Of a DNA stretch of 64,000 nt, positions 1 through 64,000 are shown piece by piece. The stretch is from Actinomycetota bacterium. GTDB taxonomy: Bacteria > Actinomycetota > Thermoleophilia > RBG-16-64-13. Where the stretch lies: positions 1-64,000 of the forward strand of contig JADQBG010000003.1 in assembly GCA_016278725.1 (NCBI GenBank). The letters are read 5' to 3'. A program made the position numbers and the translations under genes. The notes under the pieces were generated by a model. That model ran no database searches. It was given only the letters and a program-made list of their open reading frames with translations, and was not told where the DNA came from. Positions within the stretch are counted from its first letter, which is position 1, and every line of letters starts with the position of its first letter.

Positions 1-76
1 CCGTGGCGCTTGGGCGTGGGCATGGGGGGGCGTGGGCGCGTGGGGCATCCTTGAGTCCTTGGTCTGATTCGCCCTC

Positions 77-835
77 ATGAGAGTCTGGGACATCAGTCCC
101 GGATACCTGAACCGCCAGAGCCTGCTGGGGGAGCACCGCGAGGTCCACGCTCTGCTGGTGATCCTGTCGGAAGGCCGGGCCGGCTACGCCAATCACCCGG
201 AGACCCGCCGGTGGCGGGGACACCTTCCCGCGCTGATGGCGCGCCATACCTGGCTGGCCGAGGAGATGGGCCTTCGCGGTTATCGGGAGCGGAGTCCGGT
301 GCCGCAGTTGGCGGCTACCGCCGGGGCGATCCCCGAGTCGGCCTCCGGTCCGGCGGGTTTCCCTTCATACGTGACCCCGCCGGGGGAGCAGTTTGCCCTT
401 CTGCGGGGCAAGTACGAAGAGCGCGAGGCCGGCCGCATTCCTCTGCCCTTAAATGCGCAGCAGCTCTGGGCGCAGCATAAGTACTCGGTGATGGCCCGGG
501 ACGTGCAGCTATATCGCGAGGTGGGCAGAAGCCTGGCCCGTTCGGATTCTCCACCGGACACGGTCTTTGCCGAAATGGCCGCGCTTCTCGTGGCAACCCT
601 GCGTAAGCCGGCGACGCCGGGCGGGGTCAAGAACACCTTGGAGCATCTCTGGGGCTACGTTGCCGACGATGCGCCGCCCGAACTGCGCGAGCGCCGGGCG
701 GCTCTACTTCGGGACGACCCCCGCCGGCTGATCGCCTCGATCTGGGCCGAAGCCTTGCGCCAGGAGATCGTCTACCTGCTGAGCTCGACCGTGTTCAGCG
801 ACCTGTTCCTTCCGGGAGAGAGGTCGTTAGCCTAG
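77..835 (+). CDS. Pyrimidine-dimer DNA glycosylase-like protein fused to DUF1722
   Basis: The N-terminal ~75 residues match the Pyr_excise family (T4 endonuclease V-like): opening MRVWDISPGYLNRQSLLGEH, then GYANHPETRRW and a final ARHTWLAEEMGLRGYR. The family is associated with excision of UV-induced cyclobutane dimers. After a linker of about 50 residues, residues ~128-250 look like DUF1722, the C-terminal domain of YbgA: LWAQHKYSVMARDVQLYREVG, then RKPATPGGVKNTLEHLWGYV. The fusion suggests a DNA-damage role for both halves, which is inference. The gene starts at ATG with only a G-rich stretch upstream in the window, so its promoter and any upstream partner are not visible. Both domain assignments are from remembered family motifs. 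Confidence 0.8.
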   Translation: MRVWDISPGYLNRQSLLGEHREVHALLVILSEGRAGYANHPETRRWRGHLPALMARHTWLAEEMGLRGYRERSPVPQLAATAGAIPESASGPAGFPSYVTPPGEQFALLRGKYEEREAGRIPLPLNAQQLWAQHKYSVMARDVQLYREVGRSLARSDSPPDTVFAEMAALLVATLRKPATPGGVKNTLEHLWGYVADDAPPELRERRAALLRDDPRRLIASIWAEALRQEIVYLLSSTVFSDLFLPGERSLA

Positions 836-866
836 AGTCGCACCCGGAGGGCCTGGCACCGTGCTC

Positions 867-2396
867 TCACCAGTCGAGCAGCCGGCGATTGCCCTCCAGA
901 CTGCGGGCCTCGGTCAGGTCCTGAACCACTTCCAGCACCCCGCGATAGGCGCCCTCGTCATCGCGGATGGCGAAGTACCGGATGTAGATGAACCGGCCCT
1001 CGAGCTGAATCCAGAACTCGGCCACGTTCTTGGTGCCGGCCTTGAATTCCTGGACGATCTGGCGGACGACGTGGACCGATTTGGGCGGATGGCAGTTCTC
1101 CACGTTACGGCCGATGACCGCGGGGCTGCGCGGGAAGACGCGCTCGCCCTCTGAGTAGTAGCGGACTTCGTCGTTTTCGTCCACGTAGGTGAGGTCGAAG
1201 GGCAGGTTGCGCAGCAGCAGGTCGATGCGCTCGGCCGGGATCGCCCCGGTGGTCAGAGGAAGCAGAGCGCCTTCGCCTCCCTGAGCGCGCGAGGCCGGCG
1301 GGGCCGACGTCGCGGCGGGGGCTTCTCCGCGTGGCTGGATCCAGGCATAGCCTATGTGCTCTTCGCCGGCCCTCACCTGCGCCCACTCTTCGTCGCTGAG
1401 TTGCTCCAGGCCGACGGGGAAGAGGATCTTCTCCTCCTTGTAGGCCATGTCCTCGATCATGGTCAGGAGCTCGGGCAGTTCGGCGCGGACCCTGTCGGCG
1501 TCGTTGGCGGCGAGCGCCTCTCTCACCTGCTTCAGTCGTGCGCGGATGTCGTCGTGAATGGCCCACATGACCTGGGTTGGGCCGGAGACTCCGTGCCGTT
1601 CGAGCAGCGGGAAGAGCTGATTCTCCTTGCGAAGGTAGTGGGTGTCCACCTCGCGCAGCCGCTCGAGGTCGGCGCTGAGGTCCCGCAGGGTCTGATCGTT
1701 CGAACCTTCGCCGGCAGCCAGGGCGTCCAAGTAGCAGCGCAGAGAGGAGGTCAGTTCGGCCACCACCTCGTTTTCGCGGACGAAGGTATCGAGCGGATGT
1801 CCGTGCGGGAGCGCCTCGCCTTCAGGCAAGTTCTCCAATGATTCTTTGAAGACGCTGACGTGGATGTCGCACATGCCCTGAATCTCCTGAGCGGGCATGC
1901 CTTCGGCTATTAGGGCCTGCTCCATGGCCGCGATCTCACCGGGCTCGACCTCCTGGATCAACTCGGCAAAGCGTGCCTTGATCTGCTCGCGGTCTCTCCC
2001 CGCGTGCAGATCGCGGATGATCTCCTTGAGGATTTCCTGCCTGCGGGTTTCGCCCACGGGGGCTCCGGCTCCGGCCAACGCGGCGGCCCCGGCGGACGCT
2101 CCGCCCGCCATGTCGGCGAAGACGCCCTCGGCCACCGGCGAATGGGGCGCGGCCTTCTGTTCTGTCCCGCCCAGTTCGTGTCTCTCCACCTCGGCCTTTA
2201 CGTCGGATACCAGTTTGGAGACGGGAATGTCGGCCATCTCGGCGGCGGCTTCCAGGCTGGCCACGCGGGTCAGGGTGGCGCGCAGCACGGGGTTCTTCAG
2301 CTTCTGGAATTCGGTGTCGTAGGCCGCCAGGAAGTCGAGGAGGTAGGGATACTCCTCGAGCAGGCCATGGATCTTGGTGTCAGCGGTGATCTCCAT
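867..2396 (-). CDS. DUF1858-DUF438-hemerythrin-PAS sensor protein
   Basis: A 509-residue cytoplasmic protein with four modules. Residues 1-70 are DUF1858-like (MEITADTKIHGLLEEYPYLL). Residues ~117-185 are DUF438 (EILKEIIRDLHAGRDREQIK). Residues ~200-345 are a hemerythrin HHE domain with the expected His and Glu positions (HPLDTF, HYLRKENQLFP, IHDDIR, KEEKILFP). The last ~110 residues are a PAS-like domain (NLPFDLTYVDENDEVRYYSE). Hemerythrin domains bind a di-iron centre that senses or stores O2 or NO, so this is probably an oxygen or NO sensor. I chose the ATG at 2396 because GGAAGGAA lies 7 bases upstream; an earlier in-frame ATG at 2474 would add 26 residues of unrelated sequence. No output domain such as a kinase is present. 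Confidence 0.82.
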   Translation of the reverse strand: MEITADTKIHGLLEEYPYLLDFLAAYDTEFQKLKNPVLRATLTRVASLEAAAEMADIPVSKLVSDVKAEVERHELGGTEQKAAPHSPVAEGVFADMAGGASAGAAALAGAGAPVGETRRQEILKEIIRDLHAGRDREQIKARFAELIQEVEPGEIAAMEQALIAEGMPAQEIQGMCDIHVSVFKESLENLPEGEALPHGHPLDTFVRENEVVAELTSSLRCYLDALAAGEGSNDQTLRDLSADLERLREVDTHYLRKENQLFPLLERHGVSGPTQVMWAIHDDIRARLKQVREALAANDADRVRAELPELLTMIEDMAYKEEKILFPVGLEQLSDEEWAQVRAGEEHIGYAWIQPRGEAPAATSAPPASRAQGGEGALLPLTTGAIPAERIDLLLRNLPFDLTYVDENDEVRYYSEGERVFPRSPAVIGRNVENCHPPKSVHVVRQIVQEFKAGTKNVAEFWIQLEGRFIYIRYFAIRDDEGAYRGVLEVVQDLTEARSLEGNRRLLDW

Positions 2397-2504
2397 CTGA
2401 GGGTTCCTTCCATCCTTCAGGTCCGGCGGGATTTCGCGCGTGCCGAATACCCGTCGGAGCTCCACGGTACTCAACAGGCCCCCGACCGGGGGCCGGATCT
2501 ACCC

Positions 2505-4364
2505 TCATATGCAGTCGAATGGAATGGGCTTGGCAGAAGCCGCAAGGGGGAGACCGGCCGCGGCGGGGAGGGGCTCGGGAGCCGCGGAGGCGGAGGGAGG
2601 TCCTCCCTGGGTCTGGCTACGGAGGCGCTCGAAAAGCGGTCGCAGAAAGCTGCAATAGGGCGAGGGGGCAGCGTACCCGGCGGCGCGGCCGCCCGCGGCC
2701 GCCGCGTAGTGGGCCTGCACCCAACAGTCGCCCCCGCAGGAATCGGCCACCGGACAGGAGGCGCAGGTCTCCCGGTCCGCCGTGTGGCTCTCGCGGAGAA
2801 GGCGCAGCACGGCGGAGCCCTTCCAGATCTCCGAAAGCGGGGCTTCGCGCACATGCCCCGCTGCGAACATCGGATCTCCGCAGGTTATGGGACAGGCATG
2901 CACCTGGCCGCCGGCATCGACCGCGAGCAGCGAGCATCCGGCGCTGCAAAGGTCGCGGCCCTCTTTGAGCCGGCTCTTCCAGGCTCTGAGATTGTCGATC
3001 ACGATCCCGGCGTCGGCGGCCGCCTCGATGGCGGCGTCGAGGGCGGGCAGGAGTTGATTCGGCTCCGGTATCAGAGCGGGAGATGCGGTCAGCCCGCCGC
3101 GTTCATGCGGCAGGATCAGGTGAAGGCGCCGGATCTGTGCTCGGCCGAGGTCCCGGATCAGGCGGGGCAGGCCGGAAAGAACCGGGGCGAGCAAGACCGT
3201 GTTTACCCCGACCTCCATGCCGGCGTCCTGCATGAGACTCAGTGTCTCGAGGCCGTCACGATAGCTGCCCTTGCCGCGGATCTCATCGTTGGTCTCTTCG
3301 GACCCATCCAGGCTGAGCAGGCCAAGCATCCTGCCCTCGGAGGCGCCGGCCAGGAGATCCACCTGTTCGGGCTCGAGACTGCGGCCAAAGAACAGCCGCA
3401 TGCGGGCTTCGGGTACCCGGGCCACCCTCCTCACGAGCGAGATGAGGTCCGTGCGGAGGAAGGGGTCCCCCCCGATGAAGGTGTAGGTCGTCGCACCCAG
3501 TTCCGCAGCCTGCCCGATAGCGGACTCCCACTCCCGCCTACTCAACTCGGGCGTCCGCCTGCTTCCGCCAAGACGGGCGTAGCAGTGGGGGCAGCCCCGC
3601 CCACAGCGGTCGGTCAGGTGCAGGTAGACCTCTTTCAAGGAGGCACTCTCATCAGCACGCGGCCCCGCCGGTGAACTGCCGCGGAGGCGCTCAAAGACGT
3701 GCAGGTCTCGCTGGTCGTCGACATCGACCCAGCCGGGAAGCAGGTGAACCTCCAGCCCTGCGGCCGCCAGCCCCTCGAGCAGATGGCGGCGTGCCAAAGG
3801 CCCGCCCATGGGGGTCGATTCGAGGATCGCCCTCAGCCCGAGGCCATGGCGTCTGACGGTCTCGGCCGTCAGGCCCAGCAGGTAGAAGCCGCCGTCGAAT
3901 GCGGGGCCAACCACCACTCGGAGACTGTCCTCCCGAGCGGCACGGGTGAGTTCGCTCACCGCCTCGTAGAGAAACTCTGCAGGCAGGTGGGGCGTGTCGC
4001 CCGCGAGGGCGACGGCCGAGGAGTACCCGTCCGCGATCAACCCGGTGAGCACTCCGTTTAGCCGTTGACCCAGGTCCCGGCCCTGCTGCAGCAGGAGTTT
4101 CGTGCCCGCCGGCGGCCGCCAGGCCGGGGCCGGCTGCGGGAGGGCTTCGCTCAACGCCAGGTACACGTCCTCGCCGGTGATCCCCGCGGTCTCGAGGAGG
4201 TCATGGAGCAGAGCCTGGTGGATTTCGGCTGCCCGCCCGTCTCCCACGGACCGCGCCAGGCGCCGCTTCGAGAGTCCTGCGACCGGGGGCCGGGACATGA
4301 CGGCGACGGCACAGGTGGTCTCGGGCCGCCGTTCCGGGGCCCTCGTTTCGGCTGCGGCGGTCAT
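2505..4364 (-). CDS. DUF2064 glycosyltransferase-like domain fused to radical SAM/SPASM protein
   Basis: A 619-residue fusion. Residues ~18-225 are DUF2064, also called rSAM/selenodomain-associated transferase 1, with the nucleotidyl/glycosyltransferase-like motifs PPVAGLSKRRLA, GDTPHLP and GPAFDGGFYLLGL. Residues ~245 onward are a radical SAM enzyme: C254-x3-C258-x2-C261 in DRCGRGCPHC for the [4Fe-4S] cluster, then FIGGDPFLR. The C-terminal Cys-rich SPASM region (CSAGCS, CPITCGD, CASCPVADSCGGDC) would bind auxiliary clusters. These two families usually sit in separate neighbouring genes; here they are one polypeptide. The substrate is unknown. The start ATG at 4364 has GGAGGGA just upstream and is preferred over the ATG at 4451. 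Confidence 0.8.
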   Translation of the reverse strand: MTAAAETRAPERRPETTCAVAVMSRPPVAGLSKRRLARSVGDGRAAEIHQALLHDLLETAGITGEDVYLALSEALPQPAPAWRPPAGTKLLLQQGRDLGQRLNGVLTGLIADGYSSAVALAGDTPHLPAEFLYEAVSELTRAAREDSLRVVVGPAFDGGFYLLGLTAETVRRHGLGLRAILESTPMGGPLARRHLLEGLAAAGLEVHLLPGWVDVDDQRDLHVFERLRGSSPAGPRADESASLKEVYLHLTDRCGRGCPHCYARLGGSRRTPELSRREWESAIGQAAELGATTYTFIGGDPFLRTDLISLVRRVARVPEARMRLFFGRSLEPEQVDLLAGASEGRMLGLLSLDGSEETNDEIRGKGSYRDGLETLSLMQDAGMEVGVNTVLLAPVLSGLPRLIRDLGRAQIRRLHLILPHERGGLTASPALIPEPNQLLPALDAAIEAAADAGIVIDNLRAWKSRLKEGRDLCSAGCSLLAVDAGGQVHACPITCGDPMFAAGHVREAPLSEIWKGSAVLRLLRESHTADRETCASCPVADSCGGDCWVQAHYAAAAGGRAAGYAAPSPYCSFLRPLFERLRSQTQGGPPSASAAPEPLPAAAGLPLAASAKPIPFDCI

Positions 4365-4518
4365 TCGTCCCTCCGGCGCCTCCAATCGCCCCCCCTCCTG
4401 CGGTGCTCTTCGTTGAGTTTCTCTGTGGCATCGCCTCGTGCAGTATCGCATCGTGCACGCGCGGGTAGAAACTGTTACATGTACTGCGACTCTCTTCGGT
4501 CTGAAAACGGTTCGCCCG

Positions 4519-4653
4519 ATGCTTGACGTCTTCTATCAGGGTTGGACCGGAATCCTGCGCGTGGTGGCGGTGACCGTGATCGCGTATGCGGGGCTGATCT
4601 TCTTCCTGAGGATCACCGGCAAGCGTATGAAGGCGCCGGAGGGCCGGACGTGA
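4519..4653 (+). pseudogene. N-terminal remnant of a DUF421/YetF-type membrane protein
   Basis: A 44-codon frame starting MLDVFYQGWTGILRVVAVTV and containing one hydrophobic segment ended by LRITGKR. This is the hallmark N-terminus of DUF421 (YetF-like) proteins, whose next conserved part (roughly 'SxFDxVV') is missing. Instead the frame reads MKAPEGRT and stops. The stop overlaps the ligase start in GTGA. It is either a truncated gene left by deletion or a short membrane peptide kept for translational coupling to the ligase. A longer frame from 4438 is open but its added residues do not resemble the family. Confidence 0.55.
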
Positions 4654-5690
4654 AAAGCGGCGAAGGCTTCCCCTTTGATCCCCCCATCGTTCCCATGGAA
4701 GCGGCGGTGAAGGACGAGCTACCCTCGCCGCCGGGTTGGGCGTACGAGCCCAAGTGGGACGGGTTCAGGGTGGTGGCCTGGTCCGGGTCGCCGCCCCGGT
4801 TGGACAGCCGCAATGCCAAGCCCCTGCTACGCTACTTCCCCGAGCTGCAGCCCTCGCTGGAGGGCCTGCCGGAGGACACGGTCGTGGACGGGGAGGTGGT
4901 GGTCGTTCTTGAGGGCATGCAGAACTTCGACGCGCTCCAGAACCGCGTGCATCCGGCGGCCAGCCGCGTGGAGAAGCTTTCGCGGGAAACGCCGGCGCAA
5001 CTCGTGGCTTTCGACCTGCTCGCCTTTCGCGGCCGAGACCTGCGCGCCTCGCCTTTCAGCGAGCGCCGGGCGGCCCTCGAAGCACTGGGGCCGGACCTGC
5101 CCGCGGGCTGGAGCCTCACTCCCTCCACGCAGGACCTCGAGGTGGGCAAGCGCTGGTTCCATGAATTCGAATCGGCCGGCTGCGACGGCATCGTCGCAAA
5201 GCGATTGAACGGCCGCTACGCCGAGGGCAAACGCGACATGGTCAAGGTGAAGCATCGGCGAAGTGTCGACGTGGTCGTGGGCGGTTACCGGCTGCACAAG
5301 CTGGGTGACCGGGTGGGCTCGTTGCTGCTCGGACTCTACGATTCCCGGGGACAGCTGCACTTCATCGGTCACACTTCGGGCCTGAAGGAGGCTGAGGCGA
5401 TCTCTTTGCTGACGGAACTCGAGGACCTCCGGACCGAGGAGTCCTTCGGACGCGAAGCCCGCCGGCCCGGAGGGGAGAGCCGTTGGGCTTCGGGCAAGGA
5501 TCTCTCCTGGATCCCGGTAGCGCCGGAATTGGTGGCGCAGATCAGCTACGATCAGCTGACCGGCGAACGCTTTCGGCACGCCACCAGGCTGGAGCGCTGG
5601 CGGCCCGACAAGGACCCTCGAGATTGCACCATGGATCAGCTGGAGCGGCCCGAAGGACCCGAGTTCAGCGAGGTGGTCCTGGGCGAGTAG
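4650..5690 (+). CDS. ATP-dependent DNA ligase (LigC/LigD ligase-domain type)
   Basis: A 346-residue stand-alone ligase of the bacterial NHEJ type. The adenylation lysine is in EPKWDGFR near the N-terminus, followed by VVDGEVVV, CDGIVAKRLNGRY and MVKVKHRR, which match nucleotidyltransferase motifs III-V. The C-terminal half is the OB-fold (VVVGGYR, GSLLLGLYDSRGQLHFIGHT, then AQISYDQLTGERFRHATRLERW). It seals nicks or broken ends using ATP. The start is taken as GTG 4650 because GGAGG lies 7 bases before it and because homologues begin just before PFDPPIVPMEA. It faces the LigD-type polymerase gene (5725-6762), so the usual LigD fusion is split into two convergent genes. No Ku gene was seen here. 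Confidence 0.87.
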   Translation: MKSGEGFPFDPPIVPMEAAVKDELPSPPGWAYEPKWDGFRVVAWSGSPPRLDSRNAKPLLRYFPELQPSLEGLPEDTVVDGEVVVVLEGMQNFDALQNRVHPAASRVEKLSRETPAQLVAFDLLAFRGRDLRASPFSERRAALEALGPDLPAGWSLTPSTQDLEVGKRWFHEFESAGCDGIVAKRLNGRYAEGKRDMVKVKHRRSVDVVVGGYRLHKLGDRVGSLLLGLYDSRGQLHFIGHTSGLKEAEAISLLTELEDLRTEESFGREARRPGGESRWASGKDLSWIPVAPELVAQISYDQLTGERFRHATRLERWRPDKDPRDCTMDQLERPEGPEFSEVVLGE

Positions 5691-5724
5691 GGGGCGGGTA
5701 GGGACGGGTAGTCGCCTCTTCGGG

Positions 5725-6762
5725 CTACCGCTTTCGGCGTTTGGAGGGCTGCACCCGCGGCGGCTCTCCGGGTTGCTTGGGAAAGTGCGGCGGCCAGGGG
5801 GCATCCTCTTTGCCCGACTGGGCCTGCTCTTCATACAGCTCGAGGAGTCCGTCGAGCCTTCCCGCTGCTTGGTTCATGCCCTCGGTCAGGTCACCCACGT
5901 CGGCGTAGCGCTCGGCGAACCCCTGCATGGGGAAGTCCGCGGGCTCCACTGCGGGAACTTCTTCCCAGCGCAGCGGTGCAGAGACCAGGCCCGTCTGGCG
6001 GACGCTGTAGGCGCTGGCCACCGTGCGGTCCCGAGCGTTCTGGTTGTAGTCGACGAACACCCCGTGGCGCTCTTCCTTCCACCACGCGCTCGTGGCCAGA
6101 CCGGGATGCTTACGTTCGACTTCGCGCGCCAGCGCCAGGGCGGCGCGGCGCACCTCAGGGAACTCCCACGCGGGCTCGATCCGCACCAGCAGGTGAATTC
6201 CTCGAGAACCCGAGGTCTTCGGCCAGGCTACCAACCCTCTTTCGGCCAGCACTTCCCGGCAGGCAAGGGCGGTCTCCCGGACCTCCGCGAAGCCCACCCC
6301 CTCCGAAGGATCCAGGTCCACCCGCAATTCGTCGGGGCGATCCAGGTCCGTCACCCTTACCGGCCAGGGATTGAAGTCGATGCAGTTCAACTGGACCATC
6401 CAGAGCAGATCAGCTTCGTGACGGGGGACCAGCAGGTCGGCGGAGCGGCCCGAGGGAAACCGGATGGTGGCAAACTCGCGGGCCGGTTCCCGCGCCTGCC
6501 CGCCGTCGGCGGTCTTGGCACTGCGGCCCGGTTTGGGTGCCCGTTTCTGAAAGAACGGCTCGGCTTCGGCTCCGCGCGGCCAGCGCTTGAGTACGGTGGG
6601 CCTCCCCTCGACGCCGCGCAGGGCACCTTCGGCGCAGGCCAAATAGTGGCGGGCCAGGTCGGCCTTGGTCCACCCCTGCCGAGGAAACATCAGCTTGTTG
6701 GGATGGGTCAGGCGGACGTTCCCGCCCTCCACCTCGAAGATCATCTCGTCTTTGCCGGCCAC
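5725..6762 (-). CDS. LigD-type primase-polymerase (PolDom)
   Basis: A 345-residue archaeo-eukaryotic primase-type polymerase as found in LigD. It opens with VRLTHPNKLMFPRQGWTKADL, and carries the metal-binding DLDP of ELRVDLDPSEG, TSGSRGIHLLVRI, and VDYNQNARDRTVASAYSVR. These enzymes add ribonucleotides or deoxynucleotides to ends during non-homologous end joining. The basic, Pro-rich tail (PSKRRKR) may bind DNA. Translation probably starts at GTG 6762, directly after an in-frame TAA, or at ATG 6744; neither has a strong ribosome-binding site. It converges on the ligase gene with ~34 bp between the stops, where a short stem (GGTAGTC/GGCTACC) may terminate both. Confidence 0.87.
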   Translation of the reverse strand: MAGKDEMIFEVEGGNVRLTHPNKLMFPRQGWTKADLARHYLACAEGALRGVEGRPTVLKRWPRGAEAEPFFQKRAPKPGRSAKTADGGQAREPAREFATIRFPSGRSADLLVPRHEADLLWMVQLNCIDFNPWPVRVTDLDRPDELRVDLDPSEGVGFAEVRETALACREVLAERGLVAWPKTSGSRGIHLLVRIEPAWEFPEVRRAALALAREVERKHPGLATSAWWKEERHGVFVDYNQNARDRTVASAYSVRQTGLVSAPLRWEEVPAVEPADFPMQGFAERYADVGDLTEGMNQAAGRLDGLLELYEEQAQSGKEDAPWPPHFPKQPGEPPRVQPSKRRKR

Positions 6763-6932
6763 TTAGTTCTCGATCCCGGTTGGGGCCAATGACCGGTGGA
6801 GAAGGTACCCTGGTACCGGCCGGGAATACGCAGACAGGGTTGTCGCGCCGTCGAGTCGGGGCATGCGCGGCTCTGCGCCGCGCGGCCGGAGACTGAGGGC
6901 CGCGCGCAGGGCACGCGCCGCGGGCGCGGCGC

Positions 6933-8090
6933 GTGCGGATGGAACCATGCGACATGATGCGGAGGAGTCAAGCCCGGGTGCACAGACTCAAGCAGATCTG
7001 GCATGTCATATGGGAGGCATTCTCCGACTGGCAGGAGGACGGCGCCTCGCGGCTTGCCGCCGCCCTCGCCTATTACGCCGTTTTCTCGCTGGCGCCGACC
7101 GTAATCATCGCGGTTTCCGTCGCCGGCTACATCTTGGGCCAGGGCCGGGCCGAGCAGGAGTTGCTTAGCCAGGTGGAGACCTGGCTCCAGAGCGAAGAGG
7201 CCGTCCGCCAGGTGCAACGCATTCTCGACAACGCCAGCCAGGCCGGGAGCACCGGCACGATCCTGGGAATCGGCGGCCTGATCTTCGGGGCCACGGTCTT
7301 CTTTGCCAGCCTGCAGGACGCCCTGAATATCATCTGGGAGGTAAAGCCCAAGGGCCACGGTCCCATCCTTGGCTTCCTCAAGAAACGGGCGATCTCTTTT
7401 CTGATGATCATCGGACTGGGCGTGCTGGTGATAGCTTCTCTGGTATCGAGCACGGTGCTGACCGCCCTGGGCGGGTACTTCGAGGAAATCATCCCCTTGC
7501 CCGCCGGTTGGCTGCAACTGGCCAACCTGGTGGTCTCCTTCGTGCTCATCACGGTGTTGTTCGGAGCGGTCTACAAGATCTTGCCCGACGCCCGGATCGC
7601 CTGGAGCGACATTTGGATTGGGGCGGGGGTCACCTCGTTCCTATTCGTCGTCGGCGCTTTTGGCTTGAGTGTCTACTTCGCCTTCAGCACCGTGGGCTCG
7701 GCCTACGGGGCGGCCGGTACTCTTATCGTGATAATCGTCTGGATCTACTGGTCGTCTCAGATCATTCTGTTTGGGGCGGAGGTCACGCAGGTCTACGCCA
7801 ACCGCTTTGGCCGGAGCATCGTGCCCGAGGAGGGCGCCGAGTACCGGCCTGGAGCCCACCGGTCCCGGCAGGTCAGACGCACCCCGAGCTTGGCAAAGGT
7901 GGACACTCCCGAAGAGCAGCGCGAAGCGGTGAAGCGCGAAGCCCGGCGGCAAGAACGCGTGAGGGTGGGGCGCACCAGCAGGGCGGCCCGCTCGAGGGGG
8001 CCCCGAACCGGATCCGTTCTTTTGGCCATGGCCGCAGGGGGCTTGTTAACCGACTTGACCCGCCGCGCCATCGGTCGACTTCGCAGATAG
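6933..8090 (+). CDS. YihY/BrkB family inner-membrane protein
   Basis: An integral membrane protein with about six hydrophobic segments and the YihY hallmarks: RLAAALAYYAVFSLAPTVII near the N-terminus, FGATVFFASLQDALNIIWEV in the middle, and SAYGAAGTLIVIIVWIYWSS with LFGAEVTQVYANRFG near the end. It was once misannotated as RNase BN; its function is still uncertain. The last ~100 residues form a basic Arg-rich tail ending in a short hydrophobic stretch, longer than usual. The start is uncertain: GTG 6933, ATG 6939 and ATG 6954/6957 are all in frame and none has a clear ribosome-binding site. Confidence 0.8.
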   Translation: MRMEPCDMMRRSQARVHRLKQIWHVIWEAFSDWQEDGASRLAAALAYYAVFSLAPTVIIAVSVAGYILGQGRAEQELLSQVETWLQSEEAVRQVQRILDNASQAGSTGTILGIGGLIFGATVFFASLQDALNIIWEVKPKGHGPILGFLKKRAISFLMIIGLGVLVIASLVSSTVLTALGGYFEEIIPLPAGWLQLANLVVSFVLITVLFGAVYKILPDARIAWSDIWIGAGVTSFLFVVGAFGLSVYFAFSTVGSAYGAAGTLIVIIVWIYWSSQIILFGAEVTQVYANRFGRSIVPEEGAEYRPGAHRSRQVRRTPSLAKVDTPEEQREAVKREARRQERVRVGRTSRAARSRGPRTGSVLLAMAAGGLLTDLTRRAIGRLRR

Positions 8091-8162
8091 GCGGCGCTAC
8101 GCGGGGCGGCGTGGCAGTGCAGGAAGAAACGGGGGCCGGGGAGTGGCGGGCGCGCCGGCGGC

Positions 8163-8978
8163 CTAGGGGAGCGAGGAGCTGCTGCCCTCCGAATAGCTCT
8201 TGGCCACCTGAAGGTGGAGATGGCTTCCGGAATCATGAGTGTACTCAGCCAGGCGATCTCCCAGATCGCCCTGGGCTTCCCGCACCTTGCCGAGTTGGGT
8301 CTTGCCGGCGGTGACGGTCTGGCCGATGGTGACCGCCGGCTCGTCGATCAGCAGGAGCGATACGGTCAGATCTCCCAAGCCCTCGGGGCGGATGTCGATC
8401 TGGACGTCTTCGTACTTGCCGTAGAGCTGATAGGTCCTCACTCCGGTGATCTGGCCGGAGACCGGGCTGACCACCACGGCTCCGGGGGATGCCCCGATTT
8501 CCACTGCGCCGGTTTCCAACCCCGAGCGGCCGCGGTCGCCCACCTGGTAGTAGCGGATGGAGGATTCTCCGGAGAACACCCGCTCGAGGCCTCGCGAGAC
8601 GACGCCCGCGTTGACGCGGCTTCCCAACGGGGTGAGCGGGACGGATTTTTCATCTGAGGTCGGAGAGTAAGCGATGATGGTGGCCTCCCCGGCGCTTACC
8701 GGGAGAACCAGGTTGCGGTCCTGGACCTTGGCGAAGACGGGATGAGTCTCTCCGGCGGTGGCCACCGGGCCGGAGGAAGGACCGTCTTCGACCAGCAACT
8801 CCCCCGCGTTGACCTGAGAAGTAGAGCCCTCCGCGAGGGACATCACCAAATAGGCCGAGACAGAAAGCAGGAAAAGGGTTACCAGAGTGAGAAAGCGTAA
8901 ACGGCGCCGTCGAATCTCGACGGCTCGCTGCTCCCGACGAAGTCGTTGGCGCAAGTGTACTGAGGAGCCTTCTGCCAT
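8163..8978 (-). CDS. Membrane-anchored M23/LytM-like protein, probably non-catalytic
   Basis: A single N-terminal membrane anchor (FLTLVTLFLLSVSAYLVMSL, after a very basic Arg-rich stretch) is followed by an extracytoplasmic domain. The second half resembles a peptidase M23 fold: VVVSPVSGQITGV, GKYEDVQIDIRP, then TVTAGKTQLGKV and SGSHLHLQV. The zinc ligands of true LytM enzymes (HxxxD, HxH) are only partly kept, with HLHLQV at the end and no obvious HxxxD. It may therefore be a scaffold or activator of cell-wall hydrolases. Start ATG 8978 is preferred by domain layout, though an ATG at 9053 is also in frame. It is divergent from the AI-2E-type exporter. Confidence 0.65.
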   Translation of the reverse strand: MAEGSSVHLRQRLRREQRAVEIRRRRLRFLTLVTLFLLSVSAYLVMSLAEGSTSQVNAGELLVEDGPSSGPVATAGETHPVFAKVQDRNLVLPVSAGEATIIAYSPTSDEKSVPLTPLGSRVNAGVVSRGLERVFSGESSIRYYQVGDRGRSGLETGAVEIGASPGAVVVSPVSGQITGVRTYQLYGKYEDVQIDIRPEGLGDLTVSLLLIDEPAVTIGQTVTAGKTQLGKVREAQGDLGDRLAEYTHDSGSHLHLQVAKSYSEGSSSSLP

Positions 8979-9051
8979 TGGCCGTAGAGTAGCACTTCGG
9001 AGCGTCGAAGGCCACGCGCAGAGGGGCCCCGAAAAGGGGTGGAGGAGTATC

Positions 9052-9102
9052 ATGACCGCTAAGCCAAAGCCCTCGGACGCGCCGCGGGCCCCAGATTCCT
9101 AG
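9052..9102 (+). CDS. Possible 16-residue leader peptide
   Basis: A short frame, MTAKPKPSDAPRAPDS, begins at an ATG placed 3 bases after a strong GGAGGAG and ends 8 bases before the GTG of the exporter gene, which has its own AGGAGAG. Its position suggests a leader for translational coupling. Nothing shows that the peptide itself has a function, and the ribosome-binding site could be fortuitous. Confidence 0.3.
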   Translation: MTAKPKPSDAPRAPDS

Positions 9103-9110
9103 GAGAGAGC

Positions 9111-10394
9111 GTGCAGATCACCATCCCGCGTTGGGTGCAGTTGATTCTGATCCCGCTGGCGGTTTTGGCCGCCTTCTATCTGCTGCGCACGCTGAGTACG
9201 CCCGTCTTCGTCTTCCTGATGGCGTCCCTCCTGTCTCTGTTGCTCAACCCGCTGGTCCAATCGCTCTGCGCCCTGCGCATCCCCCGGATTCTCGCGGTTC
9301 CCATCGTCTATCTGAGCTTTGCCACGATCGTGGTGCTCTTGGCCATCCTAGCCGGTCCCCCCCTTGCGGCTCAGCTGAGGGCTCTTGTGGAAAACCTGCC
9401 GGAGTGGGCCTCCCAGGTGGAGTCCTGGCTGGCGGATCTGCAGGCCTACCTGGCCCAGCGAAATGTCGATGTCAATCTGACCACTTCGGTCGACCGCTTG
9501 GTGGTTTGGGTCGAGGACGCGGCGCTGTCCACCGCGGGCACGGTATTCAACGTGACCTTCAACGTGATCAGCTCTGTGGCCACTTTTCTCCTGATCGTCA
9601 TTATCAGTTTCTACATGCTCTTCGACGGACGCCGCATCTTCAACTGGCTCAAGCGCATCCTGCCCGGCGATGACGAGACCATGTCCGCGTACCTCTTCGG
9701 TCTGCAAGAATCCTTCGTCCGTTATGTCAAAGGCCAGTTCCTTCTGGCCCTCGCGGTGGGACTCGCGGGAGGCATCGCCATGTGGAGCTTGGGCTGGGAG
9801 GCGATCGACGTATGGCCGGAGGGAAGCCGGTACGCCCTGCTCTTCGGGGTCTGGGCGGGCTTGACCGAAGTGATCCCCTTCATCGGCCCCTGGCTGGGCG
9901 CAACACCTCCCGTGCTCTTGGCCCTGTTTCACTCGCCGGGCACGGCCCTGTGGGTTGCCTTCATCTTCTTTGCCATTCAGCAACTCGAGAACCACATCCT
10001 CGTGCCCAATATCATGGGCACCACGGTGGGGGTCCACCCTCTGGTCGTCATATTCGCCATTCTGGCGGGAGCTCAGGTCGGAGGCATCGTGGGCATGCTG
10101 GCCGTGCTGCCCTTGCTCGCTATGGGCAAGCACACGATCAACTTCTTTGATTTTCGCCTTTCCCGTGCGCCTTGGATCGCCGACGACGGCCTACCCTTGA
10201 GGCTGGAGAGGCATTCTCCCCGCGAGCCGGAGGCGGTTCTCCCTCCGATGACCGCCGAGCGGGAGCAGGGCGGCGCGCCGGCTCAGGAGCGAGGCATCAG
10301 CCCGGCTCAGGAGCAGGGGGATCTGCCGCAGAGGCCGTCGGAAGCGCGCGGGCATCAGCGCCGCGCCGATCCCGTCGAGCGACGGAGTTCCTGA
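9111..10394 (+). CDS. AI-2E family transporter (PerM/YdiK/TqsA-like)
   Basis: A polytopic membrane protein with about eight hydrophobic segments. Features of the AI-2E exporter family include FVFLMASLLSLLLNPLVQSL, the amphipathic periplasmic segment LPEWASQVESWLADLQAYLA, and the C-terminal signatures LTEVIPFIGPWLGATPPVLL and QQLENHILVPNIMG. Family members export autoinducer-2 or act as Na+/H+ or general exporters; the substrate here cannot be inferred. The ~80-residue tail is hydrophilic, Glu/Pro-rich and low-complexity. GTG 9111 has AGGAGAG 4 bases upstream. The phosphatidylinositol operon starts shortly after its stop. Confidence 0.85.
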   Translation: MQITIPRWVQLILIPLAVLAAFYLLRTLSTPVFVFLMASLLSLLLNPLVQSLCALRIPRILAVPIVYLSFATIVVLLAILAGPPLAAQLRALVENLPEWASQVESWLADLQAYLAQRNVDVNLTTSVDRLVVWVEDAALSTAGTVFNVTFNVISSVATFLLIVIISFYMLFDGRRIFNWLKRILPGDDETMSAYLFGLQESFVRYVKGQFLLALAVGLAGGIAMWSLGWEAIDVWPEGSRYALLFGVWAGLTEVIPFIGPWLGATPPVLLALFHSPGTALWVAFIFFAIQQLENHILVPNIMGTTVGVHPLVVIFAILAGAQVGGIVGMLAVLPLLAMGKHTINFFDFRLSRAPWIADDGLPLRLERHSPREPEAVLPPMTAEREQGGAPAQERGISPAQEQGDLPQRPSEARGHQRRADPVERRSS

Positions 10395-10408
10395 GCAACC
10401 CCCATTCC

Positions 10409-10417
10409 TGGTAGAAT
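10409..10417 (+). promoter_or_regulatory. Extended -10 promoter (TGGTAGAAT) for the phosphatidylinositol operon
   Basis: TGG followed by TAGAAT forms an extended -10 element 29 bases before the presumed start of the CDP-alcohol phosphotransferase. No good -35 was seen at 17-18 bp. The same TGG-TAnAAT form occurs before ccsA. Confidence 0.45.
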
Positions 10418-10445
10418 CCGCGCCTGCACGTTCGAGGAGGAGCAG

Positions 10446-11051
10446 ATAGATACTCTGCGGGATTTCTTTGGGTTTCGCCTTCGTCGAGCCTTCGAGCCCC
10501 TGATCCTAGGCCTTCAGAAACTCAACATCACCCCCAATCAGATCACGGTGACCGGAGCGCTGCTCAACCTGGCGGCGGCTGCGCTGGTCGTCGGCGACCG
10601 CTTGGTGCTGGCCGGGGTGGTCTTCGTGGTGGGCAGCCTGCTGGACATGCTCGATGGCACCCTGGCTCGGTTGGCCCAGAAAGTATCGCCGTTCGGGGCT
10701 TTCCTCGACTCGACACTGGACCGGGCTTCGGAGGGGATCGTCCTGGCGGCTGTTGCCTACCGCTTGGCGGAGCAGGGCCGCGCGGTGGACGCCGCCCTGG
10801 TGGTGGTGGCACTGCTAGGTTCGCTTCTGGTGAGTTACACTCGTGCACGCGCCGAGGCGCTGGGACTCGAGTGTAAGGTAGGCTTTATGAGCCGCCCGGA
10901 GAGGGTCGTGCTTCTCGCGGTCGGCTTGTTCTTCGACCTCTTGCCCTACGTGGTCTACCTGCTCGTGGTGCTCACGACGGTGACTGTGGGGCAGAGAGTA
11001 GCGCATACGTACCGGCAACTCAGACCCGCCGAAGACGCGGCGGGAGAGTAA
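10446..11051 (+). CDS. CDP-alcohol phosphatidyltransferase, probably phosphatidylinositol(-phosphate) synthase
   Basis: The family motif D-G-x2-A-R-x8-G-x3-D-x3-D is complete, from DGTLARL to FLDSTLD, within a protein of about six membrane segments. The gene directly precedes ino1, so the alcohol acceptor is probably inositol 1-phosphate, giving phosphatidylinositol phosphate as in other Actinomycetota. The conserved N-terminus ([20 protein letters not shown]) extends well upstream of the first ATG/GTG/TTG (GTG 10548). Between the in-frame stop at 10392 and that GTG there is no standard start, yet GGAGG at 10436-10440 sits 5 bases before an ATA codon. I take ATA 10446 as start, with CTG 10455 as the alternative. 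Confidence 0.83.
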
Positions 11052-11077
11052 GAAGATTATCGCTTAGGAGGCTTCTG

Positions 11078-12289
11078 GTGAGTGGAAAGGTGAGGGTCGC
11101 GATCATCGGTGTGGGCAACTGCGCCTCTTCGTTGGTCCAGGGAGTGGAGTTCTACAAGAACGCGGCCGACGATGAATTCGTGCCCGGACTTATGCACGTG
11201 AATCTCGGGGGCTATCACATCTCCGATATCGAGTTCTCCGCGGCCTTCGACGTGGATCGGGAAAAGGTCGGCAAGGACCTCTCCCAGGCGATATTCAGCG
11301 GCATGAACAACACGGTGAAGTTCGCCGACGTCCCCAAGATGGGCGTCAAGGTGCACCGGGGAATGACGCACGACGGTCTGGGCAAGTACCTCTCTGAGGT
11401 GATCACCAAAGCCCCTGGCCCCACGGATGACGTGGCCGGGATCTTGCGCGAAACCAAGACCGACGTGGTGATCAACTATCTGCCCGTGGGCAGCGAGGCG
11501 GCCACCAAGTGGTATGTGGAGCAGATCCTCGACGCGGGTTGTGCCTTGGTCAACTGCATTCCCGTGTTCATCGGGCGCGAGGAGTACTGGCAGCAGCGCT
11601 TCGAGGAGAAGGGCCTCCCGGTCATCGGCGACGACATCAAGTCGCAGGTGGGAGCCACGATCGTCCACCGGGTGCTCACCCGCCTGATGCGCGAGCGCGG
11701 CGTGCGGCTCGAGCGGACCAGCCAGCTGAACGTTGGCGGCAACACCGACTTCCTGAACATGCTGGAGCGCGAACGGCTGGAGAGCAAGAAGATCTCCAAG
11801 ACCAACGCGGTCACCTCTCAGTTGGACTACGATCTGGGTGCCAAGAACGTCCACATCGGCCCTTCGGACTACGTCGAGTGGCTGGACGACCGTAAGTGGG
11901 CCTACATCCGCATGGAAGGCCGCACTTTTGGCGACGTGCCCCTCAACGTGGAACTCAAGCTGGAAGTGGTGGACTCCCCGAACTCGGCCGGCATCGTCAT
12001 CGACGCCGTTCGCTGCGCCAAACTGGCGCTCGACCGCGGCGAGTCGGGGGTGCTCTACGGCCCCTCCGCCTACTTCAAGAAGTCGCCGCCCATTCAGGTG
12101 CACGACGACATCGCCCGAGAGATGACCGAGGCCTTCATCCGCGGCGAAGCCCTTCCGGGATATCCTTACGTTTCGGGGAAGGGCGGGGATTCCGCCGGGT
12201 CGGCGGCGCCGAGCGAGGCCCCGATCGCGGCCGAGGAGCGGGCCCATCCGAACGGGGCCGGCGTCGCGGCCGGCGAGCACGAAGACTAG
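11078..12289 (+). CDS. ino1: Inositol-3-phosphate synthase
   Basis: Converts glucose 6-phosphate to 1D-myo-inositol 3-phosphate in an NAD-dependent isomerisation. The 403-residue protein has the N-terminal Rossmann motif [18 protein letters not shown], the conserved catalytic region INCIPVFI-type segment ([12 protein letters not shown]), [15 protein letters not shown], and [12 protein letters not shown]. It is of the short actinobacterial/archaeal type. GTG 11078 has TAGGAGG 6 bases upstream. It lies 26 bp after the CDP-alcohol phosphotransferase, which would use its product, and upstream of a glycosyltransferase-PHP fusion. The last ~35 residues are Ala/Glu/Gly-rich and variable. Confidence 0.93.
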
Positions 12290-12338
12290 TTCCTTCTGTG
12301 GCGCCGGGGCGGAGAGAATCTCGCGGCTCCGGTGAGGC

Positions 12339-14378
12339 ATGACGCGGAAGCAGTATAGGATCGCGCTGGTTACGCCCCTTGCCTGGAACGTTCCCAGCGC
12401 GATCAACTTTCACGTGGCCGAGCTGGCGCGGGAGCTTCTGCGGCTGGGGCATCGCCCGACGGTCATCGTTTCCTCCGACGATCCCGACGAGCTGCGGCGG
12501 ATGCGGGCCCTCTGCCGGCGCCGCTGCCGGGCCGCGCTGAAGCTTCTCCCCGAGTGGATCGCTTCCGCCGACCGGCCGTCGGAGATGGAGGGGACGCCGC
12601 CCGGACCCATTCCGGACCCCCTGCTCCTGCCGACGCCGCGCACCGGGCCCATCGAGCCCGGCGAGGGCATTCCCGTACTGCCCTTGGGGCGCAGTTTTCA
12701 TCTGCGCATCAACGGCTCGGTGGCCAACGTGGGCCTGCCGGTGGATCTGCGCTCCCGCCTCGAGCGCGTGCTGATAGGCGCTGGGTTTGACCTGGTGCAC
12801 GTCCACGAGCCGGTCGCTCCCTCCCTTAGCTTCACCGCCGTCCGCGAGTCGCGCAGCCCGGTGATCGCGACTTTTCACATGTCGCCCGTGGGCATGGCCG
12901 GGCTGGAACTGGAGCGCGGACTGCTCGAACGTTTCTACCGGCGTCTGGACGCCCGGATCGTGACCTCTCAGGCGGGGGGCCGCGCGCTGGCGGAGCGCTT
13001 TTCGGGGGGGTACGAGGTGATCCCGCCGGGAACCCGTCTCGGGGCCATAGAGGCGGCCCGCCCGGCTCCGGCGGAGGAGGGCAGCCTGCTCTACGTCTAC
13101 CGAGGCGATGATCATCGGGGCCTCAGGGCTTTTCTTCGGGCGATTGCGGACGAACGGCCCCCCCGGCTAGAACGGCTGGTGGTGGCGGTGCATCGTCCAT
13201 CGGCCCTGGAGTGGCCGCCGCGTTCGGCGCCCCGGCGGCTTGCCGTGCCCGTGACCTGGCACGAGTTCGAAGACATGACCGCGTTGGAGCCGCTCTACCG
13301 GCAGGCAGCGGCGGTTGTCCTGCCCTATCTTGGCGGGGAGTGGCTGCAGCAGACCGGTCTGGAAGCGATCGCGACGGGGTGCCCGGTCGCCGCCCCCGAT
13401 TTCCCGCTTTCCGCCGAGATCCTGGAAGAAGCTCGGGGACGCCTTTTCAGCCCTCGCAGCGAGCGGAGTCTCGCCCGGGCCCTGGAAGCGCTGCTCGGGC
13501 CCGAGTCCGCGGAGGGCGAGGCCGCTTCGGCGGGGCCGAAGCTCGGCGCTCCGTACGGCGCACATTCGCTCGAGACCGTTACTCGCCGAACCCTCGAGCT
13601 CTACGAGAAGGCGCTTCACCGGGCCAAGGAGGAGGACGAGGGCCGCGCTTATCCCATCAAGACGGTCAAGTTCAGCCGAGCCGGAGTGCGCGACGACGGT
13701 CTGATCTATGCCGACCTGCACATTCACACCAACCATTCCAAGGACTCCACCAGTTCGGTTGCCGAGGTTCTCGAGGCGGCGTTCGAAGTGGGCCTCGGGG
13801 CTGTGGCCATCGCCGACCACGACACCATCTCCGGGGGACTCGAGGCCCGCGAGTTGGCTGGGGAGGATCTCGACGTCATCGTCGCCTCGGAGATCAAGAC
13901 CGCGGTCGGGGAGGTAATCGGCCTGTTCCTCGAGGAAGAGGTGCCCGGCGGACTCTCCTTCGAGGAGACGCTGGGCCTGATCAAGGAGCAGGGGGGCCTG
14001 GTCTACATTCCCCATCCCTTCGACGGACTCCGTTCCACGCCGTCTTATGAATCCATGGTCGACAACCTCTACCGGATAGACATCGTCGAGACCTACAACG
14101 CGCGGGTGGCGCTCTCCTCGTTCAATCTGAACGCCGAACGTTTCGCCAGCAAGTACAATCTGGTGGCCGGGGCCGGCAGCGACGCTCACGTGCTTCCCGG
14201 CATTGGCACCGCGATGCTGAGAATGCGGCCGTTCAAAGGCCCCGAAGAGTTCATGACGGCACTGCGGGAGGCCGACATCGTCACGCACCGCAAGAACCTG
14301 CTCTACCTGCAATCACTGAAGTTTTTGCAGACCACGCTGGACCACGTGCTCCCCAGCGGGGCGGACACCGGACGGTGA
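12339..14378 (+). CDS. GT4-like glycosyltransferase fused to a PHP phosphoesterase
   Basis: Residues 1-~430 form a GT-B glycosyltransferase of the GT4 type: IALVTPLAWNVPSAINFHVAELA with the usual N-terminal gap for the donor fold, FDLVHVHEPVAPSLSF, and the late E-x7-E region around QTGLEAIATGCPVAAPDF. Residues ~450-670 are a PHP domain with metal-binding motifs ADLHIHTNHSKDS, IADHDT, IPHPFDG and GSDAHV. PHP proteins act as phosphatases or nucleases. Position after ino1 suggests a role in making or trimming phosphoinositol glycolipids, which is inference. ATG 12339 has GGTGAGG just before it. Confidence 0.85.
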   Translation: MTRKQYRIALVTPLAWNVPSAINFHVAELARELLRLGHRPTVIVSSDDPDELRRMRALCRRRCRAALKLLPEWIASADRPSEMEGTPPGPIPDPLLLPTPRTGPIEPGEGIPVLPLGRSFHLRINGSVANVGLPVDLRSRLERVLIGAGFDLVHVHEPVAPSLSFTAVRESRSPVIATFHMSPVGMAGLELERGLLERFYRRLDARIVTSQAGGRALAERFSGGYEVIPPGTRLGAIEAARPAPAEEGSLLYVYRGDDHRGLRAFLRAIADERPPRLERLVVAVHRPSALEWPPRSAPRRLAVPVTWHEFEDMTALEPLYRQAAAVVLPYLGGEWLQQTGLEAIATGCPVAAPDFPLSAEILEEARGRLFSPRSERSLARALEALLGPESAEGEAASAGPKLGAPYGAHSLETVTRRTLELYEKALHRAKEEDEGRAYPIKTVKFSRAGVRDDGLIYADLHIHTNHSKDSTSSVAEVLEAAFEVGLGAVAIADHDTISGGLEARELAGEDLDVIVASEIKTAVGEVIGLFLEEEVPGGLSFEETLGLIKEQGGLVYIPHPFDGLRSTPSYESMVDNLYRIDIVETYNARVALSSFNLNAERFASKYNLVAGAGSDAHVLPGIGTAMLRMRPFKGPEEFMTALREADIVTHRKNLLYLQSLKFLQTTLDHVLPSGADTGR

Positions 14379-14475
14379 AGGATTACCCGGCGTCACCGCC
14401 AATATGTCACGTGCCCGCGCCCCATGAACCAGACTTCGGGATGGATGTGAGCAGCATCAGAGACGGAAGAGCAGA

Positions 14476-15117
14476 ATGACCGGCAGACCCGGCGAACAGC
14501 GCAAGCAGGCGCCCGCCCCCGCCCCCTCCGATCTTCGCAGCAGACTGGAAGAGCGGGCGATCGCGGAGAGCAACGAACTCAACCGCCGCATCGTGCACTG
14601 CCGCTCCTGCCGCCGCAGCGAGTACCTGCCCACCGTGGGCTCCGGGCATCCGCTGGCGGACATCGTCATGATCAAGTACCGCCCCCGCTACCTCGAGGTC
14701 AGCGAGGGAGTCTCCTTCTTCGGCCGGACGGGAAGCGCCGTGCTCAAGAGTGTCGAACGGCTGGGGATCGACCCCCTGCTCCTCTATGGCACAAACGTGA
14801 TCAAATGCGGCGGGTTGGAGGACGTGGAGGGCGAGCACGAGTGCGCCACGTTCCTGCTCGAGGAACTGCGCATCCTGCAGCCCAAGATGATAGTGGTCAT
14901 GGGGCGTCCGGTGCTCGACGTTCTGAACGCCCACCGGGTGGCCGGCACCCGGGAGTTGAGCTGGGAACCGGGCAAACTTCAGGAGTACAGCCCCTTCTGT
15001 CAGGCGCTGGTCACTCCCGACGTGGACACTTCTCTCGACGATGCGGACGCAAAGGCAGAGTTCTGGAAGGCCTTCCGCGTGCTGGGCGACTGGTACCGGG
15101 ACCAGCCTCCATACTGA
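14476..15117 (+). CDS. Family 4 uracil-DNA glycosylase-like protein with a degenerate active site
   Basis: The protein keeps the family 4/5 UDG layout: C42-x2-C45 (IVHCRSCRRSEYLP), SFFGRTGSAVLKSVERLGID, YGTNVIKCGG and a later Cys in EHECATFLLEELRILQPK, giving four Cys for a [4Fe-4S] cluster. The catalytic motif that normally reads GEAPGxxED is replaced by MIKYRPRYLE, so uracil excision is doubtful. It may bind DNA or another substrate through the fold. GGAAGAG lies upstream of ATG 14476. It is followed closely by the presenilin-like gene. Confidence 0.7.
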   Translation: MTGRPGEQRKQAPAPAPSDLRSRLEERAIAESNELNRRIVHCRSCRRSEYLPTVGSGHPLADIVMIKYRPRYLEVSEGVSFFGRTGSAVLKSVERLGIDPLLLYGTNVIKCGGLEDVEGEHECATFLLEELRILQPKMIVVMGRPVLDVLNAHRVAGTRELSWEPGKLQEYSPFCQALVTPDVDTSLDDADAKAEFWKAFRVLGDWYRDQPPY

Positions 15118-15155
15118 TCGGGTCTCCGGCTCGGCTTTTCCGCGTGGCGCTGGGG

Positions 15156-15980
15156 ATGAAGCGGGCAGGAGGCGGGCTGGGATCAGCGCCTGTGATCGCC
15201 GCCGCCGCCCTGGCGCTGGTGGCCGCGTATCCGCTTTCCGCCTGGTTTCCCGAACCCACCGACGCCCGCGTCGCTTCGCTCCTCGGATTCCTTTTGGCGA
15301 TGGTTCCGGCGGCGCTGTTCATGGCCGGTATCTTGCGGGCCCCGCTCCCGCCCCGCCTCCTGGGCCTGATCGTGGTCCTTGGTCTGGCGTTGGGATTCCT
15401 GGCGGCTTACTTGGAGATGCCTGCCCTTGCCGCCCCCTTCAAGATCGCGGCGGCGGCGGCTGCCGGCCGCCTCTTGGGCGTCCACGTGCCCGGCCCCCGC
15501 TGGCTCGCCTTCATGGCCGGACTTGTGCTGCTGATCGACGCCTGGAGTGTGTTCTTCGGCCCGACCAAAGCCATCGTCGAAGCCACCCCCTCCCTGCTGG
15601 AATACCTGCTGGTGGTTTTTCCCTCGGCCGGCGGAAGTGTGGGGGCGGCGCTCGGGGTCACCGATTTCGTGTTTCTGGCTTTCTTCACCGTGGGCTCGGC
15701 GATTACCGGTCTTCGCCACCGCTTGGGCTTCACTTTGATGGCCGCGAGCTTCCCCGTGTCATTGGGACTGGCCATGGGACTCGAGCGGGGCCTTCCCGCC
15801 CTGCCTCTACTCGGCCTCGCCTTCCTGCTGGCAAACGCGGATCTTCTGGCTTCGCGCGGCGGCACCCGGCGGAAGCCGCCCTCGGCGCCCACGCCGGCCA
15901 CAGGGCCCACCGCGCCTACAGGGCCCATCCCGCCTGCGGGGTCCACGACGCCCGCGGTGCCAACGGACTCTAAGAAGTAG
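15156..15980 (+). CDS. Presenilin/SPP-like (A22) intramembrane aspartyl protease homologue, tentative
   Basis: A 274-residue polytopic membrane protein with about eight hydrophobic segments and a Pro/Thr/Gly repeat tail (TGPTAPTGPIPPAG). Two segments resemble archaeal presenilin-like proteases. LLIDAWSVFFGPTKAI resembles the YDxxSVxxTKHM segment, with D128. LGVTDFVFLAFF resembles the GxGD segment, with D170. Neither motif is perfect: I replaces Y, and GVTD replaces GLGD. A conserved LLVVFP sits between them. If active, it would cut membrane proteins within the bilayer. The start is uncertain (GTG 15144 or ATG 15156). Its 3' end overlaps the end of rlmD by 11 bp. Confidence 0.5.
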   Translation: MKRAGGGLGSAPVIAAAALALVAAYPLSAWFPEPTDARVASLLGFLLAMVPAALFMAGILRAPLPPRLLGLIVVLGLALGFLAAYLEMPALAAPFKIAAAAAAGRLLGVHVPGPRWLAFMAGLVLLIDAWSVFFGPTKAIVEATPSLLEYLLVVFPSAGGSVGAALGVTDFVFLAFFTVGSAITGLRHRLGFTLMAASFPVSLGLAMGLERGLPALPLLGLAFLLANADLLASRGGTRRKPPSAPTPATGPTAPTGPIPPAGSTTPAVPTDSKK

Positions 15981-17352
15981 GCTCCAACAGGCCCACCGCC
16001 TCGATGTGCGGCGTGTGGGGAAACATGTCCACCGGGGTGACTCGAACCAACCGGTAGCCGTGCTCGGCGAAGTCCTTGAGATTGTCGGCCATCGTCGCGG
16101 GATTGCAGGATACGTAGACGATCCGGGCCGGGCGCGCCGCCGCGGCCCTCATGATGACCTTCTTGGCGAGTCCCCCACGGGGCGGGTCGAGCACCACGAC
16201 GTCCGGTTTTTCCAGTCCGGGCGGGAGGGCGGCGCGGCCCTCCAAGACCTCTTTCAGCACCACGCGCGCGTTGCCCTCGAGAAAGGTGGCGTTGCCGATG
16301 CCGTTGAGGCGGGCGTTGTCCCGGGCGTCTTCGACCGCGGGGCCGACCACCTCGATGCCGAGCACGGCGCGGGCCCGGCGGGCGAGATAGAGGGCGATGG
16401 AGCCGATCCCCGAGTAGAGATCCCACACCACCTCATGGCCGGTGAGACCGGCTTCCTCGGCCGCCCGGGCGTAGAGGGTTTCGGCCATCTCGGTGTTCGT
16501 CTGGAAGAAGGCGTCGATCGATACCTTGAAGCGCAGCCCGCCCAACTCCTCGAAAAGAAAGGAGCGGCCGTGGAGCACCCGGTGGGGAAGGGCGGTTGCC
16601 ACCTCGGCCTGACCGGCGTTGGAGGCGTGGAGGATGCCGACCATTTTCGGAAACTCGGGCAGGAGGGCTTCCGGCAGACCCGGGGGCAGCTCGCCGGGAG
16701 CGGTCGCCAGGCTGATCAGCAACTCGTTCGTGGCCCGCCCCTCCCGGACGGTCAGATGGCGGAAGTACCCGGTCTGGGAGCGGGGATCCCAGCCCGGACG
16801 CCCGGTCTTTCTGATCCATTGCTCGACCCGCGTGCGCACCGTCTCCGCCTCGGGGGAGATCAGGTGACATTCGGTCATCGGGAGCACTTGGTCCCATCTT
16901 CCCGGGGGATGAAAGCCCACCAGCGGTCCCTCGGGCCCCGGGCCGATGGAGAACTCCACCTTGTTGCGGTAGCGCCAGGGTTCCTCCATGCCGATAACGG
17001 GCCGAACCTCGAAGTCGGTCAGTCCGCCCAAGCGCTCGAGCGACTCCCGCACCTGCCTCTCCTTGTACTTCAGCTGCGTCGGATAGGCCAGGCTCTGCCA
17101 GCGGCAGCCGCCGCAGGAGCCGTAGTGGCGGCAAGCCGCGCCTATGCGGTCCGGCGAAGGCCGGAGAATGGATTCCAGGCGCGCCTCGGCATAGCGGCGC
17201 TTCGCTTTGGTGACCACCGCGCGCACCCGGTCGCCGGGGACACCGCCGGCAACGAAAACCACGAGGCCGTCCACGCGGCTTACCCCCTGTCCGCCGAACG
17301 CCAGGTTGTCTATTTCCAGTTCGAGTTGGGTGCCGCGATGCGGGCGTTCCAC
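15970..17352 (-). CDS. rlmD: TrmA/RlmD-type tRNA or 23S rRNA (uracil-5-)-methyltransferase
   Basis: A 460-residue SAM-dependent RNA methyltransferase. An N-terminal TRAM domain (residues ~8-62) is followed by a Cys cluster for [4Fe-4S] (CRHYGSCGGCRWQSL). The C-terminal Rossmann domain has DLYSGIGSIALYLARRA for SAM binding, VLDPPRGG, and VSCNPATMADNL with the catalytic Cys. RlmD methylates U1939 of E. coli 23S rRNA; the exact target here could also be a paralogue's site, so the symbol is a family-level name. GTG 17352 has GAGGAG upstream. It runs divergently from the EamA transporter. Confidence 0.87.
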   Translation of the reverse strand: MERPHRGTQLELEIDNLAFGGQGVSRVDGLVVFVAGGVPGDRVRAVVTKAKRRYAEARLESILRPSPDRIGAACRHYGSCGGCRWQSLAYPTQLKYKERQVRESLERLGGLTDFEVRPVIGMEEPWRYRNKVEFSIGPGPEGPLVGFHPPGRWDQVLPMTECHLISPEAETVRTRVEQWIRKTGRPGWDPRSQTGYFRHLTVREGRATNELLISLATAPGELPPGLPEALLPEFPKMVGILHASNAGQAEVATALPHRVLHGRSFLFEELGGLRFKVSIDAFFQTNTEMAETLYARAAEEAGLTGHEVVWDLYSGIGSIALYLARRARAVLGIEVVGPAVEDARDNARLNGIGNATFLEGNARVVLKEVLEGRAALPPGLEKPDVVVLDPPRGGLAKKVIMRAAAARPARIVYVSCNPATMADNLKDFAEHGYRLVRVTPVDMFPHTPHIEAVGLLEPTS

Positions 17353-17414
17353 CGGTTCTCCTCGCCTGAGATGACTTCTTTCTGCCCTTGAGCAGCGTGT
17401 TACTATACGCCGCC

Positions 17415-18446
17415 TTGCCCGCCTTCAGACGACATCTGCCCGAGTTCCTGCTGATCGGCGTGACCATGGTTTGGGGCGCGACCTTCGTCTTGGTGAAGGA
17501 CGCCGTGTCCGTCTACCCCACCCTGCCCTTCCTGGCCATCCGCTTCAGCATCGCCGCGTTTCTGATGGCGGCGCTGATCCCTCTGGTCCGCCGCGTCCCC
17601 TGGCGGTCGGCGCGGGCCACGGAGCCGGCGTCTTTCGGGGCGGCCTTGCCCCCGACGCTGGCCGAGGAGATGGAGACCGAGGTTCGGCCCAGGCGCCGCC
17701 GCGGCCTGCTGTTCGCCGGAACCCTGATGGGCATCTTTCTGTCGGCGGGCTATGTGTTCCAGACGCTGGGGCTGGAGGTAACCACCGCCTCCAACGCGGG
17801 CTTCATCACCGGGATGTTCGTGGTGCTGGTGCCCCTGCTCGAGCTGTTGCTGTGGCGGCGTTGGGTGGGAGGGCGGGCGCTCATCGGCGCCACCATCGCC
17901 TTCGCCGGTTTGGTGCTCCTTTCCGGAGGCGCGGGCGCCGGCGAGCTGCGCGGTGATCTGCTCGTATTTCTCTGCGCCCTGGGCTTCGCCGCTCACATCC
18001 TGGCGACCGCGCGCTACGCGGCCAACCACGATCCTCTGATTCTGAACGCCCTGCAGTTGGGCATGGTCGCCCTGGTGACCACGGCGCTCACCTTGGCCGC
18101 CTGGGGCACGGGCTCCCTGACCGACCTGGGCTGGCCCCGGGACGGCCAGGTCTGGTGGGCCCTCGGCATCACGGCGGTGTTCGCCTCCACCTTGGCTTTT
18201 CTGATCCAGACCTTCGCCCAACGCTACGCCCCCCCGACCCGCACGGCTCTGATCCTGACTCTCGAGCCGGTCTTCGCCGGAGCGTTTGGCTTTGCGCTTG
18301 CCGGCGAGCGGCTGAGTTTGGCCGGCTGGGTGGGGGCCATTTTGATAATGACCGGGATCCTGCTCGCGGAGTTCCGCCGCGAGGGCGGCAGGAAGCAGAC
18401 GGCCCGAGAGGTGAGTCCCGGGCCTGTTCCCATCCGCGATCCCTAG
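17415..18446 (+). CDS. EamA/DMT family transporter
   Basis: Ten hydrophobic segments arranged as two EamA repeats: EFLLIGVTMVWGATFVLVKD at the N-terminus, LGLEVTTASNAGFITGMFVV, and in the second repeat TLAFLIQTFAQRYAPPTRTA with LEPVFAGAFGFALAGERLS. A cytoplasmic loop of ~40 residues is inserted after segment 2. Substrate unknown (metabolite or amino-acid exporter in many relatives). The start is ambiguous: a TTG at 17388 is in frame, but a TACTAT -10-like element at 17401-17406 lies 8 bases before TTG 17415, which would suit a leaderless transcript. The last codons lie inside an 18-bp tandem repeat. Confidence 0.8.
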   Translation: MPAFRRHLPEFLLIGVTMVWGATFVLVKDAVSVYPTLPFLAIRFSIAAFLMAALIPLVRRVPWRSARATEPASFGAALPPTLAEEMETEVRPRRRRGLLFAGTLMGIFLSAGYVFQTLGLEVTTASNAGFITGMFVVLVPLLELLLWRRWVGGRALIGATIAFAGLVLLSGGAGAGELRGDLLVFLCALGFAAHILATARYAANHDPLILNALQLGMVALVTTALTLAAWGTGSLTDLGWPRDGQVWWALGITAVFASTLAFLIQTFAQRYAPPTRTALILTLEPVFAGAFGFALAGERLSLAGWVGAILIMTGILLAEFRREGGRKQTAREVSPGPVPIRDP

Positions 18447-18502
18447 ACCATCCGCGATCCCTGGACCATCCGCGATCCCTAGGTCATCGCGGTCCCTAGA
18501 AC
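18431..18502. repeat. Four degenerate copies of an 18-bp tandem repeat
   Basis: Copies begin at 18431, 18449, 18467 and 18485; the unit is close to CATCCGCGATCCCTAGAC. Copies 1-3 differ by one to two bases, copy 4 by more. The array holds the end of the EamA gene (stop 18444-18446) and the last two codons and stop of the opposing clpB, so copy-number change would alter both C-termini. Confidence 0.85.
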
Positions 18503-21099
18503 GGCGAGGGGCCGGCCGCCTGCTCGGCCGTGCGGAAGGTCAAGCCTTCGGGGCTGGAGTCGACCAACACTCGGGACCCGTCCCGGAATTCGCCCTTGAG
18601 CAGGCCCAGCGCCACCTGGTCCTGAATCTCTTTCTGAATGAGCCGCTTGAGCGGGCGCGCTCCATAGGCGGGATCGTAACCCCGTTCGGCCAGATAGGCC
18701 CGCGCGCCATCGCTGAGCTCCAGGGCGATCTCCCTCTCGGCCAGCCTTCCGCGCAACAGCTCCAACTGGATATCGACGATCCGCTTGATGTCGGCCCGGC
18801 TCAGCCGGTGAAACAGCACGATCTCGTCCACCCGGTTGAGGAACTCCGGCTTGAACTCCACCCGCATGATGTCCATCACCCGGTCGTGCATCTGCTGCTC
18901 GGTCAGATCGGGGTCCAAGATGTACTGGCTGCCGATGTTCGAGGTCATGATGATCACCGCGTTCTTGAAGTCCACGGTGCGGCCCTGCCCGTCGGTCAGC
19001 CGGCCGTCGTCCAGTATTTGCAGGAGCACGTTGAAGACATCGCTGTGCGCTTTCTCGATCTCGTCCAGGAGCAGGACGCTGTAGGGCCGCCGGCGGACGG
19101 CCTCGGTCAGGTAGCCGCCCTCCTCGTAGCCCACGTAGCCCGGGGGCGCCCCGATCAGCCGGGCCACGGAGTGCTTCTCCATGAATTCGGACATGTCGAT
19201 GCGCACCATGGCCCGCTCGTCGTCGAACAGGTACTCGGCCAGCGCCCGCGCCAGTTCGGTCTTGCCCACGCCCGTGGGCCCCAGGAAGATGAAGCTGCCG
19301 ATGGGACGGTTGGGATCCTGCAGACCGGCGCGGGCGCGGCGGATGGCGTTGGAAACGGCCTCGACCGCTTCCTCCTGGCCGATCACGCGCTGGTGCAGCC
19401 TTTCCTCCATGTGGACCAGCTTGGCGACCTCGCTTTCGAGCAGGCGGCTGACCGGGATCCCGGTCCACTTGCCCACGACCTCGGCGATGTCCTCGTCATC
19501 GACCTCTTCTTTCAGCATCCGCTGTTCGCGCTGCAGGTCCTCGAGGCGCTCGTTGTTGGTGGCGAGCTCCCGCTCGAGTTCGGGAATGCGCCCGTAGCGC
19601 AGCTCGGCCGCTCGTTCCAGGTCGGTTTCCCGCTCGGCGCGCTCGGCCTCCGCGCGGGTCTGCTCGATCTCCTCTTTGAGCCCGCGGATCTCCTGGATGG
19701 CCTCCTTCTCGGCCTGCCAGTGGGCCTTCATGGCGTCGGCCTTCTCCCGCAGCTCGGCAAGTTCCGCCTCGATGGCTTCCCGCCGGTCCACCGAGGCCGG
19801 ATCGGTCTCCTTCTTCAGGGCCTGCCGCTCGATCTCCAACTGCTTCATCCGCCGCTCGACCTCATCGATCTCCGTCGGCATCGAGTCGATTTCTATGCGC
19901 AACCGGCTGGCGGCCTCGTCCACCAGGTCGATGGCCTTGTCCGGCAGGAAGCGGTCGGTGATGTAGCGGTCGGAGAGCAGCGCCGCCGCCAGGAGCGCCC
20001 CGTCCTGGATGCGGACGCCGTGGTGAACCTCGTAGCGCTCCTTCAGCCCGCGGAGAATGGCGACCGTGTCTTGAACCGAAGGCTCTCCCACCACCACCGG
20101 CTGGAATCGCCGCTCGAGGGCGGCGTCCTTCTCCACGTGCTTGCGGTACTCGTCCAAGGTGGTGGCCCCCACCATGCGCAGCTCGCCGCGCGCCAGCATC
20201 GGTTTGAGCATGTTGGAGGCATCCATGGCTCCCTCGGCCGCGCCGGCACCGATCACCGTGTGCATCTCGTCGATAAAGGTGATGATCTGCCCTTCGGAGT
20301 CGGCGATCTCCTTTAGCACCGCCTTCAAGCGCTCTTCGAACTCGCCGCGGTATTTGGCCCCCGCCACCATCGCGCCCATGTCCAGGGCGATGAGCCGCTT
20401 GTCCTTGAGCCCCTCGGGAACGTCTCCGGAAACGATGCGCTGGGCCAGGCCTTCGACGATGGCGGTCTTGCCCACGCCGGGTTCGCCGATCAGCACCGGG
20501 TTGTTCTTCGTGCGCCGGCTGAGCACCTGGATGACCCGCCGGATTTCGTCGTCGCGCCCGATCACTGGGTCCAACCGGCCTCGGCGGGCCTGTTCGGTCA
20601 GGTCACGGCCAAACCGCTCGAGAGACTGGTACTTGTCTTCGGCATTGGGATCTTCGGCGCGGTGGCTGCCGCGGAGGTCGCGCAGCACCTGACTGATCGC
20701 GTCCTTGGTCACTCCGTGATCGCGCAGGGTGTTTCCCGTCCAATCGTTCTCGTCGGTCAGGGCCATCAGCACGTGCTCGCTGGAAACATAAGCGTCTCCC
20801 ATGCCCTGGGCGTCGCTCTGCGCCCGGTCGAGCGCCTGCCGAAGTCTGGGGCTGAAGGAAGGTTGGGCGCCGCCGGAAACGTGGGAGAGGCGCTCCAGTT
20901 GCTGCGCGGCCTGAGCCCGGAGGCCCGAATGGTTGACTCCGATCCGCTCCAGGATCGGGACGGTGAGGCCACCTTCCTGGTCGAGCAGCGCGGCCAGCAG
21001 GTGCTCGGTCTCTATCTGGGGGTTCGCAGCGCTTTGAGCCAATTGCTGCGCGCGGCCCAGCGCCTCCTGAGCCTTTATGGTGAATTTCTCCAGCTGCAT
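18496..21099 (-). CDS. clpB: ATP-dependent disaggregase ClpB
   Basis: An 867-residue Hsp100 chaperone that threads aggregated proteins with DnaK help. The N-terminal double Clp_N domain begins [20 protein letters not shown]. The first AAA+ module has Walker A GEPGVGKT, and the ClpB-type coiled-coil middle domain spans ~400-530 ([19 protein letters not shown]). The second AAA+ module has GPTGVGKT and [11 protein letters not shown]. Length and order match the full family, and the usual C-terminal domain is present. The ATG at 21099 follows GGGAGTGAGAG. I found no complete HspR (HAIR) box upstream, only TTGAGT half-sites. It may still be co-regulated with the nearby dnaK operon. Confidence 0.96.
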
Positions 21100-21264
21100 C
21101 TCTCACTCCCGATCTGAGGGCTTCGTCCTGATATCGCTCGGTTCGGACTCAATAAAGTTTATAGCAACCGACTCAGATATACAACAGGAAGCGATGCCCG
21201 GTGAGGCCCGTCGGGGGCGGCCGGCGTTTGCTCCCGGACGGCCGGAGAGCTCTCGCGTTCGACC

Positions 21265-23388
21265 TTAGGGCGCGGCCGGGGGCTCGGTTATCGGAGGTGC
21301 CAAAGTCGTGGGAGGCTGGGTGATCGGCGGCGCCAGGGTCGACGGCGGCTGGGTGATGGGAGGGGCAAGGGTGGTTCCCGGGCCCAGCGTCGTGGAGGTG
21401 GAACTGGGCGGCCGTTCGTCCACGGGAATCTTCTTGCGCGCGTAAGTGGTCTCGACGTCTCGGTACTTGACGGGCGAGTCCGGCTCCGCGAAATCGGTGA
21501 CCGGGTAGTCTTTCATGATGCGGCCCATGAATTTGCCCCAGATGATGGCGGGGAAACTGCCGCCCGTCACCCGGCGCCCGTGGACGTTCCTCATTTCGAT
21601 CTGGGCCTCGGGGTGTCCCATCCAGACCGACGTCGAGATCTGTGGAGTGTAACCGCTGAACCAGGCGTCGCGGAAGTTCTGCGCGGTGCCGGTCTTGCCG
21701 GCCGCGGGCCGGCCGATCTGGGCGTTGGTCCCGGTGCCCGCCTGGATGTTCTTGATCAGGATTTGCGTGACAGCGTAGGCCACGCCCTCGGAGATCGCCT
21801 GGGTGGCTTTGCGCTTGGACTCGTAGATCACGCGGTTGTTGGAGTCCTTCACCTCGAGAATGATTCGTGGTTCTACGTGCTCGCCCTGGTTGGCCAGAGT
21901 GCCGTACGCCGACGCCATTTCGAGCGGGGAGACCCCGTGGGTGAGGCCTCCCAGGATTATGGCCGGGTTGGGCGAGAGCGGCGAGGTGATGCCCATTCGC
22001 TTGGCGGTGTCCACGATCCGCTGCGGAGTCACGTCCATGGCCAACTGGGCGTAGACCGAGTTGTCGCTTCGAAGGGTCGCCTGCACCAGGGTGGAGGCAC
22101 CGTAGTAGTTGTGCGAGAAGGTCTGCACCTTCCAGGGCTTGCTGCCGGGGATGTCGAACTCCACGGGGCGTGAATCGTAGATGGTGGTGGCGGGGTTCAT
22201 GCCCATCTCGATGGCGGCGGTGAGGCCGAAGGTCTTGAAAGCCGAACCCGGCTGCCGCTTGGCCTGAGCGGCCAGGTTGAACTTGGAGTTGTCGTAGTCG
22301 CTGCTGCCGACCATCGCGCGGATCAGGCCGCTGTCCGGGTCGACCGCCACCAGGGCCGCCGAAGGGTCTCCGGGCTGGTCCAGGGTGTCCTTGATGGCCC
22401 ATTCACCGTGGCGCTGGTAGGCGGGATTGATGCTGGTGCCCACGCTGAGGCCCCCCTCGAACACCCGGTCGACGCCGAACATCTCGATCAGCTGCTTCTT
22501 GACGTAGTCCACGACGTAGGGCTCGCGCACCTCTTCATATATGGAGGAAGGCGCCAGCTCGAGCGGGGCCGCAACGGCGCGTTGATACTCCTCGATGGTG
22601 ATGTATTCGTTGAACCACATCCGCTGCAGAACCGTGTTGCGCCGTTCCTTGGCCGCATCCGGATTGATCCTCGGGTTGTAACGGCTGGGGGCCTGGGGCA
22701 GACCCGCGAGCATAGCCGCCTCCTCCAAGCTGAGATCGGCGGGATACTTGTTGAAGTAGGTGCGCGAGGCCGCCTGAATGCCGTAGGCGTTCGAGCCGAA
22801 ATACACCGTGTTGAGATAGAGGTCCAGGATCTCGTCCTTGGACATCAACTCCTCCATCTGCAGGGCCAGCGCCATCTCGTCGAGCTTTCGCTCGAGGGAT
22901 TGGTCGGTGCGGTCAAGATAGAGCGTGCCGACCAACTGCATGGTCAGAGTGGAGAAGCCCTCGTTGATGCCTTCGGCCTGCACGTTGGCGATGAAAGCCC
23001 TGACCGCCGCTTCGGCGTCGACCCCCTGGTGCTCGTAGAAGCGTTCATCCTCTATGGCCACGATCGCATTCTTGGCAACCGCCGGGATGCGCTCGCCGCC
23101 GATGATCTCCCGGTTCTCCACGCCGTGCAGGTAGGCGAGCAGGGTGCCGTCGGCCGCGTATATCCGGGTGGTCTGGGGCAACTCGACCCTCCGCTGGTCC
23201 TCCAGCTGAGGAATGTCCTTGCTGACGGCCGACGCCACCTGCAGGCCCACGGTGACGGTGCCCACGGCCAGGAGCGCGAGAAAGAACGGGGCAAAAGCGA
23301 GCGCAACCAGAATCGCGCGGTTCAGGCCCCGCTTGGTCTTCGCCCGTCGCCTGCGGCGGGCGTGAAGAGTCGAATAGCGATGTGCCAT
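21265..23388 (-). CDS. Class A penicillin-binding protein (transglycosylase/transpeptidase)
   Basis: A 707-residue bifunctional peptidoglycan synthase. One membrane anchor (residues ~25-50) follows an Arg/Lys-rich cytosolic start. The GT51 domain carries AIEDERFYEHQGVD with its catalytic Glu, then GFSTLTMQL. The transpeptidase has the serine motif RQPGSAFKTF (SxxK), SDNS (SxN) and KTGTAQ (KTG). After the catalytic domain the protein ends in a Thr/Pro-rich tail made of repeated TLAPPITQPP units. On the minus strand TACAAT lies 9 bases before ATG 23388, so the mRNA leader is very short. It is transcribed away from dnaK. Confidence 0.93.
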   Translation of the reverse strand: MAHRYSTLHARRRRRAKTKRGLNRAILVALAFAPFFLALLAVGTVTVGLQVASAVSKDIPQLEDQRRVELPQTTRIYAADGTLLAYLHGVENREIIGGERIPAVAKNAIVAIEDERFYEHQGVDAEAAVRAFIANVQAEGINEGFSTLTMQLVGTLYLDRTDQSLERKLDEMALALQMEELMSKDEILDLYLNTVYFGSNAYGIQAASRTYFNKYPADLSLEEAAMLAGLPQAPSRYNPRINPDAAKERRNTVLQRMWFNEYITIEEYQRAVAAPLELAPSSIYEEVREPYVVDYVKKQLIEMFGVDRVFEGGLSVGTSINPAYQRHGEWAIKDTLDQPGDPSAALVAVDPDSGLIRAMVGSSDYDNSKFNLAAQAKRQPGSAFKTFGLTAAIEMGMNPATTIYDSRPVEFDIPGSKPWKVQTFSHNYYGASTLVQATLRSDNSVYAQLAMDVTPQRIVDTAKRMGITSPLSPNPAIILGGLTHGVSPLEMASAYGTLANQGEHVEPRIILEVKDSNNRVIYESKRKATQAISEGVAYAVTQILIKNIQAGTGTNAQIGRPAAGKTGTAQNFRDAWFSGYTPQISTSVWMGHPEAQIEMRNVHGRRVTGGSFPAIIWGKFMGRIMKDYPVTDFAEPDSPVKYRDVETTYARKKIPVDERPPSSTSTTLGPGTTLAPPITQPPSTLAPPITQPPTTLAPPITEPPAAP
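21268..21390 (-). repeat. Tandem 33-bp repeats encoding Pro/Thr tail of the PBP
   Basis: About three to four copies of an 11-residue unit of the form TLAPPIT(Q/E)PP(S/T/A) form the extreme C-terminus of the class A PBP. Such tails are probably wall-spanning or interaction segments and vary in length between strains. Confidence 0.75.
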
Positions 23389-23503
23389 GGCCCAGACATT
23401 GTAGCGGACCGGCGTCGCTGTCGTTAACCTTGGCGCCCGGGCGGGTATCTACACTTTGCATAATGAACTTTGATAATGCTGCCATCAAGGCGCGCTGCGG
23501 GGA

Positions 23504-23524
23504 GTTGACAGTCCGCGACTCACA
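23504..23524 (+). promoter_or_regulatory. Degenerate HAIR-like HspR operator
   Basis: The HAIR consensus is CTTGAGT-N7-ACTCAAG. Here GTTGACA-N7-ACTCACA overlaps the -35 and spacer; TTGA and ACTCA match and the spacing is exact. The inner and outer bases differ. The call relies on context: an actinobacterial dnaK operon ending in hspR. Confidence 0.4.
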
Positions 23525-23533
23525 TTTTATAAT
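23505..23533 (+). promoter_or_regulatory. Consensus sigma-70 promoter of the dnaK operon
   Basis: TTGACA at 23505-23510 and TATAAT at 23528-23533, separated by exactly 17 bp, match the housekeeping consensus at all 12 positions. Transcription would begin near 23540, about 57 bases before the dnaK ATG. A promoter this strong would need a repressor at normal temperature, consistent with HspR encoded at the end of the operon. Confidence 0.85.
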
Positions 23534-23535
23534 GA

Positions 23536-23547
23536 GTTCAGCTGAAC
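23536..23547. promoter_or_regulatory. Perfect 12-bp palindrome at the dnaK transcription start
   Basis: GTTCAGCTGAAC begins 3 bases after the -10 box and covers the likely start site. It is a plausible repressor site or a 5' mRNA hairpin. No known regulator is assigned. Confidence 0.5.
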
Positions 23548-23596
23548 GAACTACTTGAATCCGGCGGCGAGGAACGAAGGGAACAGTGGAAACGCT

Positions 23597-25501
23597 ATGG
23601 GCAGGATAATCGGCATCGACCTGGGAACCACCAACTCGGCAATGGGGGTACTCGAGGGCGGAGAGCCCACGATCATCCCGAACGCCGAGGGTGGGCGGAT
23701 CACACCATCCGTGGTCGCCTTCTCGAAGACCGGAGAGCGGCTGGTCGGGACTGTGGCCAAGCGGCAGGCGGTCACCAATCCCCAGAACACCATCTTCTCC
23801 ATCAAGCGCTTCATGGGGCGCAAGTACTCGCAGGTATCCGAAGAGATGAAGATCGTGCCCTATGAGGTCGAACAAGGTCCCAATCAGGACGTGCGGGTCG
23901 ACATTCAGGGCAAACAGTACAGCCCGCCCGAAATCTCCGCGATGATCCTGCAGAAACTGAAGCGCGACGCCGAGGCCTATCTGGGCGAAGAGGTGACGGA
24001 CGCGGTGATCACCGTGCCCGCTTACTTCGACGACGCCCAACGTCAGGCCACAAAAGACGCGGGCCGCATCGCCGGCCTGAACGTGCGCCGGATCATCAAT
24101 GAACCCACCGCGGCCTCGCTGGCCTACGGCATGGATAAGGAAACCGACCAGACCATCCTGGTTTTCGACCTGGGCGGGGGTACCTTCGACGTTTCCATCC
24201 TGGAACTCGGCGAAGGTGTCTTCGAAGTCAAGGCGACCAACGGCGATACGCATCTGGGCGGCGACAACTTCGACAAGGCGATCGTCGACTGGATCGTGGC
24301 CGAGTTCAAGCGCGACAAGGGCATCGACCTGGCCAAGGACAAAGCGGCTCTGCAGCGCCTCTACGAGGCGGCGGAGAAGGCCAAGGTGGAACTCTCCTCG
24401 GCGATGGAGACCAGCATCAACCTGCCCTTCATCACCATGGACGAGAGCGGACCGCTCCACCTGGAGATGACCCTGACCCGGGCCAAACTCGAGGAACTGA
24501 CGCGCGAGCTGATCGGGCGCACGGTGGGCCCGACCAAGCAGGCCATGCAGGACGCGGGCCTCTCGGCGGGCGACATCGACCAGGTGATCCTGGTGGGCGG
24601 GATGACCCGCATGCCCGCTGTGCAGGAAAAGGTGCGCGAGGTTGCCGGGAAGGAACCCCACAAGGGGATCAATCCGGACGAAGTCGTAGCCCTGGGCGCG
24701 GCCATCCAAGGCGGCGTGCTCGCGGGTGACGTCAAGGACGTGCTGCTTCTCGACGTGACTCCGCTCTCTCTGGGCATCGAGACCAAAGGTGGCGTGTTCA
24801 CCCGCCTAATCGAGCGCAACACCACGATCCCCACGCGCAAGAGCGAGATCTTCTCGACCGCGGATGACAATCAGACCTCGGTGGAGATCCACGTGCTGCA
24901 AGGCGAGCGGGAGATGGCCGCCTACAACAAGACGCTGGGCAAGTTCCAGCTGATGGGCATCCCGCCGGCACCCCGGGGGATCCCCCAGATCGAAGTGGCC
25001 TTCGACATCGACGCCAACGGCATCGTGCACGTTTCGGCTAAGGACATGGCCACCGGCAACGAGCAGAAGATCCAGATCCAGAGCTCGAGCGGTCTTAACG
25101 AATCCGAGATCGACCAGATGGTCAAAGACGCCGAATCGCACTCCGACGAGGACAGGCGCCGCCGCGAGGTGGTCGAAACCCGCAACCAGGCGGAGAACCT
25201 GGTCTACTCGACGCGCAAGTCCCTCAAGGACATTGGCGACAAGGTGGATGAGGAGACCCGGAACTCGATCGACGCCGCCGCCAACGACTTGGAAGAGGCA
25301 ATGAAGACGGATGACGTCGAGGCCATCAAGGCCAAGATGGCTACCCTGCAGGAGGCAGCCTACAAGCTGAGCGAGGCCGCGTATCAGACCGCTGCCGGGC
25401 AGCAGGGGCCGGCCGGTGGACCGTCGGCCGACGGCGGAGCCGGCGGCGCCGAGGAAGAGGTGGTCGAGGAAGCCGACTACGAGGTCATCGACGAGGAGTA
25501 G
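23597..25501 (+). CDS. dnaK: Chaperone DnaK (Hsp70)
   Basis: A 634-residue ATP-driven Hsp70. The N-terminal ATPase domain starts [20 protein letters not shown], with [20 protein letters not shown] and [13 protein letters not shown]. The interdomain linker [19 protein letters not shown] leads to the substrate-binding domain and a helical lid, ending in acidic [19 protein letters not shown] 23597 is chosen because [12 protein letters not shown] aligns with the family start; a TTG at 23555 is in frame but adds 14 unlikely residues. It is first in dnaK-hsp20-grpE-dnaJ-hspR, driven by the consensus promoter at 23505-23533. Confidence 0.97.
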
Positions 25502-25563
25502 GCCGAGCACTTGGGCCCGGTATCGGGTCCAGGGCGGAAACGTAGCAGAAAGGAGAAAACGAG

Positions 25564-26067
25564 ATGGCAATCGTGCGCTGGGATCCTTATCGTGACATGC
25601 TGGCGCTGCAGGATGAGGTGAACCGCTCGCTGCGCCGGTTTGCCGGAGGAAGCGAGGTGCAGCGCGAGAGTTGGATGCCTTCGATCGACGTCCTCGAGAC
25701 CAAGGAGGCGATCAAGCTCAAGGCGGAGTTGGCGGGCATGGACCCGGACGACATCAGCCTCGAGGTCGAGGACAACGTCCTCACTCTGAGTGGGGAGCGC
25801 CGCTTCGAGGAAGAGGTCGACGAGGATAAGTACTACCGCATCGAGCGGCGGTACGGCTCGTTCACCCGCTCGATGTCGCTGCCCCAGGGCATCGACAGCG
25901 AGAAGATCGACGCTCACTACGAGAACGGCATTCTCGAGATCACCATCCCGAAGGCCGAGCAGGCGAGACCCAAGAAGATCTCGGTAGGGCGCGGCGATTC
26001 CGGATCGCGGACCGTGGAGACCGAGACTCACGGGGATTCGACGGGCTCGTCCGGCGGCGGAGAGTAG
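25564..26067 (+). CDS. Small heat-shock protein, Hsp20/alpha-crystallin family
   Basis: A 167-residue holdase that binds unfolding proteins without ATP. The alpha-crystallin domain runs from about residue 38 (SWMPSIDVLETKEAIKLKAE) to ~135, with the L-x-I/V-x-GER strand (VLTLSGERRFEE) and ending ENGILEITIPKAEQARPKKI. The N-terminus MAIVRWDPYRDMLALQDEVN is the standard start. A Ser/Gly-rich tail follows. AAAGGAG precedes the ATG. It lies between dnaK and grpE, an arrangement not typical of the actinobacterial dnaK operon, which suggests joint heat-shock control. Confidence 0.94.
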   Translation: MAIVRWDPYRDMLALQDEVNRSLRRFAGGSEVQRESWMPSIDVLETKEAIKLKAELAGMDPDDISLEVEDNVLTLSGERRFEEEVDEDKYYRIERRYGSFTRSMSLPQGIDSEKIDAHYENGILEITIPKAEQARPKKISVGRGDSGSRTVETETHGDSTGSSGGGE

Positions 26068-26077
26068 TCTGAGCGAC

Positions 26078-26113
26078 GGGCTGCCGCCGCGCCCCAGGGG
26101 CCGGCGGCAGCCC
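26078..26113 (+). terminator. Strong intercistronic hairpin between hsp20 and grpE
   Basis: GGGCTGCCGCC and GGCGGCAGCCC form a perfect 11-bp stem, and the loop contains CCCC/GGGG that can extend it. Only TATTTGT follows, so it is a weak intrinsic terminator at best. It would either reduce read-through into grpE-dnaJ-hspR or protect the dnaK-hsp20 transcript from 3' decay. Confidence 0.65.
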
Positions 26114-26140
26114 TATTTGTAAGGAAGAGGAACTCACCAG

Positions 26141-26815
26141 ATGACCGAAGAACGCAAGAGGCGAATTCCCATAAACGGAAACCCCGCGGACGAGGCCAAA
26201 AACTCAGAGTCCGGTGGGGAGCCGGACCAGGCACGCGAGCCGATGCCCGACGACCGCGAGTTCGAGACCCTTCACACGGGCCCCCACGTCGAAACCGGGC
26301 CGGGCCCGGGTAGCGCCCGGCCCGCCGGTGCTCCCGGCCCCGACGCGGAGATGGAGCCGGAACTCGACGTCGATCGGCTGAAGGCGGAGCGCGACAAGTA
26401 TCTGGACAATCTGTTGCGGCTCAAGGCCGAGTTCGAGAATTTCCGCAAGCGCTCGCGCCGCGAGCTGGCAGAGTCGGAGTCGCGGGCGAAGGGTTCGCTG
26501 CTCACCGAGTTTCTGCCCATCCTGGACAATCTGGAGCGGGCTCTCGCCGCGGCCGAGGAGCACGAGGAAGCCAAGCTGGTCGATGGCGTGCGCATGACCT
26601 ACGAGCATTTCGCGCGGCTGCTCGAGCACGAGGGCGTCGAGCGGATGGATCCGGCGGGACAACCCTTCGACCCCGAGCATCAGGAAGCGGTGTTCGCCCA
26701 GGCGTCGGAGCAAGAAGAGGGCACCGTCATCCAGGTTCTGGAGCGAGGTTACCTGCTGGGCGAGCGCGTTCTGCGGCCGGCCAAGGTAGTGGTTTCCGCG
26801 GGCGAGGGAGGCTAA
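26141..26815 (+). CDS. grpE: Nucleotide-exchange factor GrpE
   Basis: GrpE releases ADP from DnaK. The conserved core begins near residue 80 with the long coiled coil [20 protein letters not shown] and [10 protein letters not shown], then [13 protein letters not shown] and the beta domain [11 protein letters not shown] ending [12 protein letters not shown]. The first ~75 residues are a disordered Glu/Pro/Gly-rich extension, as is common in GrpE. GGAAGAGG precedes the ATG. The stop is 4 bp from the dnaJ start. Confidence 0.94.
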
Positions 26816-26819
26816 GACC

Positions 26820-27962
26820 GTGCCCGTTGCCGGCAAAGACTACTATCAGGTATTGGGGGTCGACCGGAAGGCGGACCAGAAAGAGATCCGCAAGGCCTAC
26901 CGCAAACTGGCGCGGGAGAACCATCCGGATGCCAACCCCAACGACCCCAAGGCGGAGGACCGCTTCAAGGAGATCTCCCAGGCTTACGAGGTGCTCTCCG
27001 ACGCGGAAAAGCGCAAGCAGTACGATCAGGGGCCGAGCGCGTTCTTTGGCGAGGGCTTCGGACCGGGCTACGGGCAGGGCGGGGGCCGGGCCTACGGCGG
27101 CGGATTCGGCCAGGGAGGCCAGGCCTTCAGCGGGGATTTCGCCGATCTTTTCAGCAGCCTTTTCGGGGGGCGCGCCGGAGCCGGCGCCCGCACGCGACGC
27201 CAACCCAGAGAGTCCCGAGGACAGGACGTCACGGCGACGGTTACGCTCTCTTTCGAGGACGCCCTCAAGGGGGTTACCACCCGCATTCAGGTTCCCCGCA
27301 ACGTGGCCTGCCCCACCTGCAACGGCTCGGGGGCGGCCCCGGGGACGCAGCCCCAGATCTGTCCCGTCTGTCAGGGCCGCGGAGTGGTCAGCCAGAGCCA
27401 GGGGGTGTTCGCGCTTTCTCAACCCTGCCCCCGCTGCGGGGGTGACGGCATGGTAATCGAGACTCCCTGCCCCACCTGCAGCGGCAGCGGCACCGTGAGC
27501 AAGATGAAGACCTACAAGGTGCCGATCCCGGCCGGGGTCAAGGACGGCACCAAGATCAGACTCAAAGGCAAGGGCGAAGCCTCCGCCGGCGGAGGGCCTC
27601 CCGGAGATCTCTACGTGGTGACGCGAGTGGAAGACAGCGATCTTTATCAACGCAGGGGACAGGACTTGACCATCGAAGTGCCGGTCAGCCTGACCGAGGC
27701 CTCGCTGGGAGCTCGGGTTGAGGTGCCCACTCCGGACGGCAAGGTCTCGCTCAAGGTGCCCGCGGGAATCAAGGACGGCACCCTGCTGCGCATCGGCGGC
27801 AAAGGCGCGCCTCTGCTGGGCGAAAAGGGACGGGGCGACCTGCTGGCCCGTATCCGGGTCGAGACCCCGCGCGATCTGACCGAGGATCAGCGGGAGCTCC
27901 TCGAACGTTTTGCGGAACTGCGCCACGACAACCCCCGCTCCGGAAGGGCCGGGTGGGGGTAA
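26820..27962 (+). CDS. dnaJ: Co-chaperone DnaJ (Hsp40)
   Basis: Stimulates DnaK ATPase and delivers substrates. The N-terminal J domain ([20 protein letters not shown]) contains the essential HPD in ENHPDAN. A Gly/Phe-rich stretch follows (residues ~75-125). Four CxxCxGxG zinc motifs lie at ~160-225 ([32 protein letters not shown]). The C-terminal substrate domains include [23 protein letters not shown] 26820 has GAGGGAGG upstream. The stop overlaps the hspR ATG in TAATG. Confidence 0.96.
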
Positions 27963-28372
27963 TGGCCGTCGGCGACCGTGACCGCGCGCTTTTCATGATC
28001 TCGATCGCTGCGGAGCTGGCCGAGCTCCACCCGCAGACCCTGCGGATGTACGAACGGCGGGGGCTGATCCGGCCGCAGCGCTCCAACAAGAGAACGCGGC
28101 TCTACTCGATGGCCGACGTCGAGCGGCTCCGGCGCATCCAGGAGCTGACGTCGGAATTGGGGCTCAATCTGGCGGGAGTCGAACGGGTGCTGGAGCTCGA
28201 GGACCAACTCGAACGCACCCAACTGAAGGTACGGGAGCTGGAGGAAGCTCTGGTCGAGCTGAGTCTGCGGGCCGAGGAGGAGGCGGAACGTATCCATCGC
28301 TCCTACCGGCGCGAACTGGTGCCCGCTCCCCGCATGGAGGTGGTGCACATCTCTCGTCGGCGCCGCCCCTGA
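27962..28372 (+). CDS. hspR: MerR-family heat-shock repressor HspR
   Basis: A 136-residue MerR-type regulator. The winged helix contains SIAAELAELHPQTLRMYERR and GLIRPQRSNKRTRLYSMAD, where the N-K-R-x-R-x-Y-S pattern is typical of HspR. A coiled coil follows (LELEDQLERTQLKVRELEEA) and a basic tail ends RRRRP. HspR binds HAIR boxes with DnaK as co-repressor and shuts off its own operon. Its translation is probably coupled to dnaJ through TAATG. A GTG at 27953 is an alternative start. The only candidate operator in the window is the degenerate box before dnaK. Confidence 0.9.
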   Translation: MAVGDRDRALFMISIAAELAELHPQTLRMYERRGLIRPQRSNKRTRLYSMADVERLRRIQELTSELGLNLAGVERVLELEDQLERTQLKVRELEEALVELSLRAEEEAERIHRSYRRELVPAPRMEVVHISRRRRP

Positions 28373-28439
28373 TCACCCCGACAATCATTCCGGAGGACCC
28401 GGCAGACGCGAGACTGCTCGAGCTGCTACCCTTTTCACC

Positions 28440-29000
28440 ATGGCTGAACCAGCACTAGACCGAGAAGACCTGCCTTACAACGAGACCTACTGCGCCAATC
28501 ACCCCAAGCGGCAAACCGGCGTGCGTTGCAGCTCCTGCGGCAAGCCGATCTGTCCGGATTGCATGGTCTTTTCCCCCGTGGGCGTGAAGTGCCGCGACTG
28601 CGCCCGGTTGCCGAAATCGGCCCGGATCACCTTCGGCGCGGATAAGGCGGCCCGCGCGATTGGGGCGGCGTTGGCGGCGGGCACCCTGGCGGGCTTCGTC
28701 TACTACTTCGTCCTCGCCGCCGCGGGGTTCTTCTTCTTTGTCATTTTCGCGGCGGCGGCCATCGGTTACGTCGTCGGCGAGGCCGTCCTTCGGGCGAGCC
28801 GTTACTATCACGGCACCGAGACCGCGGTCATCGCCGTGGTGGGCACGATCTGGGCCTTCGTCTTTCCGCCGCTGCTGGACATTTTCATGCGTTTCGGGGT
28901 CAGCTGGGATGGTTTCGTCTTCGGTCTCACCGGCAGAGGGGTGATGAACTGGATCATTATGTTCGTCGCCGGGTACTTCGCGTGGCAGCGGAACCGCTAA
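28440..29000 (+). CDS. Membrane protein with N-terminal B-box-like zinc finger
   Basis: Residues ~18-58 form a Cys/His zinc module: CANHPKRQTGVRCSSCGKPI, CPDCMVFSPVG, CRDC. This module precedes rhomboid or membrane domains in many actinobacterial proteins. Three to four hydrophobic segments follow (AIGAALAAGTLAGFVYYFVL, FFFFVIFAAAAIGYVVGEAV, AVIAVVGTIWAFVFPPLLDI and WIIMFVAGYFAW). No rhomboid catalytic Ser/His is visible, so the function is unknown. Confidence 0.72.
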   Translation: MAEPALDREDLPYNETYCANHPKRQTGVRCSSCGKPICPDCMVFSPVGVKCRDCARLPKSARITFGADKAARAIGAALAAGTLAGFVYYFVLAAAGFFFFVIFAAAAIGYVVGEAVLRASRYYHGTETAVIAVVGTIWAFVFPPLLDIFMRFGVSWDGFVFGLTGRGVMNWIIMFVAGYFAWQRNR

Positions 29001-29014
29001 GGGAAGGCGCACAA

Positions 29015-29194
29015 GTGGAACGCAGCAGGTTGAAGTCCTTTCTGTGGGGGAGCGTCTTCGGATGGCTGCTCGGCCTGCTCGTCATCCCGCGGCGGGGAAC
29101 CCGGCTATCACTCGATCCGGCGCCGGCGCACCTGCGTGATGCGGACGGCTTCACCACCGCTCCGTGCTACGTTCCGGACGATCGCTTCACCTGA
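29015..29194 (+). CDS. Short YtxH-like membrane protein
   Basis: A 59-residue protein, with GGGAAGG upstream of GTG 29015. It has one hydrophobic segment followed by the YtxH-like end SFLWGSVFGWLLGLLVIPRR, then a polar tail. It lacks the long coiled coil of full YtxH proteins. Its stop overlaps the next ATG in TGATG, so it is coupled to the MBL hydrolase. Confidence 0.5.
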   Translation: MERSRLKSFLWGSVFGWLLGLLVIPRRGTRLSLDPAPAHLRDADGFTTAPCYVPDDRFT

Positions 29195-29940
29195 TGCCCG
29201 GCCCGCGCGTCGGAGACTCCGGCGGTTCCACTCTCTTTCGCTGGGAGATCCTCATCCCCACCCAGCGCTACGTCTTCACGGTGGATTCCGGCCGGCTGGA
29301 GGAGTACAACCGCCAGGGCGAGCTCTCCTTCCACCGCTTCAGCCGCTATCAGGGTCTCAAGGCCGATCATCCGGTGCACGGCATGATCGCCTGGCCGAAC
29401 ACGGTTCTGCTCAGCGGGCCGGTGACCGTGGTCGTCGATCCGGGCCTGGTCATGCAGGGAGAGCCTCTGCCGGCCGCGCTCGCCGAGCGGGGCCTCTCCC
29501 CGGGTGACGTGGACCTGGTGGTCAATACTCATGCGCACATGGACCACGTGCAGGCCAACGTCTACTTCCCGGATATCCCGATCGTGGTCCACGAGGCCGA
29601 GTTCGGCGGAAGCCCGGCGCGCGCCCGCACCGGCTTTGGCGAGCGCGCCCGGCTGCTCAGCGGTGATGAGGGCGAGATCGCTCCCGGCCTGCGCTTTCTG
29701 CGCACTCCCGGGCACAGCGAGGGTTCCATCTGCCTGGTGGCGGAGACCGATCGCGGCCGCCTGGTGATCGCCGGCGACACGGTGGGGCCGCTCCCCTCTT
29801 ACTTCGCTTCGATGGAGCTGCCCGCAGGCTTCCCGGGGGCGGACCGGTTGCTCCAGTCGTGGCGGCGCATCCGGGAACTCGATCCGGCTGTGCTCATTCC
29901 CGGGCACAATCCCCCGATGAGGGCAGGGATATCGGGCTGA
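29194..29940 (+). CDS. Metallo-beta-lactamase-fold hydrolase
   Basis: A 248-residue MBL-fold protein. The metal-binding THAHMDH (HxHxDH) is at residues ~112-118, followed by the RTPGHSEGSICLVAE histidine, AGDTVG aspartate and the final PGHNPPM histidine. The full ligand set suggests an active hydrolase such as a thioesterase, lactonase or phosphodiesterase; the substrate cannot be read from sequence. The ATG overlaps the upstream stop (TGATG). A CIRCE-like inverted repeat starts 3 bp after its stop. Confidence 0.83.
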   Translation: MPGPRVGDSGGSTLFRWEILIPTQRYVFTVDSGRLEEYNRQGELSFHRFSRYQGLKADHPVHGMIAWPNTVLLSGPVTVVVDPGLVMQGEPLPAALAERGLSPGDVDLVVNTHAHMDHVQANVYFPDIPIVVHEAEFGGSPARARTGFGERARLLSGDEGEIAPGLRFLRTPGHSEGSICLVAETDRGRLVIAGDTVGPLPSYFASMELPAGFPGADRLLQSWRRIRELDPAVLIPGHNPPMRAGISG

Positions 29941-29942
29941 GA

Positions 29943-29971
29943 TTTGGCACTCGAGGGGTAGGAGTGCCAAA
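29943..29971. promoter_or_regulatory. CIRCE-like HrcA operator
   Basis: TTTGGCACTC, a 9-nt spacer and GAGTGCCAAA form a perfect 10-bp inverted repeat. The CIRCE consensus is TTAGCACTC-N9-GAGTGCTAA, so each arm matches 8 of 9 and the spacer is exact. It lies ~80 bp upstream of the FmdB-type gene, just upstream of a TATACT -10 (30012-30017). No T-run follows, which argues against a terminator. The hrcA and groE genes are not in the window. Confidence 0.65.
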
Positions 29972-30051
29972 GAGGCTTCCCGCTCTGCTCCACCCGGGAG
30001 CCGTTTTTCGCTATACTTGATGCTGGTTTTGTTAGGCGAGGAGGTATTTGC

Positions 30052-30399
30052 GTGCCGACCTACGAGTACCGGTGCAATTCGTGCAGCCATCAGTTCGAGC
30101 GCTTTCAGCGGATGTCAGACGACCCCGTCAAGGAGTGCGAGGCCTGCGGCGGCGAGGTGCAGCGTCTGCTTTTTCCCGTGGCTATTCACTTCAAAGGCTC
30201 GGGCTTCTACACTACGGATTACGCCAAGAAGAAGTCTCTCAAAGGCGGCCTTTCGGAGGGTAACGGCGGCGGGTCGAACGGCTCTTCCGACGAGAAGGCC
30301 TCGAGCGACAAAAGCCCCTCCGGCGAAAAGGCTGCGGGCGCGGACAAGAGCACGGACAAGAGCGCGGAGAGCAAAAAGGTCGGCGCCGACAAGAAGTAG
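30052..30399 (+). CDS. FmdB-family zinc-ribbon protein
   Basis: The N-terminal zinc ribbon is complete: MPTYEYRCNSCSHQFERFQR, then CEACGGEVQRLLFP and FKGSGFYTTDY, the standard FmdB pattern. The last ~45 residues are a low-complexity Lys/Ser/Asp/Gly tail. GTG 30052 has GAGGAGG 7 bases upstream. FmdB proteins are named from formamide/amide operons but are widespread and of unsettled function. The CIRCE-like element upstream suggests heat-shock control. Confidence 0.9.
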   Translation: MPTYEYRCNSCSHQFERFQRMSDDPVKECEACGGEVQRLLFPVAIHFKGSGFYTTDYAKKKSLKGGLSEGNGGGSNGSSDEKASSDKSPSGEKAAGADKSTDKSAESKKVGADKK

Positions 30400-30448
30400 G
30401 GCCGCCTGGCCGTCACTCTAGGAAACGGGGAGCGTCATCGACGAGGCT

Positions 30449-31828
30449 GTGGGCAGGGACGGAGCGCAAGGGCAAGCCGCCGCCGACGGGCCGGCGGCGC
30501 CCCGAGTCGAGACCGAAACCACGTCGCCCTGGGGCTCGCCTTTGGGCCGCTGGCTCCGCGGACTGGTCCACGACGCCGCTTCCGAGTTGCCGTCTCTGTC
30601 CGAGACCATCGCCGCGGTGCGCAACGAACTCGAACACTCCTCCACGCTGGGAGTTCTCTTCGTCCGCCTCGAGCACTGGGGGCACCTGTCGCGCATGTAC
30701 TCCTGGCGCGAACTCGAGGAGATCTACCGGGGAGCTTCGCAGGTTGCGCTGGGTTCCCTGGGCTCCGGCATCAGGGCAATGGACCTGCCCGCCGACGTCG
30801 GCCTGCAGGGAGAAGGCTTTGCCGTGGTGCTTTCGGCGCCGCGCGAAGAGCTCGACCTGTCGTTTCCGATGGTCGATTCCGTGGCCGAGCGGCTGGAGGC
30901 GGCCATCAATGAACACCTGGCCCGCTCGCTGGTACCGCGGGTGCACGAACGCCTGAGCATCACGGTCGGCGCCGCCGTGCTGCAGTCCCCCCGCGGTGAA
31001 CAAACTCTCGAGGATTTGATCGTCTCCGCTCTGGTCGAGGCCGACGAATCCGCTAGGCAGAAACAATGGCGGCATCGCGAGCAATTGGGAGAGCGGCTGG
31101 AGGAGTTCCTCGAGGAAGGCGGCCTGACCCCCCTGTTCCGCCCCTTGGTCCACCTGCGCCAGGGGAAGGTGGTGGGCTACCAGGTGGGGTTGCGCGGCCC
31201 GGCTTCCACCAGTCTGCGCTACGACGACGTGCTCTTTGACGTGGCCCGGCGGACCGGGTTGGAGCACCGCGTGCTCGACTCTTACCATGAGGCCGTCCTC
31301 AGCCACGAGCACCTGGCCGACCGGGGTGATGGCTTCTTGCTGATCAGCGCCGGCAGCAGCGAATTGATCGAGAGCGCCGTGCGCATCAACTCCCTGCTCT
31401 ACGGCGCACCCGGCAGGAACCTCTCCGCCCGGGACATCGTCTTCCTGGTGGACACGGGCCAGGTCCTTCGCCACTTCCCCATCAGCCTGGCTTCGTTCCG
31501 GTCCGTGTCGGAACTCGGGTTCCGGCTCGCCCTGGATCTGCAGTCGGACTGCCCGCTTCCCCTGGACTACCTGCGCGAACTCGAGCCCGACTTTCTGCGG
31601 CTAAGCGGCCGGTCGATCCGCGGGGTTCACCGGGAGCAGGACGAGTTCGATCTGCTCTACCTGATCGGGCGCTTCGCGGTGCGGCGGGGGATCGAGGTCA
31701 TCGCCTCCGATTGCGACGACCGCCAAGACGCTCTGGTTCTGCGCAAGGCGGGAGTCGCCATCGCCTCTGGAGAGCTCTTCGCTCCTGCTTCGACCAGACC
31801 GGTCAAGCCAGAAGTCTCGCCGGCCTGA
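30449..31828 (+). CDS. Degenerate GGDEF-EAL protein
   Basis: Residues ~60-205 resemble a GGDEF domain without its signature: the GGDEF position reads LQGEGF, while the end ITVGAAVLQSPRGEQTLEDL keeps the family pattern. Residues ~218-440 resemble an EAL domain: LTPLFRPLVHLRQGKVVGYQ and VGLRGP replace the catalytic EAL with QVG. Both c-di-GMP synthesis and cleavage should therefore be lost; a role as binding or scaffold protein is inferred. GTG 30449 has a weak GAGG. The stop at 31828 is closely followed by the ribosome-binding site of surE. Confidence 0.65.
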   Translation: MGRDGAQGQAAADGPAAPRVETETTSPWGSPLGRWLRGLVHDAASELPSLSETIAAVRNELEHSSTLGVLFVRLEHWGHLSRMYSWRELEEIYRGASQVALGSLGSGIRAMDLPADVGLQGEGFAVVLSAPREELDLSFPMVDSVAERLEAAINEHLARSLVPRVHERLSITVGAAVLQSPRGEQTLEDLIVSALVEADESARQKQWRHREQLGERLEEFLEEGGLTPLFRPLVHLRQGKVVGYQVGLRGPASTSLRYDDVLFDVARRTGLEHRVLDSYHEAVLSHEHLADRGDGFLLISAGSSELIESAVRINSLLYGAPGRNLSARDIVFLVDTGQVLRHFPISLASFRSVSELGFRLALDLQSDCPLPLDYLRELEPDFLRLSGRSIRGVHREQDEFDLLYLIGRFAVRRGIEVIASDCDDRQDALVLRKAGVAIASGELFAPASTRPVKPEVSPA

Positions 31829-31841
31829 CGCGGAGGCGGTT

Positions 31842-35350
<3,509 letters not shown>

Positions 35351-35393
35351 GCGAATCGGAGAACGGCCCTGGCCCCGGGGGGCCGCCCTCGGC

Positions 35394-36212
35394 CTAGGGT
35401 TTCTTCTCCGCGAGGCGCAGCTCTTCGCCCACTTTTTCGACCTCCAGCAGGGTCATTACCCGGGGGCGGCCGGCCGGGTCGCAACTCATCGGGACGAACA
35501 ACGGAGAGACTCGGGAGAGCCGGTCGCCGAGTTCGGCCTCGGCGTTGATCCAGTCCTTGACGAGAGCTTCCGGGTCGGCCCCCTCAATCGTCGCCAGACC
35601 GGCAATCGGTCCCTCCACCGTGCCGAAGAAGAGCTCTACATCTGCCGCTCCCAGTCCATCGACCAGCAGCCAGGTGGGAAGCATGCTGCCCGCTTTGGCG
35701 ATGGCCTTCGCCCCACCGTCGCCGGCCTCGGTGCCGAGGCGGACGCTGAAGGCGCGATCGCGGAGCGAGGAAAGCTGTTGCTCCTCCACGGCCACGATCC
35801 TTTGATCCACGGGAATGAGTTGTATGAGAGCGTTCAAAAGGGTTGATTTGCCCGTGCCGCGCACACCTGTGAAGACGATGGTCCGCTTCATGGCAAGGCA
35901 ACCGTTTAGGTAGCGGGCCTGCCAGGAGGACAGCGTGTTGTATTCGACCAGGCTGCGGAGCGGCACGTTCAAGGGGCCGCTGCGCTGAGTGGGGTCCGAG
36001 GCCGCGTACATAACCGAGGTATGGCTGTCGAGGTCCGGTCCGGACCGCAGGTGATAGGCGGCGTAGCCGTGCACGGTATTCAGCAGCAGGTGGTTGAGGA
36101 GCTTCAGGTACTCGCGCTCGATGGGGTTGACGCGCCGGTCGGCGAGCAGCTCGTCGCCGAGGTTGCGTATCGCCAATTCGTACTGCTGTAGCAGTCGGTC
36201 CAATCCCGCCAA
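35394..36212 (-). CDS. Type II/IV secretion-type (VirB11/PilT-like) ATPase
   Basis: A 272-residue P-loop ATPase. Walker A is GVRGTGKST in MKRTIVFTGVRGTGKSTLLN, followed by the Asp-box-like RIVAVEEQQLSSLRDRAFSV and a family-typical end. The N-terminal ~110 residues are helical, with IRNLGDELLADRRVNPIERE. It is smaller than pilus assembly ATPases and no pilus or secretion genes lie nearby, so its role is unknown. The longer frame from 36536 is rejected because TTG 36212 has GGAGGAGG 5 bases upstream and the added residues look like shadow sequence. Confidence 0.62.
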   Translation of the reverse strand: MAGLDRLLQQYELAIRNLGDELLADRRVNPIEREYLKLLNHLLLNTVHGYAAYHLRSGPDLDSHTSVMYAASDPTQRSGPLNVPLRSLVEYNTLSSWQARYLNGCLAMKRTIVFTGVRGTGKSTLLNALIQLIPVDQRIVAVEEQQLSSLRDRAFSVRLGTEAGDGGAKAIAKAGSMLPTWLLVDGLGAADVELFFGTVEGPIAGLATIEGADPEALVKDWINAEAELGDRLSRVSPLFVPMSCDPAGRPRVMTLLEVEKVGEELRLAEKKP

Positions 36213-36341
36213 CGATGCCTCCTCCCTGAGCCTACCGGGCCATCTTAGCTGAGGCGCGCGGTTTAGACGTCCCCATTTTGCGGCCGCCGCCATTCTGAGG
36301 GATATTCGGGCCTGAGTTGGCGGGTGCGGGATGCCGTCTGC

Positions 36342-36347
36342 TACGAT
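36342..36347 (+). promoter_or_regulatory. -10-like element for a leaderless transcript
   Basis: TACGAT lies 6 bases before GTG 36354. The same spacing occurs at the PIN-TPR gene. Initiation at the first base of GTG would yield a leaderless mRNA, common in Actinomycetota. No -35 was recognised. Confidence 0.4.
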
Positions 36348-36353
36348 GCTGTC

Positions 36354-36527
36354 GTGGATCAGGAACAGATCAAGCGCCAAATCGAGGAAGAGGCCCGCGA
36401 GGGCCGGCTTACCTGCGAGCAGGCCAGGGCTCTTGCGGAGCGCCTGGAGGTGCCCTACTCCGAGGTGGGGCGCGCCTGCGACGAACTGAACGTCAAGATC
36501 AAGGCCTGCCAGCTCGGCTGCTTCTGA
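36354..36527 (+). CDS. Conserved small protein ending in CQLGCF
   Basis: A 57-residue soluble protein: MDQEQIKRQIEEEAREGRLT, then CEQARALAERLEVPYSEVG and the C-terminal KIKACQLGCF. From memory, small proteins with this K-x-CQLGCF ending are found in other anaerobes, but I cannot name a function. Three Cys are spaced for possible metal or redox use. It sits just upstream of the tungstate riboswitch and transporter, so a Mo/W link is worth considering. Confidence 0.6.
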   Translation: MDQEQIKRQIEEEAREGRLTCEQARALAERLEVPYSEVGRACDELNVKIKACQLGCF

Positions 36528-36566
36528 TTCGCACATAGGCGCGGACCTCGGTCCGGCGCCGCACTA

Positions 36567-36673
36567 GTCTCCGAGCCTAGCTTTCCTACAGGCGGTTCGC
36601 CCCGCCCAAGGAACTCAGGCCGGTAGGGTACGGCTGGAAACGGCTGTGTCTCCCAGTGTGGAAAGGAGACCCT
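36567..36673 (+). ncRNA. Moco/tungsten-cofactor riboswitch
   Basis: The segment carries the Moco RNA hallmarks as I recall them: CTCCGAGCC near its start, the GGCGGTTCGCC tetraloop hairpin, AAGGAACTC, GCCGG...CGGCTGGAAA, then GTCTCC closing with GTGGAAAGGAGACC. It directly precedes the tungstate transporter genes and is followed by a terminator, consistent with a cofactor-sensing off switch. The class is known to sense molybdenum or tungsten cofactor; the downstream gene suggests tungsten. A covariance search was not possible. Confidence 0.75.
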
Positions 36674-36691
36674 CTCGAGCGAGTCGCGGGG

Positions 36692-36724
36692 ACCCGTGCC
36701 TTTTTGGAGGTGCGGGTTTTTCTA
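36692..36724 (+). terminator. Riboswitch-associated intrinsic terminator
   Basis: ACCCGTGCC and GGTGCGGGT form a 9-bp stem with two G-U pairs, followed by TTTTTCT. It lies about 20 bases after the riboswitch and 100 bases before tupA, as expected for ligand-controlled transcription termination. Confidence 0.75.
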
Positions 36725-36825
36725 TGGCTCCTCATTACTCCACTCTGCGGGCACCGTCTCCCTCCTCCTTTCTCCGCCGGCAGTGGGGTTGAGACTCGCA
36801 AGCAATCGAACAGAGGGAGGAAGTT

Positions 36826-37773
36826 GTGCAAAGGATCCGACTGCGTTGGCTCGCGCTGCTCATGGTGCTGGTGGCCCTGATGATGTTGGTGGCTCTCACC
36901 GGCTGCGGCGACGACGGAGACGACACCGAGGCCACCGACTCGACCGCGATGACCGAGGACACGGCCTCTACGGACATGACCGACGACACCGAGGCGACGG
37001 AGGACACGGTGGCCTCGGCGGGCGCCGGCGACATCATCCTCGCCTCGACCACCTCGACCCAGGACTCGGGTCTCTTCGACGAGTTGATCCCCGCCTTCGA
37101 AGCCGCCTATCCCGCTTACACGGTCAAGGTGGTCGCCGTGGGTACCGGTGAGGCTCTGGAACTCGGACGTAACAAGGACGCCGACGTTCTCTTGGTGCAC
37201 GCTCCCGCCTCGGAAGAGGAATTCGTCGCCGAGGGCTACGGCACCGAACGGCGTGAGGTGATGTACAACGACTTCATCATCGTGGGACCGGCCGACGATC
37301 CCGCCGGGATCTCCGGAATGGAGGACGCCGCGGCCGCCCTTGCCCAAATCGCCGAAGCGCAAGCCGATTTCATCTCCCGCGGCGACGATTCCGGTACGCA
37401 CAAGAAGGAACTGAGCCTGTGGGAAGCGGCCGGGATCCAGCCCAGCGGGGACTGGTATCAGGAAGTCGGCCAGGGCATGGGCGAAGCGCTGCGCATCGCC
37501 TCTGAGTCGCAGGCCTACACCATGGCCGACCGAGCCACCTACCTGAACCTGATGGACACTCTGCAACTGGACATCCTGGTCGAGGGCGATGATGCCCTGT
37601 TCAACCAGTACGGGGTCATTCCGGTGACCGACGCTACGAACCCCGAGGGCGCCCAGGCCTTCGCCGATTGGATCACTTCCACCGAGGGTCAGGACCTGAT
37701 CGCCCAGTACGGGGTGGAGCGTTTCGGCCAGCCTTTATTCACCCCCAACGCGGGGCAGGAGACCGCGAGCTAG
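36826..37773 (+). CDS. tupA: Tungstate ABC transporter substrate-binding lipoprotein
   Basis: A 315-residue lipoprotein with the lipobox LTGC after one hydrophobic segment. An Asp/Glu/Thr-rich linker (EATDSTAMTEDTASTDMTDD) follows. The binding protein starts with ILASTTSTQDSGLFDELIP; the T-T-S-T-x-D-S-G region marks the TupA family, which binds tungstate far more tightly than molybdate. SRGDDSGTHKKELSLWEAAG and MADRATYLNL are also family motifs. GGGAGGAAG precedes GTG 36826. Expression is probably controlled by the upstream riboswitch. Confidence 0.92.
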   Translation: MQRIRLRWLALLMVLVALMMLVALTGCGDDGDDTEATDSTAMTEDTASTDMTDDTEATEDTVASAGAGDIILASTTSTQDSGLFDELIPAFEAAYPAYTVKVVAVGTGEALELGRNKDADVLLVHAPASEEEFVAEGYGTERREVMYNDFIIVGPADDPAGISGMEDAAAALAQIAEAQADFISRGDDSGTHKKELSLWEAAGIQPSGDWYQEVGQGMGEALRIASESQAYTMADRATYLNLMDTLQLDILVEGDDALFNQYGVIPVTDATNPEGAQAFADWITSTEGQDLIAQYGVERFGQPLFTPNAGQETAS

Positions 37774-37818
37774 AGCAAACCGGCCCGGAGCGATCGGGCA
37801 CGACGCGCTAGTATTTGC

Positions 37819-37846
37819 GGGCGGGAAGCCAAATGGCTCCCCGCCC
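37819..37846 (+). terminator. Hairpin between tupA and tupB
   Basis: GGGCGGGAAGCC and GGCTCCCCGCCC pair at 11 of 12 positions around an AAAT loop. TCTCTCTCATTT follows, with no T-run. It probably stabilises tupA mRNA or lowers tupB expression, as in many binding-protein operons. Confidence 0.6.
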
Positions 37847-37898
37847 TCTCTCTCATTTGGGAAGGATCACTTATCTTGAAGCCGCTGGAGATGGTGAC

Positions 37899-38621
37899 TT
37901 GGAGTTGATATGGGAATCGAGCAGGGAGGCCTTTCGCGTCCTCTTCGAGATGGACCCCAAGACCCTCGGGGTCATCCTGCTATCCCTGCGGGTTTCCGGG
38001 CTGGCGGTGCTCATAGGGCTCGTGATCGGAGTCCCGGCGGGGATCGCCCTTGGTCTGCACCGCTTTCGGGGGCGTCAGGTCATCATGGCCATCGTCAACA
38101 CGGGCCTCGGGTTGCCGCCGGTCGTGGTCGGGCTCTTCGTCTACATGATGCTCTCTCGGCGCGGGCCGCTCGGCGGCCTCGAATGGCTGTTCACGGTTCC
38201 CGCCATGATCACGGCTCAGGTGATCTTGGCCACCCCGTACATCACCGCCATCACCACGTCCGCCGTGGCTTCCATCCCCCGGGAATTTCGGTTGCAGGCG
38301 CTGGGCCTGGGGGCCTCCCGCCGGCAGGCGCTCTGGATCGTGATCAAGGAGGCCCGCCTCTCCATCATGACGGCGGTGATCGCCGGCTTCGGCGCGGTGA
38401 TCAGCGAGGTGGGCGCAGTGATGATGGTGGGAGGGAACATCGCAACGACCGAGGGCAACCGCACGCAGGTGCTGACCACCGCGATCATGCTCGAGGTCCG
38501 CAAGGGGAACTTTGCCTTGGCCATGGCCTTCGGCATGATCCTCATGCTCCTGGCTTTCATCATGGTGCTGCTCCTGACCCGGATGCAGGAAGGCTCCGGC
38601 GGGCGCTGGGTGCAGTCGTGA
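37899..38621 (+). CDS. tupB: Tungstate ABC transporter permease
   Basis: A 240-residue permease with about five to six membrane segments. The start MELIWESSREAFRVLFEMDP matches TupB proteins, so TTG 37899, with GGAG 8 bases upstream, is chosen over an upstream ATG at 37833 and the open frame from 37815. The cytoplasmic EAA-type loop is ALGLGASRRQALWIVIKEAR. It forms the membrane channel for the TupA-delivered oxyanion with TupC. Confidence 0.92.
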   Translation: MELIWESSREAFRVLFEMDPKTLGVILLSLRVSGLAVLIGLVIGVPAGIALGLHRFRGRQVIMAIVNTGLGLPPVVVGLFVYMMLSRRGPLGGLEWLFTVPAMITAQVILATPYITAITTSAVASIPREFRLQALGLGASRRQALWIVIKEARLSIMTAVIAGFGAVISEVGAVMMVGGNIATTEGNRTQVLTTAIMLEVRKGNFALAMAFGMILMLLAFIMVLLLTRMQEGSGGRWVQS

Positions 38622-38676
38622 GGCGGCGGGCGGAAACGGGAGCCGCCGAGGGCTCGAGCCGCGATGGAGCAGGCGG

Positions 38677-39873
38677 ATGAGGCTGGAAGGCGCGGAACTG
38701 CGGAAAGCCTATGAAGGCCGGCGGGTGGTCGACGTCGAGCGGGTGACGATCGAGAGCGGCCAAACCCTGGCGCTTCTCGGTCCAAACGGCGCGGGCAAGA
38801 GCACCCTTCTGCGGATCCTCGCGCTGCTGGAGCCACCCGATTCGGGCATGATCAGCGTCGACGGCCGGGAGGCCTCGGTAAAGGACCTGAGTGCCCGCCG
38901 GCGATTGGCCGTGGTCTTTCAGCGGCCGCTCTTATTCCAAGGGGACGTGCGGAGCAACGTGGCATACGGGCTCAAGCTCCGTCGCGAAGCGCGCAAGAGC
39001 ATTCCCGCCAAGGTCGCCGACGCCCTGGAGCTCGTGGGACTCACTCAGTTTGCGCAGGCGGACGTGCGCAAACTCTCCGGTGGCGAACTGCAGCGGGTTG
39101 CCCTGGCCCGCGCTCTGGTGCTGGATCCGGAGATCCTCTTTCTGGATGAGCCCACGAGCAACCTGGATCCCAGCCTTCGCCGGAGTTTTCGCCGCGAACT
39201 GCGCGACCTGATCGGACGGTTGGAAACCACGGTGGTGCTGGTTACTCACGATCAGGGCGAGGCGCTGCTGCTCGCGGACCGGGTGGCGGTCATGCGGGAC
39301 GGGCGGATCGTCCAGGTCGGCGAGCCCGAGAACGTATTTGCCCGGCCCAACAGCGCCTTTGTCGCGGAGTTCATGGGCGTGGACAATCTCTGGTCGGGCG
39401 AGGTGGTGCAGGCCGACGAGGGAGAGGTCACGCTTCGCTCGGATCTCGGGGTCCAGGTCGAGGCGCTCTCTGCCTGCGTCCCCGGTGCCGCCGTCACCAT
39501 CGCCATCCGCTCGGAGGACGTGGTGCTTGGTATTCCCTCCTCCACCTCCCCCCCGGCCACGAGCGCGCGCAACCGTTGGAGGGGAATGGTGGACTCGGTC
39601 GAGGCGACGGGGCCGGTGGTGCGGGCCACCATCCGCCTGCAAGCCAACGCCGGGGGCGCTCATCGGGGAGCCGCGATGCTCACCGCTCTGGTCACCCGCT
39701 CGTCGGCCCGAGACCTCGGGCTGATCCCCGGATTGGCGGTGGACGCCTCGGTGAAGGCCACCGCCATTCACGTCATTCCCGCGCCGGAAGGCAGCGAGTT
39801 GGCTGTTCCGGACGGAGAAAGCGCATCGACGATGCAGGCGGAGGCGGCGACTTATTCGGCCCTCGCAGGTTAG
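38677..39873 (+). CDS. tupC: Tungstate ABC transporter ATPase with C-terminal TOBE/MOP-like domain
   Basis: The ABC domain has Walker A LLGPNGAGKSTLLR, signature KLSGGELQRVALARAL, Walker B ILFLDEPTSNLDP and VVLVTHDQGEALLLADRVAV. Residues ~240-380 form an extended C-terminal domain typical of molybdate/tungstate ATPases that bind the oxyanion and give feedback inhibition, an extension that many TupC proteins lack. ATG 38677 follows GGAGCAGGCGG. Its 3' end overlaps the mobA ribosome-binding site and start. Confidence 0.88.
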   Translation: MRLEGAELRKAYEGRRVVDVERVTIESGQTLALLGPNGAGKSTLLRILALLEPPDSGMISVDGREASVKDLSARRRLAVVFQRPLLFQGDVRSNVAYGLKLRREARKSIPAKVADALELVGLTQFAQADVRKLSGGELQRVALARALVLDPEILFLDEPTSNLDPSLRRSFRRELRDLIGRLETTVVLVTHDQGEALLLADRVAVMRDGRIVQVGEPENVFARPNSAFVAEFMGVDNLWSGEVVQADEGEVTLRSDLGVQVEALSACVPGAAVTIAIRSEDVVLGIPSSTSPPATSARNRWRGMVDSVEATGPVVRATIRLQANAGGAHRGAAMLTALVTRSSARDLGLIPGLAVDASVKATAIHVIPAPEGSELAVPDGESASTMQAEAATYSALAG

Positions 39874-41110
39874 CCTCGCCATTCAGGCCGGCGGAGCCTC
39901 CCGGCGCATGGGCGTCGACAAGGCGTTGGTCGACCTTGCCGGTCAGCCCCTGATCGCCCGGGTGATAGCCCGGGTCGCCCCCAGCTTCGGTCATGCCTTC
40001 ATCGTCAGCAACAAACCCGCGCAACTGCGCCATCTGGGTCTGCCCGTGCTGACCGACGCCGTCGCCGAGCGTGGATCGGTGGTCGGCATCTACACCTCGC
40101 TGCTGGCCACTCCCACGGAGCATGTCCTCTGTCTTGCCTGCGACATGCCGTTCGTCGATCCTTTGCTGCTGCGCTGTCTGGCCCAGGCTGCCCCCGGCTA
40201 CGAGGCGGTGGTTGCCTGCCACGGCGATTACCGCGAGCCCATGGCCGCCGTCTACGCGCGTTCCGCGGTGCCCGTGGTCGAGGACTTCATGGCCGCGGGG
40301 GGCCGCCGTCTGGACCAACTCTTCGAACGGTTGCGGGTGCGCTTCGTGGACGTGGCCGACGGCCGCTTTGGCGATCCGGGGATCATCTTCATGAACGTGA
40401 ACACCCCCGAGGAACTCGTCCGAGCCGAGGAGCTCGTCCGGGCCGGGGAGCTCGTCAGAGCCCAGGAGCCGTGGAGAGCGGGCACGCGCGCGGCCGCCGA
40501 GCCGGGCGCCGGGCCGGGCGGTCCGGCGGAATCCGGCCGCCGCGTATGCGATCTCGCCCCCCGAGTGCGCGAGTTCTTCGCCCGGGCACCGGTCCCCACG
40601 GTGTCCTTCGTGGGCAAGAAGAAGTCGGCCAAGACCAGCGTCCTTCTGGGCGTCATCGCCGAACTCGCGCGGCTGGGATACCGGGTGGGGGTGGTCAAGC
40701 ACGATCGGCACGGTTTCGAGGTCGACCTGCCCGGAACCGACTCCTACCGTCTGCGGCACGCGGGAGCGGTGGTCACCGGGGTCAGCTCGGCGGAGAAGTA
40801 CGTCTGGATCAATGAAGTCGCCGCGGAACGCTCGCTGCTCGAGATCGCCGGCCGCATGGGAGAGACCGTGGATATCTTGATCACCGAAGGTTTCAAGGAG
40901 GAAGCTGCGCCCAAGATCGAGGTGTCCCGCAAAGCCCGAAGCTCGGAGTTGGTATCCTCTGAGGACGAACTCCTGGCCATCGTCAGCGATCAGGAGTTTC
41001 CTGGATTCGCGGTTCCCCGCTTCGGCCTCGACGACCATGTGCTCGTCGCCCGGCTGGTGGAGGAGCGCATATTGCGGGCCTGCAACGCTAAGGAAGGGGT
41101 GTCTGAGTGA
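39854..41110 (+). CDS. mobA: MobA-MobB fusion: molybdopterin guanine dinucleotide synthase
   Basis: The N-terminal half is MobA, which adds GMP to molybdopterin: AIQAGGASRRMGVDKALVDL, then CLACDMPFVDPLLLR. The C-terminal half is MobB: PTVSFVGKKKSAKTSVLLG, VVKHDRHGFEVD and DILITEGFK. The MobB P-loop reads GKKKSAKT, with Ala where Gly is usual. The halves are joined by an EELVRA-type repeat. The GG of MobA lies upstream of the first ATG (39908), so the gene must start earlier. GGAGG at 39840-39844 precedes ATT 39854 by 9 bases. The stop overlaps moaA in GTGA. Confidence 0.82.
   Translation: MRPSQVSLAIQAGGASRRMGVDKALVDLAGQPLIARVIARVAPSFGHAFIVSNKPAQLRHLGLPVLTDAVAERGSVVGIYTSLLATPTEHVLCLACDMPFVDPLLLRCLAQAAPGYEAVVACHGDYREPMAAVYARSAVPVVEDFMAAGGRRLDQLFERLRVRFVDVADGRFGDPGIIFMNVNTPEELVRAEELVRAGELVRAQEPWRAGTRAAAEPGAGPGGPAESGRRVCDLAPRVREFFARAPVPTVSFVGKKKSAKTSVLLGVIAELARLGYRVGVVKHDRHGFEVDLPGTDSYRLRHAGAVVTGVSSAEKYVWINEVAAERSLLEIAGRMGETVDILITEGFKEEAAPKIEVSRKARSSELVSSEDELLAIVSDQEFPGFAVPRFGLDDHVLVARLVEERILRACNAKEGVSE
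40408..40470 (+). repeat. Tandem 21-bp repeats in the MobA-MobB linker
   Basis: About three copies of a unit encoding EELVRAx (EELVRAE, ELVRAG, ELVRAQ) lie exactly between the MobA and MobB domains. The codons differ slightly. They make a short charged helix as linker and may vary in number. Confidence 0.7.
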
Positions 41111-42078
41111 GGGACGTAGTCGCCCCCTCTCACCGCCACGTCGACTACCTGAGGCTATCGGTCACGGACCGGTGCAACTTCCGCTGCGTGTATTGCATGC
41201 CCGAGCAGGGGGTGCCCTTCAAGCCCCACGAACAGATCCTCTCCTACGAGGACATGGTCTTCTTCGTGGGCGCGGTGAGCGGCCTGGGGATCGGCAAGGT
41301 GCGGCTCACCGGCGGCGAGCCCTTGGTGCGCAAGAACCTGCCTTACCTGGTCCGCCGGGTGGCGGCGCTGCCGGGCATCGAGGACGTTTCCCTGACCACG
41401 AACGGCACTCTGCTCCCCCGCTTCGCGGCTGAGCTTGCGGATGCCGGGCTTTCCCGGGTCAACCTCAGCCTGGATTCGCTCGATCCCGAGCGCTACCAAC
41501 GGCTTACCCGGGGCGGGAGGCTGGAGCAGGCCCTCGCCGGCATCGAAGCGGCTTTCGAGCACGGGCTGACCCCGGTCAAGGTGAACGCGGTCATGCTGCC
41601 CGAACTGATGCAGGAACTCGATGCTTTCGTGGAGCTCACCCGCGAGCGCCCGCTCCACGTGCGCTTCATCGAGTGGATGGAAGTGGGCGGCTGCGGCCCG
41701 CGCGAGGAGGGCGAGCGCCTTAGCCGGACGGAGTTGCTCGCCGCCCTTTCGGAGCGGGGAGCGCTGGTGCCGGTGGCTTCTCCGGGAGGTTTTGGCCCGG
41801 CGCGCTACTTCCGGCTCGAGGGTCATGCCGGCACGCTTGGCGTGATCAGTTCGGTGTCGGATCATTTCTGCGGCGACTGCAACCGCCTGCGCCTGACCGC
41901 CGATGCGCGCCTCAAGAGCTGTCTCTTCTCGGACGAGGAGACCGATGTGTCGGCGGCGATTCGCGCGCGTGACCGGGAGGGGCTGCTGGCGCTCGTGAAC
42001 CGCGTCTTGGCAAGCAAGACCTACTCGCGCCCCCGGGCTGGGGCCGCGGGCCGGGGGATGTCTCAGATCGGTGGATGA
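41107..42078 (+). CDS. moaA: GTP 3',8-cyclase MoaA
   Basis: Radical SAM enzyme of the first step of molybdopterin synthesis. The SAM cluster is in CNFRCVYC near residue 24, with [13 protein letters not shown] and [12 protein letters not shown]. The second cluster is C-terminal ([20 protein letters not shown]). The protein ends with the essential double Gly in MSQIGG. GTG 41107 overlaps the mobA stop; the ribosome-binding site is AAGGAA-like. Confidence 0.96.
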
Positions 42079-42094
42079 CGAGGAGGCCGGGCCC

Positions 42095-43093
42095 TTGAGC
42101 GAAGCGAAACTCAGTCACGTCGATGAGCGCGGCGAAGCGCGCATGGTCGACGTCGGTGGCAAGGCGGTGACCCGGCGGGTGGCGCGGGCCGGTGGCCGCG
42201 TGACTGTGGCCCCCAATACCATGCGCCTGCTGCGCGAACAGGCGCTGCCCAAGGGCGACGTGCTGGCAGTGGCCAGGATCGCCGGCATCATGGCCGCCAA
42301 GCGGACCAGTGAACTGATCCCTCTCTGCCACCCGCTGCCGCTCAGCCAGGTGAAGATCGGCTTCCGGGTGCTGCCCGAGGAGAGCGCGATCGAGATCGAG
42401 TGCACGGCGCGCACCGAAGGACGGACCGGGGTGGAGATGGAGGCCCTGACCGGGGTCTCGGTGGCGGCCCTCACCATCTACGACATGGCCAAGGCGGTGG
42501 ACCGCGAAATGGTTATCGGGGACATCCGGCTCTTGCAGAAGACCGGCGGCAAGGAGGATTACGTGCGGATCGAGGCTGAATCCGGGGAAATCGAGGCGCA
42601 GACTGAAGAGCGGACGGCCGAGGCCGACGCGAGGGTGCTTTCGGTCAACGTGAGCCCGGGCAAGGGCGAACGCAAGAAGCCCGTGGAGCGGGTCACCCTG
42701 CGCGAAGAGCACGGGATCGAAGCGGACGGTCATGCCGGGCCCTGGCACCGCCAGGTGAGCCTCCTGGCCCAGGAATCCATCGACAAGATGGTGGCCAAGG
42801 GCCTGGACGTGGGCCCGGGCGACTTCGCCGAGAACCTGACCACCGCGGGCATCGATCTGCTGTCGCTGCCCGTGGGGAGCCGCATCGAGGTGGGGCCGGC
42901 TCTGCTGGAGATCACCCAGTTGGGCAAGGTCTGCCACGACCGCTGCGCCATCTACTATCAGGCGGGGGATTGCGTCATGCCGCGGGAAGGTGTATTCGCC
43001 CGGGTGATCCGCGGCGGCGAGGTTTCCGCGGGCGATGCCATCGTGGTGGTCTCGCGCGCGGCGGCCGAGCATACCCGGACCGAGGCCGAGTGA
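42095..43093 (+). CDS. moaC: MoaC fused to a MOSC domain
   Basis: Residues ~1-155 are cyclic pyranopterin monophosphate synthase Moa[35 protein letters not shown] and [20 protein letters not shown]. Residues ~180-330 are a MOSC domain ([45 protein letters not shown]), which in other proteins handles sulfur for the molybdenum cofactor. TTG 42095 is preferred because GAGGAGG lies 8 bases upstream; GTG 42071 overlaps moaA and lacks a site. Confidence 0.9.
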
Positions 43094-43626
43094 GCATGCG
43101 CGCCGCCGTGGTCACCGTCAGCGACAAAGGCCACGCCGGTCTGCGCGAAGACGCCTCCGGACCGGTGCTGGCCGAGCTGCTCCAGGGCATCGGCGCCGAG
43201 GTGGTGGCCACGCGGTTGGTTCCGGACGAGCAGGATCAGATCTCTGCCGTCTTGGTGGAACTCTCCGACGAGACTCGGGTCGACCTGGTGCTGACCACCG
43301 GGGGAACCGGGCTTGCCCCGCGAGACCGCACCCCCGAGGCCACCGAGGCCGTCATCGACCGCCGCGTGCCCGGGTTCGGCGAGGCCATGCGGGCAGCGTC
43401 TTTGGCGATCACCCCCCACGCGATGCTCAGCCGGGCGATGAGCGGCACCCGCGGCCGCACGCTGATCATCAATATGCCTGGCAGTCCGAAGGCCTGCCGG
43501 GAGACCTTCGCCGTGGTGGCCGGAGCCCTACCGCACGCGGTGGAAACCCTGCGCGGAGAGGCCCACGAGTGCGCCGCTCCCCCTCCTCGGCAGGAGTCCG
43601 CCGGACCCTCCTCCGAGACCCCATGA
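43090..43626 (+). CDS. mogA: Molybdopterin adenylyltransferase MogA/MoaB
   Basis: A 178-residue MoCF-fold protein that adenylates molybdopterin before metal insertion. Signature motifs are [40 protein letters not shown] and [17 protein letters not shown] 43090 overlaps the moaC stop; ATG 43096 is an alternative. It is last in the tup-mob-moa run. Confidence 0.92.
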
Positions 43627-43649
43627 CCGCTCGAACCGCGGTAGATTGC

Positions 43650-43658
43650 TGGTATAAT
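43650..43658 (+). promoter_or_regulatory. Extended -10 promoter TGGTATAAT for the haem operon
   Basis: TGG plus consensus TATAAT forms a strong extended -10 about 58 bases before the ccsA GTG. No clear -35 lies 17-18 bp upstream, which extended -10 promoters do not need. Confidence 0.6.
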
Positions 43659-43660
43659 CC

Positions 43661-43690
43661 CGCTCCGGCGGCCGAGTCACGGCCGGAGCG
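43661..43690. promoter_or_regulatory. 9-bp inverted repeat at the haem operon transcription start
   Basis: CGCTCCGGC and GCCGGAGCG are perfect complements 12 bases apart, starting 2 bases after TATAAT. It could be a repressor operator or a 5' hairpin of the ccsA-hem transcript. Confidence 0.55.
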
Positions 43691-43715
43691 GCCCCTACTC
43701 CCTCGGTAAGGACTC

Positions 43716-44762
43716 GTGCAGGAAATCGAACAGACCCTCTTCGGTCTAGTCACCTTTGTCTACCTGGTCGTGGTGGTCCTATACGTCCTCGGCCTGGCCT
43801 ACCGTCGTGCCGACTTGGAGCGCTTCGGTTTCCTGACCCTGACCGCGGGCTTCGCCCTTCACACCGTGGCCCTGATAATTCTCTGGATCAGCACGGGCTG
43901 GCCGCCGCTGGCCGACCTGCACCAGTCCATGGTTTTTCTCTCCTGGTCGATCGTGCTGATCTATCTGATCGTGGACCGGGTCTACCGGATCCCCGCTTCG
44001 GCCCTGATCATGATCCCGGTTGCCTTTTTCACGGTGGGCATGGGCCAGGTGCTCTACGAAGGCGACCGCGCCCTCCCCGAGGAACTCGACAGCGGTTGGC
44101 TCGTGGTGCACGTCGGGGTCAGCCTGCTGGCTTATGCCGCTTTCGCCCTGGCTTTTGCCACCGCGTTCTTCTACGTGGTGCAGGAGGACCTGCTCAAGCG
44201 GCGGTATAGGCAGGTCAGGCAATTGGTGCTGACTCTGGCCGGTGCGCTGGGACTGGGCACCGGGCTCTACGTGGGCTACCTGATCGCCGACCCCACCCTG
44301 TTCGAGGACGCCGCCGGCAACCGGGTCTATGCGTACTCCGGCGCCGACGTCACCGTCATCCTGGTCGGCGCGGCCATCGGCCTGGCCGCGGCCCTGGCCG
44401 TGGGCTGGATCGCAGCCCGAGGGGCCTCCCGCCCGAGCTTCGCCAACCGCCTTCCGGCGCTCAATCTCTTGGACAATCTGAGCTCGAAGAGCGTGGTGGC
44501 CGGGCTTGCCCTGCTGGCCGTGGGTATCCTCACCGGGGCAATCGGCGCCCACCAGCAATGGGGCGCCTTCTGGCGCTGGGAGCCCAAAGAGACCTGGGCG
44601 CTCGCCGCGTGGCTTTTCTACGCCGGATACGTGGCCCTGCGCGAGTTCGCCAACTGGCGCGGCAGGAACACCGCTGTTTTAGCGATAGCCGGTCTTTTCA
44701 TCGTTTTCTTCGCATTTTTGGGCGTGAACCTCTTCCTTCCGGGGCGCCATGACTTCAACTAG
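43716..44762 (+). CDS. ccsA: Cytochrome c assembly protein CcsA/ResC
   Basis: A 348-residue polytopic protein of system II cytochrome c maturation, which exports haem and joins it to CxxCH motifs. The haem-handling WWD region is WGAFWRWEPKETWALAAWLF, and the conserved His-bearing start and periplasmic loops are present. Nine or so hydrophobic segments were seen. The partner ResB/CcsB was not found in the window. GTG 43716 lies behind the promoter at 43650. It leads the haem operon and probably serves the cytochromes at 55.6-63.7 kb. Confidence 0.9.
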   Translation: MQEIEQTLFGLVTFVYLVVVVLYVLGLAYRRADLERFGFLTLTAGFALHTVALIILWISTGWPPLADLHQSMVFLSWSIVLIYLIVDRVYRIPASALIMIPVAFFTVGMGQVLYEGDRALPEELDSGWLVVHVGVSLLAYAAFALAFATAFFYVVQEDLLKRRYRQVRQLVLTLAGALGLGTGLYVGYLIADPTLFEDAAGNRVYAYSGADVTVILVGAAIGLAAALAVGWIAARGASRPSFANRLPALNLLDNLSSKSVVAGLALLAVGILTGAIGAHQQWGAFWRWEPKETWALAAWLFYAGYVALREFANWRGRNTAVLAIAGLFIVFFAFLGVNLFLPGRHDFN

Positions 44763-45486
44763 CCCCCTGGAAAGCACGGTCCCGCTGTATCTGGCCGGGC
44801 TGCGGCTGGAGGGTAAACGCTGCCTGATAGTGGGCGGGGGCGCCGTGGCCGCGCGCAAACTGCGGCCGCTCCTCGAGGCGGGTGCGCGGGTCACCGTGGT
44901 CGCGCCTGCTCTTGGCCGGCAACTCAGAGAATCAGAGCCCGTCCACCCGGCCTCAGACGCCGCCGACGCCGCCGACCGGGGGGGCCGGCACCGCGGAGGC
45001 TGGCGGTGGATCGCGCGCGCCTTCCGTGCGGAGGACGTCCAAGGGCAGATGCTGGTCTTTGCCGCAACCGACGACGCCGCGCTGAACGAGCAGATCGGCC
45101 GGACCGCGGCGGCGGCGGGGGCCCTGGCCAACCTGGCCACCTCTCCCGAGGCATCGGACTTTCACGTTCCCTCGGCGTTTCGCCGCGGCTCTCTTCAGGT
45201 TGGCGTGCTCACCGGAGGCAGGGCTCCGGCCCTGGCCGCGAGCCTTCGCCGGGAGCTCGAAGCGCGGGTGGGCGAAGAGTGGGAGGAGGTCGTCGAGGTC
45301 CTCGGCGAGTTCCGGGATTCTCTGACCGAGCAGAACGCGGACCAGGAGTCGCGTCAGGAACTGAACCGCGAACTCGCCCATATGGATATCGCCGGTTTGC
45401 TCGCCAAGGGCGGAGTCGACGCGGTTCGCTCCGCGGTGCAGGACCGGCTGCGGCAAGGCGAGACGAGGCCTGAGCCATGCGCCTAG
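44749..45486 (+). CDS. Precorrin-2 dehydrogenase/sirohydrochlorin ferrochelatase-like protein
   Basis: A Met8/CysG N-terminal-type protein that oxidises precorrin-2 to sirohydrochlorin with NAD+. PLYLAGLRLEGKRCLIVGGG and AVAARKLRPLLEAGARVTVV form the Rossmann fold; FAATDDAALNEQI and DFHVPSAFRRGSLQVGVLTG are family motifs. A poorly conserved Asp/Gly/Arg insertion lies at ~65-85. Together with CobA this makes sirohydrochlorin, the branch to sirohaem. ATG 44749 overlaps ccsA; the stop overlaps hemA. Confidence 0.88.
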   Translation: MTSTSPLESTVPLYLAGLRLEGKRCLIVGGGAVAARKLRPLLEAGARVTVVAPALGRQLRESEPVHPASDAADAADRGGRHRGGWRWIARAFRAEDVQGQMLVFAATDDAALNEQIGRTAAAAGALANLATSPEASDFHVPSAFRRGSLQVGVLTGGRAPALAASLRRELEARVGEEWEEVVEVLGEFRDSLTEQNADQESRQELNRELAHMDIAGLLAKGGVDAVRSAVQDRLRQGETRPEPCA

Positions 45487-46889
45487 CCGTCCTCGGAGTC
45501 AACCACAAGACCGCGTGTCTTAGCCTGCGGGAGCAGGTGGCATTGAACACCGAGGCCAGCCACAGGTTGGTGCGCACGCTCGTCGATTGCGCACAGGTGT
45601 CCGAGGCGGTGGCGCTCAGCACCTGCAACCGCACCGAGATCTACCTGGCCGGCACGGAACTGCCGCTGCGCACGGTGGCCAAGGATTGCCTCTGCTCGAG
45701 CACCGGCGTCTGCCGCACGGACCTGGACGACAGCGTCTATTACTACGAGAACATCGATGCCGTGGAGCACGTCTTCAGCGTCGCAGGCTCGCTCGACTCC
45801 ATGGTCTTGGGCGAAGCCCAGATCCTCGCGCAACTAAAAGAGGCGTACTCGGTGGCCCAGGAAGCCGGTACCACCGGGCCGATGCTCAACCGTCTGCTGC
45901 GCCGCTCGTTCGAGGTGGGCAAGCGGGTGCGTTCCGAGACCAAGATCTCCGAGGCCTCACTTTCGATCGCCTCGGTGTCGGTGGACCTGGCCCGCAACGT
46001 CTTTGGGGACCTGGCTGATCGTCCCGTGCTGGTCATTGGCGCCGGCGAGATGGCGGAGCTCGTGGTCACTCACCTGAAGGGCCACGGCGTGAATCGCATC
46101 CTGGTCTCCAACCGCACATATGAGCGGGCGGTTGCGCTTGCCGAGAAGTTCGGCGGCGAGGCGGTGAGATTCCAAGAGGAGCAAGAAGAGTCCGCAAGGG
46201 GCCAGAAGCAGATAGGCTCCCACCCCCACAACCTGGCCTTGGCTCAGCACCTGAGCCTGGCCGACATCGTCATCTCCTCCACCGGCTCCCCGGATCCCAT
46301 CATTGGCCGGAGTCTGCTTGAAGGAGTGATGCGCCGGCGCAAGAACCGGCCCATCTTCCTGATCGACATCGCGGTTCCTCGCGACATCGACCCCGAGGTG
46401 AACCGGGTCAGTAACGCCTATCTCTACGACATCGACGACCTGCAGGAGGTCGTGGCTTCGAATCTGGGTGAGCGCGAGCGCGAGGCGATCAGGGCGCGCG
46501 AGATCATCGCCGAGGAGGTGGGTTCCTTCGAGGAATGGGCGCGCAGCCTGACCGTGCTGCCCACACTGGTTGCCTTCCGGGAGTGGGCCTCGGCGATCAA
46601 AGACGAGGAACTGACCAAGTACCTGGGACGGATGCCCGATCTCTCCGAAGAGGACCGGGAGAAGGTGCAGGCGCTGGCGCACTCCATCATCAACAAGATT
46701 CTTCATCCCCCCACCATGGCGGTGAAAGAGAAAGCTGCGGCGGACGAGGGCCACCTCTATGCGGAGGCTCTACGCACGCTTTTCCAGCTGAACGGCGCCG
46801 GCCGGAGCCAGGGGGGAGCCGCAGAGAAAGACCGGGCCTCGAGCGGGTTTGGGTCCGAGGACAAGACAAACTCAAACTCGAGGAGCTAG
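45477..46889 (+). CDS. hemA: Glutamyl-tRNA reductase
   Basis: Reduces Glu-tRNA to glutamate-1-semialdehyde, the first step of C5 tetrapyrrole synthesis. Motifs: AVLGVNHKTACLSLREQVAL, the catalytic Cys in LSTCNRTEIYLAG, SLDSMVLGEAQILAQLKEAY, and VLVIGAGEMAELVVTHLKGH. The dimerisation helix region follows. An insert EEQEESARGQKQIGSHPHN sits in the NADPH domain. ATG 45477 overlaps the upstream gene by 10 bp. Confidence 0.95.
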   Translation: MRLAVLGVNHKTACLSLREQVALNTEASHRLVRTLVDCAQVSEAVALSTCNRTEIYLAGTELPLRTVAKDCLCSSTGVCRTDLDDSVYYYENIDAVEHVFSVAGSLDSMVLGEAQILAQLKEAYSVAQEAGTTGPMLNRLLRRSFEVGKRVRSETKISEASLSIASVSVDLARNVFGDLADRPVLVIGAGEMAELVVTHLKGHGVNRILVSNRTYERAVALAEKFGGEAVRFQEEQEESARGQKQIGSHPHNLALAQHLSLADIVISSTGSPDPIIGRSLLEGVMRRRKNRPIFLIDIAVPRDIDPEVNRVSNAYLYDIDDLQEVVASNLGEREREAIRAREIIAEEVGSFEEWARSLTVLPTLVAFREWASAIKDEELTKYLGRMPDLSEEDREKVQALAHSIINKILHPPTMAVKEKAAADEGHLYAEALRTLFQLNGAGRSQGGAAEKDRASSGFGSEDKTNSNSRS

Positions 46890-46891
46890 TC

Positions 46892-47872
46892 ATCAGCGCG
46901 AAGACCGTCGTCATCGGCTCACGCAAGAGCACGCTGGCCCTGACCCAGTCCCGCTTGGTTCGCCAGATGCTGTTGGATCTCGATCCCAGCCTGGACGTGC
47001 GAATCGAGAAGATCGTCACTTCCGGCGACCGTATCCTGGACTCTCCGCTTTCTCAGATCGGGGATCGGGGACTCTTCGTCAAGGAGATCGAGGAGGCCCT
47101 GTTACGAGGCGATATCGATCTCGCGGTCCACAGCGCCAAAGACGTGCCCACGGCGCTGCCGGAGGGTCTGGGGCTCTTGGCCTTTCCGCCCCGGGAGGAT
47201 CCGGCGGACGTCTTCGTCGGAGGCCTCGGCTCGGTGGATGAGCTCGGGCCCGGCAGGGTGATCGGCACGAGCAGTCTCCGCCGGCGCTCCCAGCTTCTGG
47301 CGAACTATCCCGAGCTCGAAGTGGTCGACATCCGGGGCAACGTGGAGACTCGCATCCGTAAGATAGAAGAGGAGAAGTTGGACGGCACCATCCTCGCCAG
47401 GGCCGGTCTCGAAAGGCTGGGCCGGCTGGGCGAAGCGGCCTTCGAGTTCCCGCTCGAGGTGATGGTGAGCGCCGTGGGGCAGGGATCGCTCGCGCTGGAA
47501 GGCCGCGTCGGCGACGAGAAGCTCGCCCCCTACGTCGAGCGGCTGGACCATGGGGCCACCCGCCAGGCGGTGCTCGCGGAACGTGCGCTGATGCGCACCC
47601 TCGAAGGAGGCTGCCAGGTCCCCATAGGCGCCCGCGGCGTCGTGCAGGACGGTGAGCTTCTCCTGGTTGCCTACGTGGGCAGCCTTGACGGGGAACGCCA
47701 CCTGCGCCGGGAGGCGCGCGGTCCGGCCGGGCGGCCGGAGGAACTGGGGACCCGGATGGCGGAGGAGTTGCTCGAAGCGGGCGCCGACGTCATCCTGGAG
47801 GAGATCCGCAGCGCCTGCGCCGCCCCGGACAGCCCGGACGCCTGCGAACCTCCGCCCCCGGCGGCAGGGTAA
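46892..47872 (+). CDS. hemC: Porphobilinogen deaminase (hydroxymethylbilane synthase)
   Basis: Polymerises four porphobilinogens. Motifs: VIGSRKSTLALTQSRLVRQM, SQIGDRGLFVKEIEEALLRG, DLAVHSAKDVPT, GTSSLRRRSQLL and the dipyrromethane-cofactor region EGGCQVPIGARG. The family starts a few residues before VIGSRKS, but no ATG, GTG or TTG is available there. AGGAG at 46881-46885 lies 6 bases before ATC 46892, only 2 bases after the hemA stop. I take ATC as the start. The C-terminus is Pro-rich. Confidence 0.9.
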   Translation: MSAKTVVIGSRKSTLALTQSRLVRQMLLDLDPSLDVRIEKIVTSGDRILDSPLSQIGDRGLFVKEIEEALLRGDIDLAVHSAKDVPTALPEGLGLLAFPPREDPADVFVGGLGSVDELGPGRVIGTSSLRRRSQLLANYPELEVVDIRGNVETRIRKIEEEKLDGTILARAGLERLGRLGEAAFEFPLEVMVSAVGQGSLALEGRVGDEKLAPYVERLDHGATRQAVLAERALMRTLEGGCQVPIGARGVVQDGELLLVAYVGSLDGERHLRREARGPAGRPEELGTRMAEELLEAGADVILEEIRSACAAPDSPDACEPPPPAAG

Positions 47873-47879
47873 CGGTCTG

Positions 47880-49433
47880 ATGGACGATACTCCGCGAAAT
47901 CACACTGTTGCCTGGCGCGATCCCCGGGTGTTCCTGGTGGGCGCCGGTCCGGGCGACCCGGGCCTGATCACGGTACGCGGCCTGCGGCTGCTCGAGCGGG
48001 CCGAAGTGGTCCTCTACGACCGCTTGGTGGACCCCATCCTGTTGGACGCAGCCCCTCCCAGCGCAGAGATGATCTACGTGGGCAAGCGCACGGCCGCGCA
48101 CACCGTGCCGCAGGACGACATCAACCGCCTGCTGCTTGAGCACGGCCGCCGGGGAAAGCGGGTGGTGCGGCTCAAAGGGGGCGACCCCTTCATCTTCGGC
48201 CGCGGCGGGGAGGAGGCGATGACCCTGCACGAGGCCGGCATACCCTTCGAAGTGGTGCCGGGCATCTCCGCGGGCTACTCGGTTCCCGCCTACGCCGGCA
48301 TTCCCGTGACCTATCGCGGCCTGACTTCACATGTCACCTTCGTCACCGGCCACGAAGACCCGACCAAGGACAGCGCGGCCCTCGATTGGGACAAGCTGGC
48401 ATCCGGGGTGGGAACCCTGGTCATCTTCATGGGCGTGAAGAACCTGCCGCAGGTGGTGCAGAAGCTCAAGGAACGGGGGCGGCCGGGAGACACTCCCGTC
48501 GCCCTCATCCAGCAGGGCACCCTGCCCCGTCAGCGCACCGTGGTCGGTTGCCTGGACGACATCGTCGACAAGGTGCGGGAATCGGGGCTGCGGCCGCCCG
48601 CGATCACCGTCATCGGCGATGTCGTCGCTCTGCGGGAGCAACTGGCCTGGGCCGAGCAGCGGCCGCTCTTTGGCCGCCGCGTGGTGGTCACCCGGGCGCA
48701 GGCGCAGGCGCAGGACCAAATCGAGCGGCTCCGTGACCTGGGAGCCGAGGTGATCGCCTTTCCCACCATCCGCATCGAACCGGTGATGCGCTCCCGCGAG
48801 ATCAGCGCCATGCTGGAAGGGCTTGGCCGCTACGAGTACGTGGTCTTCACCAGCGCGAATGCCGTCGCCTGCTTCTTCGAGAGACTGGGCGAGGCGGGCC
48901 TGGACGTCCGCCGGCTGCACCGGGCCACGGTGGTGGCCGTCGGCCCCAAGACGGCTGCCGCCTGCCGCGCCGGGGGCCTGCAGCCGGACCTCATCCCCGA
49001 GGCCTTCATCGGAGAGGGCATTCTCGAGGTGCTGAAGGACCGGGAGCTCGAGGGTGCCCGGGTGCTCATCCCCCGGGCCCGTAAGGCCCGTGACCTTCTC
49101 CCCCGGACTCTCAGTGCCGCCGGGGCGGTGGTCGAAGTGGTGCCCCTCTACGACACCCTGCCCACGGAGCCCGAGGCCAAGGTCATCGAGCGGGTGCTCG
49201 AGGCGGACTTCGTCAGCTTCACCTCGAGCTCGACGGTGACTAATTTCGCCGACCTCTTCCGCGAGCAGGGACTGGAGGACCGGTTGGGCGAGATCAAGGC
49301 CGCCTCCATCGGCCCGATGACGTCCGAGACCGTGCGCAAGGCGGGTATGCAGTTGATTGTCGAGGCCGGGGAGCACACGATCGAGGGGCTGGTGGAGGCT
49401 CTGGCGGCAGAGGCCGGCGGCTCGCCCAGATAA
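47880..49433 (+). CDS. cobA-hemD: Uroporphyrinogen-III C-methyltransferase/uroporphyrinogen-III synthase fusion
   Basis: Residues ~15-255 are the SUMT methylase: VFLVGAGPGDPGLITVRGLR, VRLKGGDPFIFGRGGEE and VVPGISAGYSVPAYAGIPVT. It converts uroporphyrinogen III to precorrin-2. Residues ~262-515 are HemD: GRRVVVTRAQAQAQDQIERL, VVFTSANAVACFFERLGEAG, and late FTSSSTVTNF. One protein thus closes the ring and commits it toward sirohaem. ATG 47880 is 7 bp after hemC; the ribosome-binding site is weak (GGCAGGGT). Confidence 0.93.
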   Translation: MDDTPRNHTVAWRDPRVFLVGAGPGDPGLITVRGLRLLERAEVVLYDRLVDPILLDAAPPSAEMIYVGKRTAAHTVPQDDINRLLLEHGRRGKRVVRLKGGDPFIFGRGGEEAMTLHEAGIPFEVVPGISAGYSVPAYAGIPVTYRGLTSHVTFVTGHEDPTKDSAALDWDKLASGVGTLVIFMGVKNLPQVVQKLKERGRPGDTPVALIQQGTLPRQRTVVGCLDDIVDKVRESGLRPPAITVIGDVVALREQLAWAEQRPLFGRRVVVTRAQAQAQDQIERLRDLGAEVIAFPTIRIEPVMRSREISAMLEGLGRYEYVVFTSANAVACFFERLGEAGLDVRRLHRATVVAVGPKTAAACRAGGLQPDLIPEAFIGEGILEVLKDRELEGARVLIPRARKARDLLPRTLSAAGAVVEVVPLYDTLPTEPEAKVIERVLEADFVSFTSSSTVTNFADLFREQGLEDRLGEIKAASIGPMTSETVRKAGMQLIVEAGEHTIEGLVEALAAEAGGSPR

Positions 49434-49486
49434 TCGAGTCCCAAATCCGCTGGAAGACCAACCGAGGGGTCCGCGGGAGTCGTTGC

Positions 49487-49492
49487 TATACT
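49487..49492 (+). promoter_or_regulatory. Possible -10 box upstream of hemB
   Basis: TATACT in TTGCTATACTCTC lies 70 bases before the hemB ATG in the 128-bp gap after cobA-hemD, and may give hemB-rSAM its own promoter. Confidence 0.4.
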
Positions 49493-49561
49493 CTCTCGGT
49501 TGCGCCCAGAGCGCTCCGAGAGAACCCGGTTTCGCCCTAGTTCCGGAGGTGTCCGCAGCAC

Positions 49562-50548
49562 ATGTACTTTCCCCAGTACCGGCCGCGCCGTATGCGGCAG
49601 AGTGAGACCCTCCGAGGTCTGGTCCGCGAAAACCGCCTGCACCCCGACAGCTTCGTCTACCCCATGTTCGCCATCCACGGCGAGGATGTGCGCAATCCGG
49701 TCGCCTCTATGCCGGGCGTGTTTCAGCTCTCGATCAACCACCTGGTGGAGGAAGCGCGAGAGGTGGCGGAGCTGGGTGTCAAGAGCGTAATCCTCTTTGG
49801 AATCCCGGAGCAGAAGGACGAGGCCGCCTCCGGCGCCTACGACCCCGAGGGCATAGTGCAGATGGCCACGCGGGCCCTCAAGCAGGAACTGCCCGAGCTC
49901 ACGGTGATGGCCGACGTCTGCCTTTGCGAATACATGAGCCACGGTCACTGCGGCGTGGTTCAGGGCGATAAGGTGCTCAACGACGTCTCGCTGGAACTTC
50001 TGGCGAACGCGGCCGTCAGCCTGGCCCACGCCGGGATCGACGTGGTCGCGCCCTCGGACATGATGGACGGCCGGGTGGGCGCCATCCGTTCGGCGCTCGA
50101 TCAGGAGGGGCACACCGAGCTGCCGATCATGTCCTACAGCACCAAATACGCCTCGGCTTTCTACGGCCCCTTCAGGGACGCCGCCGAATCGCCCCCGGCT
50201 TTCGGCGACCGCCGCTCGTATCAGATGGACCCGGCCAACTCGGACGAGGGAGTGCGGGAAGCCCTGATCGACATCGAGGAGGGGGCCGACGTCGTCATGG
50301 TCAAGCCCGCTCTGCCCTACCTGGACCTGATCTACCGGCTGAAGACGGAAACCCACTATCCCGTCGCCGCGTACAACGTCAGCGGCGAGTACGCCATGGT
50401 CAAAGCCGCCGCCGAGAAGGGCTGGATCGACGAGAAGGCCGTGGTCCTCGAGACACTGCTTGGCATCAAGCGCGCGGGGGCGGACATCATCATCACGTAT
50501 CACGCCAAGGACGCGGCCCGCTGGTTGGCCGAGGAGAGCAGTACCTGA
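49562..50548 (+). CDS. hemB: Porphobilinogen synthase (delta-aminolevulinate dehydratase)
   Basis: Condenses two 5-aminolevulinates. Motifs: zinc-site DVCLCEYMSHGHCG, catalytic Lys in MSYSTKYASAFYGPFRDAAE, the second Schiff-base Lys in VMVKPALPYLDLI, and AAYNVSGEYAMVKAA. Three Cys suggest a zinc-dependent enzyme. CCGGAGG precedes ATG 49562. The stop overlaps the radical SAM start in TGATG. Confidence 0.96.
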   Translation: MYFPQYRPRRMRQSETLRGLVRENRLHPDSFVYPMFAIHGEDVRNPVASMPGVFQLSINHLVEEAREVAELGVKSVILFGIPEQKDEAASGAYDPEGIVQMATRALKQELPELTVMADVCLCEYMSHGHCGVVQGDKVLNDVSLELLANAAVSLAHAGIDVVAPSDMMDGRVGAIRSALDQEGHTELPIMSYSTKYASAFYGPFRDAAESPPAFGDRRSYQMDPANSDEGVREALIDIEEGADVVMVKPALPYLDLIYRLKTETHYPVAAYNVSGEYAMVKAAAEKGWIDEKAVVLETLLGIKRAGADIIITYHAKDAARWLAEESST

Positions 50549-51696
50549 TGGAAGAAACGGAAAAGACGGAACAGACCGAGGAGATCCAGTACCTGCCCAA
50601 GCTGATCGCTTGGGAGGTCACCCGCTCTTGCAACCTGTCCTGCAGGCACTGCCGGGCTTCGGCAGAGAAGGGTCCCTACCCCGGCGAGCTGACCACCGCC
50701 CAGGGCAAGGCGCTGGTGGACGACGTCGCTGCTTTCGCCAACCCCGTGCTCATCATGACCGGCGGTGACCCGCTGATGCGCGAGGACATCTGGGAACTGG
50801 CCGAGTACGCGATTCATCAGGCCGGGCTGCGCGTGGTGATGTCTCCAAACGGCACCTTGGTGACCCCGGAAGCCGCGCGCAAGATGAAGGAGGTGGGAAT
50901 CCCCCGGATCTCCATCTCGATCGACTTCCCCACCGCCCAGATGCACGATGAATTTCGCGGCGTTCCCGGGGCCTACGAAGGAGCGGTACGCGGGGTGAAG
51001 ACCGCGCTCGAGGCCGGCGTCCAGGTGCAGATCAACTCCACCATCACCAAGCTGAACGTGGACTACCTGGACGACCTGCTCAACCTCTCCAAGGAACTGG
51101 GGGCGGTGGCCTTTCACCCCTTCCTGCTGGTTCCCACCGGCCGGGGCAAGCAACTGGGACCGGAGGAGCTCCCCCCGGAGGACTACGAACGCACGCTCAA
51201 CTGGGTGTACGAGCGGCAGAAGACTTCGGACATCTTCTTCAAACCCACCGACGCGCCGCATTATCACCGCATCATGCGCCAGCGGGCCAAAGAGGACGGC
51301 ACCGACCTCTCCGAACTCAAGATGCATCCCCATTCGCACGCCATGATGGCCGGCGGGGTGGGCAAGTCCCGCGGACACGGCGACATGGACTCGCACTCGA
51401 AGGGTTGTCTTGCCGGAACCGGCTTTTGCTTCATCAGCCACACCGGCAAGGTGCAGCCGTGCGGCTACTTCGATGTGGTGGCGGGCGACGTCAAACAGCA
51501 GCAGTTCAGCGAGATCTGGCGCACGTCCGAGCTCTTCCGGGATCTGCGGGACGTCTCCAAGCTCAAGGGCAAGTGCGGCATCTGTGAGTACCGCCGGGTG
51601 TGCGGCGGCTGCCGGGCGCGGGCCTACGAGATAACCGGGGACTACCTGGCCGAGGAGCCCTACTGCGTGTATGAGCCCGTCCGTCAGGGTTGCTGA
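50548..51696 (+). CDS. Radical SAM/SPASM protein of the AhbC/AhbD/NirJ group
   Basis: A 382-residue radical SAM enzyme. The SAM cluster is in TRSCNLSCRHCRASA and the SAM motif in IMTGGDPLMREDI. The C-terminal auxiliary cluster has GCLAGTGFCFISHTGKVQPC, then KCGICEYRRVCGGCRARAYE and EEPYC. These match enzymes that finish haem synthesis from sirohaem (AhbC, deacetylase; AhbD, haem synthase) or haem d1 (NirJ). I favour AhbC/AhbD because Met8- and CobA-type genes stand in the same operon; which one cannot be decided by eye. AhbA/B are absent from the window. Confidence 0.82.
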   Translation: MEETEKTEQTEEIQYLPKLIAWEVTRSCNLSCRHCRASAEKGPYPGELTTAQGKALVDDVAAFANPVLIMTGGDPLMREDIWELAEYAIHQAGLRVVMSPNGTLVTPEAARKMKEVGIPRISISIDFPTAQMHDEFRGVPGAYEGAVRGVKTALEAGVQVQINSTITKLNVDYLDDLLNLSKELGAVAFHPFLLVPTGRGKQLGPEELPPEDYERTLNWVYERQKTSDIFFKPTDAPHYHRIMRQRAKEDGTDLSELKMHPHSHAMMAGGVGKSRGHGDMDSHSKGCLAGTGFCFISHTGKVQPCGYFDVVAGDVKQQQFSEIWRTSELFRDLRDVSKLKGKCGICEYRRVCGGCRARAYEITGDYLAEEPYCVYEPVRQGC

Positions 51697-51851
51697 GGTC
51701 CCTTCCGCAATACCGGTTTCCGAGACACGGTTTATTGGTCTGGCGATCGAGGGCGGATGACGTTACAGTCTAATTATCGGGAGTCACCGTCGACGGTGGC
51801 CGGTTCTGCGTGGAGTGGGATAGCTTCGCGCCGTGAGGGTAAGGAAGGAGG
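51697..51851. other. Intergenic region with no recognised element
   Basis: This 155-bp gap separates the haem operon from the NlpC/P60 gene. It has a relatively AT-rich patch (TCTAATTATC near 51770) that could hold a promoter. I looked for a ydaO-type (c-di-AMP) riboswitch, frequent before cell-wall hydrolases, and did not recognise one. Confidence 0.4.
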
Positions 51852-53282
51852 GTGTTTTCGCTGCCGAACTCTGAGGATGGAAGTCGCCGCATGACCCTCC
51901 GTGCCGTCTGCCGCGTCGTGGTTTTTGCGCTGCTCATAGCGGCTCTGCTCACTCCTCTGCTTGCCGTACCGGCTCTGGCCGCTCCCGGCAGCACCACTCC
52001 GACCACGGTCACAGCTCTCGCCGGCAACGGCAGCGCCGTGGCAGGCGACCCGGCCAATCCCGATACCACCGTGATTACCGCCCCGCTCTTCGCGGATTCC
52101 GCCGACCAGCAGAAAGCCTTGGCAGAAGCCAAGCGCAAAGCCGAGGAGGCTCAGCGCCAGGCCCAGCAGATCGCCGAGCTTGCCGGGAGTGTCCCCGGAG
52201 GCTCCCAGGCAGACGAAGCGCAGCGCCGCGCCGCCGAAGTCCAGAAGCGGGTGGACGAGATGGAGGCGCTCTCCCGGGAGATCACGGCCAAGCAGCAGCA
52301 GGTCATCCGGGTCGCAGCCGAGATTCAGGTGATGGACGACGAACTGGCGGGCGTCGTCGAGGAGTACAACCGCCGCATGATCGAACTCGAAGAAGTCAAG
52401 GCCGAGGCCGATAGCCTGCGGCGCGAGCTCTCTTTGGCCGAGACGCAACTGGAGACTCTCGAGTCGATTCTGGAAGAGCGGGTGATCGGCGCGTATAAGA
52501 GCGATTCCTCGCCCCTTGAACTCCTCCTCGATACCACCGATGTCCAGGATCTGATCAAGCGCATGAGTTTCCTGATCACCGTCGTCCAGGACGACCAAGA
52601 GCGGGTGAGCGAGGCTTCTTCCCTGCGTTCGCGCGTCGACCGGCTTCTGGACGAGCTGTCGCGGAAGATCTACGACGTGACCGTCGCCTCGGAACGGCTC
52701 GAGGAGCAGCGCCGCGTGATCGAGGGCAAGATGGCCGAACGCCAGGCCTACCTGGATACGCTGAATGCGGAGATCCGCGGGTTGGTGGATCAGCAACTGG
52801 ACGTCGCCCGCAACGTCATGCCGGCCGACTTCAACCTGGCCGCGTTTCTCACGAGCGACGGTAACGCGGTGGTCAAGACGGCCCTCAAGTATCTGGGAGT
52901 GCCCTATGTCTGGGGGGGCGAGACCCCGTCCGGCTTCGATTGCTCGGGCCTGACCCTCTACGTCTTCCGCCAGCACGGTGTCTACCTGCCGCATTACTCG
53001 GGTTACCAGGCGATGATGGGCTACGGCGTTCCTCTGAATGCACCCGAAGCCGGGGACCTGGTCTTCTTCGGCCGGCCGGTACATCACGTCGGTATCTACA
53101 TGGGGAATGACATGTACGTGCACGCCCCGCGCACCGGAGATGTGGTCAAGATCAGCCGGCTCTCGGCTCGGAACGACCTGAGCCACGTCCGCCGCTTCAC
53201 CTTCGCTCCGGCCGCGGGCTCGTTGGCCGGGGGCACGGCGGAGCCGGGCACCGCGGTCCCGGCCCAGACGCAGGCTCCCTAG
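51852..53282 (+). CDS. Secreted NlpC/P60 peptidoglycan endopeptidase with coiled coil
   Basis: A RipA-like cell-wall hydrolase. A signal peptide (VVVFALLIAALLTPLLAVPA, then LAAPG) precedes a Ser/Thr-rich stretch and long coiled coils (residues ~85-320; LEEVKAEADSLRRELSLAET). The catalytic domain is C-terminal (~340-455): the nucleophile Cys in GFDCSGLTLYVF, then DLVFFGRPVHHVGIYMG with the His and HAPRTGD with the third polar residue. GTG 51852 follows AAGGAAGG; ATG 51891 also fits the signal peptide. Confidence 0.9.
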   Translation: MFSLPNSEDGSRRMTLRAVCRVVVFALLIAALLTPLLAVPALAAPGSTTPTTVTALAGNGSAVAGDPANPDTTVITAPLFADSADQQKALAEAKRKAEEAQRQAQQIAELAGSVPGGSQADEAQRRAAEVQKRVDEMEALSREITAKQQQVIRVAAEIQVMDDELAGVVEEYNRRMIELEEVKAEADSLRRELSLAETQLETLESILEERVIGAYKSDSSPLELLLDTTDVQDLIKRMSFLITVVQDDQERVSEASSLRSRVDRLLDELSRKIYDVTVASERLEEQRRVIEGKMAERQAYLDTLNAEIRGLVDQQLDVARNVMPADFNLAAFLTSDGNAVVKTALKYLGVPYVWGGETPSGFDCSGLTLYVFRQHGVYLPHYSGYQAMMGYGVPLNAPEAGDLVFFGRPVHHVGIYMGNDMYVHAPRTGDVVKISRLSARNDLSHVRRFTFAPAAGSLAGGTAEPGTAVPAQTQAP

Positions 53283-53361
53283 CCGCTTTCCGCTCTGGCG
53301 CTTGGCTAGGCCGCGCCTTGGCAGCGCCTCTTTGCCCGTCCGTCTTCCGGAGGGCGCGTGC

Positions 53362-53367
53362 TAACAT
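53362..53367 (+). promoter_or_regulatory. -10-like element for a leaderless PIN-TPR transcript
   Basis: TAACAT lies 6 bases before GTG 53374. There is no ribosome-binding site between them; the nearest GGAGGG is about 19 bases away from the start. A leaderless mRNA fits best. Confidence 0.4.
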
Positions 53368-53373
53368 CCTTGG

Positions 53374-54471
53374 GTGAACTCCGGCCGAGTCTACGTCGTC
53401 GACACCAACGCCCTCCTCAACGATCCGGAAGTGCTCTACTTCTTTTCTGGATCGGAAGTGGTGGTGCCCGCGGCCGTGCTCAAGGAACTGGATCACCTCA
53501 AGCGGCGCGGCAAAGATCGGCGCATCCGCTATCACGGACGCAAGGCCACCCGGCTGCTCTTCGAGGCCTCGCAGCAGGGCCGCCTGGTGGATGGGGTTCC
53601 TCTCGGCAATGGCTCGATTCTTCGGGTCGAGTCCGAGGGTGATTTTGAGGATGCTCCCGTGGAACTCGATCTGGAGCGCACGGACGACCTGATTCTCGCT
53701 CACGCCTGGGCGATCAACCGGCGTCCCTTGGTACGAGCCACCCTGGTCACCAACGACCTGAATATGCTGCTGCGTGCCGAGGCGCTGGGGATCGAGGCCT
53801 ACCGGTTCGAGGGAAAGCTCGACCGGCTGCACCAACAGGAGAGGGGGCTTCTCGAAAGGGCCCGCGAGCGCCGGTGGACGCTGCTCTTCGCATTTCTGGC
53901 GCTTCTCTTCTTTTCTTCGACGGCCTATCTGTACGTAACCCGGCCTGCCCAGGTCAACGTGGCCACCCTACCCCAGGTGGACAACGCCTCCCTACTCCAG
54001 AGCCTTGGCGTTGCCCCGTCGATACTGGAGGATTACTACAGCGGCCGGATTCGCGAAGACGAAGAGGATCTGGCCGCACACATCAACCTGGGGAACCTGC
54101 TCTTTGATCAGGGAGAGTTCCTCAAGGCGGTGGAGCATTATCGCAGGGCGCTGCAGTTGGAACCGGACAACCCGAGCGTGCTGACCGACACGGGGATCGC
54201 CCTAATGGAGTTGGGTCACTATCAGGAAGCCGTTATCACCCTGACCAGGGCCGTGGGTCTCGCCCCCAGCGACAGCCTGATCAGCTACAACTTGGGGGTG
54301 GCATACGCGCTGGGAGGCAATGGCCAAGAGGCGATCAGAAGTCTGGATCGAGCGGTCAGATTGGCGGAAGCACAAGAGTTCGCCCGCTTCTCCCTGGATG
54401 AGGCGAAACGGATGATCGAGGATCTGCGGACCGGCAACAACAACGCGGTCCCCCGGGACTCCTTGACGTAG
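53374..54471 (+). CDS. PIN domain-transmembrane-TPR protein
   Basis: Residues 1-~150 are a PIN nuclease domain: RVYVVDTNALLNDPEVLYFF, VLKELDHLK, RTDDLILAHAWA and LVTNDLNMLL supply D10, E39/D40, D105 and D128, the expected acidic metal-binding set. A basic patch leads to one membrane segment (LLFAFLALLFFSSTAYLYV, ~170-188). Residues ~230-345 are about three TPR repeats (INLGNLLFDQGEFLKAVEHY). By the positive-inside rule the PIN domain is cytosolic and the TPRs extracytoplasmic. I do not know this architecture. It may couple RNA cleavage to an envelope signal. Confidence 0.72.
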   Translation: MNSGRVYVVDTNALLNDPEVLYFFSGSEVVVPAAVLKELDHLKRRGKDRRIRYHGRKATRLLFEASQQGRLVDGVPLGNGSILRVESEGDFEDAPVELDLERTDDLILAHAWAINRRPLVRATLVTNDLNMLLRAEALGIEAYRFEGKLDRLHQQERGLLERARERRWTLLFAFLALLFFSSTAYLYVTRPAQVNVATLPQVDNASLLQSLGVAPSILEDYYSGRIREDEEDLAAHINLGNLLFDQGEFLKAVEHYRRALQLEPDNPSVLTDTGIALMELGHYQEAVITLTRAVGLAPSDSLISYNLGVAYALGGNGQEAIRSLDRAVRLAEAQEFARFSLDEAKRMIEDLRTGNNNAVPRDSLT

Positions 54472-54484
54472 CTCGCGGCGGGGT

Positions 54485-55129
54485 CTACTCGACTACGCTC
54501 AGGATCAGCCGCTCTTTTCCGGGCGCTGCGGAGTCCACCATGAGCCTGGCCTCGAGCGGTTCGGCTCCGAAGACGGCGGCATCGGCGACGGTTCCCTGGC
54601 TTCCGGAAAGCCGCCATCCACGCTCTTCCAAGAACGTCGCGAATTCCCGTCGTCCCTCCGCTTCGTCCAGCGCGGAACCTCCGCCCACCTCCACCGTGCC
54701 CACCGCGACCAAACGGGCGGCCTCCTCAGCCGTGAGCGCATCTCCTGCGCGCAGGGAGGGCAGTCCCCCTGACTGCCAGGCGTATCCGCGGTCGGCAAGC
54801 CAATTGACCATCGCGGCGAGTTCCGCGGCCATCTCGCGCAGCGGTTCCTCTTGGGCGGGCGGCACGGCGTCTATTCCTGCGACCTTGACGTTATCTACGT
54901 AGGTGACGTCGCGCGTGAACCACCAGAGCATCGCCAACGCCAAGAGCAGGGCGGCGAACACCCGGAAGTAGACCGTCCAGCGCCGGGGGAGACGAAGCCC
55001 AAAGATGCGCCAGGCCGAGGTATCGAGCCGAGGGTCGTCGTTGGCGCCGGTATCGCCGTTCTTGGGTTGGAACGGATCCGCGAGTTCGTCCCGCCCGGGT
55101 GGACGCGACTGGGCCACCGCTTGACTCAA
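54485..55129 (-). CDS. Unknown single-pass membrane protein
   Basis: A 214-residue protein with a polar, Pro/Asp-rich N-terminus, one membrane segment (VYFRVFAALLLALAMLWWF) and a ~130-residue extracytoplasmic domain (FTRDVTYVDNVKVAGIDAVP). No family was recognised. TTG 55129 overlaps the stop of the gene upstream in TTGA and has GGGAG 5 bases before it. The 3' end faces the PIN-TPR gene with 13 bp between the stops. Confidence 0.6.
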   Translation of the reverse strand: MSQAVAQSRPPGRDELADPFQPKNGDTGANDDPRLDTSAWRIFGLRLPRRWTVYFRVFAALLLALAMLWWFTRDVTYVDNVKVAGIDAVPPAQEEPLREMAAELAAMVNWLADRGYAWQSGGLPSLRAGDALTAEEAARLVAVGTVEVGGGSALDEAEGRREFATFLEERGWRLSGSQGTVADAAVFGAEPLEARLMVDSAAPGKERLILSVVE

Positions 55130-55356
55130 CGGGCTCCCGGGGGCTTGAGCAGATATCCACCGGAGATCGCCATGATGAAGCCAAGAACGGTGAAAATGAG
55201 AAACTGGATCAGGTCGAACTCGAGGAACTGAAAGACGGCCAGGGTCCACAGGGTCACCCCGCCCACCAGAAAGAGCAGTCCGACGAAGTTCGGAAAGTCG
55301 AATTTCGATCCCAACTGGGCTCCCCCTGCTTGATCCTTGGGCCTTGACGGCTTGAT
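55126..55356 (-). CDS. Small two-pass membrane protein
   Basis: A 76-residue protein with two membrane segments (FVGLLFLVGGVTLWTLAVFQ and LIQFLIFTVLGFIMAISGGY) after a short polar start (KPSRPKDQAGGAQLG). No ATG, GTG or TTG lies near this start; AAGG is 9 bases before an ATC at 55356, and a TACTAT-like -10 lies just upstream on the minus strand. The ORF is open further up to 55620, but the added residues run through the divergent promoter region and look non-coding. Function unknown. Confidence 0.5.
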   Translation of the reverse strand: MKPSRPKDQAGGAQLGSKFDFPNFVGLLFLVGGVTLWTLAVFQFLEFDLIQFLIFTVLGFIMAISGGYLLKPPGAR

Positions 55357-55582
55357 CTGGACACCTTCTAGACGGGTGCTATAGTAGCAGACTGCAGGGG
55401 CTTGTGAAATCTCTTGCGTTGGCCTTTGAAGTGGCAGGCTCCTTGTAAAGTTCCAGCAAATCTGCCACAACTGGGAGCAAGACATGAGCCTCTGGTGGTC
55501 CAGGAAGACCCCTTCGCCGGGGTGGGCCATTGAGGCCTCGGGATGTTCGCCCATCCCGTTGCTTACATAGAAGGAGCTGTTG

Positions 55583-56374
55583 TTGCCTGATGGTGGGAGG
55601 AGACGGTTCCGCTTCCGCATCTATGATGTGGGTGGGCGGGCCGTTCGAATACGTCTACGCTACCTGATCCTCGTGGGTTTCGGCCTGGCGACGGTTGCCG
55701 CAGCCTTCCTTTTCGTGCCCTTTTACGTGACCAGCACGCCTCAGTTCTGTTCGAATTGTCACATCATGGACCCCTTCATCTCCTCGTGGGAGGAGTCCAC
55801 CCACTCCAAGTTCGGCTGCGCCGAATGTCACGTGCGCCCAGGAATCCTGAACCACGTGGTCAACCAGGTGCGGGTAACCCAAAACATCTACGCCAACCTG
55901 GTTGGGGGCGCGGAGATGCCGGCGACCATCGAATCGGCCAGCAACGAGAACTGCCTGCAGGCGGGTTGTCACAGCCTAAACCGCACTGCCTCCACGTCCG
56001 GAGATCTGCTCATACCGCACTACGATCACGTCACCCTGCGCGGCCTGCAGTGCAAACACTGCCACTTCAACGTGGTCCACACTCCGGAGGGCGGTACCCC
56101 GGTGCCGCCGATGGGGGTCTGCGCCATGTGCCACGACGGAACTCAGGCTCCGAACGAGTGCGACACCTGCCACCAGGAACCCCCGACCGCAGAAGAGGCG
56201 CACGCAGATCTCGCTTTGGAGCAGCACGCGGAGTTCGCGCGAGGACGGGAGCAGGAGTGCTTCGACTGCCACCACGCCGACCAGTCCTTCTGTTCCAAAT
56301 CCGGTTGCCACGAGCCGGGCGAGTTCCAGTCCCTGACCGAGCGCGCGAGGATCGAAGAGAGGTTTAGCGAGTAA
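55583..56374 (+). CDS. NapC/NirT-like octahaem c-type cytochrome
   Basis: One N-terminal membrane anchor (LRYLILVGFGLATVAAAFLF) and a periplasmic multihaem domain, as in quinol-oxidising NapC/NirT/NrfH proteins. Eight haem motifs: CSNCH, CAECH, CKHCH, CAMCH, CDTCH and CFDCH, plus two of CX3CH form, CLQAGCH and CSKSGCH. TTG 55583 has AAGGAG 6 bases upstream; TTG 55580 is too close to it. It starts a run of nine co-directional genes and is paralogous to the next gene (shared STPxFCxNCH, EMP, HYDHVTLRGL versus HRDHVELRDL). Confidence 0.85.
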   Translation: MPDGGRRRFRFRIYDVGGRAVRIRLRYLILVGFGLATVAAAFLFVPFYVTSTPQFCSNCHIMDPFISSWEESTHSKFGCAECHVRPGILNHVVNQVRVTQNIYANLVGGAEMPATIESASNENCLQAGCHSLNRTASTSGDLLIPHYDHVTLRGLQCKHCHFNVVHTPEGGTPVPPMGVCAMCHDGTQAPNECDTCHQEPPTAEEAHADLALEQHAEFARGREQECFDCHHADQSFCSKSGCHEPGEFQSLTERARIEERFSE

Positions 56375-57360
56375 TGCGTTGGCCGCGTTTTCTCCGAATC
56401 TATGACGAGAGCGGGCGCCCCGTGCGGTTGCGGGTGCCTTATCTGATCTTTATCGCGGCCGCCATCGTGATTATCGTGATCGCCGCCGTCTACCTGCCGG
56501 TGGCGATGACCTCCACGCCGAGCTTCTGCGGAAACTGCCACCTGATGCAAGAGCCGGTGGAGCTGTGGGAAAACTCGACTCACGCCAACGTCAACTGCAT
56601 CCAATGCCACATCGATCCCGGCTTTATCAACACGCTCGAGCATAAGCTGATGTCCTATAAGGAGATCTACGGGCAATTCCTCGGCGACGGAGAGATGCCC
56701 GACGAGATCCAACTGCCCTCGAACGAGGCCTGTCTGCAGTGTCACTCTCTCGACCGGAACGTTTCGCCCGGCGGGGACATCAAGATTCCGCACCGAGACC
56801 ACGTGGAGTTGCGCGATCTGCTCTGCGCCGACTGCCACTTCAACGTGGTTCACACCCGCCGGGCCATCTCGGGCGGCAATCCGCCCATGGACGTTTGCTA
56901 CATGTGCCACGACGGCGAACAGGCGCCCAACGAATGCGAGACCTGCCACACTACCCCGCGCGAGGATTTTGTCGAACAGGGTCATCCGGTGGATGCCTTG
57001 GAAAACCACGGCGCCCTTGCCCGTGAGCGCGTCGAGGACTGCTACCGATGCCACTCCCAGGAGTCCGGCTTCTGCGAGGATTGCCACAGTCAGCCGCCGG
57101 CCACGCACGCACGCGAGGATTGGCGCTACACCCATCGCATCGAGGTCAATCGGGACGGGCGCAGCTCTTGCCAGGGTTGCCACGAAGAAGATTTCTGCCA
57201 GAAGTGCCACAGTGTCCAGCACCCGCCCAACTGGGTGAACCAGCACGGGGACTTTGCTCAGGGCGGCGGCGAGGCATGTCTCGTCTGCCACGCACCGGGA
57301 TTTTGCAACGACTGCCATGATAGCGAAGGAGTCGGCATGCAAATAGGTCAGGCTCAGTAG
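56374..57360 (+). CDS. NapC/NirT-like dodecahaem c-type cytochrome
   Basis: A membrane-anchored cytochrome with 12 CxxCH motifs: CGNCH, CIQCH, CLQCH, CADCH, CYMCH, CETCH, CYRCH, CEDCH, CQGCH, CQKCH, CLVCH and CNDCH. The anchor is LIFIAAAIVIIVIAAVYLPV. The first six haems align with the upstream octahaem paralogue; the C-terminal half is added. It would take electrons from quinol and pass them outward along a haem wire. Its ATG overlaps the upstream stop (TAATG). Confidence 0.85.
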   Translation: MRWPRFLRIYDESGRPVRLRVPYLIFIAAAIVIIVIAAVYLPVAMTSTPSFCGNCHLMQEPVELWENSTHANVNCIQCHIDPGFINTLEHKLMSYKEIYGQFLGDGEMPDEIQLPSNEACLQCHSLDRNVSPGGDIKIPHRDHVELRDLLCADCHFNVVHTRRAISGGNPPMDVCYMCHDGEQAPNECETCHTTPREDFVEQGHPVDALENHGALARERVEDCYRCHSQESGFCEDCHSQPPATHAREDWRYTHRIEVNRDGRSSCQGCHEEDFCQKCHSVQHPPNWVNQHGDFAQGGGEACLVCHAPGFCNDCHDSEGVGMQIGQAQ

Positions 57361-57389
57361 AGCAAAGTCGGCCGATGAAGGAGGAGATC

Positions 57390-58325
57390 TTGAAGACGGT
57401 GGCCGGAGCTGCCGGGGGGTTAGCGAAAGAATTCACGTGTCTTCGTCGGTGGGCGGGGCTCGGGGGTCTCGCTGTCATCCTGCTCGTGCTCCTCTCGGGG
57501 GAGGGGGCCTGGGCGCAGGAGAGCGGGCAGCCGGCCGCGCCGGACAAAAACGGCTGCTTGGTCTGCCACGGGCAGGAATACTTGGGATCAGTAGAGGTGG
57601 ACGGAACAGCGCAGGATCTCTTCGTCCGCCCCGAGGCCTACCAGGACTCGGCTCACGGGCTGCTGCCTTGCACTTCGTGCCACATCGGCTTCACCCACGA
57701 GAATCCGCATCAGATGGTGACGAACGCGGAGTTCTTCGCCGAGACGGCGCGCGAGGCGTGCCGTAATTGCCATGCCGACCAGTTCGAGATGTATCAGCAG
57801 AGCTATCACGGCAAACTGAGCCAGGGAGGTGTCGCCGGTGGGGTCCAGGCCCCCGGATGCACCGACTGCCACGGCATGCACCAGGTGCAGCGTGTCGACA
57901 CTCTGGAATATCGTCAGGACATTCAGCAGATCTGCGGGCAATGTCACGGCGGCCGCGAGGACACCTTCCTCGATACCTACCACGGCAAGGCCATCACCCT
58001 CGGGCGAGAGGCTTCGTCCACCTGCGTGGATTGCCACGGTTCGCACTTCATCCTGCCCACCGACAACCCGATGTCCACGCTTTCTGAGGCCAACGACCTC
58101 GAGACTTGCCAGAAATGCCATCCCGACGCCGACGAGGGCTTCACCACCTTCTTGGTTCATATTCAGCCCACCTCCACCGATGCCCCTTTGATCGTCTTCG
58201 CGGTGGCGGTCTTCTACATTTCGATGATCGTGGTGGTCTTCGCCTTCGGGGGGATTCACACGCTCCTGTACATCTACCGGGGGCTCAAGAACGGTCTCTA
58301 CTTCCGTAAAGGAGGTCACCACTGA
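57390..58325 (+). CDS. Exported heptahaem cytochrome c with C-terminal membrane anchor (copy 1)
   Basis: A signal peptide (GLAVILLVLLSGEGAWAQ) is followed by seven CxxCH motifs: CLVCH, CTSCH, CRNCH, CTDCH, CGQCH, CVDCH and CQKCH. One C-terminal transmembrane segment (VFAVAVFYISMIVVVFAFGG) anchors it. TTG 57390 is chosen because AAGGAGG lies 5 bases upstream; ATG 57375 contains that sequence and has none of its own. It is paired with the cytochrome b that follows, and the pair recurs at 59235-61030. Confidence 0.82.
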   Translation: MKTVAGAAGGLAKEFTCLRRWAGLGGLAVILLVLLSGEGAWAQESGQPAAPDKNGCLVCHGQEYLGSVEVDGTAQDLFVRPEAYQDSAHGLLPCTSCHIGFTHENPHQMVTNAEFFAETAREACRNCHADQFEMYQQSYHGKLSQGGVAGGVQAPGCTDCHGMHQVQRVDTLEYRQDIQQICGQCHGGREDTFLDTYHGKAITLGREASSTCVDCHGSHFILPTDNPMSTLSEANDLETCQKCHPDADEGFTTFLVHIQPTSTDAPLIVFAVAVFYISMIVVVFAFGGIHTLLYIYRGLKNGLYFRKGGHH

Positions 58326-59176
58326 TGGCGGCCGGCACCGACGCGCGCGAAGGGGTGCGCCTCGTCTACAGAAGGTTCAGCGCCTTTCACCGGTTCAACC
58401 ACTACCTGGTGATGATCAGCTTCTTCGGTTTGGTCCTCACTGGGATTCCGCTCAAGTTCAAGGACAGCGTCTGGGCCGAGTTCTTCATGGACCTGATCGG
58501 CGGTGTCGAAGGGGCGGGATTCGTCCACCGCGTGATGGCGGTGTTCAATTTCACGTATTTCTTCCTGGAAATGGGCTATATGGCTTGGTACGTGGCCGCC
58601 CGCAAGGGCCCCCTTTTCGGCCCTGACTCCATCGTCCCGGGCAAGAAGGACTGGCAGGACATCAAGGGCATGTTTCGCTGGTTCCTGGGCAAAGGGCCCA
58701 AGCCGCGGTTCAACCGCTTCACCTATTGGGAGAAGTTCGACTTTTGGTCTCTCATGGCCGGCACCGTCCTGATCGGTGGAACCGGTCTCATGATGTGGTT
58801 CCCTGAGTTCACCGCTTCCCTCCTCCCGGGAGTGTCGCTCAACGTGGCCCTGGTGCTTCATTCCAACGAGGCCTTCCTGGCCACCGGGGTGATCTTCATC
58901 TTCGTCCACTTCTTCTCGGCGCACGGACGCCCCGAGTCCTTTCCCGCCGACGAGGTGATCTTCAGCGGCAGCCTGCCTCTCGATCACTACATCGCGGACC
59001 GGCCCGCCGAATACGAAAACCGTCTGCGGGCGGGGACGCTCGATCAGGTGGTGCGTCCCGCGCCGACCGGACCCATGACCCGCGTGAATTCGTGGCTCAT
59101 GGCCATATTCAGCGTGGTTGCGCTGTTCGCCGCCACCTACACCATGTTGCTGGTGGTGTGGCCGCTTCTGTTCTAG
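58325..59176 (+). CDS. Membrane cytochrome b subunit (copy 1)
   Basis: A 283-residue protein with about five membrane segments and His residues placed for two b haems: FSAFHRFNHYLVMISFFGLV, FVHRVMAVFNFTYFFLE, and VALVLHSNEAFLATGVIFIF with VHFFSAHG. It resembles the cytochrome b of formate dehydrogenase/hydrogenase (FdnI/HyaC) type. It may oxidise quinol and hand electrons to the neighbouring heptahaem cytochrome. AAAGGAGG precedes ATG 58325; the start overlaps the upstream stop in TGATG. Confidence 0.83.
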   Translation: MAAGTDAREGVRLVYRRFSAFHRFNHYLVMISFFGLVLTGIPLKFKDSVWAEFFMDLIGGVEGAGFVHRVMAVFNFTYFFLEMGYMAWYVAARKGPLFGPDSIVPGKKDWQDIKGMFRWFLGKGPKPRFNRFTYWEKFDFWSLMAGTVLIGGTGLMMWFPEFTASLLPGVSLNVALVLHSNEAFLATGVIFIFVHFFSAHGRPESFPADEVIFSGSLPLDHYIADRPAEYENRLRAGTLDQVVRPAPTGPMTRVNSWLMAIFSVVALFAATYTMLLVVWPLLF

Positions 59177-59234
59177 CTTGGCAATCCGTTTTTGGAAGGT
59201 GAGTAGGATCTTGCAGTCGAATACGGGGGAGAAG

Positions 59235-60260
59235 ATGAATCTGACGGGGGTGGGCTTGCCGCGGCCCCGGCGCCGCGTCTCGAGGGTCGCGGCTTCGGCC
59301 GCGTTCTCGGCTATCTTGATGCTTGGGCTTTTTGTCGGCGTGGCCTCGGCCCAAGATGTCGAGGGCTGCCTGATCTGCCACGGCGACCCGAATTTCACCG
59401 ATCCCACGCCACCGGAAAACCTGGAGGAGGGGGAGGACCTCTCTCTCTATGTCGATGCCGAGAAGTTCCTAGGCTCCGTGCACGACGAGCTGAAGTGCTC
59501 CGATTGCCACAAGGGCTTCCTCCTGACCATTCCCAACCATCAAATCGACGTGGACAAGGATTTCCGGCAGGTGGCAATCGAAGCCTGCGAAGGCTGCCAC
59601 CAGGAGGCCTTCCAGCAATACCAGACCTCGGAGCACGCTCAGCGCTTCTACGAGGATCAGGCGGGGCCGATCTGTATCAGTTGCCACGGCTCGCACGCCA
59701 TTCGCCGGGTGAACCTGGGCGAGGAGTCGGCGGACTTCAAGATGAGCATGGCCCGTGACTCCTGCGGGCAGTGCCACGAGGACAAGTTCGAACAGGCCAG
59801 CCACGAGTTCCACTTCAAGGCGCTCTCACTCGGCTATGAGCGGGCGGCCACCTGCTTCGACTGCCACGGCTTTCACGACAATCTGGCCCTGACCTCCGGC
59901 GAACCGGAGACGGTCGAGGCCTGCCGCCAGTGCCACCCCGGCGCGAACAAGGGCTTCACCTACTTCCAGATGCACCTGCAGGAGGGCTTCCAGGACGCCT
60001 GGTGGGGCGTGCGTGCCGTCTATTACCTCTTCAGCACGTTGCTGGTCGTGGTGCTCGTAACCGGCATCGCCTACACCACCGTGCACTTCCAGAAAGAAAC
60101 CCGGACCATGCTCGGGGTATTCGGCCGTGGCGCGGGACGCCTCTTCGGCTTCATCCGTCACCTCGAGGAAGAGTCGGTGAAAGAGCGCGAAGGGCGGCCG
60201 AACGGCCCGGAGGATCACTCCAACGATAAGCCCGAGAACGACCACAGGGGGATGCTGTAA
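59235..60260 (+). CDS. Exported heptahaem cytochrome c with C-terminal membrane anchor (copy 2)
   Basis: Paralogue of the 57390 gene. Signal peptide AFSAILMLGLFVGVASAQ, seven CxxCH motifs (CLICH, CSDCH, CEGCH, CISCH, CGQCH, CFDCH, CRQCH) in the same order and spacing, a transmembrane segment (YYLFSTLLVVVLVTGIAYTT) and a cytoplasmic charged tail of ~55 residues. GGGGGAGAAG precedes ATG 59235. It is coupled to the next cytochrome b through TAATG. Confidence 0.85.
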   Translation: MNLTGVGLPRPRRRVSRVAASAAFSAILMLGLFVGVASAQDVEGCLICHGDPNFTDPTPPENLEEGEDLSLYVDAEKFLGSVHDELKCSDCHKGFLLTIPNHQIDVDKDFRQVAIEACEGCHQEAFQQYQTSEHAQRFYEDQAGPICISCHGSHAIRRVNLGEESADFKMSMARDSCGQCHEDKFEQASHEFHFKALSLGYERAATCFDCHGFHDNLALTSGEPETVEACRQCHPGANKGFTYFQMHLQEGFQDAWWGVRAVYYLFSTLLVVVLVTGIAYTTVHFQKETRTMLGVFGRGAGRLFGFIRHLEEESVKEREGRPNGPEDHSNDKPENDHRGML

Positions 60261-61030
60261 TGGCCGAGGCGACCTACCCGGCTGTGGGCGAGGAGCGGCC
60301 GGAGGGAGCGGCGGTTGCCGAGACGAATGTCGAGGGCCGGGACTACTATGTCCGTTTCTCGCCCTACCACCGGCTGAGCCACTTCGTCATGATGACCACC
60401 TTCATCGGCTGCGCCCTCACCGGCCCGCCGCTGAAGTACAGCTATGACTTCTGGGCTCAGGCGATGATGGGCTTCTGGGGCGGGGTGCAGAACGCCGGCC
60501 TGATCCACCGCGTGATGGCGGGTTTCATGGTCGCCGACTTCGTCGTCCATGTGCTCTACCTCGGCTACCACATCGGGGTCAAGAAGGCCAAGATCTTCGG
60601 GCCGGACTCGATCTTCTTCTGGAAGAAGGATCTGTCCGACGCCTTGGGCATGGTCAAGTGGTTCTTCGATCGCGGCCCCCGGCCCAGGTTCGAGCGCTTC
60701 ACCTTCTGGGAGAAGTTCGACTACTGGGCGGTTTTCTGGGGGATCGCGATGATCGGCACTTCGGGCTTCGCGCTCTGGTTCCCCACGGTGACCAGCACGC
60801 TGGTGTCCGGCATCTTCCTCAACGTGGCGCGGATCATCCACGGTGACGAGGCCATCCTGGCCATCGGCTGGATCCTCTTCGTCCACCTGTACAACTCCCA
60901 CCTGCGCATGAACGTCTTTCCGATGGACCCGGTCATCTTCACCGGGCGTATGCCTGTCGAGCACGTCAAGCACGACAAGGCCGCCTGGTACGACCGACTG
61001 GTCCGGGAAGGAAAGATCAAGCCGGAGTGA
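60260..61030 (+). CDS. Membrane cytochrome b subunit (copy 2)
   Basis: Paralogue of the 58325 gene. The two share FGPDSI, then a K-rich loop, RGPRPRFERFTFWEKFDYW versus KGPKPRFNRFTYWEKFDFW, and the paired His helices YHRLSHFVMMTTFIGCALTG and LIHRVMAGFMVADFVVHVLY. The N-terminus is extended by ~25 polar residues. ATG 60260 overlaps the heptahaem stop, and the stop overlaps the next gene. Confidence 0.84.
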   Translation: MAEATYPAVGEERPEGAAVAETNVEGRDYYVRFSPYHRLSHFVMMTTFIGCALTGPPLKYSYDFWAQAMMGFWGGVQNAGLIHRVMAGFMVADFVVHVLYLGYHIGVKKAKIFGPDSIFFWKKDLSDALGMVKWFFDRGPRPRFERFTFWEKFDYWAVFWGIAMIGTSGFALWFPTVTSTLVSGIFLNVARIIHGDEAILAIGWILFVHLYNSHLRMNVFPMDPVIFTGRMPVEHVKHDKAAWYDRLVREGKIKPE

Positions 61031-61935
61031 TGGGGAGCATGCCGCAAAAAGACAGCTTCGCGCCCCCGGAGGGGCATTCGCAGATCGAGTGGGGGCGAGC
61101 ACCAGCTCTGCTCTTCCTCGCGGTCCTGGCCGTTGCAGTGGTCCTGCTGGCCGGCTGTGGAGAGAGTGAACCCTCGAGCGCCGAGACCTTTGGGCAGCGG
61201 TTGCTCGAAGCGGAGCAGCAGCCGGAGGTGTCGGCCGAACCGGCCAGCTTCATCAGCCTATGCGCCAACTGCCATGACCGTCTCGACCGGGAACTCGACT
61301 GGCGGCGGGAGCGAAAACTGGTGTTCAGCCATCCCGCCCACTTCGCCCAGGGCATCCGCTGCGAGGCGTGCCACAAGGAGTTTCCGCACAAACCCGGACG
61401 AACGTTGCACGTAGACGTCGAGACCTGCTTCGTGTGCCACGGGACCCTTCACGGGCAGGACGGGGAGTTGGCTTCGACCGACTGCGAGACCTGCCACACT
61501 CCCGATATTGCCCCGGTGACCGACGACCACAGCCTGTCCAACTGGCTTCTGGCCGAAGGGCCGGAACGAGCCGGCCACGCGCAGAAGGCGCTCCAGCAGC
61601 GCCTGTACTGCAAGATGTGCCACCAGGAGACCTTCTGCCAGGACTGTCATCAGGTGGAAATGCCGCATCCGGAGGACTGGGAGGTCGCGCATATGCCGGC
61701 CGCCCAGGAAAACGAGGGAGCATGTGACAAGTGCCATACGCCGGAGTACTGCAATGCCTGCCACCACGCCGACTTCGAAAAGCTACCGGACTGGCGCCGG
61801 CAGCACCGCACGGTGGTCGGTGACGTGGGAACCGACGCTTGCTTTGAATGTCATAACCCTGCTTTCTGCGCGGACTGCCACGTTCGGGTGGGTCAAGACA
61901 GGGGTGTTCTCGGGGGGCCGGGAAACGGGGGCTAA
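61030..61935 (+). CDS. Decahaem c-type cytochrome lipoprotein
   Basis: A lipoprotein: hydrophobic stretch LLFLAVLAVAVVLLAGCGES with lipobox LAGC. Ten CxxCH motifs follow: CANCH, CEACH, CFVCH, CETCH, CKMCH, CQDCH, CDKCH, CNACH, CFECH and CADCH. One haem carries the C-x-x-C-H-x3-M-P-H-P module shared with the next two genes. ATG 61030 overlaps the cytochrome b stop; GTG 61027 and ATG 61039 are also in frame. Confidence 0.83.
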   Translation: MGSMPQKDSFAPPEGHSQIEWGRAPALLFLAVLAVAVVLLAGCGESEPSSAETFGQRLLEAEQQPEVSAEPASFISLCANCHDRLDRELDWRRERKLVFSHPAHFAQGIRCEACHKEFPHKPGRTLHVDVETCFVCHGTLHGQDGELASTDCETCHTPDIAPVTDDHSLSNWLLAEGPERAGHAQKALQQRLYCKMCHQETFCQDCHQVEMPHPEDWEVAHMPAAQENEGACDKCHTPEYCNACHHADFEKLPDWRRQHRTVVGDVGTDACFECHNPAFCADCHVRVGQDRGVLGGPGNGG

Positions 61936-61953
61936 GTGAAAGAGGAGGACCCC

Positions 61954-62796
61954 ATGAAGACCCCCTGGCGTCACCGCGGGACGGAGATCCTGCCGGGAGT
62001 CCTTCTCCTGGCGGCGTTAATTGCCGTTGCGGTCTTCGCGCTGGGCTGCGGGGAAGAAGCCGCGGCGCCGGGCAGCGCCGCCGAGCAGCCCGAGGCCGCC
62101 CCGGCAGTACCGGTCAGGAGTGAGCAATGTCTGTCCTGCCACACCGACTTTGCCGAGCGCATTTCGAATGAGAACCAACGGGTCTTCTCTCACGAACTCC
62201 ATCTGGAGCAGGAGATCGACTGCAGCGCCTGCCACTCGGATGTGGGACACGATGGGGCTCCGATTCACCGTCCGAGTGACTGTCAGAATTGCCACGGAAT
62301 CACCATGCCGCACCCCGGTGGTTTCGTAAATGACCACGGCGCGCAGGTGCTCGAAGAAGGCACCGACGTCTGCACCCGTTGCCACGATATCCATCTGCAC
62401 TGTCAGGCATGTCACGGCATCGAGATGCCGCACCCCGCCGAATGGGACCAGAAGCACGGCGAGTTGGCGGTGCCGGAGTTGGAGTCCTGCAGGCAGTGTC
62501 ATCAGCCCGACTTCTGCCTGCAGTGCCATCCGGTGGAGATGCCGCACCCCGCTGATTGGATAAAGACCCACGGCCTTCCCGTGGTGGACCAGGGATCCGC
62601 GACGTGCACCAAGTGCCATGAGCCCGAGCTTTGCGTCAGCTGTCACGGTATGCCCATGCCCCACCCAGACGATTGGGGTACCGGTCACCCGGCTGTGGCC
62701 GCGGAGAAGCGGGCCGAATGCCTGCTTTGCCACACCGAGCAGGACTGCGCCGATTGTCACGACATCCATCAGACTCACGGGAAGGATGGTGTGTGA
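61954..62796 (+). CDS. Undecahaem c-type cytochrome lipoprotein with MPHP repeats
   Basis: A lipoprotein with LIAVAVFALGCGEEAAAPGS (lipobox ALGC). Eleven CxxCH motifs: CLSCH, CSACH, CQNCH, CTRCH, CQACH, CRQCH, CLQCH, CTKCH, CVSCH, CLLCH and CADCH. Four haems are followed by an MPHP module, as in CHGIEMPHPAEWDQKHG and CHPVEMPHPADWIKTHG, spaced about 40-50 residues apart. The body is thus an internal repeat of a two-haem unit. GAGGAGG lies 5 bases before ATG 61954, so GTG 61936 is rejected. Confidence 0.85.
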   Translation: MKTPWRHRGTEILPGVLLLAALIAVAVFALGCGEEAAAPGSAAEQPEAAPAVPVRSEQCLSCHTDFAERISNENQRVFSHELHLEQEIDCSACHSDVGHDGAPIHRPSDCQNCHGITMPHPGGFVNDHGAQVLEEGTDVCTRCHDIHLHCQACHGIEMPHPAEWDQKHGELAVPELESCRQCHQPDFCLQCHPVEMPHPADWIKTHGLPVVDQGSATCTKCHEPELCVSCHGMPMPHPDDWGTGHPAVAAEKRAECLLCHTEQDCADCHDIHQTHGKDGV

Positions 62797-63746
62797 TGCG
62801 CCCATCGATCGGTTCCCGTAAGAAACGCTTCGGCCTGCTCCTGGTCGTGGGGCTGCTCCTGGTCTTGGGGGGTACCGTGCTCTGGGACTCGCCGGACTCC
62901 ATGGCGCAGGGGGAATCGGAACCCGAGCGTACCCGCACGGACCTTCGCAGACTCCCGACGACCAGTGAGCAAACCGACGTGAACGCTGCCCCGAGAGAGT
63001 CCGGGGGCGAGCCCTTCCGCACCTGCGAGGCTTGTCACCCCGACTTCTTGCAGAAGCCTCCTCCGTCAGCGGATCTGATCTTCTCCCACCAAACCCATTT
63101 GGACGAAGACGTGGAATGCGCCACCTGCCATAACCCTCCCCTGGGTCATTTTGGCAAGCCGGCTGCTTTGATGAGCACCTGTCTCTCCTGCCACGAGGGA
63201 CAGACCGCACCCAACGAATGCGAGAACTGCCACCGCAAGTTGGAAGAGATCGCGCCCAATCTGGACGAACCCATCGTGCACCTCAACCCCGATGCTTCCA
63301 CGCGGCAGAGTTGCGACAACTGCCACGACGTGGAGGTTTGGTGCGAACGCTGCCACGGCGTGGAGATGCCTCACCCCGACACCTGGAAGAGCGCCCACGG
63401 AGCGGTGGCCTTGGCGGGGGCACAGGTGTGCGAGAAGTGTCATCAATCCAAAGACCCCGCCTACTGCGTGGAATGCCACGGGGTGGCAATGCCTCATCCG
63501 GCCTATTGGTATTCGGGCCATGGAGACATTGCCTCGGACAATCGGGACACCTGCAATCAGTGTCATCCGGAGGCGCCTCAATACTGCAACGACTGTCACC
63601 ACGCGGGCTTCTCGCCCACCGAGGATTGGCTGCCGGAACAGCATGGTCAGATCGTGGACGAGCGCGGGGAGTCCACCTGCCTTGTTTGCCACGAGGAGGC
63701 ATTCTGCGCCGAGTGCCACACCGCAGGACGGTTTGTTAAGGGATGA
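62796..63746 (+). CDS. Exported dodecahaem c-type cytochrome
   Basis: An N-terminal hydrophobic segment (FGLLLVVGLLLVLGGTVLW) acts as signal or anchor. There are 12 CxxCH motifs: CEACH, CATCH, CLSCH, CENCH, CDNCH, CERCH, CEKCH, CVECH, CNQCH, CNDCH, CLVCH and CAECH. Two carry the MPHP module (CHGVEMPHPDTWKSAHG, CHGVAMPHPAYWYSGHG). The last four haems resemble the end of the decahaem protein. ATG 62796 overlaps the upstream stop in TGATG. Confidence 0.85.
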   Translation: MRPSIGSRKKRFGLLLVVGLLLVLGGTVLWDSPDSMAQGESEPERTRTDLRRLPTTSEQTDVNAAPRESGGEPFRTCEACHPDFLQKPPPSADLIFSHQTHLDEDVECATCHNPPLGHFGKPAALMSTCLSCHEGQTAPNECENCHRKLEEIAPNLDEPIVHLNPDASTRQSCDNCHDVEVWCERCHGVEMPHPDTWKSAHGAVALAGAQVCEKCHQSKDPAYCVECHGVAMPHPAYWYSGHGDIASDNRDTCNQCHPEAPQYCNDCHHAGFSPTEDWLPEQHGQIVDERGESTCLVCHEEAFCAECHTAGRFVKG

Positions 63747-63829
63747 TCCTGGAGAGGAGGGCTTAGCCGGCCTCTCGAGAACCAATACGTCATTCACATT
63801 TCGCGGGACAGAGTGAAGGAGGTGAACGC

Positions 63830-64000
63830 ATGATTAGACTGCGAAATCAGAGCCTGCTGCTCGCATCTGCCCTGGTCCTTCTACTGGCTGCGCTGGTGTT
63901 CTTCGCCGGTTGCCAGGAAGCCGACGACGAACCGGAGGCCACCGACACCGAGGCGACGGAAACCACCGACACCGGAGCAACCGCAGGGACCGAGGACACC
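63830..64000 (+). CDS. Lipoprotein, N-terminal part (runs off the window)
   Basis: Begins MIRLRNQSLLLASALVLLLA with lipobox FFAGC, then an Asp/Glu/Thr-rich linker (EATDTEATETTDTGATAG). The linker is very like that of TupA in this window. AAGGAGG lies 6 bases before the ATG. Only 57 codons are visible, so the mature domain is unknown; it may be a binding protein or another exported redox protein of the cytochrome cluster. Confidence 0.7.
   Translation, partial: MIRLRNQSLLLASALVLLLAALVFFAGCQEADDEPEATDTEATETTDTGATAGTEDT

Follow-up and report, generated by a model that had tools for sequence, protein, structure and literature searches.

Proteases of the presenilin type have a central role in both Notch signalling and Alzheimer's disease. 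In presenilin-1 (PS1) the two catalytic aspartates, D257 and D385, lie about 128 residues apart, and in signal peptide peptidase (SPP) the PAL motif has the context QPALLY. Such proteases were reportedly found by Raut et al. 2021 in archaea and in bacteria of the Candidate Phyla Radiation, so that their occurrence in bacteria may not be new as such. Archaeal presenilin-type enzymes have been described (PMC2947513, PMC9263693), as have Asgard homologues (PMC7997004). The best-studied prokaryotic model, archaeal MCMJR1/PSH, has its aspartates (D162 and D220) 58 residues apart and carries YD and GxGD signatures without an obvious PAL motif (PMC2947513). The literature we searched contained no description of an actinobacterial family of this kind, of presenilin-type motifs that include PAL in such a family, or of its pairing with a gene resembling uracil-DNA glycosylases (UDG).

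A membrane protein family related to presenilins

We analysed a stretch of 64,000 nucleotides of actinobacterial DNA (the window), for which a sequence-only reading had proposed a presenilin-like membrane protease homologue. The open reading frame and the contexts of the two putative catalytic residues of its product, D128 (LLIDAWSVFFGPTKAI) and D170 (LGVTDFVFLAFF), are as that reading gave them, with the ATG at 15156 and the stop codon at 15978-15980 (Table 1). Comparison with the closest relative, from a congener, gave a dN/dS of about 0.22, with codon changes mostly at third positions; the frame is therefore a real gene, and it is under purifying selection. The host genome has a single copy. 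Of 61 related genomes, 32 have a relative, always as a single copy, and a sample of 396 genomes across the phylum yielded 29 with one (18 from the host class and 11 from a second family, f19); the search covered the host's phylum only, other phyla being outside its scope. The family, undescribed so far, consists of single-copy membrane proteins from the host class and f19. A TauE/SafE-like match (L061), the second in its genome, was judged spurious and set aside. In another genome (G030, L020:1483-3024) the frame extends for about 270 more codons whose product resembles a soluble methyltransferase-like domain, a possible fusion or a missing stop codon.

Table 1. Features of the locus, in positions of the window; residue numbers are those of the protease homologue.
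Feature	Position	Strand	Basis
CDP-alcohol phosphatidyltransferase-like protein; also adjoins the pair in the distant family	10548..11051	+	Sequence inspection
Inositol-1-phosphate synthase-like protein	11078..12289	+	Sequence inspection
Glycosyltransferase 4/PHP domain fusion protein	12339..14378	+	Domain scan, context
Catalytically degenerate family-4 UDG-like protein, 213 aa	14476..15117	+	PF03167, 4zbx, AlphaFold2/Foldseek, adjacency
Invariant G-S-G-H-P-x-A-D-x(4)-K segment of the UDG-like protein	14638..14676	+	Alignment of relatives
Presenilin-like intramembrane aspartyl protease homologue, 274 aa, C-terminal Pro-rich tail	15156..15980	+	Open reading frame, relatives, profile, AlphaFold2
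Asp-1 motif D128-x-x-S-V-x-x-G-P-T137	15537..15566	+	D128, S131, G135 and P136 in 38/38; hmmsearch alignments in register
Predicted beta hairpin (152-156, 162-167) between the Asp helices, directly before D170	15609..15656	+	AlphaFold2
Asp-2 motif G167-x-[S/P/A/T]-D170-x-x-F173	15654..15674	+	G167, D170 and F173 in 38/38; hmmsearch alignment
PALP motif, residues 214-217	15795..15806	+	P214 36/38, A215 37/38, L216 37/38, P217 38/38
23S rRNA uracil-5-methyltransferase-like protein (RlmCD/RumA type), convergent	15970..17352	-	Inspection

Scans of Pfam and NCBIfam with the single protease sequence gave no matches, and a single-protein scan of genome contigs found only one near relative; since the family databases were silent, profiles were needed to establish homology. 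These were built from alignments of 30 relatives and then of 38, the latter including the distant family f19, with identities down to about 25%. Against all sequences of the PDB, the 30-relative profile had six matches at E<=10, all of them presenilins (best 8.8e-6). The 38-relative profile had nine in the whole PDB, eight of which were presenilins (PS2 at 4.7e-8, PS1 at 1.4e-6) and one spurious (0.25). It aligned both the TM6-Asp block and the TM7-Asp-to-PAL block with presenilin in order, the former matching 'YDLVAVL..GP' and the latter 'LGLGDFIF...PALPIS'. A control profile from ten reversed sequences had no matches in the PDB at E<=10, so composition does not explain the result, and the proposed homology to presenilins is supported.

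The Pfam family that had been suggested for a profile check, PF06550, was matched by none of the 38 members at E<=1. A whole-genome scan likewise found no PF06550 protein in 41 related genomes, while the model worked in Haloferax and Methanosarcina controls. The model matched by most members was that of presenilin, PF01080, and this only weakly (6/38, best 0.0011, below the cut-off). A scan of the 41 relatives with PF01080 gave nothing at the curated cut-off; its control was also silent, and the scan is thus uninformative on absence. Pfam A22B (PF04258) matched no member. Judged by these sequence models, the protein appears closer to presenilin than to the PF06550 group, a placement that is supported though weak.

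Putative catalytic motifs and predicted fold

D128 and D170 are invariant in all 30 relatives of the smaller alignment and all 38 of the larger, and form its only invariant acidic columns. S131, G135, P136, G167, F173 and P217 are also present in 38/38, and V132, T137, G159, L186, R187, P214, A215, L216, F223 and N227 are conserved in at least 90% of these relatives. In the hmmsearch alignments the Asp-1 motif falls on the TM6 block of PS1/PS2, 'YDLVAVLCPKGP', and the Asp-2 motif on 'GLGDFIF' of TM7. The PALP motif, which lies before the last TM helix and aligns with the presenilin PAL motif 'PALPIS', is a third presenilin hallmark that the sequence-only reading had overlooked.

That reading had taken D128 and D170 to match the catalytic aspartates of A22 proteases in position, spacing and surroundings, with both motifs deviating. 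On spacing it needs correction, because the two residues, 42 positions apart, stand closer together than the aspartates of known A22 enzymes. The deviations are real throughout the family. Residue 127 is V, A, S, I or L in the 38 relatives, giving [VAISL]D in place of YD; at the second site Gx[SPAT]D replaces GxGD, the first Gly being present in 38/38 and the second in 0/38. Position 169, which holds S, P, A or T, is the equivalent of PS1 G384. On its motifs the protein would not be filed as a strict, standard A22 member, because the YD and GxGD signatures both fail. Some relatives (L015, L019 and L044) carry a motif variant that is two residues longer, 'DAASVFLPQGPT' or 'DAISVFAPQGPT', equal in length to presenilin 'DLVAVLCPKGPL'. 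In a relative from the class (G404, L060) neither aspartate remains, one being replaced by E and the other by S, and PAL has eroded to PAV; it is an apparent pseudoprotease, and erosion of PAL alongside loss of both aspartates is as expected if all three work together. A basic residue, K96 (15441-15443), lies inside predicted TM4 (K in 27/38, R in 9/38); we know of no presenilin counterpart.

AlphaFold2, run with the 30-sequence alignment, gave a model with pLDDT 89.5 and pTM 0.82 and eight predicted TM helices (11-29, 37-61, 66-85, 89-108, 114-134, 168-183, 188-209 and 215-234), compared with nine in presenilin. D128 lies within helix 114-134 and D170 within the neighbouring helix 168-183. 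The predicted hairpin before D170 resembles, as we infer, the beta strands seen in presenilin with bound substrate. In a Foldseek search of the PDB, presenilin-1 and SPPL2a chains filled ranks 1-16 (probability 1.00 for ranks 1-12), and archaeal PSH (4hyg) came only at rank 45. Structure prediction, which had been named as the check that could refute the proposal, returned A22 proteins as top matches, but with low TM-scores (0.24-0.42 in the top 16, at most 0.42) and one helix fewer than in presenilin, and so suggests a presenilin-like fold without establishing it.

The positive-inside rule was used to predict orientation. In the 30-member alignment K and R cluster at both termini and in the 2-3 and 6-7 loops, and few occur in the 3-4 and 7-8 loops. 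The Asp helices are joined by a long, charge-balanced loop. From this distribution we infer that both termini may be cytoplasmic and the D128-D170 loop extracytoplasmic, an orientation like that of SPP and opposite to that of presenilin.

The upstream UDG-like gene and its neighbourhood

The gene upstream had been described as UDG-like with a broken active site, and both parts of this description were confirmed. Its product matches PF03167 (2.1e-7) and the family-4 UDG 4zbx (5.1e-16), and its AlphaFold2 model (pLDDT 90) has the UDG fold (Foldseek E 2.4e-11, TM-score 0.65-0.80 to family-4 UDG/UdgX). UDG motif A (GExPG), with the catalytic acid, is absent from the protein and replaced by K67-Y-R, of which K67 is invariant. 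Other UDG-family genes of the host genome are on contigs C19, C13 and C10.

The UDG-like gene is present in 38/38 class genomes of the 396-genome sample. In the 18 that also carry the protease gene it lies directly upstream of it on the same strand, as judged from coordinates (18/18; 21 loci checked), and the other 20 have it without the protease. In f19, a strongly degenerate UDG-like gene lies directly upstream at 10 of the 11 protease loci, and the remaining locus is at a contig edge. No Fe-S cysteine is left in the f19 UDG-like protein (L048, L050-L058, L079, L081) and its GSGHP motif is gone as well, yet its gene is kept directly upstream of the protease gene. In several genomes the frames of the two genes share 1-4 bases. 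Weaker UDG-like homologues are also present outside the class, in further families of the phylum, and in L104 and L108 they are upstream of dnaK. The constant adjacency suggests that the two proteins form a unit. Being universal in the 38 class genomes, with homologues in other families, the UDG-like protein probably also has a role that goes beyond the protease. Dependence appears one-sided at best, of the protease on the UDG-like gene and not the reverse, because twenty class genomes keep the latter without the former and homologues outside the class are found elsewhere.

Further upstream, the CDP-alcohol phosphatidyltransferase-like, inositol-1-phosphate synthase-like and glycosyltransferase-PHP genes point to inositol phospholipid synthesis, with no functional tie to the protease. 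The position of the fusion of glycosyltransferase 4 and PHP metallohydrolase, beside inositol-1-phosphate synthase, is conserved in about 14 genomes. Downstream, the convergent methyltransferase-like gene overlaps the 3' end of the protease gene by 11 bases (15970-15980); in another family, f6, the same methyltransferase gene is upstream and on the same strand. A complete loss of synteny around the pair in f19 was considered and rejected, as AI-2E-like and CDP-alcohol phosphatidyltransferase-like genes are found there too.

Competing readings and comparison with known systems

We consider it likely that the gene encodes a divergent presenilin-like intramembrane aspartyl protease, with proteolysis inferred, activity untested and the substrate unproven; the family is probably a bacterial branch of the presenilin proteases. 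Lack of Gly at position 169 in every relative could instead mean that catalysis was lost and that a presenilin fold without protease function keeps its Asp pair for an ion-leak path, or to give the UDG-like partner a structural scaffold. The existence of a fully degenerate relative (L060) fits such a loss, and archaeal GxGD proteases reportedly double as ion channels (Kuo et al. 2015, cited in PMC7997004). We think this unlikely, however, since both aspartates, G167, G135-P136 and P217 are absolutely invariant over relatives at about 25% identity, and the sole relative without the aspartates also has the eroded PAL expected for catalytic residues. It is very improbable that the protein is like type IV prepilin peptidases (A24), or is an unrelated polytopic membrane protein with two aspartates by chance. 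Bacterial A24 enzymes do have two membrane aspartates and a GxGD motif, but the matches by PDB profile and by fold are presenilins and not A24, and the A24 family search (PF01478) was silent at the protease locus and matched 0/38 members. Separate A24 genes are elsewhere in the genome, on contigs C24 and C18, and assignment to A24 was rejected.

A further doubt, compatible with the protease reading, concerns the pairing, which may reflect inherited gene order and no functional link. All 38 sampled class genomes have the UDG-like gene, 20 of them without the protease; outside the class it is placed elsewhere, for example before dnaK, and the wider neighbourhood is partly common too (AI-2E-like and CDP-alcohol phosphatidyltransferase-like genes). 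Yet in these genomes the protease was not seen without the UDG-like gene, one contig edge excepted. In f6 the pair stays although most of the wider order (inositol-1-phosphate synthase, glycosyltransferase-PHP) is gone, in f19 the gene remains directly upstream despite loss of the Fe-S cysteines and the invariant motif, and start and stop codons of the pair overlap in several genomes. This leaves mere inheritance of order possible, though not our preferred account. The strongest form of a functional link, an obligate complex in which a dead UDG-fold protein, of a fold that binds nucleic acids or nucleotides, controls cutting by a bacterial presenilin-type protease with the PAL that archaeal PSH lacks, can be put forward only tentatively.

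If the protein is a protease, D128 and D170 would, from their predicted neighbouring TM helices, jointly activate water for the cleavage of single-pass membrane helices. Together, the short hairpin before D170 and the PALP loop may shape the active site and hold an unwound substrate strand, as in gamma-secretase. The enzyme would be made from a two-gene unit with the catalytically degenerate UDG-fold protein, an inferred cytoplasmic partner or regulator, and regulated intramembrane proteolysis might be the task of the pair. Being compact, bearing PALP and apparently needing none of the eukaryotic cofactors, such a bacterial enzyme would be a tractable model; the actinobacterial family would inform the origin of the presenilin branch and would test the need for the second Gly of GxGD, and the conserved pairing with a dead UDG provides a concrete handle on regulation and substrate.

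Compared with family-4 UDG/UdgX, the partner protein shares the fold (TM-score 0.65-0.80), and most class members also keep the four Cys positions of the Fe-S site, whereas GExPG is lost and an invariant GSGHPxAD...K is found instead; UDGs other than this one are encoded on the three contigs named above. The putative protease resembles archaeal PSH/MCMJR1 (PF06550) as a prokaryotic intramembrane protease of predicted presenilin-like fold with a short inter-Asp loop (58 residues in MCMJR1), but matches PF06550 in no member or related genome (41), and reverses the archaeal combination of YD and GxGD without an obvious PAL (PMC2947513). Signal peptide peptidase/SPPL2a (A22B, PF04258) is the second fold family in Foldseek (9k92, E 4.8e-4) and shares the orientation inferred for the active site; in contrast, there is no Pfam A22B match, and the PAL context is PALP, as in presenilin. 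From presenilin-1/-2 (MEROPS A22A, PF01080; the catalytic subunit of gamma-secretase) the protease differs in being bacterial, in its predicted inverted orientation, in having eight and not nine TM helices (the N-terminal one is missing), in an Asp-Asp spacing of 42 against about 128 without the long autocleavage loop, in the absence of Tyr before Asp-1 and replacement of the second Gly of GxGD, and in being paired with a UDG-like gene and not with known relatives of APH-1, PEN-2 or nicastrin. With presenilin, however, it shares D-x-x-[SA]-V-...-GP, G-x-x-D-x-x-F and then PALP, in the same order, and a 65-residue TM7-to-PAL block that aligns at E 4.7e-8 to 2e-4; its predicted fold is also presenilin-like, though at low TM-scores.

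Follow-up and report, generated by a model that had tools for sequence, protein, structure and literature searches.

A PIN-TM-TPR protein family of Actinomycetota: a candidate membrane-tethered RNase steered from the envelope

The PIN-TM-TPR gene and its locus

The window, that is the whole stretch of 64,000 nucleotides analysed here, encodes a 365-aa protein in an ORF that starts with GTG and ends with a TAG stop at 54469-54471. The original prediction described a PIN domain, one membrane segment and TPRs within this single protein, and Pfam matches and hydropathy agree with that layout. The features of the locus are as follows.

43716-50548, + strand: genes for CcsB-type cytochrome c assembly and a precorrin-2 dehydrogenase-like protein, hemA, hemC, cobA/hemD and hemB (Pfam, NCBIfam)
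50548-51696, + strand: AhbD heme b synthase of the siroheme-dependent heme pathway (TIGR04545 over cut-off; kept in five relatives)
51852-53282, + strand: NlpC/P60 peptidoglycan hydrolase with a PcsB-like coiled coil (Pfam)
53360-53373, + strand: TGCTANNNT-N6-start pattern, with TAACAT at 53362-53367; probable extended -10 of a leaderless transcript
53374-54471, + strand: PIN-TM-TPR protein, 365 aa (ORF; full-length homologues in 15 families of Actinomycetota)
53392-53808, + strand: PIN_4 (PhoH2-type) nuclease domain, residues 7-145, with D10, E38, D104 and D128 (Pfam, NCBIfam PhoH2, AF2 and fold match)
53881-53937, + strand: single transmembrane helix, about residues 170-188 (hydropathy and charge bias, 25/25 members)
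54067-54432, + strand: three TPRs and a capping helix, about residues 232-353, predicted outside the membrane (Pfam TPR 235-332; AF2 pLDDT about 90)

The Pfam match at residues 7-145 (E 6.6e-23, 81.9 bits against a cut-off of 21.9) places the N-terminal domain among the predicted PIN_4/PhoH2-type PIN ribonucleases. The NCBIfam PhoH2 model was matched at positions 2-141 of 427 (E 4.9e-17, 62 bits, under its full-length cut-off of 680), and no NCBIfam equivalog covers the PIN-TM-TPR architecture. PIN_5, the PIN type of the HARP minimal RNase P, was absent among the Pfam matches listed for the window protein. Residues 170-188 have a mean Kyte-Doolittle value of 2.04, and the window protein has no second hydrophobic segment. 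TPR_2, TPR_1 and TPR_16 match residues 235-332 far above chance, and the TPR part as a whole comprises three TPRs and a capping helix (helices 232-353); in a whole-protein AF2 run from a two-sequence alignment, this half was modelled as three helix pairs and a cap with a pLDDT of about 90.

The order hemA, hemC, cobA/hemD, hemB, ahbD, NlpC/P60, PIN-TM-TPR is kept in five genomes of the window's own family (G000, G001, G004, G006, G013), and two with shorter contigs (G012, G014) keep it for the part present. The NlpC/P60 gene lies 91 bases upstream of the PIN-TM-TPR gene, and its close orthologue (57-74%) was found only in the seven family genomes that carry PIN-TM-TPR; in the others the NlpC/P60 paralogues reach 32-42% where the match is long and exceed this in short matches only. 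All seven PIN-TM-TPR genes of this family are preceded by TGCTANNNT and then six bases before the start codon, while TANNNT at that distance was seen at none of the 14 other genes of the locus. The motif resembles an extended -10 element and is probably that of a leaderless transcript; given its presence in 7/7 and its lack at the 14 other starts, the PIN-TM-TPR gene of this family probably has its own promoter.

Other parts of the window hold observations of separate interest. Beyond the heme genes, an extended series of genes for multiheme c-type cytochromes and cytochrome b561-like membrane proteins (55580-63746, +) may be an actinobacterial locus for extracellular electron transfer. The siroheme-dependent heme genes themselves (43716-51696, +; precorrin-2 dehydrogenase-like, HemA, HemC, CobA/HemD, HemB and AhbD) adjoin CcsB-type cytochrome c assembly. 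Two ORFs between the PIN-TM-TPR gene and the cytochromes (54485-55620, -) have no Pfam or NCBIfam match, and the first has a 50% relative at L030 3766-4500. At 31902-33326 (+) one ORF fuses a SurE nucleotidase with a PpaX-like HAD phosphatase, and molybdenum cofactor genes at 39908-43093 (+) occur as the fusions MobA-MobB and MoaC-MOSC, MoaA being placed between the two.

Active site, fold and predicted topology

In 25 aligned members, residues D10, T11, E38, D40, K43, R56, R60, D104, D105 and D128 are invariant, and D10, E38, D40, K43, R56, D104 and D128 remain so in an alignment of 51 sequences with viral PhoH-type PINs. The acidic metal site (D10, E38, D104, D128) is thus conserved in the 25 relatives and the 51 PIN sequences alike. 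The acids originally named were D10, E39, D105 and D128; D10 and D128 stand, but the second acid is E38, and D105, which is Asp throughout the PIN-TM-TPR family, is mostly Asn in the aligned PhoH PINs, the third acid common to both being D104. Viral relatives of the family alignment correspond to it in the PIN part alone. When the PIN domain was modelled alone by AlphaFold2 using the alignment with viral PhoH PINs, the mean pLDDT was 89.5. The best solved fold match (VIA-align) was the human SMG6 PIN (Z 13.9, rmsd 3.0, 130 residues, 24% identity), followed by weaker matches to HARP (Z 9.3) and VapC (Z about 9); a PIN+TM profile search of solved structures gave no match, whereas this fold comparison did. 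Retention of the probable catalytic-site residues argues for a working nuclease, and mycobacterial PhoH2, which bears this PIN type, has RNase activity (PMC4826407).

A single strong hydrophobic segment follows the PIN domain in all 25 members, with L029 showing a marginal second one inside the PIN. Lysine and arginine residues within 15 residues of the segment, summed over the 25 members, number 120 on the PIN side versus 28 on the TPR side; the TPR side exceeds the PIN side in 0/25. By the positive-inside rule this excess predicts a cytoplasmic PIN and TPRs outside, so that the extracytoplasmic placement of the TPRs first proposed, which a cytosolic TPR half would have contradicted, agrees with the charge bias of every member. 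The predicted arrangement, a single N-in helix with outside TPRs, is that of extracytoplasmic one-anchor TPR proteins.

These features would also fit a membrane-localised housekeeping RNase, an explanation we consider possible if somewhat unlikely. RNase Y and RNase E are membrane-tethered RNases and provide the model: the helix and TPRs would only place the PIN at the membrane, on mRNAs translated there, with the TPRs docking to envelope complexes without signalling. The active site is invariant while the TPR surface and linker are weakly conserved, the single helix is constant across the family, and the gene is chromosomal and co-inherited with no sign of mobility, all consistent with such a role. 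A three-repeat TPR domain, however, exceeds what an anchor needs, and the constant linkage to trxB/trxA and cell-wall genes described below suggests a specific pathway.

Distribution and gene neighbourhoods across Actinomycetota

Full-length PIN-TM-TPR homologues were found in 7 of 18 genomes of the window's own family; among 61 relatives' genomes they occur in G000 and six more of the same family (50-91% identity), and across 399 genomes of the class in those seven alone, the five other matches covering the TM-TPR part only. A PIN+TM profile was then run over 396 genomes of the phylum. Its upper tier (E below 1e-30, ORFs of at least 335 aa) comprised 35 genomes from 15 other families, below which the matches weakened clearly and were mostly longer ORFs aligned over the PIN alone; these are presumably PhoH2-type proteins. 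We retrieved 20 upper-tier loci, drawn from 14 families, and every one encodes a full-length PIN-TM-TPR protein. The architecture is therefore a conserved family across Actinomycetota, present in at least 14 families besides the window's own, and the uniqueness implied by the original prediction does not hold. TM-TPR proteins found in family f6 behind a DEAD-box helicase gene were set aside as generic and lacking a PIN.

We found no description of this architecture in the literature searched, a search that most subscription papers fell outside; the combination appears new, while its PIN type (PhoH2) and bacterial proteins with PIN and TPRs are already known. PhoH2 itself, a PIN_4-type PIN joined to a PhoH RNA helicase (mycobacterial PhoAT-PhoH2), shares the PIN family and the invariant D10, E38, D40, K43, R56, D104 and D128, but PIN-TM-TPR lacks the PhoH ATPase domain and the PhoAT antitoxin and has a membrane helix and TPRs instead; Pfam gave no match in the window protein to the C-terminal PhoH RNA helicase domain. 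SMG6/EST1A, the eukaryotic NMD endonuclease, likewise joins TPR-like repeats (a 14-3-3 domain) with a PIN. In SMG6 the repeats are N-terminal and the protein is soluble, whereas PIN-TM-TPR has the PIN first and a membrane helix between PIN and repeats. YacL-type PIN-TRAM proteins carry a membrane-tethered PIN with several N-terminal helices and a TRAM domain; PIN-TM-TPR differs in having one helix after the PIN and no TRAM match. Bacterial TPR-GreA/B-C-PIN proteins also join TPRs and PIN (PMC8195603) and are described as conflict systems, with a C-terminal PIN, a GreA/B-C domain and a variable effector; the window PIN is N-terminal and Pfam gave no GreA/B-C match.

The neighbourhoods of the distant loci centre on thioredoxin genes. 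In 20/20, the next same-strand gene downstream of PIN-TM-TPR is trxB (17) or trxA (3), at gaps of -125 to 153 bases, most between -20 and 40; since the trx gene follows directly on the same strand, mostly at small gaps, the two are likely an operon there. Upstream lies, depending on the locus, a DUF6049 relative (hhalign, 99.6%, E 9e-24), MurJ (L115, L130), Amj (L116, L117), a CsoR-like repressor or a 120-aa one-helix protein, and genes for a CwlM-like amidase and NlpC/P60 proteins occur near PIN-TM-TPR in several. Direct redox control by thioredoxin through cysteines of PIN-TM-TPR itself is unlikely, since the window protein contains no cysteine and the family conserves none.

Two small protein groups were also seen at these loci. 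A protein of 116-135 aa with one N-terminal helix is encoded directly or nearly upstream of PIN-TM-TPR in 7 of the 20 (L122 8288-8638, L132 7154-7516, L134 7188-7553 and four others); the one scanned had no Pfam match, and it is a candidate partner of PIN-TM-TPR. Downstream of trxA, between the DUF3842 and CbiM genes, a protein of 85-130 aa with a short conserved start (MCxNGxN) occurs at L118 4753-5016 and in nine relatives, again without a Pfam match in the one scanned.

Conserved, core-like neighbourhoods of this kind speak against a toxin of a toxin-antitoxin or anti-phage system, a reading we judge highly improbable even though PIN domains are a frequent feature of VapC and PhoH2 toxins and PIN-containing phage defence proteins exist (PMC13092281). 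No full-length copy was found on plasmids or phages, and PADLOC gave weak generic TPR matches only. The window has no antitoxin-sized gene beside PIN-TM-TPR, as was first noted: the NlpC/P60 gene occupies the upstream side and trx genes lie downstream in the distant relatives, which also led us to reject membership in VapBC or other type II toxin-antitoxin systems.

The distant loci also weigh against the quite unlikely view that the TPR half carries the main function. On that view the TPR half would be a chaperone or scaffold acting outside the cytoplasm on exported proteins, which would be apocytochromes c in the window's family and hydrolases in the others; it would be comparable to the TPRs of CcmI/NrfG, which serve cytochrome c maturation, while the PIN would adjust the matching mRNAs. 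The window-family locus would suit that role, its conserved order covering CcsB-type assembly, heme synthesis and many multiheme cytochromes, as would a TPR_CcmH_CycH match to the window protein (Pfam, E 5.5e-6, under cut-off). The distant relatives, however, adjoin trx and cell-wall genes instead, and TPR matches between families are generic.

A possible envelope-steered membrane RNase

We tentatively favour, with slightly more doubt than assurance, an RNase that is tethered to the membrane and controlled from outside, where its TPR domain would bind a partner related to the cell wall and so regulate cleavage. The PhoH2/SMG6-type PIN would face the cytoplasm and cut RNA with its D10/E38/D104/D128 metal site, and one helix would cross the membrane, linking it to the TPR domain. 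That domain would bind a protein or peptide from the cell-wall machinery, a plausible partner in the window's family being the NlpC/P60 hydrolase encoded just upstream. Such binding may shift how the PIN oligomerises or where it sits, and the decay of certain transcripts would then track envelope state. The analysis shows the domains, probable active-site residues that are conserved, the single helix, the charge bias and the conserved neighbourhoods, whereas RNase activity, a ligand of the TPRs and transmembrane signalling are what we infer; control of RNA cleavage by an envelope partner is a reasonable reading, strengthened by the cell-wall and thioredoxin neighbourhoods. The upstream, co-inherited NlpC/P60 gene in the window's family and the trx and cell-wall genes at distant loci suggest the same. 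Against this, neighbours differ between the window's family (heme/cytochrome genes and NlpC) and the rest (trx and cell wall), neighbourhood does not prove function, the TPRs could be a static anchor and not a sensor, and no conserved cysteine explains the thioredoxin link.

A more specific form of the proposal concerns the MurJ-TrxB locus, which we sampled in five other actinobacteria using DUF6049. The order DUF6049, MurJ, TrxB, TrxA was found in all five, with CwlM next in two, and an ECF sigma factor gene lies between MurJ and TrxB in 4/5. In M. tuberculosis, sigM is located at the corresponding trxB2-trxC-cwlM locus. Where MurJ or Amj lies upstream of it, the PIN-TM-TPR gene occupies the ECF sigma position; as such loci number only four, the correspondence is suggestive. 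CwlM binds MurJ in M. tuberculosis, where the gene order is trxB2-trxC-cwlM (PMC7527780). SigM/RsmA, the ECF sigma/anti-sigma pair at the murJ-trxB locus of mycobacteria and relatives, shares a chromosomal position between MurJ and TrxB-TrxA with PIN-TM-TPR and possibly a role in relaying envelope signals inward, but the proteins are unrelated and SigM/RsmA control is transcriptional, not by RNA decay. It is conceivable, though we regard it as unlikely in this form, that in some Actinomycetota PIN-TM-TPR is the RNA-decay counterpart of such a pair, taking the SigM position of the DUF6049-MurJ-TrxB-TrxA(-CwlM) locus as a one-component transmembrane RNase receptor whose outside TPRs would sense the state of peptidoglycan export and which would adjust mRNA abundance by cutting at the membrane. 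A relationship to the murJ locus was rejected inside the window's own family, where MurJ sits elsewhere without trx genes.

Bacteria pass envelope signals inward via kinases, sigma factors and proteases. If the favoured proposal is true, a nuclease inside and a protein-binding domain outside, joined in one protein, would signal inward by RNA cleavage. Because the family is carried on chromosomes, keeps its candidate catalytic residues invariant and is tied to thioredoxin and cell-wall genes, the idea is directly testable.

Follow-up and report, generated by a model that had tools for sequence, protein, structure and literature searches.

We found that ten co-directional genes (A to J), together encoding 77 haem-binding motifs, form a cluster that probably serves a monoderm actinobacterium as a quinol-to-exterior electron conduit, as judged from sequence. 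Its parts are known from metal-reducing bacteria, and we did not find their arrangement described before. Little is understood of how electrons pass across the monoderm wall, and few cases of electron export are known from Actinomycetota; a set of ten genes that several genera have kept together provides a defined parts list and a metagenome marker.

Gene content and layout of the cluster

The window (the whole 64,000-nt stretch of DNA analysed) contains nine co-directional ORFs on the plus strand at 55583-63746, as an earlier sequence-only reading had proposed (Table 1). The 67 haem-binding motifs that this reading had counted by eye were matched by our recount, which comprised 65 CxxCH motifs and two CX4CH motifs, both in A. 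Composition-matched shuffled proteins contained a mean of 0-0.18 motifs and a maximum of 3, indicating that this abundance does not arise by chance. The cluster does not end after nine genes, however. J, with 10 CxxCH, starts 83 nt downstream of I, and the window edge had hidden most of it. The exported cytochromes consequently number four rather than three, since J is also of the exported type (i.e., it has a lipobox and 10 CxxCH).

The genes had been described as mostly overlapping, which held for five of the eight junctions from A to I (1-nt overlaps at A/B, C/D, E/F and H/I, and a 4-nt overlap at F/G); G and H abut, while B/C and D/E are separated by gaps of 14 and 58 nt. This layout makes it plausible that A-I are a single translational unit. 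A starts with TTG, preceded by AGGAG. A promoter-like site upstream of A, with 10/12 matches, weakly suggests a promoter for the cluster; 2 such sites were found versus 1.6 expected by chance. A strong terminator-like hairpin lies downstream of J (contig 64811-64838), and no RNA elements were found in 50000-64000.

Table 1 Genes and sites of the cytochrome cluster and its surroundings
Feature	Coordinates	Strand	Description	Haem motifs	Basis or remark
Haem-synthesis block	43716..51696	+	hemX/ccsA-like, met8/cysG-N, hemA, hemC, cobA-hemD, hemB, ahbD		
Divergent gene	54485..55249	-	Membrane protein		Matches no family; beside the cluster in relatives whose flank was examined
Promoter-like site	55358..55385	+	TGGACA-16-TATAGT, TG before -10		~200 nt upstream of A
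A	55583..56374	+	NapC/NrfH-type membrane-anchored cytochrome (predicted), 263 aa	8 (6 CxxCH, 2 CX4CH)	PF03264, 50.3 bits
B	56374..57360	+	NapC/NrfH-type membrane-anchored cytochrome (predicted) with C-terminal extension, 328 aa	12 CxxCH	PF03264, 65.4 bits
C	57375..58325	+	Heptahaem cytochrome c, signal sequence, C-terminal TM helix	7 CxxCH	CbcL c-domain homologue
D	58325..59176	+	b-type cytochrome of CbcL/FdnI kind, partner of C	0	PF01292
E	59235..60260	+	Second heptahaem cytochrome c, C-terminal TM helix	7 CxxCH	ATG at 59235
F	60260..61030	+	Second b-type cytochrome, partner of E	0	Homology to CbcL b domain
G	61027..61935	+	Lipoprotein cytochrome, 302 aa	10 CxxCH	c7-like head and three dihaem units
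H	61936..62796	+	Lipoprotein cytochrome, 286 aa	11 CxxCH	Four dihaem units
I	62796..63746	+	N-terminally anchored or secreted cytochrome, 316 aa	12 CxxCH	No lipobox
J	63830..64000 (window); full contig 63830-64783 (L008:13831-14784)	+	Lipoprotein cytochrome, 317 aa	10 CxxCH	Lipobox

Quinol dehydrogenase candidates

The sequence-only reading had recognized two NapC-like anchors with 8 and 12 haems, and the motif counts and PF03264 matches (curated cut-off, 24.1 bits) bear this out. A and B each have a NapC/NirT domain, one TM helix and CxxCHxM at haem 1, and B also matches the NrfH structure 2j7a_C (E 1.4e-8). Both score below the NrfH, TorC and NapC cut-offs. The two CX4CH motifs of A line up with regular CxxCH sites in B and occur in all A orthologues, so they probably do bind haem. 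In B, 11 invariant non-motif His and the CxxCHxM Met provide 12 possible distal ligands for 12 haems. We thus classify A and B as predicted NapC/NrfH-type quinol dehydrogenases with multihaem extensions. They share the single N-terminal TM helix, the NapC/NirT domain and the CxxCHxM at haem 1 with NapC, NrfH and CymA, but a C-terminal extension, itself related to the exported proteins, brings their haem numbers to 8 and 12. They also differ from ImcH, which has three N-terminal TM helices and seven haems, whereas A and B have a hydrophobic stretch for one helix and 8 and 12 sites.

The two heptahaem-cytochrome b pairs also held up as pairs, but they are not orphan modules. C aligns with Geobacteraceae CbcL-type proteins at 27-30% identity over 274-277 aa (E 1e-29 to 1e-30), and E matches the CbcL c domain more weakly (E 1e-12 to 1e-15). 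D and F are 43-49% identical to the CbcL b domain and retain its helix histidines; the conserved His of D are at 26, 68, 179, 195 and 200, and F is the best conserved of all ten proteins (83-98% within the family). C and E have seven conserved non-motif His and one TM His as possible ligands for 7 haems. In a b-domain tree, the fused CbcL-type clade (support 96/89) included neither D nor F. D and F each formed their own clade (support 100/99 and 100/100, respectively), ruling out a recent tandem duplication.

C-D and E-F are thus split two-gene relatives of the CbcL/MtrH/MtoC family, with which they have in common homologous c and b domains, c-then-b order and conserved helix histidines. CbcL of Geobacter sulfurreducens carries nine c haems and a di-haem b domain on one polypeptide; in contrast, each pair here comprises two genes and seven c haems, the two pairs lie side by side, and both fall outside the fused clade. 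The c and b parts are separate genes, c before b, in every actinobacterial copy of this cluster. CbcBA of G. sulfurreducens, to judge by its name, would also consist of two genes. Searching three Geobacteraceae genomes with F recovered only single frames of the fused type (615-656 aa). In a 2018 survey, Actinobacteria yielded no CbcL homologue (PMC6295460); our results show that CbcL-type quinone oxidoreductases do occur in Actinomycetota, in a split form that this survey did not find.

Exported cytochromes

Tandem dihaem units are found in all four of G, H, I and J, and in H they are ~39 aa each, with MPHPxxW in three of the four. A lipobox is present in G, H and J of all orthologues but one (H of genome G006), and neither an SLH domain nor any other domain for wall binding turned up in G-J. 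The conserved possible distal haem ligands make up a near-complete set across the cluster; invariant non-motif His number 10 for the 10 haems of G, only 10 for the 12 CxxCH of I, and 9 for the 10 CxxCH of J. AlphaFold models of I and B, built from 11 and 6 sequences, were set aside (mean pLDDT 44 and 47, respectively).

Conservation and genomic context

Six related genomes of the family have all ten genes in identical order, and a seventh has the first eight, its contig ending there. The genes are thus not scattered in relatives, which the sequence-only reading had named as an outcome that would count against it; its other check, a known named complex of this composition, found none in the literature searched. 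Haem counts are unchanged in relatives wherever the gene is intact, and a six-gene version occurs in another family of the same class. All ten genes are under purifying selection (dN/dS 0.04-0.15). The frames of B, E and F are broken in G005 and/or G006, and these breaks, like the H N-terminus of G006, are possibly assembly or start-site errors.

The divergent gene beside the cluster is a possible accessory to it. The haem-synthesis block, which two other genomes likewise have upstream of the cluster, is likely a support function outside the conduit itself. We rejected its gene at 43716 as the cytochrome c synthase CcsB: ResB is absent from the genome, and CcmF/CcmC are on contig 11. Adjoining hemA, this gene presumably corresponds to HemX, as in hemAX operons. 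Neighbouring genes encode haem and molybdopterin synthesis, an NlpC/P60 protein, a PIN-TPR protein and a diguanylate cyclase, and no missing catalytic reductase is among them. The PIN-TPR gene, used as an empty-site marker, had no orthologue in relatives lacking the cluster.

The cluster itself contains no porin, outer-membrane beta-barrel or catalytic reductase gene and no NrfA-type CxxCK active-site haem, and Omp85 was not found in the genome. NrfHA is encoded elsewhere (contig 15, ~149 kb), and the genome also has aa3- and cbb3-like haem-copper oxidases, other NapC-like loci and molybdoenzyme cofactor genes. Because the genome has these oxidases and NrfHA, the operon is one branch of a versatile electron-transfer chain, and respiration does not depend on an acceptor outside the cell.

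Comparison with known systems and proposed function

The quinol dehydrogenases known from extracellular transfer are proteins of the CbcL and ImcH types (PMC6295460, PMC12307469). In Rhodoferax ferrireducens, the electron-export cluster cymA-cymA-mtrH-mtrABC combines two quinol dehydrogenases of the NapC type with one of the CbcL type (PMC6295460), and our cluster shares with it the NapC-type pair and CbcL-type dehydrogenases. The Rhodoferax cluster has an outer-membrane porin conduit, however, while the actinobacterial one has none. Likewise, the porin-cytochrome conduits Mtr, Pcc and Mto, in which a beta-barrel sits between two cytochromes, have no counterpart here, and NrfHA nitrite reductase differs in placing a CxxCK-containing NrfA beside its anchor. 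In monoderm metal reducers (Thermincola potens), multihaem cytochromes lead into the wall from the one membrane that these cells have (PMC6497744). Actinomycetota that reduce Fe(III) and are rich in multihaem cytochromes are already known (PMC9686372, PMC7399161), some with 17-18 multihaem genes (PMC9686372); in Anaerosomatales, the genes are scattered or in small differing clusters, in contrast to the ten genes in fixed order here.

The path from quinol through membrane anchors to outer proteins, as first proposed, is supported as a reading. For the quinol donor, the direction, the location across the wall, the transfer order and the acceptor, we infer the following. A and B, together with C-D and E-F, would oxidise menaquinol at the membrane. 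Their driving potentials probably differ, like those of ImcH and CbcL in Geobacter. Electrons would then pass via the haem chains of A-F to tethered wires (G, H and J as lipoproteins, I by its N-terminal anchor). The regularly spaced dihaem units of G-J would carry them through the wall zone to the cell surface and an outside acceptor, for which Fe(III)/Mn(IV) minerals, humics or another cell acting as partner are the likeliest candidates.

Electrons could instead flow inward, with G-J taking them from Fe(II), Mn(II) or a partner cell and C-D and E-F reducing quinone to supply the oxidases or NrfHA, both of which the genome has. The CbcL b-domain family is thought to be bidirectional, and CbcL/MtoC homologues are present in Fe(II) oxidisers (PMC6295460). 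We nevertheless consider this direction unlikely, as quinol oxidation is the role to which NapC/ImcH-type dehydrogenases have mostly been linked, and for ImcH it is so far the only one (PMC6295460). RuBisCO is absent from the genome, leaving lithoautotrophy via RuBisCO unsupported, a point that bears on that CO2-fixation route alone. About as improbable is a soluble acceptor at the membrane face, where the haems would act as a hub or capacitor sharing electrons among separately encoded reductases (NrfA, molybdoenzymes) and oxidases. The additional NapC-like loci, NrfHA, oxidases and molybdoenzyme cofactor genes would suit such a hub, as would the lack of wall-binding domains on G-J. However, there is no catalytic subunit in or beside the conserved operon in any relative, NrfA already has its own NrfH, and six membrane entry proteins plus four wires exceed the needs of a hub. 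The shortfall of conserved possible His ligands in I and J might mean that one exported cytochrome is a reductase with open haem sites, but we regard this as very unlikely. More His are present in some orthologues of I and J, a Met could serve as the ligand, and His counts do not show coordination; furthermore, I and J share only short c7/c3-like stretches with known multihaem reductases.

Within the favoured reading as an outward conduit, we tentatively suggest a more specific form, to which we give well under even chances: the four quinol dehydrogenases, which are of two types, would each be tuned to one of several potentials and would feed the four tethered cytochromes, and a continuous haem path through the wall would replace the diderm porin conduit. 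The haem path in this form would combine a c7-like head with tandem dihaem units, in a cell without an outer membrane.

Extent and conservation of the operon

Both counts in the sequence-only reading of this stretch, nine co-directional genes (A-I) and 67 haem-binding motifs, were borne out, the motifs comprising 65 CxxCH and two CX4CH; such motifs were seldom present in shuffled proteins. The full assembly (2.73 Mb, 99.65% complete; the window is bases 1-64000 of contig 15) shows the cluster to be longer. Gene J continues the operon past the window edge, and the system therefore comprises ten genes and 77 motifs. J is followed, after 27 nt, by a terminator-like hairpin with 11 G-C among its 12 pairs. 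The sole plus-strand promoter-like site in the scanned stretch is ~200 nt upstream of A, although such sites occur no more often than expected by chance.

We looked for the cluster in 119 relatives, plus follow-up, and found it in seven other genomes, all of the same family. Six of the seven carry all ten genes in identical order, while in G005 the contig stops within H, leaving I and J outside view. The haem series 8-12-7-b-7-b-10-11-12-10 is constant in every intact gene; frames of B, E or F are broken in G005 and G006, perhaps through assembly errors. When the window is compared with its nearest relative, all ten genes have dN/dS values of 0.04-0.15. The cluster is missing from ten other genomes of the family, nine of them without any match and one (G007) with diverged c/b pairs only. 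Another family of the class Thermoleophilia has a six-gene version, in which three large cytochromes accompany a B-like anchor and a C-D-like pair, and the 19 of 399 genomes of the class with a D-type match all fall within these two families. An eleventh gene, encoding a membrane-anchored protein, follows J in four genomes, none of them in the window's genus.

Upstream of the cluster are a molybdate/tungstate-type transporter, molybdopterin synthesis genes and a block for haem synthesis. The last gene of this block, ahbD, encodes the haem b synthase of the sirohaem route. The order moaC-to-ahbD block, NlpC/P60, PIN-TPR, cluster is kept in G001 and G006, and the divergent membrane protein gene stays beside the cluster in relatives whose flank was examined. 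With ahbD beside met8, cobA-hemD and hemB, the sirohaem route is the probable source of haem b; the genome also encodes haem-copper oxidases (one aa3-type, one cbb3-like and two further COX1-family genes). CcmF and CcmC are present in the genome, which contains no ResB and no RuBisCO.

Features and loci of the cluster, its surroundings and related genomes (G000, the window's own genome; L numbers, loci with their own coordinates)
Feature	Location	Description	Remarks
ahbD	window 50548-51696	TIGR04545, 511 bits against a cut-off of 500	beside met8, cobA-hemD, hemB
Membrane protein	window 54485-55249 (-)	no known family	divergent from A; 46-83% identity
A-I	window 55583-63746		
J	contig 63830-64783	317-aa lipoprotein	10 CxxCH
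NrfH and NrfA (with CxxCK)	G000 contig 15, about 148.4-150.5 kb (L142)	nitrite-ammonification locus	apart from cluster
Second multihaem locus	G000 contig 18, 139.1-142.1 kb (L174:7102-10093)		
Eleventh gene	L041:1886-3178, L044:10706-12025, L045:2840-4351, L046:1-1292		15 CxxCH
Diverged heptahaem/b pairs	L049:8160-12113, L050:7342-13790		G007, G005

Two split CbcL-type pairs, C-D and E-F

C and E each carry seven haems, seven invariant non-motif His and one C-terminal transmembrane helix, with an additional invariant His in or near that helix and another at the C-terminus of C. D and F are b-type cytochromes. Outside the class, most of their best relatives are the b domains found within fused proteins that carry 9 to 21 haems, CbcL-type proteins of Geomonas and Trichlorobacter among them; in CbcL, a Geobacter quinone oxidoreductase, c and b domains are fused. 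C aligns to the c domain of fused CbcL-type proteins (E-value about 1e-29), and a maximum-likelihood tree resolved three clades: D of both families (100/99), F (100/100) and the fused CbcL-type proteins (96/89). By their sequences, C-D and E-F are thus split relatives of CbcL. The separate D and F clades rule out that the pairs are recent copies of each other.

Two diverged heptahaem/b pairs from G007 and G005, present in G005 in addition to the main cluster, form their own clade in the b-subunit tree. In other Actinomycetota families, L194 and L195 have the same parts in a different arrangement: a heptahaem/b pair comes first, and three NapC-like anchors, which have 10, 10 and 12 haems, come after it.

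Anchors, exported cytochromes and a proposed model of electron export

A and B both score above the cut-off for NapC/NirT, and B also matches an NrfH whose structure is known; neither reaches the equivalog cut-offs for NrfH, NapC or TorC. For its 12 haems, B has 11 invariant non-motif His and the Met of CxxCHxM in six orthologues.

G, H, I and J are mutually related. A lipobox is present in G, H and J of the orthologues examined, except in H of G006, perhaps owing to a misassigned start; I carries just a hydrophobic anchor at its N-terminus. The N-terminal part is cytochrome-c7-like in most of the four (weakly in H), followed by dihaem units with motifs at intervals of about 9-12 and 29-31 residues and, in several, MPHPxxW. 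Invariant non-motif His equal the haems in G and are two fewer in I and one fewer in J, a shortfall that may reflect open or Met-ligated haems. No wall-binding domain was found on G-J, and structure prediction gave no usable model, probably because of shallow depth and absent haem.

Two known kinds of quinol dehydrogenase, the NapC/ImcH type and the CbcL type, supply electrons for extracellular transfer and are used at different potentials in Geobacter (PMC12307469, PMC6295460). The present operon combines two NapC-type and two CbcL-type entry units with four tethered cytochromes; the cluster contains no catalytic reductase, and the genome no outer-membrane machinery, Omp85 included. The simplest account is that the operon would export electrons through the cell wall of a monoderm bacterium. 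The direction is tentative because the CbcL family is thought to be reversible and the cell has oxidases.

Multihaem-rich actinobacteria are already known (PMC9686372; PMC7399161), and in Rhodoferax a single cluster holds two NapC-type genes and one CbcL-type gene (PMC6295460). In the literature searched, with subscription papers mostly outside its scope, we found no account of a split CbcL in Actinomycetota, of two copies of both entry types or of the fixed ten-gene order; these features may be new. At the second multihaem locus of the window's genome, an 8-haem J-related lipoprotein adjoins a protein of 717 aa that has 27 CxxCH and, at its C-terminus, a transmembrane helix.
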